Shown in pieces: positions 1-64,000 of a stretch of 64,000 nucleotides of DNA. This DNA comes from Romanomermis culicivorax (lineage: Eukaryota; Nematoda; Enoplea; Mermithida; Mermithidae). Numbering within the stretch: the first letter of the stretch is position 1; the number at the start of each line of letters is the position of its first letter. The notes below the pieces were generated by a model. That model was given only the letters and a program-made list of their open reading frames with translations. It was not told the DNA's origin and did no database searches. The stretch lies in contig CAWUHX010000350.1 in the NCBI GenBank assembly GCA_963922205.1, positions 62,001 through 126,000 on the forward strand, given 5' to 3'. Made by a program: the position numbers and the translations under genes.

Positions 1-1109
1 TCTGCAAGTACAACTGATGGATACATTACAGTTTTCCTACACTGCTTAAAAATCTAAATTTTTATTTTTTTACAGGGCCATATGTTTGAGAAACAATTTG
101 GGTGCTGGATCCAGTGACGCCGCGTCCACGTTCCTCAATCCACCCCCTTTCCACGGACAAAGATTTCGAAGTCGAACTTTTGGAAGTTTACGGCTTTTGT
201 TAAAAGAGTTTAACCTGATTATAACCAGGTTACAAATTTTTTAAAAGTTATAATATGTTTATATCGTTGATTTTTTTCGCATCCTGTTGATCCACGTAAG
301 GTCGACTACCTCCGCTATTTATTGTACAATGTTGCAATATTAAATTTTTTCTGGATGGGCTTTCCTCAAATGTCAGCCATGCTTTGAGGACTATACATGA
401 AACTGAATGTCTATCCTGGATGCATCCAAGACCCATCCAAGACACGCCCAATACAAAAACTAGACTAATCCTAGATGTGTCTTGTATGGATCACAAATGC
501 CTGCAAGACACATCTGTGATGCAACAAGGATGCATACCAGACACCTCCATAATCAACCCATGACCCATCACAGATGCCTCCATGATACACGCAGAACCCA
601 TGCCAGGCCTCTGCATAATGCAGCCAGAACCCACCCCAGATGCCTCCATAATGAACCAAGGAACTATCCCAGACACTTCAATAATGCACACCGGACCCAT
701 CCCACACACCTTTGTGATGAAGCCAGGGCTCATGCCAGATGCATCCATAATGCACCCACGATCCAACCTGGACACCTCCATAATGCACCCAGAAACCATC
801 TCAGATGCCTCCATAATCCACCCAGGACCCACACCAGATGACTCCATAATGTACCCAGGATTCATCCCATGCACCTCCATGCCTCACCGAGGATTCATCG
901 CAGCCACCTTCATAATGCACCCAGGACCCATCCCAAACACCACCATAATGCACCCAGGACCCATCTCACACACCTGCAAAATGAATTCAGGACCCATCCC
1001 AGATGTCACGTGTTCCACAGCCGTACATCACCCCCTTCGTAACTATCGCAACACTGGTTCGGTAGTTCAATCGGAAGAACGCTGCACTATAGTCACAGAG
1101 ACCCAGGTT
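1..1109. repeat. 1.1-kb near-identical copy of 5992-7099
   Basis: Bases 1-1109 read almost identically to 5992-7099: the end of a 49-bp satellite, the last TLDc exon, the 33-bp minisatellite and the first part of a tRNA-like SINE. I see only a handful of differences, including one extra C in the exon, one extra C near 1026-1030, and a C/T change near 892. The copy stops exactly at the N gap. This pattern suits a false duplication (haplotig or contig overlap) at least as well as a real tandem duplication. Confidence 0.9.
76..203 (+). pseudogene. Frameshifted copy of the last TLDc exon
   Basis: After a TTTTTTACAG acceptor this stretch repeats the final exon of the TBC-TLDc gene found at 6067-6193. 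A C run near 151-155 has five C where the other copy has four, so the frame is lost and the ending DFEVELLEVYGF seen in the other copy cannot be read here. It lies upstream of the TBC-domain exons of the same gene, in the wrong order, so it is either a dead partial duplicate or an assembly artefact with a homopolymer error. Confidence 0.75.
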
Positions 1110-1209
1110 NNNNNNNNNNNNNNNNNNNNNNNNNNNNNNNNNNNNNNNNNNNNNNNNNNNNNNNNNNNNNNNNNNNNNNNNNNNNNNNNNNNNNNNNNNN
1201 NNNNNNNNN
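1110..1209. other. Assembly gap (100 N)
   Basis: There are exactly 100 N, the usual placeholder for a gap of unknown size. The sequence to the left duplicates 5992-7099, which makes the join doubtful. Confidence 0.99.
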
Positions 1210-2215
1210 TTGCATTTCTTTCAGTTTTTTGTTGTTTTTTTATATTTTCTTTGTCGCTTTTCTGTTTTTTTGCATTTTTCTTCTTCTTTTTTTGTCATTC
1301 TTCAAATGTTTTTTATCTTTGTGTATTTTCTTTGTATTTTTTCTTCTTTTGTTGTTTTTATATTACTTTTCAATATTTTGTACTTTTTCAAATTTTGGTT
1401 TTTGGTTTTTTTTGAAACTGTTTCGTCTTTCTCCAAGTGTTTTTTGTCTTTTTTTTGTACTTTCTTTGTTTTTCGGTTTTTTTCCGTTTTTTTTTTTGTT
1501 TTTTGTTTTTTGCATTTTTGATTTTTCTATTTTTCTTGTCCTTCTTGAAGCGTTTTTTGCCTTTATTGTACTTTTTCGTCTTGTCTCTGCTTCTTTTTGT
1601 TGTTTGCTTTTTTGTTTCTGCTGTTTTTCTGTTTTTTTTCAACAATTTTTCGCCCTTGTTTGACTTTTTTGTATTTTTGCTGCTTTTTTTCGTTTTTTTC
1701 CTTTTTGCGTTTTTCATTGTTTTTATGTTTGTTTTTTGTCTTTTTTCTTTCTTGTTTTTTCACTTCTTCAAGTTTTGTTTTATCATTTTTTCATTCTTCT
1801 CTTTTAATTTTAGTTTGTTGAATTTGTGTAATTTTTCTATGTTCTCCTTCTGTTTTTTGCTGCTATTTTTTCCATTTCTGAGTGTTTTTTCGTTTTTTTT
1901 TGGTTTTTCTATGTTTTTTCTGTTTTTGCATCTTTGTATTTTGTTTCCTCTTTTTCGTTTTCTGCATTTTTGTATCTTTTTTATATTTTTTGTTCTTTAT
2001 TAGTTTAAGTGTTTTTTTGTCATTTTTTTGCATTTTTTAGTTTTTCCGCACTTTTTTGTTTTTACTTCTTTGGATTTTGTGTTTTATTTTGTCTTTTTTC
2101 AAGTGTTTTTGTTTTTTCTGATTCCTTTGTTTTTGTACTTTCTTTGTATTTCTTTCTTTTTTCGCTTTTTTTTTGTTTTTTTCATCACTTAAACAGTTCT
2201 TCAACTTTGGATTTA
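1210..2215. repeat. T-rich low-complexity tract
   Basis: The + strand is almost all T with scattered C, G and A, mostly TTTTTGT or TTTTC-like words. Open frames here encode only Phe/Leu/Cys/Ser or Lys/Asn strings and are not genes. It lies between the gap and the first TBC-domain exon I can recognise. Confidence 0.85.
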
Positions 2216-2282
2216 CCAACATGACAACAAGATTTTTATGAAACACAAAAGATTACTGTATCTATTTTTGTAAATTCTTCAG

Positions 2283-3791
2283 GTTTACGCTTTCGATTGC
2301 CTTTTATCCGAAGGTGTAAACGTTATTTCCAAAATTGCTTACACCCTCCTCAAATTATGGTACAACAAAAAAGGTTAGTGTAAACCTCCTCATTTTATAC
2401 TTTTTTTTAAAAACATCAAATTTAAGGTTCAAAATTTAATTCGAAATGCATCGAGAAATTTAATGACGACGTATCTGACTTTTGTCGAAATATAATCATT
2501 TCACCGCAAGATCTATTAAAAGTAAATTACTTTTGTTATTGATATGTTGAGGTTTGCGTATTTTTATGTCATATTTTCTCATTCCAGGTACGTCATCAGT
2601 TATTGTATTGTACTGTATTGTACTGCATTGTACTGTACTGTATATATGTATATATATATATATATATATATGTACAATACGTGCAATTTATACTGTGCCA
2701 ATAACATTTATGTACTACATAAAGTAGGTAAAACATATATAATACAGATAATTCATATAAAATACATACAATAGATAGGATATATATATATATATATATG
2801 TATATATATGTACTATACAATACCATACAATACAATATAATACCATACAATACAAAACCACACAATACATTACAATACAATACAATACAATACAATACAA
2901 TACAATACAATACAATACAACAATACAATACAATACAATACAATACAATACAATACAATGCAGTACAATGAAATAAATAAAATACAATAAAGTACAATAC
3001 AGTACATTACATCACATTACAATATGGTACATTACAGTACATTACTTTACATTACATTACATTACATTACATTACATTACATTACATTACATTACATTAC
3101 ATTACATTACATTACATTACATTACATTACATTACATTACATTACATTACATTACATTACATTACATTACATTACATTACATTACATTACATTACATTAC
3201 ATTGCATTGCATTACATTACATTACATTACATTACATTACATTACATTACATTACATTACATTACATTACATTACATTACATTACATTACATTATATTAC
3301 ATTACATTACATTACAATACAATACAATACGACACAACACAATAGAATACAATAAATACAATACAATACAATACAATACAATACAATACAATACAATACA
3401 ATACAATACAATACAATACAATACAATGCAATATAATGCAATGTAATATAATAGAATACAATGGAATACAAGGCAAAACAAGACAATACAATACAATGTA
3501 TTACATTACATTACATTACATTACATTACATTACATTACATTACATTACATTACATTACATTACATTACATTACATTACATTACATTACATTACATTACT
3601 CTACATTACAATACAATACAATACAATACAACACGACACAATAGAATACAATAGAATACAATAGAATACAATAGAATACAATACAATACAATACAATACA
3701 ATACAATACAATACAATGCAACACAATACAATATAATAAGTCATGATATAATATGTATATGTAATACGTATATATAATATGTTATATATAC

Positions 3792-3858
<67 letters not shown>

Positions 3859-6193
3859 GTAATATGTACTCTTGTATATAACATGTATTATATATATTAC
3901 ATAAAATACATATATATTTATATCGCTATATATCACATTGTTGCCTTTTTATAATTCCACTTTTACATATGGTAAAGATAGAAAAACCTTTACAGAGCAC
4001 AAAAACAACAATTATCAAGCTACAATATCCCATAATTGATTTTTTTCAAGATCACGTTCAATAGTAAACAGCGTAAAACGTCTACCGGACCTGCGGCAAC
4101 AACACCCGAAAAATGCGACAGATTACTTTGCCGACGAGTGTCGAGTATAAGTAAAATTTTGACATCGAATATCAACGATGATCAATTCCCGGATTTTTTG
4201 CAATCGTCCAGTATTTTAACTTTCGATCAAGTAAGCAATTTTATCAAATTTAAGATTTTATATATAAAGTATGGCATTGTATATTTGTTTTTAGATGATC
4301 AGTATATTACAAAAAGTACCGTTGAGGCATCATTTACAAGAAATTCGAAAAATTTTCTCCATGCGAGATCACGGTATTAGTTTTATTAAATTTTGGTCAA
4401 TGGTAGAAGATTTCGCACCGACAATCCTAATTATTAAAACTACAAAAAATGAGGTATGGTGTATATTATGATAATTAATATATTTTATGTTAATGATAAT
4501 GACATATAATAACATATTTGTTAATTAAAATAATGTATAATAACATATATTACATGTTAATACATAATGCCACATATTGCATGTTAATGTATAATAACAT
4601 ATAGTACATGTTAATACATAATAACACATATTGCATGTTAGTATATAATAACATATATTACATGTTAATATATAATAACATACATTACATGTTAATACAT
4701 GATAACGCATATTGCATGTTAATATATAATAACATATATTACATGTTAATATATAATAGCATACATTACATGTTAATACATAATAATGCTTATTGCATGT
4801 TAATATATAATAACATATAGTGCATGTTAATACATAATAACGCATATTGCATATTAATATATAATAACGCATATTGCATGTTAATATATAATAATGTATA
4901 TGACATGCTAACATATAATAACATATATTACAGGATAATACATAATAACACATATTGCATGTTGATATATAGTAACATATATTATATGTTAATATATATA
5001 CATATATATAATCTTATATTTAATAGGTATTCGGAGCATTCTGCACGCAATCATGGTCAACGAGGCGGCATACGCCCAAAATGCGTTATTTCGGTACCGG
5101 CGAAAGTTTCTTATTTAAATGCCCCGGTATCAATCATTCCTCATCTTCATCATCAATTAATACAGTTAAAAATACAACTATAAATAATGGAACCATATTT
5201 TTTTATCCGTGGGTCGGCAAGGAATTGTGCATTACGGACTTAAAACCAGGGCAAGAATTATTCCAAGCGGCCAACGAAAATTGCCTTTTGATAGGCGGAG
5301 GGTAGGTGTATAGCTTACAGTATGATTATGTTACATGATGAGCAAGTACAAGTGATGGATAACTTACAGTATGATCACGTTACATGATGTGCAAGTGCAA
5401 GTGATGCATACCTTACAGTACAATCACATTAGATGATACATAAGAGTGTTGAAGGGCTTCCTGCGTGGTGCCGTAGCTGTCCCACCATTGGCCAATGTCT
5501 GGGTAGGTGTAACCATCCCGACCAGGGCTCAACAAAAATGGCCGGGTTCAGAACCCGTGGATTGGCAGAAACATCAATCCTACCAGTGGAATGTTGTATG
5601 TTACCATACAACAAGAGCAACAGATGGTTACCCTACAGTATGATTATATAACATGATGTGCAAGTACAACTGATGCATACCTTACAGTATGATCACATCA
5701 GATGATTCACAAGTGCAAGTGAGGCATACCTTACAGTATGACCATCTTACATGATGTGAGTGTAAGTGATGCATCCCTTATAGTATGGTCACGTTACATG
5801 ATGAGCAAGTGCGAGTGATGGATACCTTACAGTATGGTCATGTTATATGATGTGGAAGTGAGGCATCCCATACAGTGTGGTCACATTACATGATGGACAA
5901 GTGCAAGTAATGAATACATTACAGTATGGTTATGTTACATCATGAGCAAGTACAAGCAATGTGTACCTTACTGTATGATCACTTTACATGATCTGCAAGT
6001 ACAACTGATGGATACATTACAGTTTTCCTACACTGCTTAAAAATCTAAATTTTTATTTTTTTACAGGGCCATATGTTTGAGAAACAATTTGGGTGCTGGA
6101 TCCAGTGACGCCGCGTCCACGTTCCTCAATCCACCCCTTTCCACGGACAAAGATTTCGAAGTCGAACTTTTGGAAGTTTACGGCTTTTGTTAA
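2283..6193 (+). CDS. TBC1D24/Skywalker-like TBC-TLDc protein, C-terminal part
   Basis: Six exons join in phase: 2283-2373, 2427-2521, 4051-4230, 4295-4453, 5027-5301 and 6067-6193, giving 308 codons plus TAA. The first two (VYAFDCLLSEG; EKFNDDVSDFCRNI) match the end of a Rab-GAP-type TBC domain. The last three form a TLDc domain: RDHGISF, TILIIKTTKNE, VFGAFC, YFGTGESFLF, PWVG, LLIGGG, AICLRNN, then DFEVELLEVYGF before the stop. TBC plus TLDc in this order is the architecture of TBC1D24/Skywalker, which acts in synaptic-vesicle traffic and oxidative-stress resistance; that role is inferred from the family. The 5' half lies left of the T-rich tract or in the gap. A second frame in exon 4051-4230 with a possible donor near 4142 leaves some doubt about that linker exon. 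Introns hold pentanucleotide arrays and satellites. Confidence 0.85.
2600..3935. repeat. Pentanucleotide and TA microsatellites in an intron
   Basis: This part of the intron 2522-4050 holds TA runs (2650-2670, 2780-2810, 3785-3855), AATAC arrays (2830-2960, 3310-3425, 3610-3720) and ATTAC arrays (3045-3300, 3500-3600). AATAC and ATTAC differ by one base, so the block looks like several related expansions. No exon was found in it. Confidence 0.9.
4500..5010. repeat. 27-bp satellite in TLDc intron
   Basis: A unit of about 27 bp built on ACATGTTAATAcATAATAAC repeats roughly 17 times between exons 4295-4453 and 5027-5301. Because 27 is a multiple of three, long frames stay open (MLIYNNIYY-type repeats) but they are not genes. 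Confidence 0.85.
5305..6005. repeat. 49-bp satellite in TLDc intron
   Basis: Units of 49 bp built on CTTACAGTATGATCACGTTA followed by CATGATGTGCAAGTACAAG repeat about 13 times (unit starts at 5314, 5363 and 5412, for example). The same words open each copy of the heat-shock-element repeat elsewhere in the window (8180-8290, 23300-23390, 41496, 43675), so the array probably arose from that mobile repeat. A 167-bp LTR interrupts it at 5447-5613. Confidence 0.85.
5447..5613 (-). mobile_element. Solo LTR of a TRIM element
   Basis: It has the same 167-bp length and sequence as the two LTRs at 15074 and 15288, in the opposite orientation. Ends are TGTTG...CAACA. It is flanked by a 4-bp direct repeat AGAG (5443-5446 and 5614-5617), as expected for integrase-mediated insertion, and sits inside the 49-bp satellite. 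A lone LTR is what LTR-LTR recombination leaves. Confidence 0.8.
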
Positions 6194-6469
6194 AAGAGTT
6201 TAACCTGATTATAACCAGGTTACAAATTTTTTTAAAAGTTATAATATGTTTATATCGTTGATTTTTTTCGCATCCTGTTGATCCACGTAAGGTCGACTAC
6301 CTCCGCTATTTATTGTACAATGTTGCAATATTAAATTTTTTCTGGATGGGCTTTCCTCAAATGTCAGCCATGCTTTGAGGACTATACATGAAACTGAATG
6401 TCTATCCTGGATGCATCCAAGACCCATCCAAGACACGCCCAATACAAAAACTAGACTAATCCTAGATGT

Positions 6470-7330
6470 GTCTTGTATGGATCACAAATGCCTGCAAGAC
6501 ACATCTGTGATGCAACAAGGATGCATACCAGACACCTCCATAATCAACCCATGACCCATCACAGATGCCTCCATGATACACGCAGAACCCATGCCAGGCC
6601 TCTGCATAATGCAGCCAGAACCCACCCCAGATGCCTCCATAATGAACCAAGGAACTATCCCAGACACTTCAATAATGCACACCGGACCCATCCCACACAC
6701 CTTTGTGATGAAGCCAGGGCTCATGCCAGATGCATCCATAATGCACCCACGATCCAACCTGGACACCTCCATAATGCACCCAGAAACCATCTCAGATGCC
6801 TCCATAATCCACCCAGGACCCACACCAGATGACTCCATAATGTACCCAGGATTCATCCCATGCACCTCCATGCTTCACCGAGGATTCATCGCAGCCACCT
6901 TCATAATGCACCCAGGACCCATCCCAAACACCACCATAATGCACCCAGGACCCATCTCACACACCTGCAAAATGAATTCAGGACCCATCCCAGATGTCAC
7001 GTGTTCCACAGCCGTACATCACCCCTTCGTAACTATCGCAACACTGGTTCGGTAGTTCAATCGGAAGAACGCTGCACTATAGTCACAGAGACCCAGGTTC
7101 GAATCCCGGTCGAGCATTATTTTTCGAACAGTGTTTGGCGATGGTTACGATGGCAACGCGTTTACCCATTACATGTCACAGACCTCTCTATAATACATTC
7201 AGGATAAATGCCAGACACCTCCATAATGCACCCAGGACCCATGCTCGACACCTCTATAATGCACCCAGGTGCCATGCGACAAACCTCCATAACTCACCCA
7301 GGACCCATCCAAGACACACCTAGAATGCAT
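6470..7330. repeat. 33-bp minisatellite
   Basis: Degenerate 33-bp units built on CCTCCATAATGCACCCAGGA and ACCCATCCCAGACA. The unit is a multiple of three and stop-poor, so frames stay open on both strands with an 11-residue period (HPGPIPDTSI-like). There is no start context, splice signal or composition of a real protein. The same family lies at 480-1010 (duplicate copy) and, inverted, at 22740-23270. It begins about 280 bp after the TLDc stop codon. Confidence 0.85.
7001..7172 (+). mobile_element. tRNA-like SINE, copy 1
   Basis: The element holds a Pol III A-box-like TAGTTCAATCGG and a perfect B box GGTTCGAATCC, spaced as in a tRNA gene, and keeps D-arm and T-arm complementarity (GTTC/GAAC; CCAGG/CCCGG with one mismatch). 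The anticodon arm does not pair. A 7-bp duplication ATGTCAC flanks it (6994-7000, 7173-7179). It matches the - strand copy at 25190-25372 over its whole length, and its first part recurs at 1010-1109. Confidence 0.75.
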
Positions 7331-7562
7331 CCGGTAATTGTCTGAGACACACCTAGGACGTGTTCGCAATGGATCCCAAACACATGTGCAATGCATCCAA
7401 CACCTGTCCCAGACGTGTCTGGAATGACTCCAACATCTGTCTTAGACATGTCTGGGGTGTGACTACAACTGGTCCTAAAGGCATCAGGAATGGTTCCAGC
7501 AAATGTCCCAGACATGTCCAGGATGCATTCAGCAATCATTCTAGACTGTTGTGTCTTGGATA
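7330..7562. repeat. Diverged minisatellite tail
   Basis: A run of words such as ACCTGTCCCAGACATGTCTGG and TGCATCC/GGATGCA repeats here at about 30 bp. It resembles the tract at 8400-8650 that the retrotransposon was inserted into. No coding content. Confidence 0.6.
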
Positions 7563-7564
7563 GT

Positions 7565-7876
7565 GCTTGGACTAAGTTGAAAATAGATTAGGTTTGGGAT
7601 AATTGGTAAATATCCAACTGGAATACTAGCTAAGTTTAATAAGGCTAACTGACACAACATACAATATCAATGTACAGAATAGTGCAATAAATAAATGAAT
7701 GAAGATAGGAAACAACACGGCTTATATACTATGGCGGCAAATCACGGAATGTTCTAGAACATTGTAGAATGTGAAAGAAAAATATAGAATATTGTGGAAG
7801 GTTCTAGAACTTTCTGGTACAATGCAATACATGGAATGTACCTGCACATCATATTACTTGATCATACTGTAATAGA
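7565..7876 (-). repeat. Heat-shock-element repeat, copy e
   Basis: Read on the - strand: CAGTATGATCA, GTGCAGGTACATTCCATG, a four-unit heat-shock element (GAAagTTCtaGAAccTTC), a three-unit one (TTCtaGAAcaTTC), a TATATAAG box, then about 200 bp ending TTTTCAACTTAG. It is the longest copy together with 43669-43925 and 51348-51615. It lies between the convergent 3' ends of the TLDc gene and the astacin-like gene. Confidence 0.75.
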
Positions 7877-8005
7877 TGTATCACGTACAACATTTAGAAT
7901 GTGTCCGCAATCTATCTGCATGTGTTCCAGATACGTGTTTCACTTGTCGTCAATTTATTAAAATTAAAAACAACACACCAAAAGCTACAGTATCCAATGG
8001 TTTTT

Positions 8006-11000
8006 CTAGGTATAACCACTCTTTTCGTCTCTGCCGGCGAGGTAAACAATGCCGGCGAAGCCTCTACTCCCGCCGTGGTGCACCCTGGATATGATCAACA
8101 TCTGATTCGATTCCGAAACGATCTTGTTCTTGTTCGGCGGTGTCGTACAACAAAGTCTGTAAAAAAATTGATGTATAACTTGTTTGGAGTATAAGTGATA
8201 CATATCTTACAGTATGATAATGTTATATGATGCGCAAGTACGAGTGATGTATACCTTACAGTATGATTATGTAATGTGATGTGCAGGTACATTTTTGTAT
8301 CCTCGAAAGTTCTAGAAACTTCCACAATATTCTGTAATATATTCTACAATGTTCTAGAATATTCCGTGATGGTATATATAGGAAAAAGTAGTCTAGAATG
8401 GGTGCCGAATGCATCCTGGACATGTCTGCGATGTGTTATAAACACGTCCCAGACATGTCAGAGACAGGTAGTGGATGCATTCCAGATGTGTCTGGGTGGG
8501 TTGTGGACATGTCCTATGCGTGTCTGAGATGCATGCTGAATGCATTCCGGATGTGTATGGGACGGCTTGTGGACACACCCCAGATATGTCTAGGGCAGGT
8601 CTTGGATGCATTCTGGACTTATCTGGGACAGGCGTTGGATGCATTCCACATGTCGTATTAACGTGGTCGTATACCCTCGGCTGCCTACCTGCGGTTCTTG
8701 GGAGATCCAATCTGGTACGGCCCCTGACGCTAACCCGGTACTAACTTCACTCCTACTGCAGTGAGTTGAGACTTGATGTACGTGAACGTTTATTAGTGAA
8801 CACAACACAACAGGTAGTGAAATACAATGAGGAATATAAGTACGAAACAAAGATGCAGAGTGCCGAAAATATAAACACTGACGCCAACAACCTCCCTAGT
8901 CGTCTGATCCTTCTAATTTGTCCCTGAGCGGCGAGCCACAGGGCCAATGGGATCTCTCAGGCCACGGCCTAAGCTGAAACTCTACCAAAATAGGTGAACT
9001 AACTCAAACTACCACTCACTGATTCCTCTCTTCAAAATGGAACGTCGAAAGCGTCTCAGGCCGCGTTATTACTCAAATTCGCCCGCGGCGCGTATCACGA
9101 AATACAAATGAACAAAACGACGATCCTCTCCTTCGTCACCACCGTCCAAAATAACACAGCGTCCAAATGCTATGGTGCAGACGCCAATAGTACACAAGGG
9201 AGAGGCGAATCTCCAGACGCGAATATTTTTCACAATAATAAGAAAAACTAAGAATGAATAAAAACGCTGGCGCGCGTCTAACATCGACCTGCAAGTGATA
9301 TGCAAAACATTTGCGCCAACCATTTGTTTATTTTAGACCAAAAATATGAGTGACACAAACCGTTTTATCGGTTTGTTTACCTGAGAATAAATGAAAACAC
9401 TTTAGCAATAAAGAAGCTTTAGAAAATGAAATGATGTAATTAGAGGACCAAAGGTCAGAGGAATTGACCCTCTGACATCCCTCCCCCCCAAAGGCAAGAC
9501 TTTTCCCGCCAGTGAAGGGAAAAGTCAGGAGGTCCCCCAAGGGCCCCAGACCCTCGACGCCGATGATCGACGCCTCCAAATGTTCCAACCAACGACGCTA
9601 CGCGCCGTTGACGCAATTATAAACAATAAAAAAAACAAAGTGTCCGTATCGAACGGTATCGCTACAACTTTGGGCCAATTGCGCCGAATGCTACCCGACG
9701 CTAAAAAATTCGCCAATAAAATGCCCCGTGGGCTCGTGGTCCCAAATACAAGAATAAAAAATGTTTGAACGAATAGCGTTCGCGGCACTCGGGCCGAATT
9801 TTGATCAAGATAAAAATAAAAACGTTTTATCGGCGGCGACCCCCGCGGTGCCCGAGTTAGGTTGTGGGCTGCTCCCCACTGCCGTCGATGTATTTCGTAT
9901 CGGCGGCTCCTCCATCACGGATTGTGGCATTCGTCTCCGTGCTCTCCGGAGGGGGGGTTGTTGCTCGTGGAGAGCCCGCAAGACTTTCCAAATTCCGCCG
10001 CCGTTGCTCCTCTGGCCCCTTGGCTGGACACTGGCCCCCCCAACGCCTTTGGTATTATCTGCCCCCAGGGAGAAAGGATGCCCGAAAAACCAAATCCTCT
10101 GGCCCTTTGGCTGTCTAGATTTTGAACCAAAAATGTTTATGGTATTTAATGCTAAAGTGAATTTGCCTTATTAAGAGGTAAACTTAAACCCATAACACGG
10201 TCTGTGCCACGAAAAAATTTTAGAATGAAAATGTGTTTTGGAAAAAGGATGGAAAAAATATGAAAAATGGCAGCGCAAAGCCTGCTACCCTTGGGTGATG
10301 TCAATTGGTGACTTTTCGGAAAGGAACACAAAAATACCCGCGATTTAAGAAGGTACAAAAAATTGCTTGGCAATTTCCAGATTCGCAAAAAAAAGAAATA
10401 CAATATATTCCCGTGCAGATCTCGAACAAAACACAAACGAAAAAAAAAATAAATGAAACAATTTGAGATTCGTACAGGAGGCAACTTTAAGGCATAAAAA
10501 GGTGGCACAACCGGTTTCGATTTTGTAATACAGACGCTCAAAACGGAAAAAATAGGTAACTTTTGAAATATCGAAAAAATTTTACAGAACGAAATAATTA
10601 TCTTTATAATGACCTCACGGAGAGTGGGGTCATCTGAAACATAAAAAATTTACTTCCTTCTATGACCGCTATGGTCACGTCCCGGTTGACCAATACCGGT
10701 TTCCCGTTTAAGCGGCGAAATATATTCGGGATTTTCGGTCGACGGCGGTCTCGTACTTGTCGACGTCCCCGGGATGTCCATCCTTTCCTCGGTTTGCACA
10801 TTACGCACCGGCGGAATCATTGTAGGCGGAGGCATCTGCATTCCCGGCGGAACTATGAACTGGTGGTAAAATTGGGGTTGCCCGGCCTGAAACTGCATGA
10901 CCGGAAACTGCGGGACTTGAAACTGTGCCGGTGGCGGCACCATTGTATTCGGGAATAACTGTCCTGAAAAAAGAGGGCAGTTTATACAATCAACACCCAC

Positions 11001-14000
11001 CATTGGCAATCCCGGATAATTCGGCGGAAAATAAGGTAACTGCTGCTGCTGGGCTTGCATCATCGCGTTTGGATCGGCCATTGACACTCCTTGCTGAGTT
11101 GTTTCAGTGGCCCTAGACCTGTCCAGTGAAGTCCTTCGACTGGAGTAGGACACGTCCACTCTATCATCGTGTTGGTAATATGCCGATGTTCTTTTTCTAC
11201 TTCGAGACTCTCTACTATCTTTGCGTTCTGCCGCTTCTCTCTTTTCTCTTTCCTTCCTTTCGTATTTCTTTTCGTAGTCATCGATCTCTTTCCGCCAACT
11301 TTCTTCTTCAGCTTCCTTGCATTTCTTTTCTCGCGACATCGACTTCTCTTGATGACTTTCGTCTCTGTGCCGACTTTCGTGCCTTCTTTTTCTGTCGTTT
11401 TCCGGCGTTTTCGATTTCTCCGTTCTTTGCGTATCACTTTCTTTTCTACTCCATCGTTTGGATACCTTACTGGTCGCAGGCCTAGCGTGGGCATGCTTGA
11501 CTCGGTATCCCACTCTTTTCTTTAAGGCTTTTTGAACTTCCAATATATCGTGAGCCTTCTTTCGATCGATAACTTCCCAAAACCGTATTCTGGGGTCCGT
11601 ATTGTCAATTTCCTTTTTCTAAACTTGTATATTCGTGTATTTGGGTTCAGGGTCCTTCTTGTCTTGCAGCACTGCCTTAGCAACCGTATACGCTAACCCC
11701 GCTGCCTTTGCCTGACATGAGGAGTATAACCTATGAAAATTGCTCCCTGCCCCTCCTTGCCTAGCGTTGAACTCGCGGCGCAATTTCATCGTAACATACG
11801 CATGGGCTTGGTAATGGAATCCAGCGAAATTTTGGGGAATCCTGCCCAATCTCGACAATTTCATAAATAGACACGCGCAAGCCCATACGGCGGCTTCATA
11901 GGCTTTCTCCGCAGATCGTGTAGTACTCCATTCCGTTAATTGAAGCTCGAAAATACTCCACAATTTTTCTGGCAAGTTCGCCTGAAGAATGTGAAACTGT
12001 AGTTCGTAATATCGTATAGTTTCAATTTCGATCCCGGCTTCGTCGTACACACGGTTTATCAAATCCGTCGCCATTAGAGCTACCTCTTCGTCTAAAGTCG
12101 GATCCATGTGCGCGAGATACTTCTGGACACATGGGTTTGACAGAGATACTCTCCCATACTGGAAATCGACGACGTACTTTCCTCCCTTCAAAGCCTTGTT
12201 AAGAACTTGTCCCCGTTTCCCGAGGCCTCGTCGATATTTTACTTTATCATTTGGATTTCCGGGTGGCTGTTGAAACTGCCCGCTCTTTACTTTGTCCAGT
12301 TCGGCTTTATTTTCTTCGCGACCTATCCGTTTCTCTGTAGCCTGTCTTTTCGATTGCATCACTTTCGCAAATTTTCCCGGATTCTTGATATTCTCTACAT
12401 TTTGCCCACCGGCTTTTGCATAAACCGGCGGCGTGGGCAAAACGTTATCCGTAATTTCTTCGTCATCGCTACCGATCTCTGATACCACTTCCACGTAGGG
12501 TTCTTCGCTCGTTTCTTCTTCCTCGGGATTGACATCTTCTAATTGCTTTGCTAATTCGATTGCGGCCTTGCCGTATTTTTCTTTTTCCAAAACTTCTATT
12601 TTTTCCTTCATTTCTTTTATCTGGTCAGTTAATTTCTCCAAATCGGGTTGGGTTTCTCTTTCAGTTTCGACTATTTCCATGAGTTTCTCCTCCTCTTCAA
12701 CACCTGTACTCCCCTCAGCGGGTGTACTGGCGATAGGGGGATCCGTGATGACCACAACTACGGGTTTCTCTTGCTCCATCTCGGTACCTGAAACATTCGA
12801 ATTATCTATTGTAGAGGGTACTGTCACAGTCTGCTCCTTCGAAGTTTCTTCCATAGGGCCCTGGCTAGCGGGAACCACAACTTCTACTTGCGGAGTCAGA
12901 TCTGAATCGTCCCACTTATTTACAGACTTAAAAGTTGCAGAGGTGCTAGGGGCCCATAGGTCCTTAGCCTCGAATATGGACGCGGAAACATTCCAATAAA
13001 TAAGATTTTGGCTCGCGGCATGAATATTCAAAAAATGAAACAAGTTATAAAAGTTACAATTCATATGATAAATAGAATTATCGCGCAAATTGGTCTTTAT
13101 TTCTTGGATAGGTTCTTTGCAGGATCGCGGTATCCATCTTATAGGTAGTACGCAAAAAGTGTTCTGGATGGATTTCGGCGTACGTATCTTCGGATACCGT
13201 TCCATCATCTGCTCCATTTGATTGGTAATTTTGTCGTTCAAAAGATCCTGGCCCATCCACTTCATAAATTCAACCCGTTCCTGCTCATTTCTCCACACAG
13301 AGGCCCACATACCAGACGTGAATCCAGGAACCCAGGATTTCCACTCTTGCGCCGAGTGAGGCCACAAGAAGTAAATGATTGGGTTCACGTTTTTCTCGTA
13401 CAAATCTTTGACTATGGGGACGATTGATCGGTCGATTTTGGCGTGATAATGGTCTTTAAGTGCCGAAACTTGTTCTCGTATAACATTAGTGAAGTGGATC
13501 ACTTCCTTAGGCCATTTTCCTTTTTTCATTTCCATTTCCCGGGGTTCAATTGGCCGTCCGAACTGCCGTGCCGCCAAGATATCCTCTAAATCCCAATCGT
13601 TTGTCGGTGCTTCTTCGGAGTCGTCCGTATTTTTTCTTTTCCTTGACGCTTTCACTTTTCTCTCTATCCACGGGAACCAACCGTTTGGTACTGGCTGTGG
13701 CTCAATATCGGTATTGGAGAAATGCGGAGGACAATGAAAAGTCCCGGGCGCCATTTCCTCCGACAATTTATACGTCGCTATAGCTTCTCCACGCATCATG
13801 AAATACAATGCGTCGGTGTTATCTGTTACTTCTTCCACTCCATATGCTCCTTTCCAGTCTGGATCCGCATATCTACCTTCGAACGTATCTCTAAATCTTC
13901 GTGCTAGATCGGAGATCAATTCCGGCTCCATCGTGTCGTGTGGATACAATTGAAAGCAATTTTGAATATCACTCGCGAATCCGTATCGAAGTAACGCTAA

Positions 14001-17000
14001 GAAACACACAAGAGACCCGCGCGCGTCGAGCGTCGCGTATCTCAGAAGTTCTATGTTTAGCTTATCTGCCTCCATTAGCTGTCGAAACTCTAGGGAACTC
14101 AACTGTCCCCACGAAATCTTGAAGGCGTGGGCCCATAAAAACAAAATTTCCGTCATGAGGGCTTTCAAATTGAGACCTTCGGGGCTGATTCCGACTATTC
14201 TTGCTTTCGGCTTGTCCCTCATTTCTGCCAACACAATCTCCAAATCGTAAACGCAGCACGATAAAATATAATCTATGTTGTCCCGTTTTTTCCGCACAAG
14301 TTCTTTTTCTTGATCCAAATATCCGAATTTGGTCAAAACTAATGTGATGTCCTCTCGGATATGAAAACCGACGATGATGTTTTCGCGGCGAAATATTGTT
14401 CCATATACTTTGTGGAAATGTTCTTTGTCCCAAAATTTCAAATCGATTATGAAGTTCTTTCCGCACATGGTTGAAATTGTTAAAAGTCGCAATGCGTCGC
14501 TAGGCTTCGATCCTGGGGTTTTTGGCTTCCTCCCACTTTCTGTATCCAACGCTATGACTATCCGTCCTCGGAACTTCGAATTGTTTATCGCTCTAATAAA
14601 TGCTTTCAAATTTTCGGGCGCCAAAAATAATGGTTCTTCGATGGCCGCATGAGGCACACCGAACAACGACGTGAAATAATTTGAAATATCCGTTGAACGC
14701 ACTAATCTTCGAACATTGTAAGCTTAAAATTTTCATACAATTTTCTAACTACAATTTTTGACAATAATTTCGAAACAAAAACGACTCAAATGCACAAGAA
14801 TAAATTTGGACGAAGGGGAGTTGATCAGGCTCTCAAACACCCAAAATCCTCGGCATATAAATTGCCGGCCGGTCAACTCAGAGTCCTATTCCGAAAAATT
14901 TCAACATATATTCTACCCTTCCGATACTTACTACTAAGTTGAAAATTCGTATTATCTTGCCGATCTTGAGGCTGCCCGAAGGTGCTATCAATTTCGACGA
15001 TAGTGGACGTTGCCATATCGCGTTTGGATTCGAATTTCTTGAAATTTCCAATCGACGAAAATTACTAATACACTGTTGTATGGCAACATAAAACATTCCA
15101 CCCGTAGGATTGATGTTTTAGCCAATCCACGGGTTCCGAACCCGGCCATTTTTGTTGAGCCCTGGTCGGGATGGTTACACCTACCCCGACATTAGCCAAT
15201 GGTGGGACAGCTACGGCGCCACCCAGGAAGCCCTTCAACACTGGTGACCGTACCAGGGGCCCCCCTGTTGCTCCAAGGGGGGAGGGATGTTGTATGGCAA
15301 CATAAAACATTCCACCCGTAGGATTGATGTTTTAGCCAATCCACGGGTTCCGAACCCGGCCATTTTTGTGGAGCCCTGGTCGGGATGGTTACACCTACCC
15401 CGACATTGGCCAATGGTGGGACAGCTACGGCGCCACCCAGGAAGCCCTTCAACAACACTAACGCTTTGCAAATGAAATCTAAAAAATAATTCCATAATTC
15501 CTCGGCTTCGACTTCAATGATTCGGGGAAGATTTTCCCGGGACTTATAAAGATTTAATTTTTTCACACTGAGCGCGTGAAAAAATATTACTTCACCCATT
15601 AAAAATTTTCCGGCGTCATAATTTTTTGGAAAATGCCCAAAACTTGCCATAAAGTTGCCAAAAATAAGTCAGTACAATTAAAAATTGAAAAAGAAGAAAG
15701 GGGAAAAGGTTAGAAAAAATACAATACACAGGGCATTAGAAAATACACATAAAATTAATCCTAACAAAACGCCCACCGAAAACGATAAAAATGAATTGTT
15801 AATTACAGTAAAAATCGGGCGTTCGCGTAACAAAAGGCATTACGCGATTTACAGAAACTATTTGTACGCGCGATTCTGGTTTCCCAGCGCGACGTATTTT
15901 AATGACATTTTTTCCTAAATTCGATGTCTCAATTACTTCGTACGGACCGTCGTTCGTTGTGTCGGCCTTTCCTTTGATGATTCCCTTCTGGTAGAGAACA
16001 AGTTCTCCCGTTTGGAACGTCTTCTCGCGAGCCTTCTTATCATACTGTAATTTTCTTTCGGCCGCGGATTTTTTATGGTTTTCATTTATGATTTTATACG
16101 TGTTAAGGAGGTGCTCCGTTAACATGTATCTGTAGGTATCGTAATTATTCTGGATAATTATTGGCCTCGCTATCTCATTATCCAATTGAAACCTTGCCTC
16201 GTGTCCGTACAGTAGGCTATGGGGGGAATTTTTCGTTGTTTTGTGCGGCGTAATCCGATACGCAAATAAAATTTGCTCGAGGTAGTGTGGCCAATCGTCC
16301 GGGTCGGTTATCGCGACTCTTCTAATTTGCTCTATTAGTGTTCTGTTGAATCTCTCCACCATACCATTGCACTGCGGGTGGTATGGTGTTGTATTTATTT
16401 TCTTTATTTTTAAGAGATCGCACACGTTGCGCATTAACTCGGACATGTATGCTGAGCCTTGGTCACTCAGCAAGTGTTTTGGCGTTCCGTGCGTATAAAT
16501 GACCTTTTCCATAAATGCCTTCACTATTGTGTCGGCCTTTTGATCTGGGATGCATTTTGCCTCGACCCATTTCGTGAAATAGTCCATAAATACAATAACA
16601 TATGGCCTTTTTTCCCGGAGAGGCGAAATACTGACCACGTCGGTTGCTACTATCTCCCAAGGATACGAGACGGGTATTGGGTTAAGTGGTTGGATCGGAT
16701 TTGCTATGGGGCGGCACAGTTGGCAAACGACGCAGGATTTTATCCATTTAATAATGTCGTTTTCCATATTTGGCCACCAAAACTTGTTTCCTATCGCGGC
16801 GATAATTCTATCTATTCCCTGGTGCCCCATTAATGTATCGCCGTGATATTGATGTAAGATGAGGTGTCTAAGTCTTGATGGGATCACTAGTTGGCTTTTT
16901 CCATGGGCATTTTCACGGTATAATACTCCGTTTTCCAAGTGAAAACTATTAAAGTATTTTTTCGAACTATTTTCAGCAACGTTCCGAAAAATGTCCACCA

Positions 17001-20000
17001 ACTTCGGATCCAATTGTTGTTGTTTCTTAACTAATTCCAGGGATAATAATTCGGAATCTTTTTTCACTTCCTTCGGTGTTTGGTCTATTTCTTGTTGCGT
17101 CGGCGGTGGGGGATCAATGAATGTTTCCTGAGTCTCGGGTTCAAGCATTTGCCTCGTCATGGCTCTCGTAACCGCCATGCATTCGGGTTCCGTAGTCGAT
17201 TTCTCATCTTCGATTTCTTCCTTTGTTTCTTGTCTCTTACTTCGAATCTTTCCCTTTTCTTCGGATCGTGATAAGAAATCTGCGAAGGCGTTTTCACGTC
17301 CGGCGACGTATTCGAATATATAATTAAATTGTCCAAGATATAAAGCCCACTTTAACAACCTTTGATTTTGCTGTTTCTCTGCGGAGAGCCACGTGAGTGG
17401 TTTATGATCTGTCCTGATTGTGACCCTAAACCCCATCACGTAGTGCCTATACTGTTTGAACCCGTAAACTACCGCCAAACATTCTCTTTCTGTCGTTGAA
17501 TACCTTGTTTCCGCGTCGTTTAAAACTCGACTCGAGTAGGCTATTGTCCATCGATCGTTTTCCGTTTCCTGATACAAAATTGCCCCTATTGCCGTTCCTG
17601 AGGCATCTGTTTGAATTACAAATCTTGCCGATCCATCGAATACTGGATATCGTAGGAAGGGTGCTGTCATTAGGGCATTCTTTACACTTTCAAAAGCTGC
17701 CAACTGCTCCTCTGAAAGTTCAAACTTTTCCTTCCTATTCTTTTTTGTGAGGGCTTTAAATAAGGGTTGGGCGATAAAGGCTAAATTGTGAATGAAACGT
17801 TTAGACCACTGCACTAATCCCAAGAACTTTTGCAGCTGCTTGATGGATTTGGGTACTTCGAAATTTTTTACCGCTTCTATCTTTTGTGGATCTACTGACA
17901 TTCCCTTCTTGTCCAATATGTGGCCTAAGAATTTCACACTGGCTGGCATAAAGGAACATTTATCAGGTTTTAATGTGAGGTTCGCGTTTGTTAGACATCG
18001 AAATATTGTCTCCAAATTTTCTATATGTTCTTCGACGGTTTTTGAAAAAATTATGACATCGTCGATATATACTAGGCATATTTTCCATACATATGGATAC
18101 AAAATTCGTTCCATTAGTCGCTGGAATTCCGCAGGAGCATTCTTTAAACCGAACGGCATCACCTTGAACTGGAACAAACCTTCTTGACATATAAACGCTG
18201 TTTTTTCTTTTGATTCGGAGTGCATCGGTACCTGTCAGTACCCAGACTTTAAATCCAATGTTGAGAAGTACCGTGCTCCTCCTAGCGCATCTAAGTAATC
18301 ATCGATTCGAGGTATCGGAAATTTGTCGTCTTTCATCACTTGATTTATTCCTCTGTAGTCAACTACTGGTCTCCATGTGCCATCTTTTTTGCCTACTAAA
18401 AACAATGGCGCAGCCCAAGGGCTTCTAGAAGGCTCGATGACCCCCTTTTCCATCATATCCTTGACATGTTCTCGGATTATATCTCTTTGCATAATTGGAG
18501 CTCTCCAGTAGTGTTTTTGGACAGGTAGCGCATCTCCTGTATCGATCTTATGCTCCGCTTCGTGAGTCATCGTTAAAGGGTCGTTCTTCATGCTGAATGC
18601 CTGTCTATGCTTGAGTAAGACATTCATAAGCTGTTGTTGTCCTTCTCTATCGACACTCGATTCTTTTACCAACTGCGTAACAATTTTGACGAATTCGGGT
18701 TCGATTTGCCACTGAGTTTGAGGCTCTGATTGCAGTTGATGTATTTTTTCGTCAAATTCTGGCCCCACGAACTTCGTTTTGGACTTGGCTATCAACTCGT
18801 TGCTGCGCAATTTGATTCCTTTGTTTGTCTCATTTATGAGTAGGATACGAAAATTGTTGTCTCTAGCGTCCACAATTGAGGCATCGACGTCAAATAAAGT
18901 GTCTTTCCCCGTTTCTTCTACCACTATAGGACCCTTTGCCCAATCTTTCTGTGGCCAAACCACAGCTTGCACAAAAGAAGTGGTATTTGGGGGAATATAT
19001 GTCCCGTTTTTTGTCCAAATAAAGGTTTCTTCGTTCATTTCAGTAATTCGCATCACTTGTTCTTGATCCTCGTCACTTTCCAATTCAGGTAGATCTTCTT
19101 CTTTGACTTCTTCTTGTAGAGGTACGTAATCTAGAACCATGGGATTCGTAGGAATCGGTAAACGGGACGGTATTTGCGCATCGTCGAATAATGTCTCACT
19201 AATAATTTGTTTCTCTACATTTGCTAGACGTATGTGGCCGTTTCGAAAATCGATAGACGCCTGTATACTAGGATGGGTTAGAAAATCTAGGCCCAATATA
19301 ATGCCTTCATTTAGGTTATCTAGTAACGCGAATCTGGCCAGAAAATTCCCAAAACCGGTTCCAACGTACACAAATGTAGGACCATATGTTGTCACCCGTT
19401 TTCCGACAGCTGTTATGACTGAATTTAGGATAGGGAATTTTGTTTTGGGCGTATTCAGTAGCCTTGACGCTGTATCTGTCCTCATGAAGCTAGATTGCGC
19501 TCCCGTATCTATTAGGGCTTTAAATTCTTCTCCGCGTATCCTAACGGGTATCAATAACGGCTGACATTTGCGAAAATTTTCCAAAAATAGGTGCTCGTTA
19601 TCATTGGCGAGTCTAGGCTTCGTCTCTGAAGTAGAATTGATAACGTTCCCCAGGCCTAATTCGTAATTTTCTATCAAAACTCCATCTAATGCTATAATTT
19701 CCGGCTTATCTTGTTTTTTAGCCTCTTGTGAATTTATAACATTTACGGAATTATTCGGAGGGTTATTCACCGGTTGCGATGTTGTTGCGGGTACAATATT
19801 TGGCGGTGGCTGCGGGGCGTTATTTTGGCGGTAATAATATGCCACATTTGGATTCTGTTCGACATTATTATTGTGATATGGCAACTGTTGGCCGAAATTA
19901 GCAAATCCTGCTCTTCCACGATTTACAAAGCCGCCGCGATGGTCAAAATTTCGATTATTAAAATTATTGCCGCGATTCCACGACCTCCCTTGATCCGTTG

Positions 20001-23000
20001 GTTGGATCAATTCCGGGTGCAGGATAAAACAATTCTCAGACGAATGGCTATTCGATTTGTGGTATGTACAATACGGTCGACGATACGGATTTCCCAAAAT
20101 TCTACCAGGTAAATTGTTATTATATGGTACATTATTAGGATTATTATTGACTCCCCAACGATTAAGAGTTTGAGGACCCTGATTCCTAATTGCCTCATTA
20201 ACCATTTTCATAATATCCTGTTGTGATAAAGGAGTTTGAAATGCTGGTGGTGGCGGGAAAATTTGCTGAGGCCGTATAATCTGTTGTTGTTGACCAGTGT
20301 TAGTATCCTGCGGACGAAATTGTAAATTATTAAATCTTCTATTTTCATAGACTCGATTCAACCGATCATCTTCGCCGTCTTCCTGGTCCTCGCTGAATTC
20401 CTTCCAGGCCGTCGTATCGGCTTTCAACTTGTTTACGAATTCCGCCAAAGAGGCGATATTTTTGAACTCGTGCAGCCGACCCTCCATTCGTGTCTGGACA
20501 TAAACTGGAGCCTTGTGAAAATACGTTTCGATGACAATACGATTTCGTTCATTTTCGGTTTTTTCGTAATTTAATAAATGAACATAAGTTTTTATTCGGT
20601 GTAAAAAATCCTTTGTCGTCTCCCCTTTTCGTTTTTTCATATCATGTAACTCCCTTCTAAGTGCAGGAGTGTCCATTTTGGGAGCAATCATTCTAATCAC
20701 ACTCGCTTTTCCTTCTTCATAGCTACTATTTTTATCCACGTATGTCGAAGTTTCAAAATCGCAACATCGCCAAAGTACTTCAATTCTTAGGTCTTCGGTA
20801 TCTTCAGGCTTGAATGTGCCTTCCAAGCAGGCGAAAAAATTGAGTATCTCTGCGGCCTCCATTTTATCTGATATTTCTTTGTTCTTCATTCGACCCAAAA
20901 TTACCTTGATTCTTTTCTCAGGATCTTCGCAATATCGTCCATAATCTTGCTGATTTCGAGTTATACTTCCAGATACAGGTTGTTCCATTCCGCGATTCCA
21001 TGACGTTGTTGGTATTTCATCTTCCATCCTTCGATATTGTGCGCCTTGAGCCTGTGCCTGGGCGAGATGATTTTCGAACCAATTCAATTTCCTTTCTAAA
21101 CTCCTGTCTAAATGGTCTTTAACCGGTTCAGACTGAAGTATTTCCGTATTTTCGTAATTTGATATTCTTTCATCGAACTTCTTATCCGTTTTCCTCATCA
21201 ACTCCCGCATTTGTTTTTCGACCTCTTCCATTATCTTTCTCGCATTTTGTTGATCCTGCTCTCGTAACTTTTCTTCCAATAATTTTCTCTCTGCTCTTTC
21301 TTGCATAAGTTGTTCTAATATTTCTTGTTCCCGGAGCGCTGCTTTCGTTCTTTCTACATTAACGGCATTTGTTGATTTATCGACTGCTCTTTGCATTGAT
21401 TCCAGGATGGCTAAAGTGGCCACATCCTGCAAATTCCCTTTCGTCGGTCTTTCGGTTTCCTTCCTCGGTTTCGTTTCGATACCAATTTTTGCGTCGATTT
21501 CTGGTATTGTAGGCGTATATTTCGAATTATGAAATGATACCACATTCGTTTTTGGAGTTACATTAATCTTTTCGAAGGATGATACTGAACCAGAGGACGT
21601 CTGTATCCCCTGATCCGCATAATCATATGTCTCTGCGTCAATAGTCTGATCTTTGTTGCTGTCGTCGGGTGAATTCGCAAATTTCTTTGCTACTTGTTCG
21701 ATCGTTGCTTCCATATTTGCCATCCGTTCGTTGTGATCCTCCTTATTCAATTCCATTTGCGATAATGTTACTTTCGGCCGTCGTCCAGGTTGCTTCCGTA
21801 TCGTTAATTTCGGCTTCGATACTTTCTTCATCTTTTACCTTTGTAGCTGCACAAGTCACCAATGTCGTATTAACGTGGTCGTATACCCTCGGCTGCCTAC
21901 CTGCGGTTCTTGGGAGATCCAATCTGGTACGGCCCCTGACGCTAACCCGGTACTAACTTCACTCCTACTGCAGTGAGTTGAGACTTGATGTACGTGAACG
22001 TTTATTAGTGAACACAACACAACAGGTAGTGAAATACAATGAGGAATATAAGTACGAAACAAAGATGCAGAGTGCCGAAAATATAAACACTGACGCCAAC
22101 AACCTCCCTAGTCATCTGATCCTTCTAATTTGTCCCTGAGCGGCGAGCCACAGGGCCAATGGGATCTCTCAGGCCACGGCCTAAGCTGAAACTCTACCAA
22201 AATAGGTGAACTAACTCAAACTACCACTCACTGATTCCTCTCTTCAAAATGGAACGTCGAAAGCGTCTCAGGCCGCGTTATTACTCAAATTCGCCCGCGG
22301 CGCGTATCACGAAATACAAATGAACAAAATGACGATCCTCTCCTTCGTCACCACCATCCAAAATAACACAGCGTCCAAATGCTACGGTGCAGACGCCAAT
22401 AGTACACAAGGGAGAGGCGAATCTCCAGACGCGAATATTTTTCACAATAATAAGAAAAACTAAGAATGAATAAAAACGCTGGCGCGCGTCTAACATCGAC
22501 CTGCAAGTGATATGCAAAACATTTGCGCCAACCATTTGTTTATTTTAGACCAAAAATATGAGTGACACAAACCGTTTTATCGGTTTGTTTACCTGAGAAT
22601 AAATGAAAACACTTTAGCAATAAAGAAGCTTTAGAAAATGAAATGATGTAATTAGAGGACCAAAGGTCAGAGGAATTGACCCTCTGACACACATGTGTTT
22701 GGGATCAGTTGTGGGTACGTCCTAAGCGTGTCTAAGACATTTACCAGACGCATTCAAGATGTTCCGGGACAGGTCCTTGGTGCATTATAAAGGTGTTTCG
22801 GATGGCTCCTGGGTGCATTATGGAGTTGTCTAGGATAGGCCTTGGGAGCATTATGGAGGTGTCTGACATGGGTCCCAGGTTCATTGTGGAGATGTCTGGG
22901 ATGCGTGCTTGGTGCATTATAGAGTTGTCTAGGATGGGTCCTGGGTGCATCATGCAGGTGTCTGGGGATGGGTCCTGAGTCCATTATGGAGGTGTCTGAC

Positions 23001-26000
23001 ATGCGTCCCAGGTTCATTGTGGAGATGTCTGACATTGGTCCCAGGTTCATCCTGGAGATGTCTGGGATGCATGCTGGGTGCATCATGGAGTTGTCTAGGA
23101 TGGGTCCTTGGTGCACTATGGAGGTGTCTGGGATGAATCCTATGTGCATTATGGGGGCATCTGTGATGGGCACTGGGAGCATTATGGAGGTGTCTGGCAT
23201 GGGCCCTGGCAGCATTATGGAGCTGTCTGAGAAGGGTCCTGGGTGCATTATGGAGGCATCTGGGATGGCTCATATTCTAGTGTTCAAAATATAACTGATA
23301 CATATGTTAAAGTATAGTCAGGTTGCATGATATGCAAGTACAAGTGACACATACCTTACAGTATGATCACAAAATATGATGTGCAGGTACATTTTATGTA
23401 ATGCATTGCCCCGAAAAGTTCTAGAAACTTCCACAATATTCTATAATATTCTTTTACATTAACAATAACTTACCTGTACGTATTTACGGATAAGTCGTAG
23501 CCGGTATTAACGTCTAGAAAATCGCGACATATGCAATTGATACTGCAATTATAGCCGAATGATTCTCTTATCAATAGAAACGTTAGTTTTCGACCCGATG
23601 GAGCCTGTGTAAAATTTTTGTGCAAAGATCCACAAATGAGAAAAAAACTGCATTCGTACCCTGAATAACCAGGTACAATCCTGCGGAGGCATCAACTGTT
23701 GCCTGATCAAGTCCCCCGAGCCGAACGGGAATGGTCTACTTTCACCAATTTGCACAACTCCGCTGTTGCACCATGTGGCTAGAAGAAAAAAAAGGTCAAT
23801 TGCGCAATTGCTAAATGGCGTGCGTGGTGAGTCTAGCAGCCTGTGAGGGGTCAGGGGTTCAGTGCCCTCACCAAGCACTTTGTGCATTATGTAATAGGGT
23901 GCCATTCATCCTTAGCATAAGATTGTCAGTTTTACAATGTGATTCGCAAGTTTACTTCGTTTGGTGTCTACAGCTATTGTTATAATATATACAATGTTAT
24001 AACATAAAAACATATACTATGTCATAACATATACTATCCTTCAACATATCTCCATGTTATAGCATATATATTCCTAAAATATACCCCATGTTATAACATA
24101 TACAATATTATAGCATAGACCATGTTGTTACATATACTATCATATAACATATCGTATGTTAAAACTTAGGGCATGTTATAACACGGGCTGTGGTATAACA
24201 CTGAGTACGTTATAACATGGAGCATGTTATATTACAAGGTATCGTATAACAGGCGGTCTGTTTCATTACATACTCTATGTTATAACATGAGATATGCTCT
24301 AACTTGGGAGATGTTACACTATATTGCACGCGTTAACATGTCCCATGTTATACCATGTCCCAGATCATAACATACATCACATTAAAGGATTTGCATGCTA
24401 TAACATACCCCTTGTTATAACAAATATAATGTTATAACATATACAATGTTAAAGCATGTACAATGTTGTAACATATACTATGATATAACATATACTATGT
24501 TAAAACTTAGGCATATTATAACACAGGCTGTGGTATCACATAGTGTATGTGATAACAAAGATAATGTAATATTAAAAGGTATGTTATAAAATTGGGAGAT
24601 ATGTTATAACAGGAGGTGTTTTTTATATGGTGTATGTTATAACATGAGATATGCTATAACATTCGATATGTTATAATATATTGCATGTTTTAAGATGTCC
24701 TATGTTATAACATCTCTCACATGCCAACGTACACCACATTAAGGGATATACTTGTCATAACATATATTAAATCACAACAAATCTCACGTTACAACATATG
24801 CTATGTTATGACATATGCTATGTTATTTAAATCACAACACAAACTACAGATGCCTGTTAAAAGATATACGTTTTGGAGCAAAAAGCATGTTAATGCATTA
24901 TACGGCAACGTATAAACATACTGTATATTAAATATACATGCAGTATCTTGCTGTATCTTATAACATAGCCCTATGTTGTAACAATGACCTATGTTATAAC
25001 ATACAAAAACAAGGGTTTTTTCAGAAAATCTTTCATGTTGAAGCTATATGTTATAACATAGCATCATGTTATAACATAACATTTGATATGTTATAATGTA
25101 GGATGTGCTATAAGATATAATATGTTATAGCATAGCATACATTGTAACATGGAACGTGTTATAATGTGGGATGTGCTATTGTATGGTATTGACACGTAAA
25201 TGGGTAAACGCGTTGCCATCGTAACCATCACCAAACACTGTTTTGAAAAATAATGCTCGACCGGGATTCGAACCCGGATCTCGTTGACTATAGTGCAGCA
25301 TTCTACCGATTGAACTACCGAGCCAGTGTTTTGATAGTTACGAAGGGGTGATGTACGGCCGTGCGACATGTGACAGTATATGTTGTAACATGGGATGTGT
25401 TATAATATAGGATATGCTATAACATAGGATATGTCATAGGGTACATTGTAATATGCAACGTTTTGTAATATGGGATATGATATAACATGAGATATGTTAT
25501 AGATATGCTATAACATAGGATATGTTAGAGCATATGGTATGCTGTAACATAGAACGTTTTTGTAATGTTGGATATGCTATAGTGTGGGATATGTTACAGT
25601 GTGGTATATGTTATAACATGGGATGTGTTATAATATAGCATACACTATAGCATATGATATGTTACAACTTACAGTTTTTGTTATTGTGCACCATAACTTC
25701 GTTGCATTGTTTGCCGGTCAATCCGTATGGGCATATGCATTCCCCGCAATGTCCAGATTTACGCCACGTCATTCCGCCGTTACAGCATCGCGTGCTCGAT
25801 TGGCAAGTTTCTTTTCAAAAAGAAAGAGACTTTAGTCTTATTTTGCCTCAAATGTTCAATTTTTACCAGAGCAAAAAGTTTTATGTAGATTCCAGAGTGC
25901 ATCGAACGGAATTAAATTGTGACGGGGTATTTGGAAAACGCCGGGTTTGTTGGGACCCGGTTCAGCGTTATAGTCGTATATGTTAAATTGGCAAACTCGC

Positions 26001-29000
26001 CTTAATTCTTGGTTGTTGAGGCTATGAAAATTGAAAATTTAGATTTAAAAAATTTGAATTAAAAAAAATTTAAATTAAAAAAATTTAAATTAAAAAAAAT
26101 TTAAATTAAAAAAAAATTAAATTAAAAAAAATTTAAATTAAAAAAAATTTAAATTAAAAAAAATTTAAATTAAAAAAATTTAAATTAAAAAAATTTAATT
26201 GAAAAATTTCAAAGAATGGTTCAAATTAAAATTTAAATCTCACTCTCTGAGATTATGCGGTATCAAATCATTCTCTCTTTCTTGGAAAGTTTTTTTGGTT
26301 TCTTGACCTAGAACGTTGAGGAATAGATCCATCAATTCGTCGTATCGACCGCATCTCAAAAAATTCACATCCACTCTACAAGAAAATTCAATCCCTCACA
26401 CTTTGAAAGTTTTAAATGAAGAATAAAATCTTTTACAAAATCATATTATCCTGCAAAACACCTTCGCAACGTTTCTGACTGTGATGACTGAAGAAACCCG
26501 CTCACTGGAATGGTTTGTAACAGCCTCCAAAAAATTTATTTTTGGAATAGGCTTATGCTTAGGCTTAGGCTTAGGCTTAGGCTTAGGCTTAGGCTTAGGC
26601 TTAGGCTTAGGCTTAGGCTTAGGCTTAGGCTTAGGCTTAGGCTTAGGCTTAGGCTTAGGCTTAGCCTTAGGCTTAGGCTTAGGCTTAGGCTTAGGCTTAG
26701 GCTTAGGCTTAGGCTTAGGCTTAGGCTTAGGCTTAGGCTTAGGCTTAGGCTTAGGCTTAGGCTTAGGCTTAGGCTTAGGCTTAAGCTTAGGCTTAGGCTT
26801 AGGCTTAGGCTTAGGCTTAGGCCTAGGCTTAGGCTTAGGCTTAGGCTTAGGCTTAGGCTTAGGCTTAGGCTTAGGCTTAGGCTTAGGCTTAAGCTTAGGC
26901 TTAGGCTTAGGCTTAGGCTTAGGCTTAGGCTTTGGCTATTTTCCATATTTAAGGATAGGCAATGGTTGAGGATAGGCAATAGTTAAGGATAGGCAATGGT
27001 CAAGGATCAGCAATAGTTAAGGATAGACAATGGTTAAGAATGGCCAACGGTAATCCATATTTGAGGATTTGCAGTAGTTAAGGATAGGCAATGGTTAAGG
27101 ATAGGCAATACATAAGGATACAGAATGGTTAAGTATAGTCCATATTTAAGGATAGGCAATGCTTGAGGATAGGCAATAGTTACGGATAGGCAATGGTTAA
27201 GGATATGCAATACATAGGGATACAGAATGGTTAAGTATAGTCCATATTTAAGGATAGACAATGGTTGAGGATAGGCAATAGTTAAGGATAGGCAACGGTC
27301 AAGAATCAGCAATGTTTAAGAATAGGCAATGGTTAAGAATGGGCAATGGTAATCCATATTTAAGGATTTGCAGGAGTTAAGGATAGGCAATACATAAGGA
27401 TACAGAATGGTTAAGTATAGTCCATATTTAAGGATAGGCAATGCTTGAGGATAGGCAATAGTTACGGATAGGCAATGGTTAAGGATATGCAATACATAAG
27501 CATACAGAATGGTTAAGTATAGTCCATATTTAAGGATAGACAATGGTTGAGGATAGGCAATAGTTAAGGATAGGCGACGGTCAAGAATCAGCAATGTTTA
27601 AGAATAGGCAATGGTTAAGAATGGGCAATGGTAATCCATATTTAAGGATTTGCAGGAGTTAAGGATAGGCAATGGTTAAGGATAGGCAATACATAAGGAT
27701 ACAGAATGGTTAAGTATAGTCCATATTTAAGGATAGGCAATGGTTGAGGATAGGCAATAGTTAAGGATAGGCAATGGTTAAGGATATGCAATACATAAGG
27801 ATACAGAATGGTTAAGTATAGTCCATATTTAAGGATAGACAATGGTTTAGGATAGGCAATAGTTAAGGATAGGCAAGGGTCAAGAATCAGCAATGTTTAA
27901 GAATAGGCAATGGTTAAGAATGGGCAATGGTAATCCATATTTAAGGATTTGCAGGAGTTAAGGATAGGCAATGGTTAAGGATAGGCAATACATAAGGATA
28001 CAGAATGGTTAAGTATAGTCCATATTTAAGGATAGGCAATGGTTGAGGATAGGCAATAGTTAAGGATAGGCAATGGTTAAGGATAGCCAATACATAAGGA
28101 TACACAATGGTTAATGATCGACAAGGCAAAAGAATAGAGAATGGTTAAGAATAGGTAAGGGCTAAGTATAGTCTATATTTAAGCATAGGCAATGCTTATG
28201 GATAGGCAATGGAGTTAAGAATAGCCAACATGCAAGCATAGGTGTAAGAAGTTGTCCTCAACAATGTGTCTGTTGTCCAAGGGAGCAGTGGTTAGGGATA
28301 GGCCAGAGGATTAATTGTTAAGCTTAGGCAACAGTTAAGGGTAGGCAATAGTTAAGCATAGGTAATGATTAAGGATGGGCAATGATTTAGGTTAGGCAAT
28401 GGTTAAGAATAGAGAATTGTTAAAGATTGGCAATGATTAACGATTTGCCTGGGCTTCGATAGTTGAGGATTGGCCCAAGGTGCAATGGATAAGGATAGTC
28501 AACAGTTAAGGATAGGCAATGCTTAAGCATACGTGGAAAAAGCTGTACTCAACAATGAATCTGTCATCCCAGGGGGTAAAGGTTAATGATACATCCAGCG
28601 AGCAATCGTCATGTGTTGACATGACAAGCAATGGTGAAGCACAACCAATGGTTGATGATAGGCAATGGTTAAGAATCAGCAATGTTTAATGATAGGCAAT
28701 GGTTAAGGATAGGCCTTGGATAAGGATATGCAATGGCTAATTATCGATAATAGTTAAGAATAGAGAATGGTTAAGAATGGGTAATGGCTGAGTATAGTCC
28801 ATATTTAAGGATAGGCAATGGTTAAGGATAGGCAATGCTTATGGGTAGACAGTATAGTTAAGGACAGCCAATGCTCAAGCATAGGTGAGAGGAGTTGTCC
28901 TCAACAATGTGTCTGTCGTCCCAAAGAGCAGTGGTTAGGTATAAGCCAGAGGGGCAATGGTCAAGGGTAGAACTAGGGAGCAATGGTTAAGCCCAGGCAA

Positions 29001-30331
29001 CAAGTAAGGGTACGCAATGATTAAGCATAGGTAATGATTAAGGATAGACTGAAAGTGTTTTCTTTAACTAGTTGTCTGTCATATCATGGAGCAATGGTTA
29101 TGGATAAGCCAGGGCTGCAAAACTAAAGCATACGCAACAGTTAAGGATAGGCAATGGTTAATTAAGGAGAGTGGTTAAGGATAGGCAATGATTAAGCATA
29201 GGTAATGATTAAGGATAGGCTGAAAGTGTTTTCTTTAACTAGTTGTCTCTCATATCATGGGGCAATGGTTAAGGATAAGCCAGGGCAGCAAAACTAAAGC
29301 ATATGCAACAGTTAAGGATAGGCAATGGTTAATTAAGGAGAGTGGTTAAGGATAGGTAATGATTGAGCATAGGCAATGGTTAGGTATAGGATGAAAATGT
29401 TGTCCTGAACTATGGGTGTATCGTTCCCGGGAGCAACAGTTAAGGATAGGCAATAGTAAAGCATAGGCGAAGGTGTAGTATAGGCAATGGTTAAGCATAG
29501 GTGGTAAAAGTTATCAACACATCTGTCAATCTTTGCTGCAATGGTTAAGGATAGACAGTGGTTAAGCATAGGCAGCAAAAGTTGTCCTCAATGATGGGCT
29601 GTTATCCTGATGTGCACTAGTTAAAGATAGGCTCTGGTAAGCAACAGCAAAGCATAGGCAACGTTTAAGCATAGGTAATGCTTAAGCATATGCAACAAAA
29701 TTTGTCCTCAACTTTGGTGCTGTCATCCTGGGTCTTATGGTCACAATTCATCTAAAATATGAAATTTGCTGAATACACATTCCACTAGGGAGCAGGTTTG
29801 ATTAAAGTCAATACTAAAAATGTATATAATGTTTTATGAGAAGCGGCGGATTGGGGCCGCACGTATGACTCCGGGCCAAAGCCACATCATCGCCGATGTC
29901 TTCGAACCTTCGAGAAAAAAATTTTTTCAGGTAAAATTTTCTCTACATATACCAAAATATGTGTTTCACTTCAAACAGGTCAAATTTTCAATTGATTGTA
30001 TTACGAATCGTATATCGGATTTAAATTTAGGGTAGAATATAAATTCCGTATCCGTAAAGCCGTATTTCACGACATTTCCGGGATAAAATTTTTGCAATCT
30101 TTGATTGCTGGCTAAAGTGAAGAGAAAAGTTTTAAAAATTTTAATTATGCAAAATATACTAAACTTACCATTTTTAATTCGCACGTAATTCTTCGATCGA
30201 TAAATACCGCTCATTCGATAGGCCAAAATTTGCTCATTATTAATAACCTTTAATTTGGGATATTTTGTTATAAAATTAAATTTTTTATAAAAACTTACTA
30301 GAATAGTTAAGCAAAATGTAAAAATTTCCAT
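8006..30331 (-). CDS. Secreted astacin-EGF-CUB pseudo-protease A
   Basis: Eleven exons join with matching phases into 407 codons: 30331-30299, 30247-30169, 30111-29970, 29907-29815, 26487-26437, 26375-26244, 26021-25867, 25810-25673, 23778-23660, 23604-23474 and 8156-8006. Exon 1 starts a signal peptide ([11 protein letters not shown]). Residues about 48-228 match an astacin catalytic domain: GFTDTE, ENLTCLKFEDIGDD, Cys123 and Cys141 exactly 18 apart, then seven residues to the zinc motif. There the HExxHxxGxxH signature reads D149-L150, N153, G156, T159, so all three zinc His and the catalytic Glu are gone; the Met-turn is also absent. An EGF module ([12 protein letters not shown]) and a CUB domain ([26 protein letters not shown]) follow. 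Family members are secreted zinc proteases of cuticle, hatching and matrix; this one should not cut. The last intron is 15.3 kb because of a retrotransposon. Confidence 0.85.
8180..8395 (+). repeat. Heat-shock-element repeat, copy a
   Basis: Two units of the 49-bp satellite lead into GTGCAGGTACATTT, then the heat-shock elements and TATA box listed separately. The copy is cut off soon after the TATA box, where the minisatellite begins. It lies in the last intron of pseudo-protease A, on the opposite strand. Confidence 0.8.
8304..8382 (+). promoter_or_regulatory. Heat-shock elements plus TATA box in repeat copy a
   Basis: cGAAagTTCtaGAAacTTCc (8304-8323) is four perfect alternating nGAAn/nTTCn units, and TTCtaGAAtaTTC (8352-8364) is three more. 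GGTATATATAGG follows within about 10 bp. This is the layout of an HSF1-driven promoter. The two HSEs recur in all or nearly all other copies, while the stretches between them differ. Whether it works as a promoter is inference. Confidence 0.65.
8400..8650. repeat. Minisatellite, left part of insertion site
   Basis: Repeats of GGATGCATTCC and GACATGTCTGGG-like words at about 30-35 bp. It ends at CACA just before the retrotransposon; the array resumes at 22690. Together the two parts formed one tract before insertion. Confidence 0.7.
8651..9477 (-). repeat. 3' LTR of the 14-kb element
   Basis: It is 827 bp and matches 21863-22689 apart from about four single-base changes (near 8914, 9119, 9147 and 9172). 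In element orientation it follows the polypurine tract directly. Confidence 0.95.
9478..9493 (-). other. Polypurine tract of the 14-kb element
   Basis: On the - strand the 16 bases CTTTGGGGGGGAGGGA end immediately before the TGT of the 3' LTR. This is the usual plus-strand primer site. The last 11 bases are the same as in the TRIM at 15277-15287. Confidence 0.9.
9494..10649 (-). other. 3' untranslated part of the 14-kb element
   Basis: About 1.1 kb between the stop of the last frame and the polypurine tract. Short frames occur on both strands, but I see no known motif and no start context. The part at 9494-10100 is richer in G+C than the rest of the window. Confidence 0.5.
10650..11618 (-). 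CDS. Basic and Pro/Gln-rich tail, in frame after a TAG
   Basis: About 322 codons continue the frame of the exonuclease-like protein after a single TAG at 11619-11621. No ATG lies near the TAG; the first Met comes about halfway along. The first half is rich in Lys, Arg, Glu and Ser, with KE-rich coiled or disordered character and SR/RS pairs. The second half is Pro/Gln/Met-rich ([16 protein letters not shown]). I recognise no family. It may be the C-terminus of the third frame, made by readthrough or cut off by a nonsense change, and the basic part could bind nucleic acid. The function is unknown. Confidence 0.55.
   Translation of the reverse strand, partial: KKEIDNTDPRIRFWEVIDRKKAHDILEVQKALKKRVGYRVKHAHARPATSKVSKRWSRKESDTQRTEKSKTPENDRKRRHESRHRDESHQEKSMSREKKCKEAEEESWRKEIDDYEKKYERKEREKREAAERKDSRESRSRKRTSAYYQHDDRVDVSYSSRRTSLDRSRATETTQQGVSMADPNAMMQAQQQQLPYFPPNYPGLPMVGVDCINCPLFSGQLFPNTMVPPPAQFQVPQFPVMQFQAGQPQFYHQFIVPPGMQMPPPTMIPPVRNVQTEERMDIPGTSTSTRPPSTENPEYISPLKRETGIGQPGRDHSGHRRK
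11619..14723 (-). CDS. Third frame with DEDDy 3'-5' exonuclease domain
   Basis: The frame is open from a TAA at 14724 to a TAG at 11619 (about 1034 codons). The N-terminal 250 residues carry the three Exo motifs of the RNase D/WRN/EXD2 superfamily: IALDTES (DxE), [10 protein letters not shown] (second Asp), and [10 protein letters not shown] (YxxxD), with [12 protein letters not shown] between, as in RNase D. All four acidic residues and the Tyr are present. A long region follows with no family I know, then an acidic linker ([12 protein letters not shown]), a predicted coiled coil, and a basic, aromatic C-terminal domain. There is no ATG before the catalytic motifs, so expression may need splicing: GAAAATTTTAAG at 14723-14734 could be a 3' splice site. 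It occupies the place where retroviruses keep env but has no membrane segment. Confidence 0.75.
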   Translation of the reverse strand, partial: AYNVRRLVRSTDISNYFTSLFGVPHAAIEEPLFLAPENLKAFIRAINNSKFRGRIVIALDTESGRKPKTPGSKPSDALRLLTISTMCGKNFIIDLKFWDKEHFHKVYGTIFRRENIIVGFHIREDITLVLTKFGYLDQEKELVRKKRDNIDYILSCCVYDLEIVLAEMRDKPKARIVGISPEGLNLKALMTEILFLWAHAFKISWGQLSSLEFRQLMEADKLNIELLRYATLDARGSLVCFLALLRYGFASDIQNCFQLYPHDTMEPELISDLARRFRDTFEGRYADPDWKGAYGVEEVTDNTDALYFMMRGEAIATYKLSEEMAPGTFHCPPHFSNTDIEPQPVPNGWFPWIERKVKASRKRKNTDDSEEAPTNDWDLEDILAARQFGRPIEPREMEMKKGKWPKEVIHFTNVIREQVSALKDHYHAKIDRSIVPIVKDLYEKNVNPIIYFLWPHSAQEWKSWVPGFTSGMWASVWRNEQERVEFMKWMGQDLLNDKITNQMEQMMERYPKIRTPKSIQNTFCVLPIRWIPRSCKEPIQEIKTNLRDNSIYHMNCNFYNLFHFLNIHAASQNLIYWNVSASIFEAKDLWAPSTSATFKSVNKWDDSDLTPQVEVVVPASQGPMEETSKEQTVTVPSTIDNSNVSGTEMEQEKPVVVVITDPPIASTPAEGSTGVEEEEKLMEIVETERETQPDLEKLTDQIKEMKEKIEVLEKEKYGKAAIELAKQLEDVNPEEEETSEEPYVEVVSEIGSDDEEITDNVLPTPPVYAKAGGQNVENIKNPGKFAKVMQSKRQATEKRIGREENKAELDKVKSGQFQQPPGNPNDKVKYRRGLGKRGQVLNKALKGGKYVVDFQYGRVSLSNPCVQKYLAHMDPTLDEEVALMATDLINRVYDEAGIEIETIRYYELQFHILQANLPEKLWSIFELQLTEWSTTRSAEKAYEAAVWACACLFMKLSRLGRIPQNFAGFHYQAHAYVTMKLRREFNARQGGAGSNFHRLYSSCQAKAAGLAYTVAKAVLQDKKDPEPKYTNIQV
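14724..15798 (-). other. Spacer between integrase and third frame
   Basis: About 1.07 kb of the element, 381 bp of which is the nested TRIM. On the - strand a 65-codon frame (15650-15455) runs up to the TRIM and would have met a TAG one or two codons past the insertion point, so the TRIM broke nothing obvious. I see no other feature. Confidence 0.5.
15074..15454 (+). mobile_element. TRIM (miniature LTR retrotransposon), 381 bp
   Basis: Two 167-bp direct repeats, both TGTTG...CAACA and differing at only two sites, enclose 47 bp. The internal part starts one base after the left LTR with TGGTGACCGTACC (primer-binding site) and ends with AAGGGGGGAGGGA (polypurine tract) against the right LTR. 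ACAC flanks the whole (15070-15073, 15455-15458), so it was one insertion. There is no coding capacity. It lies inside the 14-kb element in the opposite orientation and must have been moved by another element's enzymes. Confidence 0.85.
15799..18234 (-). pseudogene. Pol, second part: RT palm, RNase H, integrase
   Basis: This frame follows the TGA at 18235-18237 without a shift. Counting from the first Met (18225), it has [10 protein letters not shown] and the RT active site YIDD (53-56), RT/RNase H ([24 protein letters not shown] region; [18 protein letters not shown]), a chromatin-side linker, an HHCC zinc module (HQYHG...GHQG...CVVCQLC), and an integrase core with D (VATDVV), D (LLSDQGSAY) and E ([10 protein letters not shown]). 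It ends near 808. All catalytic residues are kept. On its own this part lacks the RT fingers, so without readthrough of the TGA it should be dead. Confidence 0.9.
18235..21831 (-). pseudogene. Gag-protease-RT fingers, ending at a TGA
   Basis: The frame starts at ATG 21831, 31 bases inside the LTR, and runs 1198 codons. Order: Gag with a Lys/Glu-rich coiled coil (about 170-240), a retrotransposon Gag capsid region (about 320-450), a zinc-knuckle-like [14 protein letters not shown], an aspartic protease ([11 protein letters not shown], near residue 770), and the RT fingers ([30 protein letters not shown]). It ends in the conserved SGY motif: the next codon is TGA where relatives have Trp, and the frame then goes on as pol. 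Gag and Pol thus share one frame with no frameshift site, as in several Ty3/gypsy groups. Confidence 0.9.
21844..21861 (-). other. Primer-binding site of the 14-kb element
   Basis: One base after the 5' LTR the - strand reads TGGTGACTTGTGCAGCTA. TGG pairs with the CCA end of a tRNA; I cannot name the tRNA. The TRIM's site shares the first seven bases, TGGTGAC. Confidence 0.7.
21863..22689 (-). repeat. 5' LTR of the 14-kb element
   Basis: It is 827 bp, the same length as the LTR at 8651-9477 and about 99.5% identical. The primer-binding site and gag follow on the - strand. Confidence 0.95.
22690..23275. repeat. Minisatellite, right part of insertion site (inverted 33-bp family)
   Basis: After the CACA target duplication the tract goes on from 8650 and turns into 33-bp units built on GGTGTCTGGGATGGGTCCTG and GGTGCATTATGGA. 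This is the reverse complement of the array at 6470-7330, so before the insertion the two arrays faced each other across the last exon of pseudo-protease A. Confidence 0.8.
23280..23460 (+). repeat. Heat-shock-element repeat, partial copy b
   Basis: It holds CTTACAGTATGATCACAAAA, GTGCAGGTACATTTTATG and GTTCtaGAAacTTCc, then stops before the second element and the TATA box. It abuts the donor side of intron 10 of pseudo-protease A (exon ends at 23474). Confidence 0.7.
23940..25185. repeat. ATGTTATAACAT palindrome array 1
   Basis: About 1.2 kb in intron 8 of pseudo-protease A. A 10-12-bp perfect palindrome (TGTTATAACA, often ATGTTATAACAT) recurs every 20-25 bp with variable spacers. The array goes on at 25375-25670 on the other side of a SINE. 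No coding content. Confidence 0.85.
25190..25372 (-). mobile_element. tRNA-like SINE, copy 2
   Basis: It is the same element as 7001-7172 on the other strand, with less decay: CCGGG/CCCGG pairs perfectly in the T arm, and GCTCGG/TCGAGC can pair as an acceptor stem. A box TAGTTCAATCGG, B box GGTTCGAATCC. The anticodon arm (CTGCACTATAGTCAACG) cannot pair, so it is not a working tRNA gene. It sits inside the palindrome array in intron 8 of pseudo-protease A. Confidence 0.75.
26040..26215. repeat. AT microsatellite
   Basis: Repeats of AAATTAAAAAAAATTT-like words at about 18-20 bp in intron 6 of pseudo-protease A, right after the acceptor-side sequence of exon 26021. Confidence 0.85.
26557..26931 (+). 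repeat. Interstitial telomere repeat (TTAGGC)n
   Basis: About 62 head-to-tail copies of TTAGGC with only about four single-base variants (near 26663, 26783, 26822 and 26890). TTAGGC is the telomere unit of nematodes. The G-rich strand reads left to right. The block lies in intron 4 of pseudo-protease A, about 70 bp from exon 26487-26437, with satellite DNA on its right. Confidence 0.95.
26932..29720. repeat. 17-bp satellite TTAAGGATAGGCAATGG with 300-bp higher order
   Basis: The unit TTAAGGATAGGCAATGG repeats for 2.8 kb and decays to the right. Between 27030 and 28130 it forms blocks of about 280-330 bp that include GGTTAAGTATAGTCCATATT. The unit contains AGGATAGGC, a near match to the telomere repeat beside it, and the two may be related as telomere and subtelomere. 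It fills intron 4 of pseudo-protease A. Confidence 0.85.
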
Positions 30332-30352
30332 ATTAAAATGGCCTGTAGACAG
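30332..30352 (-). promoter_or_regulatory. Possible trans-splice acceptor upstream of pseudo-protease A
   Basis: On the - strand AACTGTCTACAG ends 11 bases before the start codon. An acceptor this close to an ATG with no exon before it is where nematodes add a spliced leader. It could also be the acceptor of an untranslated first exon. Confidence 0.35.
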
Positions 30353-33304
30353 TTAAAAGGTTGAGAAAAAAAATTTCCGCAAATCAAAGTTCAATATTGT
30401 ATTATTTACAATTCAATTTTGGAAAGTGTTTAAAAATTGTCTGAAATAAATTTTCAATCTATATGTTGAATTTTTCATGATGCTTAAATTTGCTAATGGA
30501 ATTTTTTCATTAATTGGACCCGTAAATAGTAAAAATGTCCAAGAAAAGCACGCTATTGATTTTTACAACAAATAATTTTTAATTAAATTAATTGTTATAC
30601 TTGACCAATATTCAGGCATATTTTTCAGAATTTTTTAATCAATAATTTTTGAAAATTTGTTAGAAAATCAATTATACAAATGTGAAAATTGAAAAATTGT
30701 AAAAATGATCAATAAGCCAATTAAAACTACAATTGGAAATTAAAAATAATTGATCAAGTAATATACACATGTAATATAGTTAACATATGCATAATATATA
30801 TAATACATATAATACAGGTAACATATTTACTATATATATGAAGCCTTTTGGCCAACTATTCATTCATCTCTTTGGTCTTCCTTTTCATCTTCATTGTTTA
30901 TGACTGAATTGTGAAAACCAGCCAGTGTAATGGATACCTCCGGGACTATATTGTATGTGTCGACCGCCAGCAGAGGATAAACCTACTGACCCACACAACA
31001 AATAGGTATGATATACACAATATAAGTAATATACATAGTATTTTTAATATACATATTATACATAGTACATGTTATATACATAAAATAAATAATATAAGTA
31101 ATATAAACAGTATATGTAATATACATAATATAAGTAACATACGTGATATAACTAATATATTTAACAAACACAATATTCATAATACATCTAATAAGTGCAA
31201 TAAACGTAAAACACATAATACATGTGTTTTTTAATATACTCAACACATACACAACACATATGTAATGACTAATATGTATTTAATATGACAATATGCGTAA
31301 TATACATATTATGCACAACATACACAGTAAATGTAATATGTTTGATATATGCATTATATGTAATATACATAACATACGTGATGAACATGATATGCATAAT
31401 AACCATATTACCCATAATATACATATTATACTTATTGGACATAATATGTTCAACATACTTAGTAGTAAATGTCATACATTTAATATACGTAATATATGTA
31501 ATCAGCATTAAATACATAATATACATAACATATTATACATAATATGTTCAGCATACTTAGTAATAAACTGATATATTTAATATACGTAATATACATAATA
31601 TACATAATATGTTCAACACGCTTAGTAGTAAATGTCATGTAATACACATAATGTGCATAATATACATAATATATGTGATATTCATAATATACCTGATATA
31701 CATAATATACATAATATACGTAGTATGTGTGATACCCAAATGTAATATACATAATAGATGGGATATACTTGATATAACCAATATATAAAAAAATGTACTA
31801 TACATAATATGGGAAATATATGGAATATGTATAAACTAATATACATAATATACATGATATAGGTAATATATGCTATACAAGTAGTATACCTAATATAGCT
31901 AATAAACAATATATTCATAATGTAGGAAGATATGTAATACACCAGATATAAATCATTATGTTATGAGTAATATATGTAAAATAACTGATGTACATAATAT
32001 ACGTAATATGAGTAATATATGTGATATATATGATATATGTAATATAAGTAACATACTTAACATTAGTAATACATGTAATATAAGTAACATACTTAACATT
32101 AGTAATACATGTAATATACATAATATATGGAATATGTGTAATATATATACCTAACATTAGTAATATATGTAATATAAGTAATGTATGTAACATTAGTTAT
32201 ATATTTAATATACGTAATGTATGTAATATATATAGTATGTGTAATATATGTAGTATGTGTAATATATGTAATATGTGTAATATATGTAGTATATGCAATA
32301 TATGTAACATTAGTAATATATATAATACATGTAATATAAGTAGTATACATAATATTAGTAATGTAAGTAATATACTAATATACGCGATATAAATAATGTA
32401 TGTAATATATGTAATATACGTGATAAAGGTAATGTATGTAATATACCTAATATAAGTGATATAAGTAATGTATGTAATATACCTAATGTATGTAATATAC
32501 GTAATGTATGAAAATATATGTAATGTATCTAATATATATAGTTTGTGTAATATATATAATATATGTAGTATATGTAGTATATGTAATATACATAACATTA
32601 GTAATATATATAAAATATGTAATATAACTAATATACATAATTTTAGTAATATAAGTAATATAGGTAATATACATAATATATGTGATATAGGTAATGTATG
32701 TAATATACGTAATATGTAATAGATGTAATACATGTAATATACGTAACATTAGTAATATATATAATATATGTAATATATGTAATATATGTAATATAAGTAA
32801 TATAAGTAATATACGTAATATATGTAATATACGTGATATAAGTAATGTATGTAATATACGTAATATGTAATAGATGTAATACATGTAATATACTTAACAT
32901 TAGTAATATATATAATATATGTAATATAAGTAATATACATAATATATGTAATATAAGTAATATACATAATATATGTAATATACGTGATATAAGTAATGTA
33001 TGTAATATACGTAATATGTAATGAATGTAATACATGTAATATACGTAACATTAGTAATATATACAATATATGTAATATAAGTAATATACGTAATATATGT
33101 AATATACGTGATATAAGTAATGTATGTAATATACCTAATATGTAATAGATGTAATACATGTAATATTTACGTACATTTGTAATATATGTAATATACATAA
33201 CATACATAATATACCTAATAAACATAGTACATAATGCAACTTATATATGTAATATACATACTATATGTAAAATATGTAATATATGTATACAATGAACCAA
33301 TCCT
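30353..33304. repeat. Intergenic: AT-rich DNA and a TAATATAC satellite
   Basis: Between the two pseudo-protease genes. 30353-30980 is plain AT-rich DNA in which I see no gene. 30990-33290 is a dense degenerate array of GTAATATAC/ATAATATAC words (about 12-15 bp, with longer blocks of about 160 bp near 32730-33160). Long frames of Ile/Tyr/Thr here are by-products. Confidence 0.8.
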
Positions 33305-36300
33305 TCAATAGTAACCAGTGAAGTTGTCTCCTCTAGCGGCTAGACTAACAAAGCCCGAGAAACCTTTGCTTCCACCATTGTGAATGCGTGACATGATCAA
33401 CATATAACTGGATTCCGAAACAATCCTTCGTTTAATGAGCGGTCCTCCGCAACACAACCTGCAATACTTTTTGAATAAAATAAAATGATAAATAATAATA
33501 AAAAATTATTAATTGTAATAAAAAAACATAAATAAAAAATTTTAATTAATAAAATTTGATATATAAAATCTAATATATAAAATCTAATAAATAAAATTTA
33601 ATAAATAAAATTTAATAAATAAAATTTAATAAATAAAATTTAATAAATAAAATTTAATAAATAAAATTTAATAAATAAAATTTAATGAATAAAATTTAAT
33701 AAATAAAATTAGATAATAATAATCAATATAATGAAAATTAATCATAATAATTAAATATAATTAATCATCATAATTAATTATAATTAATTATAATTAATAA
33801 TGAAAAAATTAACATAAAGTAACTTTCGGATTAAAATAGTACCTGTATGTATTCACTGATAGGTCACTGTTTGTATTAATGTCAAGGTAATCTTGACAAA
33901 CGCATGACCTGCGGCAACTGTATCCAAAGGAATCTGCGTTAATTACGAATGAAATTTTTCTGTCTGTCGGAGCCTGTGTAAAAATTAAAATTAAAATTAA
34001 AATTAAAATTAAAATTAAAATTAAAATTAAAATTAAAATTAAAATTAAAATTAAAATTAAAATTAAAATTAAAATTAAAATTAAAATTAAAATTAAAATT
34101 AAAATTAAAATTAAAATTAAAATTAAAATTAATTAAAATTAAAATTAAAATTAAAATTAAAATTAAAATTAAAATTAAAATTAAAATTAAAATTAAAATT
34201 AAAATTAAAATTAAAATTAAAATTAAAATTAAAATTAAAATTAAGTTTAAAACAAAAATTAAAATTAAAATTAAAACCAAAAATTAAAATTGAAATTAAA
34301 ATTAAAATTAAAATTAAAATTAAAATTAAAATTAAAATTAAAATTAAAATTAAAATTAAATTAAAATTAAAATTAAAATTAAAATTAAAATTAAAATTAA
34401 AATTAAAATTAAAATTAAAATTAAAATTAAAATAAATATTAAAATTAAAATTAAAATTAAAATTAAAATTAAAATTAAAATTAAAATTAAAATTAAAATT
34501 AAAATTAAAATTAAAATTAAAATTAAAATTAAAATTAGAATTATAATTAAAATTAAGTTTAAAACAAAAATTAAAATTAAAATTAAAACCAAAAATTAAA
34601 ATTGAAATTAAAATTAAAATAAATATTAAAATTAAAATTAAAATTAAAATTAAAATTAAAATTAAAATTAAAATTAAAATTAAAATTAAAATTAAAATTA
34701 AAATTAAAATTAAAATTAAAATTAAAATTAAAATTAAAATTAAAATTAAAATAAATATTAAAATTAAAATTAAAATTAAAATTAAAATTAAAATTAAAAT
34801 TAAAATTAAAATTAAAATTAAAATTAAAATCAGAATTAAAATTAAAATTAAAATTAAAATTAAAATTAAAATTAAAATTAAAATTAAAATTAAAAATAAA
34901 ATCAAAATCAAAATCAAAATTAAAATTAAAATTAAAATTAAAATAAATATTAAAATTAAAATTAAAATCAAAATTAAAATTAAAATTAAAATAAATATTA
35001 AAATTAAAATTAAAATTAAAATTAAAATTAAAATTAAAATTAAAATTACAAAATTCAAATAAAAAAAACATGAATTTGAAAAATTTCATAAATTTGAACA
35101 TTTAAAAACGTCTAAAATTTTTAATTTCTCAAAGTTAAATAATTTAAGAATTTGAAAAATTAAAAATTTTGAAAACTCAAAAATTTAAGAATTTGAAAAA
35201 TTGAGAAACTTTGAAATTTTGGGAATTTCAAATTTTGAAAATTTTGAAATTTGCAAAATTAACTTCAAAATTTCAAAAAACTCCAAAATTTCCAATTTTC
35301 AAAAATTTGTAAACTTCAAAATTCTAGTATTTGAAAATTAAGAAATTATAAAAATTTCAAAATTTCAAAATTTCTAAATTTCTAAAAACGAGAATTTCAA
35401 AAATTTGAAAATTTTTTTCGAAATTTCAAAAATTTTGATGCTTGAAAATTTCTAAAAGTTCAAAATTTGGAAATTCCAAAAATTTGAAAATTTCTAAAAG
35501 TTCAAAGTTTGGAAATTCCGAAAATTTGAAAATTTAAAAAATTCCAAAATTTCAAAATTCTAAAACTTTAAAAACTCAAAATTTTCAAAAATTCAACGAT
35601 CTTAAAAATTATGGAATTTAAAAATTCGGGGAATTTGAGAAATTAAAAATTTAAAAAATGTAAAAATATGAAAATTTGAAAATTTATAAGTTTGAAAACT
35701 TTAAAATTCAAAAATTTGAAAATTCAAAAAATTTTTTAAAAATTAAAAAAACTTAAAAATTTAAAATTTGAAAACTGCTTCGATACCCTAAATAACCATG
35801 TACAATCCTGTGGAAGCGATAATTGCCCAGTCGATAAGTCTCCAGTACCTATTTTAACAATTTCAAATTCTTTCAATTCGACCACTCGACCATCACACCA
35901 AGTTGCTAAAAAAAGTTAAATTTAATTTAATTAAATAATAATTAATTTCTTAATTTATTTATTATTTAATTCGTCAATTAATTTATTAATTAATATGTTT
36001 AATTAATATGTTTAATTATATAATTAATTTATTAATTAATTTATAATTTAACTTATTAATTTATTTTTAAATTTACTTTTTTAATTATCATTTAATTTAT
36101 TAATTAATTTACGGTTCGACTTATTGTTTAACTTACTAATTAATTTATTATTCAATCCATCATTTAATTTTTTATTCAATTTTTTTGTTTAGTTCATTAT
36201 TTAATTTATTATTGAATTTATTATTATTTTTTCATTTGATTTTTTTAAATTTTATATTTACTTTACTATTTAATTCATCTAGTAATTTATTATTTATATT

Positions 36301-39300
36301 ATATTTTAATTTATTATTAGCTTAATATTTAGTTTTTTGTTTAGTTTATTGTTCAAATTGATGTTTAATTTAATGTATAATTAATTAATAGATTTATTAT
36401 TTAGTTTGTCATTTAGTTTATGATTTAAACAATTATTTATTTATTATTTAATTTTTTTTTGTTTTTTTTATTAAATTTTGTATTAAATATATTATTCAGT
36501 TTAATATTTAGTTTATTTTCCAAGTTATGATTTAAATTATCATTTAATTTATTATTAATTCATTATTTAAATTATAAATTAATTGATAATTTAATTTATC
36601 ATTGAATTTATTGTTTAATTTATTATTCAATTTATCATTCAATTCATTATTTAATTCATTATTCAATTTTTTGTTTAAGTTATTATATGGTTTACTATTT
36701 AATTTATTCTCCAATTTATGATTTAATTTATTATTTAATCCATTATTTAATTTATTATTTAATCTATTATTTAATTCAAGTTTTGATATATTATTTAATT
36801 CAAGTTTTGATATATTATTCAATTCGTGTTTCTATTTATTGTTTAATTTATTATTTAATTCATTATTTAATTAATAATTCAATTTTTATTTAATTTTTTA
36901 TTTAATTTTTTATTTAATTCATTATTTAATTAATAATTCAATTTTTATTTAATTTTTTATTTAATTTATTATATGGTTTACTATTTAATTTATTCCCTAA
37001 TTTATGATTCAATTTATGATTTATTTATTATTTAGTTTATTTTTGAATTCATCATTTAATTTATTATTAACTTATTATATAGTATATTACTTAATTCAGT
37101 ATTTAATTTACTATTTGATTTATTATTTGATTCACTATTTAATCTATTATTTAAATTCTTATTAAATTTATTATTTGGTTTATTATTTCATTTGTTATTT
37201 CATTTATTGTGCTATTTTTTATTTAATTTATAATTCAATTTTTTGATCTAATTTATTTAAATTATTATTTAATTTTTTGATCTAATTTATTTAAATTATT
37301 ATTTAATTTATTATTTAATTAATTGTTCAATTAATTGTCTAATTATTGTTTCATTTATAATTCAATTTATTATAAGATTTATTATTCCAATTTTTTTAAT
37401 TTTTTAAAATTTTTTTTCAATTTTTTAATTTATTTTATTAATTAATTTAGTTAAATTGTAACATTAATTAATGTCGTCTTACAATTAGCATTTTGGTGAG
37501 TTATAACTTCTGAACATAGGTATCCCGTCAAACCATAAGGGCAAATACAATCCAAACAATGGCCTTGTTTGAGCCACGTTATGCCTCCGTACCAGCACGG
37601 CATGTTTGCCGGGCAAGTTGCTTCAAAATGAACAGTCATGTATTAAAATATTTAATATTTTAATTGTCTTACTAGAGCAAAATTTTGCGTATAATGTTTT
37701 AAGTGCATGAAGTGGAAGTAAATCACGACGTAAAATTTCATAGTTATCTTTGCCAAAAGTGCATACTTTTGACAACTCTGTTGAATTTAGTCTAAAATAA
37801 GTTAAATATATAAATATAAAAATAAATATAAATATAAACAATATAAATATAAATATTGATATTAATATTAATATTAATATATTAATAATAATTAATATTA
37901 TATTAATATATTAATAATAATTAATATTATATTAATATATTAATAATAATTAATATTATATTAATATATTAATAATAATTAATATTATATTAATATATTA
38001 ATAATAATCAATATTAATATTAATATATTAATATTATAAATTAACATTGTATATGTAATAAGATAGTATATATTGCAAGATTGTATCTGCGGTGCGCTAT
38101 AGCAGGGGGTATCTTATAGCACATTGCATATCATAACATGCTAGTATGGTGTAACAGGGTGTATGTTACAACATAAGGAGCTATGTTGTGACACGGGGTA
38201 TGTTATCAGATGGTGTATATTGTATGATGTGGAGGTATGTTATAGCACATGGTATCTTATAACATGTGCATTTTATGACATGGTGCACGCTGTACCATAA
38301 GATATGCTATACCGTAGGATATCTTATAACGTGTCACATGTTTAACATGTCCTTCATTATAACGTACACAACATTAAAGGATATACACATTATAATATAC
38401 CCAATGTTATAACACGGCCTATGTCATAACATGGTAGTAGGGTGTAACAGGGTGTATGTTATAACATTAGGAGCAAGGTTGTAAGGTATGTTATCAGATG
38501 GTGTATATTGTATCATGTGGAGGTATGTTATAGCACACAGTATGTTATAACATGTGTATTTTATAACATGGTAGTAGGGTGTAACAGGGTGTATGTTATA
38601 ACATTAGGAGCTATGTTGTAAGGTATGTTATCAGATAGTGTATATTGTATCATGTGGAGGTATGTTATAGCACACAGTATGTTATAACATGTGCATTTTA
38701 TAACATGGTGCATGCTGTACCATAAGATATGCTATAATGGAGTATATGTCATAACATGTCCTTCATTATAACATACGCAACATTAAAGGATACACACATT
38801 ATAATAAACGCAAATTTTTAACACGGTGTATGTCATAACATGGTAGAACGGTATAACATTGGCTATCTTATAACATGGGGAGCTATGTTATAACACAGGG
38901 TATATTATGCCACGGTGTATATTATAAGATGTGGATCAATATTACAGGACATGGTATATTATAATATGTGACATGGTCTATGCTATAACATAAGATATGC
39001 TATAACGTGTCACATGTTTGACATGTCCTTCATTATAATGTACACAACATTAAAGGATATACGCATTATAATATACCCAATGTTATAACATGGCGTATGT
39101 CATAACATGGTAGTATGGTGTAACAGGGTGTATATTACAACATAAGGAGCTATGTTGTAACACTGGGTATGTTATCAGATGGTTTATATTGTATGATGTG
39201 AAGGTATGTTATAGCACATGATATCATATAACATGTGCATTTTATAACATTGTGCATGCTGTAACATAAGATATGCTATAGCGCAGGATATGTTATAATA

Positions 39301-42300
39301 TGTGACATGTTTAACATGTCCTTCATCATAACATACACATTATAATATATCCAATGTTTTAAGACGGCGTATGTCATAACATGGTAGAACGGTATAACAT
39401 TGGCCATCTTATAACATTGGAGCTATGTTATAACACAGAGTATATTATGACATATTGTATATTGTAAAATGTGCATTTATATTACAGGACATGGTATGTT
39501 ATAATATGTGACATGGTCAATGCTATAACATAAGATATACTATAACATGTCACATGTTTTACATGTCCTTCATTATAACGTACATAACATTAAAGGATAT
39601 ACACATTATAATATACCCAATGTTATAACATGCAACATGTTATAGCATATCAGATTGTCTAACAACATTGGTCATTGTGATAACATACTTCATGCTATAT
39701 GATACATTATATCATTAGCACATTATAAGATAAAATTATAAGAATTTTATAACAAAAGAAATATTATTAATATTAAAATTAATATTAAAAATAATATTAA
39801 TATTGATATTAGTATTAGTAGTAGTATTAGTAATAGTATCAGTAATAGTATTAGTAATAGTATTAGTAATAGTATTAGTAATAGTATTAGTAATAGTATT
39901 AGTAATAGTATTAGTAATAGTATTAGTAATAGTATTAGTAATAGTATTAGTAATAGTATTAGTAATAGTATTAGTTCAATATCTAAATTATAATTAATAT
40001 TAATATTAATATTATTAATATAAATACTATTACTAATACTAATACTAATACTAATACTAATACTAATACGAATACGAATACTAATACTAATACTAATACT
40101 AATACTAATACTAATACTAATACTAATACTAATACTAATACTAATACTAATACTAATACTAATACTAATACTAATACTAATACTAATACTAATACTAATA
40201 CTAATACTAATACTAACACACTAATACTAATATAAATATTAATATAAACCTCATAAACTCACCCTCTGAGATTGTGCGGTATCCAATTCCAATCGTGCAT
40301 TTCGTCTAAAAGTGACAACATTGGTAAATCTAGAGCATTGAGCAACAAATTCAACATTAAGTGCTGCGAATCGCACAAATGATAATGCATGCCGATGCTT
40401 AAAATGTGTTATTAAACTTTGTCAATTATTAGTTTCGCAGAGTAATATTACAAAATCATTTTGTCCCGGAAAGGCATCTCGCATTTCCAATTTTCCAAAT
40501 GATCGCTAGCGAAAAAAATTACAAATAATATGTTGTAATATAGAGATATAAAGATTTTAATATAAAATATAATAATAAGATTTATTAATAAAATATGATT
40601 ATGTAATATAGTAAAACAATAAAATAAAATAAGTTAATTTAACAAAATAGTAGTAACCTGATATGCGAACATAAATTAATATACCTAAATAATAATAATA
40701 TAATCTGATAACATAATAATATAAAAATATTATAAAATAATATAATATCATAAGATAATATAATAATATAGTATAATAACATAATACATTATATTATTAT
40801 AGTATAATGTAATAATATAATATTATAATCTAATCTAACAATATAATATAATATAATAATATAATAACATAAAAATAATATAGAATGATATGAAATAATA
40901 TAAACTGATAATATATAATTGTATTTTAATATAATAATTAAAAAATAGAAAAAATGGTATAAAATAATAAAATAATATAATATATTATTATAATATAATT
41001 CAACAATATAATATTATAATATAATAATATACAAATAAAATAAAATAATATAAAATAATATAAAATAATATAAAATAATATAAAATAATAATATAATATA
41101 ATTATAGACTATCAAATAGTAACAAATTAGAAATAAAATGGAAATAAAAAAAATCGAATTCATGATAAACTTTAATATAATGAAAAAATATCAAATTAAT
41201 ATATTTACTAGGTGAACATTTTTTTAACTCGTGGATATGGGCCGTTGCGTCTAGCTTGCTCAACTGCGGCCTCATCCCCAATATCTTCGAATCTAAAAAT
41301 ATTGGAAAACACTTGAATTTATGCTCAAATGGCTTAAAAATATTACTTCAAACAAGTTAAATTGTCCATTACGTGTATTGTAGATCGAACAATATTTTTA
41401 AATTGCTCCATGCGTGTAAAACCCAGTTCTCCGAAACCGTATTTAATTATATTTCCAGTATGTACAAATCCGTAGTAGTAAGCTTGAAGAAGCATATGTT
41501 ACAGTATGATCACGTAATATGATGCGCGGGTACATTTCATGTATTGCATTTTCCTGGAATGTTCTACAAGCTTCGGAGATATTCTGGAATATTCTCCGAA
41601 GTTCCCTGATACATTACGATGTGCGATATGCTATAACATATCTCATGTTAAACCATATACTATGTTATTGCATACAATATGTTATAAAACAGCCCATGTT
41701 ATTATATACCCCCTATTATAACATAGCCCCATATGTTATAACATACCTTGTGTTATACCATCCTACCATGTTATGGCATACCCTGTGTAATAACATACCC
41801 GGTATTATACCACGCTGCACATAGAATGTTCCAAAATATACCATTTTATCACATATACCATGTTATAATATACTCCATATTGAACCATAGGCCATGTTAT
41901 AACGTCCTCATGATATAACATACGCTATAACATATCAAAGTTGTTATAACAATTACCTATGTTGTTAGAGAATCTCATATGTTATAACATGTTGCATGTT
42001 ATAACATTGGGTATATTATAAAATGTATATCCTTTAATGTTGTGTACTTCATGATGTGGGACATGTTAAATAGTGACATGTTATAACATATCCTGTCTTA
42101 TAGCATATCTTATGTTATAGCATAGACCATGTCACATATTATAATATACCATGTCCTGTAATATAAATTCACATCTTATAATATACACCATGTTATAATA
42201 TACCCTGTGTTAAGACGTAGATACCCATGTTATATAATAGCCAACATTATACCATTGTCCCATGTTATGACATATGCCGTGTTAAAACATTGAGTATATT

Positions 42301-44223
42301 ATAATATGTATATTCTTTAATGTTGTGTATGTTTTAATGAAGGACATATGACATGTTATAACATATCCTACATTATAGCAAATTTTATGTTACAGCATGC
42401 ACCATGTTATAACATGCACATGTTATAACATACCATGTGCTATAAGATACCTACACATCATACGATATACACTGTGGAATAAAATACCCTCTGTTATAAC
42501 ATAGCTCCTCATGTTATACCATACCCCATGTTACACCAACCTACCATGTTATCACATACTCTGTGCTGTAGCATACCATATGTAACAACATACCCCAGAT
42601 ACAGTGTTGCAACATATACTATCTTATCACATATACAATGTTATAACATATTCGATGTTGAAACATAGGGCGTCATATAACATAAAAGTATAGTATACAC
42701 AAAAGATACCCATGTACAAAACATAGTCATTAAAATGCACATGTTATAACATACCATGTCCTATAATATCAATCCACATCTTATAATATGTCTGTCTGAT
42801 ACTATACCCTGCATTATAAAATACTTCCTCGTGTTATAAGATACCCAATGTTATAGCATTCTACCATGTTATTACATACCTCGTGTTATAACATACCCCA
42901 GGTTACGGCATTGCGTATATTATAATATGTATATCCTTTAATGTTGTGTACTTTAGAATGAAGATATGATAGGTTACAAGATATACTATATTATAGCATA
43001 GCACACACTGTGTTATAAAATTCACATGTTATAACATACCTCATCATGACAAAATATACAGCATGTGATAACATACCCAGTGTTATAACATACCTCTCTT
43101 ACATCATACTACCATGTTATGACATTCCATGTGTTATAAGGTACCCTCTGCTATAACATGCCCCGTATACAGTGTTGCAACATATACTATCTTATTACAA
43201 TGTTATGACATATTCCGAGTTGAAACATATCACATCTTATAACATAAGGGATGGTATACACAAAAGATAGCCATGTACAAAACATAGGCGTCAAAGTATA
43301 CCACATTAACGCTGTGGCTAGTGTACAAAATTTAGTGGATGATTTCAATTCGTATAATGTGCATGGCACTACATAGTGTGTTATAACATATATAACATGT
43401 TGCATGTTAAAACATGTGACATGTTACAATATATCCCATGTTATAGCATATATCACGTTATAAAACAGCCAATGTTATAACATGGCCTGTTTTACAACAT
43501 ACCTCCTTATGTTACAACATAGCACATGTTATATCAATATATAGCATCTTATAACATATTTGATGTTGAAACATAAGGCATCTTATAACATAAGCGTATG
43601 TTATACACAAACATACCCATGCACAAAACATAGTCATCAAATTATAGCGCATTAACTGTGTAGGGTATGATCACGTAATATGATGTGCAGGTATATTTCA
43701 TGTATTGCATTTTCCTGGAAAGTTCCAGAAACTTCCACATATATTCTAGAATATTCCGTAATGTTCCGTGGTAGTGTATAAGCCATGTTATTTCTCATAG
43801 TTCTTTTGCTATTCAGTACATTACTATTGTATGTTGTGTTATTTAGCCTTATTAAACTAAGCTATTTACTATCTGTTGGGTATTTATCAATTATCCCAAT
43901 TTTAATCTATATTTAACTTACTTAATTAAATAATTAATTAATTAAGTTGAATAAAAAACTTTAACAAAAACTAGACTTAATTAATACTAATCTCAATAGT
44001 ATCAATTTTAATTACTAATTAATTAATTAATAATTAAAATTTTTGTATCATATTCACGTACAATTTTTCAGCCTCGTATAATTGTTTGATCGATAAGACG
44101 CCGGTCGATGACAATCAATTTTTTGATTTAGAACAATTAACCACACCTTAAAAATGAGGTATTTAAATGCCAATATTGAATAAATGCAAAAAAAATTACA
44201 AATATTGTCGAATACATTCCCAT
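33305..44223 (-). CDS. Secreted astacin-EGF-CUB pseudo-protease B
   Basis: Eleven exons with the same phases as gene A give 392 codons: 44223-44200, 44146-44062, 41482-41347, 41292-41209, 40505-40452, 40397-40263, 37791-37673, 37620-37483, 35905-35787, 33973-33843 and 33458-33305. The signal peptide spans exons 1-2 (MGMYSTIF, VWLIVLNQ). The astacin domain shows GFGELGFT, DNLTCLKFEDIGDE, and Cys118/Cys136 18 apart. The zinc motif reads N144-L145, N148, D151, M154 in place of HExxHxxGxxH, so no zinc ligand or catalytic Glu is left. The C-terminal part is shorter than in A and also lacks the Met-turn. EGF ([12 protein letters not shown]) and CUB ([26 protein letters not shown]) modules are intact. 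Exons 8, 9 and 10 have the same lengths as in A (138, 119, 131 bp), so A and B are tandem duplicates, well diverged. Confidence 0.85.
33530..33835. repeat. AT microsatellite, 14-bp unit
   Basis: AATAAATAAAATTT repeats about ten times, then decays to TTAAT words, in intron 10 of pseudo-protease B. Confidence 0.85.
33978..35050. repeat. AAAATT hexanucleotide array, 1.1 kb
   Basis: Nearly pure AAAATT units fill most of intron 9 of pseudo-protease B, with AAATAAATATT and AAGTTTAAAACAAAAATT interruptions that recur at 34240 and 34555, so segments of the array were duplicated. Frames of Asn-Phe or Ile-Leu across it are artefacts. Confidence 0.95.
35051..35786. repeat. AT-rich AAAATTTGAAAATT tract
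   Basis: The remainder of intron 9 of pseudo-protease B consists of short words such as AAAATTTGAAAATTTC. I see nothing else in it. Confidence 0.7.
35930..37470. repeat. TTATTTAATT tract in intron 8
   Basis: Irregular 8-12-bp repeats of ATTTAATTTATT fill intron 8 of pseudo-protease B. In gene A the same intron holds the palindrome array and a SINE instead, so the introns were filled independently. Confidence 0.8.
37795..38040. repeat. TATTAATA tandem repeat
   Basis: A unit of about 33 bp made of ATTAATATATTAATAATA repeats four or five times beside exon 37791-37673. Confidence 0.8.
38041..39725. repeat. ATGTTATAACAT palindrome array 2
   Basis: About 1.7 kb in intron 6 of pseudo-protease B. 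Blocks of about 330-500 bp repeat (GTGGAGGTATGTTATAGCAC, ACATTAAAGGATATACACAT, CATGTCCTTCATTATAAC recur in the same order), so the array has a higher-order structure. Confidence 0.85.
39775..40235. repeat. Inverted pair of 12-bp and 6-bp arrays
   Basis: 39800-39975 is (AGTATTAGTAAT)n, and 40020-40225 is (ACTAAT)n, its near reverse complement, with about 45 bp between. The arms could form a hairpin of up to about 170 bp in pre-mRNA of pseudo-protease B intron 6, just before exon 40397-40263. Confidence 0.8.
40510..41205. repeat. AATAATAT-rich tract
   Basis: Intron 4 of pseudo-protease B is made of irregular AATATAATA/AAAATAATAT words; no other feature seen. Confidence 0.75.
41493..41640 (+). 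repeat. Heat-shock-element repeat, partial copy g
   Basis: It starts GTTACAGTATGATCACGTAATATGATG only 11 bases from the acceptor of exon 41482-41347, and carries TTCtgGAAtaTTCt. Later changes (TACAAGCTTCGGAG) have spoiled the first element. It is truncated before the TATA box and runs into palindrome array 3. Confidence 0.7.
41641..43668. repeat. ATGTTATAACAT palindrome array 3
   Basis: About 2 kb in intron 2 of pseudo-protease B. Long units that include TATACACAAAAGATACCCATG and AAAACATAGTCATCAAA recur at 42690, 43255 and 43610, and again in array 4 (48180, 48540) and array 5 (50995, 51305). Confidence 0.85.
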
Positions 44224-44400
44224 AATAAAAATATTTCGCAAATGATAAGCCGGGATTTAAGCACTAATTTTTTTGATAGAAAATTACTGTTTTAATTGGA
44301 CCTAAAAATCAAGTAATTAATAATTCAATGTGAAAAGTGCTTAAAGTGGTTATTAACAAGTTGAATTGTAAATCAAACTTTAATTGCGCTAACATTCGCT
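43560..44400. repeat. Segmental duplication, copy 1 (partner 51240-52060)
   Basis: End of a palindrome array, the heat-shock-element repeat, exon 2, exon 1 and about 180 bp of upstream DNA match 51240-52060 in the same order and orientation. Examples are ACCACACCTTAAA at exon 2 and AATAATTCAGTGTGAAAAGTG-like sequence upstream of exon 1. In copy 1 the exons start pseudo-protease B; in copy 2 they start a PAN-domain gene. Confidence 0.8.
43669..43925 (+). repeat. Heat-shock-element repeat, copy c
   Basis: gGAAagTTCcaGAAacTTCc (four units), aTTCtaGAAtaTTCc (three units), GTGTATAAGCC as a TATA-like box, then the common tail ATTCAGTACATTACTATTG, TTAGCCTTATTAAAC to about 43920. It lies 140 bp from exon 2 of pseudo-protease B, antisense to it. 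Confidence 0.8.
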
Positions 44401-45710
44401 GATGGAGTGAAGCTTTTAACGAATACATAATCATTAAAATGAATTAAATTGATTTAATTTATTTAATTAAAATATATTAAATTGATTCAATTTATTTAAT
44501 TAAAATATATTAAATTGATTTAATTTATTTAATTAAAATATATTAAATTGATTTAATTTATTTAATCTAATTAAGTTATATTGAATCAAATTTGATTCAT
44601 AAAATTATAAAATATAAAATAATAAAATCAATAAAACTGTTAAATTAAATTGATTCAATTCAATTAACATAAATAGTCTAATTGATCAATTAAACTAACA
44701 AATTTAATTCAGTTAAATTGATATGATTTAATTCAATCATGATTTGATTCCTCTGAACAAAATTGATTCAAATTAGATGAATTCAATGATGTAATTCAAT
44801 TATATTAAATTAATTAAATTCAATAAAATTCAATTGACATAATTCAATTAATTTCAATGATATAATTGAATTAAACCTTAAGATTTAATTCAATTAAATT
44901 AGATTACCAAATTAATTTTGGTTCAGCTTATCCTATTTGATTGAATTGAATCGATTAAATTCAAGTAAATCAAGTCAGTTTAATTCTATGAAAAAATTTT
45001 TTATGAATTTAAATGATTCAATTCAATTAAATTAATATAATTCATTTCCATTAAAATTGATTCAATTCGAGTAAATCAAGTTAACTTAATTCAATTAAGT
45101 TACTATGATTTAACACAATCAAATCAATTGTTGAAATTAATATGATTCAATAAAATTAAATTAAATTGCTTAAATTCAGTTAAAATCAATTATTTAATTC
45201 AAAAATTTGATTCAATAATTTAATTTAAATCATTATTTCTATTATATTAAATTATATCGATAAAATTCAGTTAAATTCCATGATTTAATTCAATTAAATT
45301 CGATTATTTAATTCAATTAAATTCAGTTGATTTAATTAAATTAAATGCAATCTTTAAATTCACTTTTATTGAATCGATTTCATTCAACTAATCAGATTTA
45401 GTCAAATGTATTGAATCAATTTGATTAAATTAAACTGATTTAACTAAATTAGACTGATTCCATTTGAGTCGATGAACTTGGATTAATTGAATTGAATAAG
45501 TCAAATAGATGTAATTAACTTGAATGAACTAAATTCAATTGATAAATTAGAATATTTAAATTAAATTTATTCATTAAATAAAAATTAATTCAAATATATA
45601 AAATAAAATGAATTTAATTAAACTTAATTAAATTCAATTAATCGAATTGTCCACAAAATATATTTTACTGCCAATTAAATGACATTTTAATTTTCACGAA
45701 TAAAATTATT
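44224..45710. repeat. TTCAATTAAAT tract between genes
   Basis: The first 180 bp upstream of pseudo-protease B match the DNA upstream of the PAN gene at 51884 and may hold the promoter. From about 44430 the DNA is irregular ATTCAATTAAATTGATT repeats with no recognisable gene. Confidence 0.75.
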
Positions 45711-47611
45711 TTAGGAATATTTCGGGAAACGATTTTCGATCATGCCGCATACCGACCCAATGTATATCGCGTATGTATTCACCGCATCTTGCCTCTTTTC
45801 AGCGTGTTTTAGAAAACAGCCGTGGACGGAAGATGTGAAATGGGTACATCTGAAAAACAATACAATACAGTAGAATACAATAGAATACAATACAACACTA
45901 TAATATACAATACAATACAATACAATACAATACAATACAATACAATACAATACAATACTATACTATACTATACAATACTATACAATACTATACAATACAA
46001 TACAATAGAATACAATACAATACAATACAATACAATAGAATACAATACAATACAATACAATACAATACAATACTATACTATACAATACTATACAATACTA
46101 TAGAATACAATACAATAGAATACAATACAATACAATACAATACAATAGAATACAATACAATACAATACAATACAATACAATACAATACAATACAATACAA
46201 TACAATACAATACAATACAATACAATACAATACAATACAATACAATACAATACAATACAATACAATACAATACAATACAATACAATACAATACAATACAA
46301 TACAATACAATAGGATATGATGCAATACAATACAAAAAGATTTGATGCAATACAATACAGAAGGATATGATACAATACAATACAATAGGATATGATGCAA
46401 TACAATACAATGCTATACTATACTATACTATACAGTACTATACTATACTATACTATACTATACCATACTATACTATACTATACTATACTATACTATACTA
46501 TACTATACTATACTATACTATACTATACTATACTACACTATACTATACTATACTATACTATACTATACCATACTTACTGTAGGATACAATTTAATATAGA
46601 ACAGTACAATAATATACTGTAGTATACTATACTATACTATACTGTATTATACTATACCGTACTATACTATACTGTACTATACTATGCTGTACTATACTAT
46701 GCTGTACTATACTATACTGTACTATACAATACAGTATAATACAATACAATACTATACTATGCAATACAATACAATACAATACAATACAATACAATACAAT
46801 ACAATACAATAGGATACAGTGCAATAGTATACCGTACTATAGAATACAACAGAATTGAGTACAACAAAATACAATGCAATACAATACAATACAATACAAT
46901 ACTGTACTATACTATACCATAGTATACAATACAATACAATACACAATTGTACAATAATATACTATACTATACTATACTATACTATAGTATACTGTACTAT
47001 ACTGTATTATACAATACAGTAGAATACAATACTATACTATACTATACTATACTATACTATACTATACTATACTATACTATACTATACTATACTATACTAT
47101 ACTATACTATACTATACTATACTATACTATACTATACTATACTATACTATACTATACTATACTATACTATACTATACTATACTATACTATACTATACTAT
47201 ACTATACTATACTATACTATACTATACTATACTATACTATACTATACTATACTATACTATACTATACTATACTATACTATACTATACTATACTATACTAT
47301 ACTATACTATACTATACTATACTATACTATACTATACTATACTATACTATACTATACTATGCTATGGTATACTGTATGATAATATACTATAGTATACTCT
47401 GTTGCAAATAACAAACTCACTCTCGTTTGCGAATACATGACTCTTCGCATTGTTGATTCGTAAGACCATCGAGCCTGAAAATTTTCCTATCATCCAGCAC
47501 TATATCCAATCCGAAATAGTCGCAATTGTCCATTTTGGCCACCGATTCATCGGCGCAAAAAATATTGCGCAACAAGCGCAACAAAAGTAAGGCTAGGGGC
47601 CAAACTTTCAT
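45711..47611 (-). CDS. Small secreted single-PAN/Apple-domain protein
   Basis: Two exons, 47611-47421 and 45849-45711, join in phase (two bases plus one) to give 109 codons and a TAA. Residues 1-20 are a signal peptide (MKVWPLALLLLRLLRNIFC). The rest is one PAN/Apple domain with six Cys in the usual order: DNCDY, QQCEESC, ECTHF, HGCFLK, SVCG. PAN domains bind proteins or sugars outside the cell; no enzyme domain is present. The intron (about 1.6 kb) is almost wholly AATAC and CTATA arrays. Its PAN half matches exon 4 of the gene at 49340-51884 (CTHF start, same phase), so the two are paralogues over that part. Confidence 0.8.
45852..47400. repeat. AATAC and CTATA arrays in the PAN-gene intron
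   Basis: AATAC runs fill 45856-46315 and 46740-46920, and CTATA runs fill 46410-46570 and 46960-47365. Single-base variants (GATAC, TGTAC) are scattered through them. The two motifs differ by simple changes and alternate, so they probably grew from one seed. Confidence 0.95.
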
Positions 47612-47849
47612 TTCTAGGTTTATTTTATTTGTTCGTTTTGAAATAGCGATAGATTGAACAATGATTCGTCAGCAAATTTGGTGAAATCTTATCAGCTAGT
47701 GCGGCGTCATTGTTATTTTTGAGAAAAAAACACATTTTAGAACAAAACATATTACAATGGGTGCATATTAGAAGGAAAAAAAGAAAAAAATATATAGGTA
47801 AATTCTAAACATATGCAAACAAATATACGAAAAGCAACTTTTTAATGTG

Positions 47850-48880
47850 CCTGAATGTTATAAGATGCACTATGTTTCAACATGGAATATGTTATAGCAT
47901 TATATGTGTTATAAGATGATATATGTTATAACATTGTATCTGCACTATCCTATGTTACACCACAGCGCATGTAATAACACAGGCAATGTCATAACATAGC
48001 CTGTTTTATAACTCCTCATGTTATAAGATACCCAATGTTATACTATTCCACTATCTTATAACATACTCTGTGTTATTACGTACCCCGTGTTATAACATGC
48101 CCAAGATACAATGATGCAACATATACAATGTTATAACATATTCCATGCCGAAGGATAGTGCGTCTTATAACATAAAGGTATGATATACACAAAAGATACC
48201 CATGTACAAAGTATAGTCATCGAAGTATACGGCCTTAGCTGTGTGGTACGATACATGTACTGTACAAAGTTTAGTCGACAATCTAATAACATGCAAAATC
48301 ATATAACATGCATGAAAATACACAGGGTGTGTTGTTCCATTGTTATAGAATATCATATGTTACAGCATATAGTATGTTATATAACAGCCAATGTTATAGC
48401 ATGCCTTATGTTATAACATACACTGTCCAATAACAAAGCCTGTGTTACAACATACATCCTTGTATTACGGCAGCATCATGTAACATATTTGATGTTGAAA
48501 CATAGGGTGTGTTATAACATAAGCATATGGTATACACAAAAGATACCCATGTACAAAACATAGTCATCAAAGCAGACCACATTAACTGTGTGGGGTATAG
48601 ACATGCTAAAGATGTTATATGTTATAACATATCCCATGCTATAGCATATCTAATGCTATAGAATAAGAATAAGCAATGTTATAATACACCCCATGTTACA
48701 ACATATGGTGTGTTATAATGGCCGAGACGTGATGTTACAACATATACCACTTTACAACATATACAATGTTATAACATATTTGATGTTGAAACATAGGGCA
48801 TCTTATATCATAACGATGTAATATACACAAAAGATACCCATGTACAAAACATAGTCATACCCCATTAACTGAGTAGGGCC
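47850..48880. repeat. ATGTTATAACAT palindrome array 4
   Basis: About 1 kb between the two PAN genes. It shares long units with arrays 3 and 5. 47612-47850, to its left, is AT-rich DNA upstream of the small PAN gene with no clear feature beyond a possible AACCTAG acceptor next to the ATG. Confidence 0.8.
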
Positions 48881-48881
48881 T

Positions 48882-49165
48882 ACCCTTAAGATAATTGGTA
48901 ACTATGAATACTAGCTGGTAAATAGCTAAGTTTAATAAGGCTAACTAACACAACATGCAATAGTAATGTAGTGAATAGTACAATAAATAATGCAAAACTG
49001 CACAACATATATACTATCGTGGAAAATCACGGAATATTCTAGAACAATGTACAATCTAAGAGAATGTTATAGAATATTGCGGTAAATTCTAGAACTTTCT
49101 GGGACAATTCACTACATGAAATGTACCTGCACATCATATTATGTGATCATACTGTAAGATTACAC
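48882..49165 (-). repeat. Heat-shock-element repeat, copy f
   Basis: On the - strand: CTTACAGTATGATCACATAA, GTGCAGGTACATTTCATG, aGAAagTTCtaGAAtt, gTTCtaGAAtaTTCc, then TATATAT and the common tail with TTAGCCTTATTAAAC. It lies just 3' of the PAN gene at 49340. Confidence 0.75.
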
Positions 49166-49339
49166 CGGAAAATTAAAAAAAAAATTTGCATGTAAATTAT
49201 TCAAATTTAGCTATTAAAAAAAGTTGAAAACATTAAAAAATTTAAAACTTTATTAAAATGATAATTAAAACAGATCAAATATGACAAATTGCGTTTACCA
49301 TATTGAATAATAATTTTTTCATTCAACACATACCAATGT

Positions 49340-51884
49340 TCATTTGCCATGTCTAATAAAATTAGGAAGCAAAAAGGAAGGAGGCGGGCTCGGCCTTGGA
49401 CGTGCGTTTTGCTGCCGAGGAGCTTCTGAAATAAATCTACCTTTTGACATTTATAAATGTGAAATATATTTGATTAAATATTTTATATTTAAATATTTTA
49501 TATTTAAATATTTTATATTTAAATATTTTATATTTAAATATTTTATATTTAAATATTTAAATTTTTATATTTTTAATTTAAATATTTCAAATTGTTATAT
49601 CTTTAATTTGAATATTTTAAATTTTTATATTTTTAATTTAAATATTATATATTTGATATTTATATATTATATAGCTATATGTTATATATAAGCTTACTTC
49701 TAAATTTGGACAATATCACTCCGCATTGACTATCCAACTGTTCTGTGAAACTTTCAATGATGTCTTCCTCGATTGATGCATATTTCATGAAACAAACTGG
49801 TTTTTGCGGCCAATAGGAACTTGGTACCCAATGAAAATGTGTACATCTAGAAAAGTGTACAAAAATGTACGACCTTCCGTACGAAAGACTATAAAATTTT
49901 ACAAGCCGTCATTTTTGCACAGTATTGCGCAATTTTCAGGTGTCGTAACATCTTTCACGTTCGAAATATCATTGCCATCGTAGGCGCAATTGGCATTGAG
50001 AGCAATGTCGTGTAATAGGCCTGGTCAAAAAAGTATAGATGATTAAAAAATTAGCACGTAAACTTCGTACTGGGGCTTGCCATGCTCACAACATAACATA
50101 TGTTACAACATTGCCTATGTTATAACACTGTGTATGTTATAATACGTATATCCATTAATGTGGGGTATATTACAATGTGAAACATGTTAATATATAGGAT
50201 ATGTTATAGCATATGTTATGTTAAAGCATATCTTAAGTTATTGCATATACAATCTTATAGACTACCCCATGTTATTACATACTGTGTATTATAACATAGC
50301 TCCTCAAGTTGTAACATACCCAGTGTTATACCATGCTACCATTTTATAGCATACGCGGTGCAATAAGATACCTCATGTTACAACATGCCCAAATTACAAT
50401 GTTGCAACATATACTATCTTATCACACATCATCGACAGTCGTCTTACTGTAGTGCATGTCGGTACGTGTGCGTTTGGTCTCTCTCTCAGTGTGTGTTATA
50501 AATTGTTTATCGTATCTTCAACATTGGTTGCCTTATTTCGTACTCCCCATATGCCTACATTTTGTTGGTGTTTTTCTTGTAGTGCATGACATACCCTGTG
50601 TTATAACATACCCCGTGTTATAGCATTATATTATGTATATCCTTTTTATGTCGTGTGTGTTAGGATGCACGACATCTTATACATATACTATGTTATAGCA
50701 TATCTTATCTTATAGCATACACCATAATATAAAATGCACCTGTTATAACATAGCATGTGCTATAACATACCACGACATACACAGAGTGATAATATAGCCT
50801 GTGTTATATATGTTATAACATACGCCATGTTACACCAAACTACTATGTCATAACATGCCCCGTGTTATAACATACCCTATTCTATAACATGTCCCAGACA
50901 CAACGTTCCAACACATACTATCTTATTACATATACAATGTTATAACATATTGTATGTTCAAACATAGGGCATCTTATAACATGACTAAATAGTATACACA
51001 AAAGATACCCATATACAAAACATAGGCTTCAAAGTATAGCTGCTTAACGGTGTGGGTAGTTCACAAATTTAGTCGATGATGTAAATTTGTATAATAGGCA
51101 TGACAATACATGGCTAACATAACACATGCTAAAAGATGTGACATGTTACAATATATCCCATGTTATAGCATATCTTATGTTATAAAATAGTCAATGTTAT
51201 AACATGCCCTGTGTTACAACATACGTCCCTATGTTATAACATATCTTATAACATATTTCATGTTGAAGCATAGCATGTGTTATAACATGTGCCTATGATA
51301 TACACAAAAGATACTCATGTACAAAACATAATCATTGAAGTATACATGGGGTGTAGTATCATGTAATATGATATGTATTGCATGTTACCGGAAAGTTCTA
51401 GAAACTTCTACGTATATTCTAGAATATTGCGTAATTTTCCGTGATGGTGTATATGCCGTGTTATTTTCCATAGTCATTTATTTTACTATTCAGTACATTA
51501 CTATTGTATGTTGTGTTAGTTAGCCTTATTAAACTTAGCTATTTACCAGCTAGTATTCCAGTTGGATATTTGCCAATTATGCCCAGGTTAATCTATTTTC
51601 AACTTAATAGTACTAATTAAAATTAATTAAAATAATTAATTAATTTAATTAAAATAATTTAATTAATTTAATGAAAAATTATTAATTAAAACTTCTGTAT
51701 CATACTTGTACAGGATTTACCATGTTTCACTTGCATGCGATTATTTAATCGATTAGATGCAGGTCGTTGACAATCAATTTGTTGATTTAAAACGATTAAC
51801 CACACCTTAAATTAAAGTAATTAAATGCTATTATGGAATAATGACAAAAAAAAGTATTACAAAAATTGTCAAACGCCTTGCCAT
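49340..51884 (-). CDS. Chimeric secreted PAN-domain protein
   Basis: Five exons join in phase: 51884-51861, 51805-51721, 50020-49903, 49846-49698 and 49425-49340, giving 153 codons plus TGA. Exons 1-2 encode a signal peptide (MARRLTIF, VWLIVLNQQIDC) and a short pro-segment very close to exons 1-2 of pseudo-protease B. Exons 3-4 encode one PAN/Apple domain with six Cys (NANCAY, ENCAILC, GLCTHF, KPVCFMK, SQCG) related to the gene at 45711-47611. Exon 5 adds a Pro/Arg-rich tail (RPRPSPPPSF). The split phases (one plus two; two plus one) fit throughout. The gene looks like a fusion of a duplicated astacin-gene 5' end with a PAN gene. Its role is unknown; secretion and binding are likely. Confidence 0.8.
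49430..49690. repeat. ATTTTATATTTAAAT tandem repeat
   Basis: A 15-bp unit repeats about five times (49485-49560), followed by decayed AATTTTTATATTTTTAATTT words, in intron 4 of the chimeric PAN gene. Confidence 0.8.
50085..51345. repeat. ATGTTATAACAT palindrome array 5
   Basis: About 1.25 kb in intron 2 of the chimeric PAN gene, the same relative place as array 3 in pseudo-protease B. A non-repeat patch at 50420-50590 (CATCGACAGTCGTCTTACTG, GTGTGCGTTTGGTCTCTCTC) interrupts it; I do not recognise that patch. Confidence 0.8.
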
Positions 51885-52060
51885 AATAAAAGTTTCTGGT
51901 ACTGTATTCTAAAATCCGGAAATTAAATGCGAAATTTTTTATTGAAGAAAATTAGCATATACATTTTAGAGTTGAAAATCAAATAATTAATAATTCAGTG
52001 TGAAAAGTGTTGAAAGTATTTATTAACGAGTTGGAATACGCATCAAACTTTGGAATACAT
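51240..52060. repeat. Segmental duplication, copy 2 (partner 43560-44400)
   Basis: See the partner entry. The match ends near the GAGTTGGAATACGCATCAAAC region, after which AT repeats differ. It covers the 5' flank and first two exons of the chimeric PAN gene. Confidence 0.8.
51348..51615 (+). repeat. Heat-shock-element repeat, copy d
   Basis: gGAAagTTCtaGAAacTTCt (four units), aTTCtaGAAtaTT (last unit decayed), GTGTATATGCC, and the common tail to TTTTCAACTTA. It lies 106 bp from exon 2 of the chimeric PAN gene, the same place as copy c in pseudo-protease B. Confidence 0.8.
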
Positions 52061-54425
52061 AATTTAACAATTGAATTAAAATCAAATAAAATTCAATTAA
52101 ATTTTAATTAAATGAAATATATTTAATCCAATTAAATAAAATATTTTAATTTAATGAAATCAATCAAATATAACGAATGCAATTAAATGAAGTCTACTTG
52201 ATTCAATTGAATAAAACATATTAAATTCAATTCAATAAAATATGTTTCATGCAATTGAATAAGATTTACTTGATTCAATTAAATGAAATATAATTAATTC
52301 AATTAAATCAAATATAATTAGTTCATTTAAATAGAATATATATTAAATTCGATTAATATAATTAAAAAATATATTCAATTCAATCAAACGAAATAGGATT
52401 AATTCAACTAAATGAAACATATTTAATTCAATTGAATGAAATATATTTGATTTAATTAAATAAAATATTTTCAGTTTAATTAAACAAAACATATTCAATT
52501 TAATTCAATTAAATAAAATATTTTCAATCCAATTAAATAAAATGTTTAAATAAAATATTTTAATTCAATGAAAACAAATATATCTAATTAAATAAAATAT
52601 TTTAATTCAATGAAATCAAATATATTTAATTAAATAATTAAATTCAATGAAATCAAATATATTCAATTAAATAAAATAGTTTAATTCAATTAAATCAAAT
52701 ATATTTAATGCAATCAAATAAAATCTACTTGATTCAATTGAAGAAAATATATTAAATTCAATTCAATAAAATATGTTTCATGCAATTGAATAAGATTTAC
52801 TTGATTCAATTAAATGAAATATAATTAATTCAATTAAATCAAATATAATTAATTCATTTGAATAGAATATATATTAAATTCAATTAATATAATTGAAAAA
52901 ATATATTCAATTCAATCAAACGAAATATATTTAATTCAATTGAATGGAATATATTCAGTTCAATTAAATAAAATATTTTCAATTCAATTAAAAAAATATA
53001 TTCAATTTAATTCAATTAAATAAAATATTTTTAATCCAATTAAATAAAATATTTTAATTCAATGAAATCAAATATATTTAATTAAATAATTAAATTCAAT
53101 CAAATCAAATATATTTAATTAAATAAAATAGTTTAATTCAATTAAATCAAATATATTTAATGCAATCAAATAAAATCTACTTGATTCAATTGAAGAAAAT
53201 ATATTAAATTCAACTAAATAATCAAATAGATTCAAACTAATCTAATTAAACTGATTCAATTGAAATAATCAATTAATCAATAAATAATTGATCATTATTA
53301 AATTGAATTCAATCACATAATGGAAAAATTAAATATATCTGGTTATATCAAATAAAACAGATTAAATTCAGTTGAATAAAATATATTTAATACAATAAAA
53401 TTAGATATATTTAATCCAATTAAATACAATATTTAATTTAATGAAATCAAATATATTTAATTCAATTGAATGCAACATATTCAACTCTTTTAATCGATCA
53501 ATAAATAATTAATCATTATTAAATTGAATACAATTAAATAATAGAAAATTAAAAATATTCAATTCAATTCAATAAAACAGATTTAATTCAATTAAATAAA
53601 ATATATTCAATTCAATTAAATGAAAAATACAATTCGATTAAATAGAATATATTCAATTCAATGAAATTAAATATAATTAATCCAATTAAAAAATATGTTT
53701 AATTCGATTTAATCAAATATATTCAATTCAATTAAATAATGGAATTGATTCAATATAATCTAACTGAACTGCTTCAATTGAATTAATCAATAATTACTGA
53801 TTTAATTCGGATTTGATCGATTTAATTGATTTAAATAAAACTTGATTGACTTTATTGATTTAATTAGGATGGATTTAATTAGGATTTAATTAGGATGATT
53901 AAAATTAGGATTTAATTAGGATGATTAAAATTTGATCAATTTACTTACAAATTGGTTAGTTTACTAGAAAATCGATTAATTGAATTCATTTGATTGAAAT
54001 TTGATTGGTTTAACTAAAATTTGATTCATTCAATTGATTAAATTTAAACTGAATTAATCTGATTGAATTTCGATTGATTTAGTTGATTTAACTGAAATTT
54101 GATTGATTTAAATTATTTAATTAAATTTGATTAAATTAAAGTTTGATTTATTTAATTGAGTTGATTCAAATCGATTAAGGTAAATCATTTAAATTCAGTT
54201 GAATGAACTGAATCAAATTGAGAAAAATGAATTAATTAAATCTGATTAATTGAATTGTATGGAATCAATAAGATTTAATAAAATCAAATTGATCAAAACA
54301 AGATGTTAAATTATTGAACTGTCAATTGAATAATTGAATTCATAAATTAAAATATTGAATTTATTAATTAAATTTGATATTTAAATTCAATATATTCAAA
54401 TATAACATAATTAAATTAAATAAAA
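52061..54425. repeat. TTCAATTAAATAAAATAT tract
   Basis: Irregular repeats of AATTCAATTAAATAAAATAT. One block of about 500 bp is duplicated (52170-52380 and 52700-52900 share TCTACTTGATTCAATTGAA and ATATGTTTCATGCAATTG). It lies upstream of the chimeric PAN gene; no gene seen. Confidence 0.85.
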
Positions 54426-54745
54426 TATAATCAAATAAATTAAAAATTATTAAATTAAAAATTATTAAATTAAAAATTATTAAATTAAAAATTTTTAAAT
54501 TAAAAATTATTAAATTAAAAATTATTAAATTAAAAATTTTAAAATTAAAAATTATTAAATTAAAAATTATTAAATTAAAAATTATTAAATTAAAATTATT
54601 AAATTAAAAATTATTAAATTAAGAATTATTAAATTAAAAATTATTAAATTAAAAATTATTAAATTAAAAATTATTAAATTAAAAATTATTAAATTAAAAA
54701 TTATTAAATTAAAAATTATTAAATTAAAAATTATTAAATTAAATA
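54426..54745. repeat. 15-bp array AAATTAAAAATTATT
   Basis: About 21 nearly identical 15-bp units, with a few single-base changes. Confidence 0.95.
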
Positions 54746-54759
54746 GGATTGAATTGAAT

Positions 54760-57700
54760 ATAATCGATTTAAATAATGAATTTTCATGAAAAAATCAAAA
54801 TTTTAAATTTTCGATCTAAAAAATTTGAACTTCCATATTTTATCTGAAATTAAAATACAAAAATTTTGAAAATTTTCAAATTAAATTTGGAAATTTTATC
54901 AATTTCTACATATTTAATACGTGCCAATTCGCAATTTTTATCAAAAAAAGCTTGAAATTTTGAAATTTTTTCAATCAAAAAATCCAAATTTAAAGTTTTA
55001 TTTTTGAGAAAAAAATTCAAAAAATTGAAATTTTTGAAGTTGAACTTTGAATTTTTTCCATCATTTTAGAATCTTTTCAATTTTGTAAAAATATGCAATT
55101 TTTGAGCTAATTTTGTTTAAATTTTGGCATTTTTGAACGAAATTTCCGAAAAAAAAAAACAAAAAATTTTCCAACAAAATTCTAATTTTTGTGGAAATTC
55201 GGAATTTTTGAGTTTTTATCGTTTAAATTTCGGCATTTTTGAGCAAAACTTTATAAAAACTTTGTAAAAAATTACCCGTATGAATTTTAATTTGTGTAGA
55301 AATGTGAATTTTTGAACTTATTTTTCGCCTAGATTTTCGCATTTTTGAGAAAAATTTTCCGAAAATTTGCCATCAAAATTTTAATTTTAGTGAAAATGTG
55401 CAATTTTTTGCTAGTTTTCCGTTTAAATATTCGCCTTTTTGAGCCAAATTTCATGTGTTTTGCATAAAATTTTCAATTTATTTTGCATTTTTGAATAAAA
55501 TTTTGTGAAAAATTTAGAATTTTCGGGCTATTCTTCATGTAAATTTCGGCATTTTTTCTAAAACTCACCCGTTTTTGTAAAGAATATTACCATAAAAATT
55601 TTAATTCTTATAAAAATTTGCAATTTATGAGCTTTTTTTTGTTTAAATTTTAGCATTTTTGATCAAAATGTTGTGAAAAATTTGCCGTCAAAATTTTAAT
55701 TTTAATAAAAAATTTGAAATTTTTGAGCTTTTTTCGTTTAAATTAACAAAATTCTCAAAAAATTTCCATAAAAATTTGGATTTTTGTAAAAATGTGCAAT
55801 TTTTGGCTTATTTTTCGTAAAAATTTTGGCATTTTTGAAGGAAAGTTTTTCATAAAAGTTATAATTTTTGTAAAAATGTGCAATTTTTTCAGTTCAATTT
55901 TGATTTTTTTCAGGAAAAATGTTGCATATTTTGTAAAAAATTTGGACCACAAATTTTCAATTCTTATAAAAATTTGAAATTTTCCAGCTTTTTTCGTTTA
56001 AATTTCGGTATTTTTGAGCAAAATTTTATCGAAAATTTGGCATTAAAATTTCAATTTTTTGCAAAAATTTTCAGTTTTGAGCTTATTTTTCGTCTGGATT
56101 TTGGAACTTTTGAAGGAAATTTCCAAAAAAATTATGTCAATTTTTAAAAAAAATTGCTATAAAAATTTGAATTTTTGTAGAAAATTACAATTTTTGGTTT
56201 AAATTTCGGCGTTTTTTAACAAAATTTGCGCAAAAATTTCGCTAGTTTTGTAAAAAATTTGTCATCAATTTATAAAAATTAGCAACTTTTAGCCAATTTT
56301 TCATCTGAATACTGGCATTTTTGAACAAAATTTGTCAAAATGTAAAAATTTTAATTTTTGCAAAAATGTGCAGTTTTTGGCTTATGGCTTATATCAAGTC
56401 TGAATTTTGACATTTTCAAACAAAAATTTAAGGTTTTTTTGAAAAAAGAAACCATAAAAGTTAAAATTTTCAAACAAATTTGCAATTTATAAGCTTTTTT
56501 CGTTCAAATTTTAGCATTTTTGAGCAAAATTTTGTAACAAATCTGACAATGAAATTCAAATTTTTGCAAAAATTTGCAATTTTCAAGCTTTCAAATTTTA
56601 ATTTTTATAAAAATTTGAATGTTTTGAGCTTTTTTCGTTTAAATTTCGGCATTTTGAGCAGAAGTTTGCGACAAAATTGATATGGAAATTCAAATTTTTA
56701 TTAAAAATTGCAATTTTTAAGCTTTTTCCCTTTAAATTCTGACATTTTTGAACAAAATTTCCCAAAAAGTTGTATGTTTTGTAGAAACGAAAATTTGAAT
56801 TTCTGAAAAAATATGCAATTTTTGAGCTAATTTCGTTTAAATTTTGGTATTTTTGAACGAAATTTGCGAAAAAAAACAAAAAATTTTCCTACAAAATTCT
56901 AATTTTTGTGGAAATTCGGAATTTTTGAGTTTTTATCGTTTAAATTTCGGCATTTTTGAGCAAAACTTTATAAAAACTTTGTAAAAAATTACCCGTATGA
57001 ATTTTAATTTGTGTAGAAATGTGAATTTTTGAGCTTATTTTTCGTCTAGATTTTCGCATTTTTGAGAAAAATTTTCCGAAAATTTTCCATAAAAATTTGA
57101 ATTTTTGTGAAAGTGTGCAATTTTTAGCTTATTTTCGTCTAAATATTGGCGTTTTTGAACAACATTTTTGAAAAAAATTTGCCATCAAAATTTTAATTTT
57201 AGTGAAAATGTGCAATTTTTAGCTAGTTTTCCGTTTAAATATTCGCCTTTTTGAGCAAAATTTCATGTGTTTTGTATAAAATTTTCAATTTATTTTGCAT
57301 TTTTGAATAAAATTTTGTGAAAAATTTGGAATTTTCGGGCTATTCTTCGTGTAAATTTCGGCATTTTTTCTAAAACTCACCTGTTTTTGTAAAGAATATT
57401 ACCATAAAAATTTTAATTCTTATAAAAATTTGCAATTTATGAGCTTTTTTTGTTTAAACTTTAGCATTTTTGAGCAAAATGTTGTGAAAAATTTGCCGTC
57501 AAAATTTTAATTTTGATAAAAATTTGAAATTTTTGAGCTTTTTTTCGTTTAAATTAACAAAATTCTCAAAACATTTCCATAAAAATTTGGATTTTTGTAA
57601 AAATGTGCAATTTTTGGCTTATTTTTCGTTTAAATTTTGGCATTTTTGAGCAGAATTCCGTGAAAATTTTCCATTAAAATTTTTATTTCTGCAAAAATTT

Positions 57701-59185
57701 CCAAATTTGCGCTCATATTTCGTCTGAATTTTTAAAAAAATTTCTGAAAAATATTTCTAAAAAAGTTTATAAGTTTCGAAAAAAATTGCCAGGAAAATTG
57801 TAATTGTTGTGAAAATGTGGAATTTTTAGTTCGTTTTTTCCTAATTTAGCAATATTTTACCGAAATTTTGCAATTTTGTAAAAAATTTGTCATCAATTTT
57901 GTAAAAATGTGAAATTTTCAGCTTATTTTTCGTTTAGATAAGGGAATTTTTGACTGAATTTTGAAAGTTTTTGAAAAAATTTTCGACAAAAATTTTAACT
58001 TTTGTGAAATGAAGTAATTCTGAGCTTTTTTTTGTAAAATTTAGAAAAATTGGGAAATTTCAAATTTTCCAAACTTATTTTAAAAATTTGGTTACTTTAA
58101 CAAATTTACAATGTGCTAAATTGAAAATTTTCATCAAAAAACTTGAAATTTTCAAATTGAAATAAAAATGAAAAAATTTGAAATTTTTAAAAATTAAATT
58201 TGAAATTTTTAAAAATTAAATTCGACAATTTTTTCAATTTTTACACATTTAAAAACTACAACGGTGCAAATTTTGTATAATTCAAAATTTTCAAGTTTCT
58301 AGTAGAAAAATAGATTTAAATTTGCATTTTTCGAAAAAATTTGAAATTCTTCAAACTAAATTCTGATAATTTCACAAATTTACAACGTAGCAAATTTCAA
58401 ATTCTCATAAAAAAAACTTGATATTTTCGAATTTCCAAACAAAAAACCCGAATTTAAAGTCGTATTTTTAAAAAAAAATCAAAAATTTTCAAAATTAAAT
58501 TTCAATATTTTCCAATTTAAATTTTTACAGATTTAAAACCTGCGAAATTGCAAATTTTCATCAAAAAAAAATTTAAATTTTCAAATTTATAATAGAAAAT
58601 ATAAATTCAAGTTTCTATCTTTGGAAAAAAACAAAAAATTTCAAACGTTTCAAAATTCATGTTTTAATTTTTTCAAATTTAAAACAAACTGTTATAAAAT
58701 TTTATTTTCATTAAAATTGAAATTTTTAAATTTTTAGTCAAAAAACACAAATTTAAATTTGTAGTTTTAGAAAAAAAAACAAAAAATTTGAAATCTTTCA
58801 TCCAAATTTTAAAATTTTCCTTTTTTTTTCAGATGAGCTTGCCAATATGCAAATTTTGCCAAAAAATGAAATTCTTAAATTTCCAAATAAAAAATACAAA
58901 TTAAAATTTGTATCTATGAAGAAAATCAAAAAATTTGAATTTTTTCGATCGAATTAAATTTTAAAATTTCCGTTTTTACAGATTTAATTTGCAAATTTCC
59001 AATTTCCAATTTGAAAAATACAAATTTTCAAAACTAAATTTAAAAATTTTCCAGATTAATTTTAAAATTTTAAATTAACTAAACGCCAAAAAATTCAATT
59101 TTATATTGTAAATATAATGGATAAAATATAAAAAAATTGATTAATAAACCAATTAAAAAAATTAACATATATAAATTAAATAAAG
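54760..59185. repeat. AT satellite with higher-order copies, 3' of the ILRUN-like gene
   Basis: Degenerate units of about 80-120 bp built on TGCAATTTTTGAGCTTATTT, TTCGTTTAAATTTTGGCATT and TTTGAGCAAAATTTTGTGAA. Larger blocks repeat: 55150-55800 and 56870-57600 read alike for about 650 bp, and parts recur at 63100-63990. From about 58020 the tract changes to AAATTTTCAAATT words. No exon seen. Confidence 0.8.
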
Positions 59186-59188
59186 CGT

Positions 59189-62100
59189 TCAATCAAATTG
59201 AAAAAAATTATTATTTTTATTTTCATTTTCTGTACAAAAGGTGGCGGCCAATTTTTGAGTCAAATCCAATAGTCCGCTTTCGTCCACGGTTATTATACAC
59301 CAAATGTGATCTATAAAAATGCAAAATTTGAAAAATTAAAAAAATTTAATTAAAATTCAAATTAAAAAACTTTTTATTTTAAAATTTTTATAAAAAACAT
59401 TTTTAAACTTTTTTTTAAAAAACCTCCTAAATTTGATTTTTGAACTTCAAAAATTTTTTTTTACAATTTTTTTAAAATTTTTTTTTGCAATATTTTTCTT
59501 TAAAAAACCTCTTAATTTGTTCGGAAATATTTTAAACTTCTGCAAATTTTTACACTTTTACAAAAAAATTTTACTTTTTTTACTTTTTACACTTTTCCCA
59601 AACTTTTCTCTATAACTTTTTTAAAAACCTTTTTTGAAGTTTTCCTAAAAAAACACGTTTTCGATATTTTTTTTGAAAAATCCAATTTTTCAACCTTTTT
59701 TTACATTTTTGAAAAATAAAAATTTCGAGAGTTTTCTCGAAAAATGTCTATTTGAAAAAATTTTTTTTTGAAAAATCCTTTTTTTAACTTTTTATAAAAA
59801 TTCTAATTTTTGATTTTTAAAATTCTAAATTTTACATTCTTAAAATGCCAATTGAACTTTTTGCAAAAGTTTTCTTAAAAAACATCACTTTTAAAACTTT
59901 TTTTAAAAAAAACCTTTTTCAAACTTTTAAAAAAGCCTCATAAAAAATGGGGAGTAAAAAACCTTTTTTGACCTTTTTTTGAAAAAACTCATTTTTTTAA
60001 CTTTGAAAAAAGATTTTTTTTTCTATTTTTTTAAAAAAATCTGTATTTTTCAATCAAAAAAGCATATTTTTCTACTTTTTATTGAAAATTTTCTTGAAAA
60101 ACTTAATTTTTTCCGTTTAAAAAATACATTTATAAAATTTTTCAAAAATAATTTTGTTTCCAAACTTTCTAAAAACACATTTTTATAAAACTTTTGTGAA
60201 AATTTTTTTTTTAATCTTGAAAAACCTCATTTTTGAATTTCTTTCATAAAAAAACTTTTTTTTTTGACTTTTGAATTTTTTTTTCAAATTTTTTCTTAAA
60301 AATCAATTTTTTTAAAGATTATAAAATTTTTCAATTTCAATTTTTTTTTGTACTGAAAAATCTTTTTTTCGACATTTAAAGCAACTTTTTTGAAATTTTT
60401 TCTCAAAATTGTTTTCTCGAATAACATCATTTTTGAGCATTCTTGAAAAAAACTAATTTTTTGGCAAAAAAACTAGCTTTTCTCCAAAAAGTTCATTTTT
60501 TCAAAATTTTTTGAACTTTTTTAAAACTTTTGAACTTTTAATTTTTTCGAGGTTTTTTAAACTTTTTCTAAAGTTTCCTTTTAAATTCGGAAAAAAATTT
60601 TTCACATCAAGAAAAACTTGATTTTTAATCATAAAATAATCAAAAATCTAGATTTAATTCTAAAATTTAAATTTTTCGATATAGTAGATAAAAAATTAGA
60701 TTTTTAATGATTACAAATGATCAAAATTTAAATTTAATTGTAAAATTTACATTTTTGAATATTCTATCAAATCAAAAAGCCAATTTTTTGTCGTAAAATC
60801 ATCAGAAATAATAAAATTCCAAATTTTGAAAAAATTCAAATTTTGAAAAAATTAAAATTTTGAAAAAATTCAAATTTTAAAATTTAAATTCACCTCCAAA
60901 AGGTACTTCTTGACGGGTCATCAATCGCCACATCGAGTGATAAGTGCCTTTGGTGGCCGGGCTAATCATTTCCACGCTGATATCCGCACAATGATCGCAA
61001 GGCACCCTCGGCACGGCTACCTCGTCCGTTGCGCTTTTTATAGCGTCGCCTGAGAATTTTTGGAAAAATTAAAAAAATGTAAAAATTTAAAAAAATTTTA
61101 AAATTTTTTATAATTGAATTTGAAAATTTTTGGAATTTTTACAAATTTGAAGCACAAAAAATTACAAATTTTTCTCGAAAAAATTGAAAATTTCAAATTT
61201 TCATTCGAAAAATTTGAATTTAAATTTCCATTATCAGCTAAAAAAATTGAAAATTTCAATGAAATTTTCCAATTTAATTTTAAAAATTTTAGCAATTTTT
61301 GCACATTTAAAGTTTACCAAATTCCAAATTTTTGTGAAGAAATTTGAATATTTGTAAATTTCATTTAAAAAATCTGAATTTGAATTTCTATTTTCAACCG
61401 AAAAAAATTTTTTTTTGGAATTTTTACAAATTTAATGCCTACCTAATTCCAAATTTTTCTCGAAAAAAAAATTTCAAATTTTCATTCGAAAAATTTGAAT
61501 TTGAATTACCATTATCAGGTAAAAAATTTAAAATTTTATTCAATTTAATTTTAAAATTTTTTTTTTGATTTTTACAAATTTAAAGCCCGCCAAATTAAAA
61601 ATTTTTGAAGAAAAAGTTCAATTTTTAAATTTTCGTTGGAAGAATCTAAATTTAAATTTCCATTTTCAATCAAAAAATCAAAAATTTCAAATTTTTTCTA
61701 TTCGAATTTTAAAATTTTTTGGAATTTTACAAATTTAAAAGCCTACCAAATACCAAATTTTTGACCAAAAAAAATGGAAATTTCCATATTTTCATTCGAA
61801 AAATTTAAATTTGAATTTCCATTTTCAATCAAAAAATTTCAAATTTTTTCGATTGAATTTGAAAATTTTTGCACAAATTGTCCAACAAAATTTAAATTTT
61901 TGCCGAGAAATTGAAATTTTCAAATTTTATTTTTAAACCAACAAAAAATTGAAAACTTCAATTTTTTCCAATTGAATTTTTAAAATTTTTGAAATTTTTA
62001 CAAATTTAAAACCAAATAAATTACAAATTTTGGTCGAAGAAAAATTCAAATTCTCAAATTTTCATTTGAAAAATTGAATTTCTATTTTTTCCATTATCGA

Positions 62101-62995
62101 CCAAAAAATGAGAAAAAATTCAAATTTCGTTCAATTGAATTTGAAATTTTAGAAATTTTTACAGATTTAAAGTTAAATTAATTAAAAATTTTTGTCAACA
62201 AAAGTTGAAATTTAGTAAAATTTACAATTTAAAAATTAGAATTTAAGTTTTGATTTTCGTGGAAAAAATCTAAAAATTTCGAATTTTCTTCAACAGAGCT
62301 CGAAAATTTTATAATTTTTAGAAATTTAAAAACTGTCATATTTCGGATTTCCTTCGGAAAAAAAGTTGAAATGTTCAAAATTAAGCATTTAAATGTTGAT
62401 TTTTTCGGAAAAAATTTGGAATTTTGAAATGAAATTTGAAAATTTTCATCAAAAATGTTTGAACTTTGAATTTGAAAAAATCCTAATTTTATAAGCACTA
62501 AAAATAAAATTTCATTTTTCTATAAAATTTTCTTCAAATTTAAAAAACATTTTTCTACATTTTTTTGAACCCAATTTCGATGTGTTTCAGATTCACTATG
62601 AAAAGAAAAAAATTGAAAATTTGCAAATTTTGATTTAAATTTAAATTTGAATTTTGAAATTCAATTTGAAAATTTTTAAACAAAATTCGGTATTTTTCTT
62701 GATGGAATTTTAAATTTTAAAATTTAAAATTTTTTTTCAATTTGGATTTTTTAAAATTTTAAATTTTTCTTCAAATTTTTCATAAAATATACCGGAACAT
62801 CGTTTCAAAACGCATCCTTGCGGCCAAATTTGACGCCCCGAATTGCGGACGCGCCAGGTTTTCAGGAATTTGGTGGCCGGCGCCACGTTCTCCCCTTCGC
62901 CTATGGTGACGTCGGCCACGAACGACATACCCGGCGTTTCCAACATTTCGCCGCCGTTATAATCGTAAAAACTGCCCAAAGCTGCTTGTAAATTC
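59189..62995 (-). CDS. ILRUN (C6orf106)-like protein, 3' part
   Basis: Three exons join in phase: 62995-62793, 61049-60894 and 59310-59189, giving about 159 residues to a TGA. The first opens with the end of a UBA-like helix (NLQAALGSFYDY), then MSFVADVTIGEGE, TKFLKTWRVRNSG, WPQGCVLK. The second has CADISVEMISP, GTYHSMWRLMT, VPFG. The third has DHIWCIITVDESGLLDLTQKL. This is an NBR1-type FW domain in the UBA-FW order of ILRUN, a nuclear inhibitor of CBP/p300-IRF3 signalling in mammals; its job in worms is inferred only. The N-terminus lies right of the window. The frame stops about 10 residues after the domain, in an Asn-rich end, so the disordered tail of mammalian ILRUN is missing or lies in an exon I did not find. 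Confidence 0.85.
59311..60893. repeat. AT-rich intron 2 of the ILRUN-like gene
   Basis: Low-complexity A/T runs with short TTTTTGAAAAAAC words; no exon, RNA or mobile element seen. Confidence 0.7.
61050..62792. repeat. Degenerate satellite in intron 1 of the visible ILRUN part
   Basis: Units of about 95-115 bp built on TTTTTACAAATTTAAAGCC, CAAATTTTCATTCGAAAAAT and TTGAATTTCCATTATCAG repeat about ten times (61110-62110), then decay. No coding exon seen. Confidence 0.75.
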
Positions 62996-64000
62996 CTTGA
63001 AATTTAAAAAAATTGAAATTTTCATAAAAATTTTTAAAAACAATTTAAAATTCAAAATTTTTCTGAAAAATTTTTTGATATTTTTCCTTTAAAATTTTAG
63101 CATTTTCGAAAAAAATTTGGCATCAAAATTTTAATTTTTATAAAAATTTGAAATTTTTCAGCTTTTTTGGTTTAAATTTTGGTATTTTTGAGCAAAATTT
63201 TATCGAAAATTTGGCATTAAAATTTCAATTTTTTGCAAAAATTTTCAGTTTTGAGCTTATTTTTCGTCTGGATTTTGGTACTCTTGAAGGAAATTTCCAA
63301 AAAAATTGTGTCAGCTTTTAAAAAAAATTGCTATAAAAATTTGAATTTTTGTGAAAGTGTGCAATTTTTAGCTAATTTTCGTCTAAATATTGGCGTTTTT
63401 GAACAACATTTTTGGAAAAAATTTGCCATCAAAATTTTAATTTTAGTGAAAATGTGCAATTTTTAGCTAGTTTTCCGTTTAAATATTCGCCTTTTTGAGC
63501 CAAATTTCATGTGTTTTGCATAAAATTTTTAATTTATTTGGAATTTTTGAATGAAATTTTGTGAAAAATTTGGAATTTTCGGGCTATTCTTCGTGTAAAT
63601 TTCGGCATTTTTTCTAAAACTCACCCGTTTTCGTAAAGAATATTACCATAAAAATTTTAATTCTTATAAAAATTTGCAATTTTTCAGTTTTTTTTCGTTT
63701 AAATTTTGGTATTTTTGAGCAAAATTTTATCGAAAATTCGGCATCGAAATTTCAATTTTTTGCAAAAATTTTCAGTTTTGAGCTTATTTTCTGTCTGGAT
63801 TTTGGTACTCTTGAAGGAAATTTCCAAAAAAATTGTGTCAGTTTTTTAAAAAAATTGCTATAAAAATTTGAATTTTTGTAGAAAATTACATTTTTTGGGC
63901 TTATTTTTCGTGTAAATTTCGGCATTTTTCAACAAAATTTCCACAAAAATTTTGCTAGTTTTGTAAAAAATTTGTCATCAATTTTGTAAAATTTAGGAAC
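62996..64000. repeat. AT satellite in the ILRUN-like gene's upstream intron
   Basis: The same family as 54760-59185: for example 63130-63310 matches 55950-56150, and 63340-63660 matches 57100-57420. It runs to the window edge. Confidence 0.8.

What the first reader, a model, noticed from the sequence alone, without database searches (positions are those of the whole stretch)
11619..14723. LTR retrotransposon carrying a DEDDy 3'-5' exonuclease
Seen: in the env position the element has a frame of about 1034 codons with all RNase D/WRN-type Exo motifs (DTE, the second Asp in HIREDI, YATLD). Known: Ty3/gypsy elements encode Gag, PR, RT, RH and IN, sometimes env; an exonuclease of this class is not a standard part. 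MUT-7, which silences transposons in nematodes, has an RNase D-like domain. Inference: the element captured a host exonuclease and may use it in cDNA processing or to interfere with small-RNA silencing.
Basis: partly seen in the sequence, partly recalled or inferred. Interest (0 to 1): 0.87.

Follow-up and report, generated by a model that had tools for sequence, protein, structure and literature searches.

The report
Gypsy retrotransposons carrying an exonuclease gene
A jumping gene family in what appears to be a roundworm genome carries, where related retroviruses keep their envelope gene, a large protein with an RNase D-like nuclease domain that selection has preserved; the combination was reported before in bdelloid rotifers, but here it occurs in several element families and in a longer form.

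Summary
Confirmed and extended. Window 8651-22689(-) is a Ty3/gypsy LTR element: 827-bp LTRs, CACA duplications, PR-RT-RNaseH-IN, then a third frame (ORF3) that opens with a DEDDy 3'-5' exonuclease domain. At least 44 copies carry it. D60, E62, D125 and Y229 are invariant in 44 of 44 copies, D233 in 42; pN/pS is 0.12 overall, 0.08 in the exonuclease domain. This copy's Pfam match is weak (PF01612, E=0.007, below cut-off), but a related family 31% identical passes the cut-off (E=5.5e-8). Four further families in the same genome (B-E) have a DEDDy frame behind integrase, each checked in one locus. Not unprecedented: bdelloid Juno/Vesta elements have DEDDy ORF3s (PMC5408684). New here: a nematode-like host, spread over two gypsy pol groups, strong purifying selection, a second conserved region, SR- or RGG-rich tails, and a candidate splice-acceptor start. 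Capture from the host, substrate and anti-silencing are untested.

The parts
8651..9477 (-). 3' LTR (827 bp)
   Evidence: LTR pair 99.4% identical over 832 aligned bases, 4 mismatches and 1 gap; ends read
21863..22689 (-). 5' LTR (827 bp)
8647..8650 (.). target site duplication CACA (left); right copy 22690-22693
   Evidence: read from the sequence
21847..21861 (-). probable primer binding site (TGGTGACTTGTGC...) next to the 5' LTR
   Evidence: read from the sequence; pairing with a tRNA 3' end is inferred from the leading TGG, not tested
9478..9489 (-). polypurine tract GGGGGGGAGGGA before the 3' LTR
15799..21831 (-). gag-pol frame: Gag by position only (no gag capsid family listed), aspartic protease, RT, RNase H, integrase; in-frame stop at codon 1199 (18235-18237) in RT in this copy
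   Evidence: Pfam; stop positions
14723..14730 (-). candidate splice acceptor ATTTTAAG at the first base of the open frame (the in-frame TAA overlaps it)
   Evidence: TTTTAAG in 37 of the 37 copies in which my search string found the place (7 of 44 not found); family B has TTTTTTAG at the homologous codon and phase; no RNA evidence
10650..14723 (-). ORF3, 1357 codons in copy L002; in this copy an in-frame stop at codon 1035 (11619-11621)
13914..14633 (-). DEDDy 3'-5' exonuclease domain (residues 31-270): D60, E62, D125, Y229, D233
11589..12323 (-). second conserved region of ORF3 (residues 801-1045): lowest pN/pS (0.062), part of it matches family B, helical in a low-confidence model
10653..11588 (-). 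basic SR/RK-rich, then P/Q-rich tail (residues 1046-1357); family B has an RGG-rich tail instead
15075..15454 (.). 380-bp insert private to this copy (two ~167-bp units, MITE-like ends)
   Evidence: absent from the 7 other copies compared, L002-L008

Best explanation
ORF3 is an element-encoded auxiliary protein, not an envelope: an N-terminal DEDDy 3'-5' exonuclease joined to a second conserved region and a basic, RNA-binding-like tail (SR-rich in family A, RGG-rich in family B). I think it is made from a spliced subgenomic mRNA, goes to the nucleus or a germ granule, and trims or degrades RNA 3' ends there: most likely RNA bound by the element's own ribonucleoprotein (3'-end processing or quality control of genomic RNA), less likely the small RNAs that target it. 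Shown: the domain, its catalytic residues, its position, copy number and purifying selection. Inferred: splicing, RNA rather than DNA as substrate, place of action. My odds: DEDDy domain real 0.95; catalytically active 0.75; acts mainly on RNA 0.55; on the element's own RNA about 0.35, on host small RNA about 0.2.
For: Domain: PF01612 is the only Pfam family listed (E=0.0073); family D, 31% identical, E=5.5e-8 above cut-off; family C E=1.1e-11 above cut-off, family B E=5.5e-4 below it; A-B profile match E=5.3e-14. In an alignment of one exonuclease domain each of families A-E plus E. coli RNase D the six invariant columns are D59, E61, G87, D124, A229, D232 (numbered from the second residue). 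Selection: pN/pS 0.084 for residues 31-270, 0.122 overall, 44 copies; D60, E62, D125, Y229 in 44 of 44, D233 in 42 of 44. Family membership: at least 44 copies, LTR pairs in 10 of 10 copies whose flanks were fetched. Retention: A and B pol 49-52% identical, ORF3 25% over residues 1-376. Not env in A: best 19-residue Kyte-Doolittle mean 1.29. Candidate spliced start at the homologous codon and phase in A and B. Basic or RGG tail. Precedent for a nuclear, spliced, env-position protein in a nematode gypsy element: CERV of Cer1 (PMC10309623, abstract and passages).
Against: The window domain is below the Pfam cut-off, and none of the 44 family A places is among the 119 PF01612 matches of the genome search. 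The profile of A, B and D found no DEDD entry in the PDB. A-C and A-RNase D profile comparisons were not significant. The structure model had pLDDT 37.7 and its fold search found no DEDD nuclease among the 50 rows shown. No in-frame ATG precedes the catalytic DTE in family A. In B the frame stays open 32 codons upstream of the acceptor-like site, so that site is only a candidate. 22 of 44 copies have an in-frame stop in ORF3. Family B has one segment of mean hydropathy 1.79. No substrate or RNA data; WRN-type DEDDy domains also act on DNA (PMC5408684 passage).
Confidence: 0.5

Rival explanations
1. Counter-silencing nuclease: ORF3 degrades or trims the host's small RNAs, or mimics the exonuclease part of MUT-7, so that the element escapes silencing.
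For: The host looks like a nematode, and MUT-7, an exonuclease of the same class, is needed for germline small RNA production in C. elegans (PMC11347159, abstract and passages). The exonuclease domain is strongly conserved.
Against: No MUT7-C domain matched at E<=1. Selection across 44 copies is purifying; I did no site-wise test for fast change. A passage of PMC11347159 says Mutator complexes are absent outside Caenorhabditis, and rotifers carry DEDDy ORF3s too (PMC5408684).
Confidence: 0.2
2. cDNA-processing enzyme: ORF3 trims 3' ends of the reverse transcript (non-templated bases) before integration, or supplies proofreading.
For: The gene follows integrase in the element; some DEDDy domains (WRN, DnaQ, polymerase proofreading domains) cut single-stranded DNA (PMC5408684 passage).
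Against: Separate frame about 1.07 kb behind pol in this copy, with its own acceptor-like site; SR/RGG tail points to RNA.
Confidence: 0.18
3. RNA-binding regulator in which nuclease activity is dispensable: like CERV of Cer1, ORF3 exports or packages genomic RNA, and the exonuclease fold mainly binds RNA.
For: A spliced, nuclear, env-position protein needed for gRNA export is known in a nematode gypsy element (PMC10309623). Residues 801-1045 have the lowest pN/pS, 0.062 against 0.084 for the nuclease, although pN is nearly equal (0.0129 and 0.0125) and the difference comes from pS.
Against: All five catalytic residues kept in A, B, C and D; inactive DEDD derivatives such as Maelstrom and EXD1 are described as catalytically inactive (PMC5408684 passage).
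Confidence: 0.2
4. Chance motifs in a degenerate envelope or unrelated frame.
For: Bare motif spacing occurs in 2104 of 5000 shuffles; window domain below the Pfam cut-off.
Against: Homologous family over the cut-off, DEDD invariant across five families and RNase D, purifying selection.
Confidence: 0.03

Closest known systems
Bdelloid rotifer Juno and Vesta LTR retrotransposons with DEDDy ORF3 (Rodriguez, Kenefick, Arkhipova 2017, PMC5408684: outline, first of five parts of the text, and passages seen)
   Same: LTR element with pol followed by an ORF3 with an RNase D-like DEDDy exonuclease instead of env; several families in one genome; the authors also consider RNA 3'-end processing and a mut-7-like role
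   Different: Nematode-like host; no dUTPase matched in pol (the paper gives dUTPase for three of four bdelloid lineages); ORF3 of 1357-1396 codons with a second conserved region and SR or RGG tail; purifying selection here, whereas the paper reports no significant departure from neutrality; direct sequence relation to Juno/Vesta not tested (sequences not held)
CERV of C. elegans Cer1 (PMC10309623: abstract and passages seen)
   Same: Nematode Ty3/gypsy element; large frame between pol and 3' LTR, no env resemblance; CERV is made from a spliced mRNA, as is proposed here
   Different: CERV is described with H, M and a G-protein-like G domain; splicing and export are not shown for ORF3
MUT-7 / Nibbler / EXD3 exoribonucleases (PMC11347159: abstract and passages seen)
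   Same: Exonuclease domain of the same class, joined in most homologues to an RNA-binding part
   Different: No MUT7-C domain matched; element-encoded and multi-copy
Terminon / Athena Penelope-like elements with DEDDy ORFs (PMC6431247 and PMC5408684, passages seen)
   Same: Retroelement-encoded DEDDy exonuclease
   Different: Penelope-like RT, telomere-associated, not LTR elements

Membership tests
DEDDy 3'-5' exonuclease (PF01612) | ExoI DxE, ExoII D, ExoIII YxxxD in order | tested here: met
   D60, E62, D125, Y229 in 44 of 44 copies, D233 in 42 of 44; alignment with RNase D and four other families
DEDDy 3'-5' exonuclease (PF01612) | Profile score over the curated cut-off of 23.6 bits | tested here: inconclusive
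   Window domain 16.6 bits, not met; homologous family D 33.3 and family C 45.3 bits, met; family B 20.2 and E 23.2 bits, not met
DEDDy 3'-5' exonuclease (PF01612) | DnaQ/RNase H-like fold | tested here: inconclusive
   Single-sequence model pLDDT 37.7; Foldseek 0 matches at E<=0.001
DEDDy 3'-5' exonuclease (PF01612) | Metal-dependent 3'-5' nuclease activity | not testable with these tools
   -
Ty3/gypsy LTR retrotransposon | PR-RT-RNaseH-IN order between LTRs, with polypurine tract and short target duplication | tested here: met
Bdelloid-type DEDDy ORF3 element (Juno/Vesta) | DEDDy ORF3 downstream of pol | tested here: met
Bdelloid-type DEDDy ORF3 element (Juno/Vesta) | dUTPase domain in pol | tested here: not met
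   no dUTPase family at E<=1 in the two gag-pol frames
Bdelloid-type DEDDy ORF3 element (Juno/Vesta) | ORF3 groups with rotifer retroelement ORF3s in a tree | not testable with these tools
   rotifer sequences not held
Retroviral-type env | Transmembrane segment / fusion protein | tested here: not met
   Best 19-residue Kyte-Doolittle mean 1.29 in family A; no env family listed at E<=1. Families B (1.79) and C (1.66) reach the usual threshold of about 1.6 (recalled), so the test is less clear there
MUT-7 family | MUT7-C domain behind the exonuclease | tested here: not met
   no such family at E<=1
Cer1 CERV-type protein | Encoded by a spliced mRNA | tested here: inconclusive
   acceptor-like site at the frame start of A and at the homologous codon of B; no RNA data
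Cer1 CERV-type protein | H, M and G domains | not tested
   CERV sequence not held

The most novel reading that the evidence does not exclude
Nematode gypsy elements keep a pool of retroelement-specific DEDDy nucleases as a standing regulatory gene, made by splicing like CERV, which edits or destroys the small RNAs or RNA 3' ends used by the worm's silencing machinery: a retrotransposon tool in the same enzyme class as the host's own silencing nuclease MUT-7.
Probability: 0.17. Interest if true: 0.85.

Novelty: new variant of a known kind. Interest (0 to 1): 0.6.

Why it matters
I found DEDDy ORF3s in print for bdelloid rotifers only. Seeing them in a nematode-like genome, in five gypsy families of two pol groups, with strong purifying selection in the one family tested (A), suggests that an exonuclease is a recurrent, useful gene for LTR elements rather than a rotifer oddity. 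The many copies, and a clade with well-studied small RNA pathways and a known env-position regulator (CERV), make its function testable with simple biochemistry and RNA sequencing.

Tried and rejected
Single-sequence AlphaFold of the exonuclease domain (pLDDT 37.7) and of residues 835-1034 (pLDDT 51.6): Foldseek gave 0 matches at E<=0.001 for either; not used. Protein search with residues 1-300 of ORF3 against 5.8 billion proteins: 3604 candidates, none at E<=10. NCBIfam and PHROGs: nothing relevant. PDB sequence searches with the whole frame, the domain and the A-B-D profile: nothing relevant. Profile comparison A-C and A-RNase D: not significant. SL1 RNA: no match, but no control rang, so no conclusion. 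Frameshift as the cause of the split ORF3, my first reading in a note: rejected, the two frames are in phase. Host gene beside a single copy: rejected. Ustyantsev et al. 2017 (PMC5348765), cited in PMC6338049 for accessory domains together with the DnaQ-like exonuclease: holds neither 'exonuclease' nor 'DnaQ'. A genome search with pol, meant to find copies lacking ORF3, did not complete, so ORF3-less copies are not excluded.
Full report
What is there. On the minus strand, window 8651-22689 is one LTR retrotransposon: 827-bp LTRs (99.4% identical over 832 aligned bases, 4 mismatches and 1 gap), CACA on both sides, a probable primer binding site beginning TGG, and a polypurine tract. [quoted passage not shown] its first part is Gag by position only, no gag capsid family being listed. 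This copy has one in-frame stop in it, at codon 1199. After about 1.07 kb, 380 bp of it an insert that the 7 other copies compared lack, comes ORF3.

ORF3. The genome search scored 44 places (of 3270 first-look candidates, so a lower bound); 44 of 44 match over residues 1/2 to 1033/1034 at 93-100% identity, the window copy included; 16 of 44 have a stop inside the match; 32 of 44 lie in frames given as 1355-1361 codons, a number in which stops inside the match are read through. The copy in L002 is open over 1357 codons. Over all 1357 codons 22 of 44 copies have an in-frame stop in my column alignment. For 10 of the 43 other copies I fetched both flanks: 10 of 10 have an LTR pair, 98.9-100% identical, so the family moved recently.

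Is it a DEDDy exonuclease? By motif alone the case is weak (2104 of 5000 shuffles contain the bare spacing). The Pfam match of the domain is marginal (PF01612, E=0.0073, 16.6 bits, cut-off 23.6, covering profile positions 8-96), is not listed at E<=1 for the full frame, and a PF01612 search of the genome at E<=10 lists none of the 44 family A places among its 119 matches. The better evidence came from relatives among those 119, of which I read the DNA of 12. Grouped by eye: B (L066, L068, L069): 1396-codon frame, at least 33 copies at 96-100% (33 of 33 scored, 5017 candidates; 5 of 33 with a stop), domain E=5.5e-4, below cut-off, homologous to ORF3 of A (BLASTP E=1e-26 at 25% identity; profile E=5.3e-14). 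D (L074, L075, L078): copies with stops or gaps; L074 is 31% identical to A over the domain and matches PF01612 positions 20-166 at E=5.5e-8, above cut-off. C (L067, L070, L071, L073, L077): frames up to 609 codons, L067 E=1.1e-11. E (L076): frame of 508 codons, E=6.6e-5, just below cut-off. In an alignment of one member of each group with E. coli RNase D six columns are invariant: the four DEDD acids, one Gly, and the Ala after the ExoIII Tyr; the Tyr itself is Ser in E as aligned. Against this: profile comparison of A with C and with RNase D was not significant, and the A-B-D profile matched no DEDD entry in the PDB. I put the domain assignment at 0.95.

All five are gypsy-type. In the one locus checked per group, integrase lies upstream on the same strand: B (L072; RNase H 52%, integrase 49% identical to A), D (L079; integrase 48%), C (L067; degenerate; only the integrase zinc-binding family passes its cut-off) and E (L080; an RT-RNaseH-IN frame of 708 codons). 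C and E are 43% identical in integrase, while C and E match A, B or D at 23-36%, and A, B and D match each other at 45-49% (C-D not compared). So there are two pol groups, A-B-D and C-E, and within the first the ORF3-pol association predates the split. Whether the two groups share one old gain, an exchange, or separate gains is not resolved.

Selection. Over 44 copies pooled pairwise pS is 0.157 and pN 0.019 (ratio 0.122); residues 31-270 give 0.084, residues 801-1045 give 0.062, the tail 0.166. These are Nei-Gojobori-type proportions without correction or tree; stop codons were skipped but broken copies were kept, which pushes the ratio up. D60, E62, D125 and Y229 are kept in 44 of 44, D233 in 42. 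The bdelloid paper reports no significant departure from neutrality for its ORF3s (PMC5408684, passage).

Anatomy beyond the nuclease. Best 19-residue hydropathy mean is 1.29 in A, 1.79 in B, 1.66 in C; A has no envelope feature, B and C reach the usual threshold of about 1.6 (recalled). Residues 857-986 of A match 1126-1251 of B (E=8e-6) and are helical in a low-confidence model. The tail is SR/RK-rich in A (18% R, 15% K, 14% E, 12% S over residues 1057-1200) and RGG-rich in B (14 RG/GR steps): I infer RNA binding and a nuclear or granule location.

Start. The first in-frame Met comes after the DTE motif. The open frame of A begins exactly behind TTTTAAG, present in 37 of the 37 copies in which my search string found the place (7 of 44 not found). 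B, at the homologous codon and in the same phase, has TTTTTTAG, but its frame stays open 32 codons further upstream. Nematode acceptors are usually TTTTCAG (recalled). The three best donor-like sites by a recalled matrix (window 21900, 21946, 22592) lie in the 5' LTR; none has been shown to supply an ATG in phase. B has an ATG at the eighth codon after its site, where A has GTG. Splicing is a proposal; the start codon of A is unknown.

Host. (TTAGGC)5 gives 12229 + 13202 overlapping hits (reversed control 0 + 7); the TTAGGG comparison did not complete. 50 of 85 scored matches to the cuticle collagen family PF01484 pass E<=0.001; it rang in none of 14 control genomes, but those that the tool named are prokaryotes, so this is no test here. 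TTAGGC telomeres and that collagen family are, as I recall, nematode traits. The species was not identified.

Known work. Rodriguez et al. 2017 (PMC5408684; outline, first part of five, passages) describe DEDDy ORF3s in bdelloid Juno and Vesta elements and in Athena elements, discuss RNA 3'-end processing and a mut-7-like role, and say that activity is undemonstrated; the word nematode does not occur in it. PMC6431247 and PMC5718144 (passages) repeat the rotifer case; PMC6338049 (passages) calls a DnaQ-like exonuclease a known accessory domain of LTR elements, citing Rodriguez and two papers; one of them, PMC5348765, does not hold the word, the other (Novikova 2008) I did not see. I found no report of a DEDDy ORF3 in a nematode LTR element in the listings of searches (open-licence PMC text only). 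PMC11118728, on transposons of plant-parasitic nematodes, appeared in listing 112 and was not opened. For Cer1 CERV (PMC10309623) and MUT-7 (PMC11347159) I saw abstracts and passages.

Verdict. A real, selected, multi-copy retroelement gene; a new variant of a published kind. Its mechanism remains inference.

Noticed in passing
window 1-1109, 1110-1209, 5992-7099: Bases 1-1109 repeat at 5992-7099 at 99.6% identity and end at a 100-N run: probably an assembly artefact beside a gap.
   Followed up: partly
window 15075-15454; 5445-5613: A 380-bp insert of two ~167-bp units, TGTTG...CAACA ends and ACACT flanks, private to this element copy among the 8 compared; a 93% similar inverted unit lies at 5445-5613. 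MITE-like.
   Followed up: partly
window 2840-3560, 4450-5070, 6398-7060, 22739-23335, 26451-29353: Many tandem arrays with units of 10, 27, 33, 12 and 17 bp on both sides of the element.
   Followed up: no
window 7046-7117 and 25253-25324: Two tRNA-like genes (ata and tat anticodons) inside 134-bp arms that are 90% complementary: perhaps a tRNA-derived repeat.
   Followed up: no
G000, e.g. C4:1345264-1345492: 25431 overlapping (TTAGGC)5 hits, those listed mostly at positions inside contigs: abundant interstitial telomere-like arrays.
   Followed up: no
G000 PF01612 matches; loci L067, L070, L071, L073, L077, L076: A second group of exonuclease frames (up to 609 codons) behind a different gypsy integrase; some of the 107 matches that I did not read may be host genes such as MUT-7.
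   Followed up: partly
P0121: An environmental protein 61% identical to the RT part of this element on a 10055-base contig; whether that contig holds an ORF3 could not be seen.
   Followed up: no
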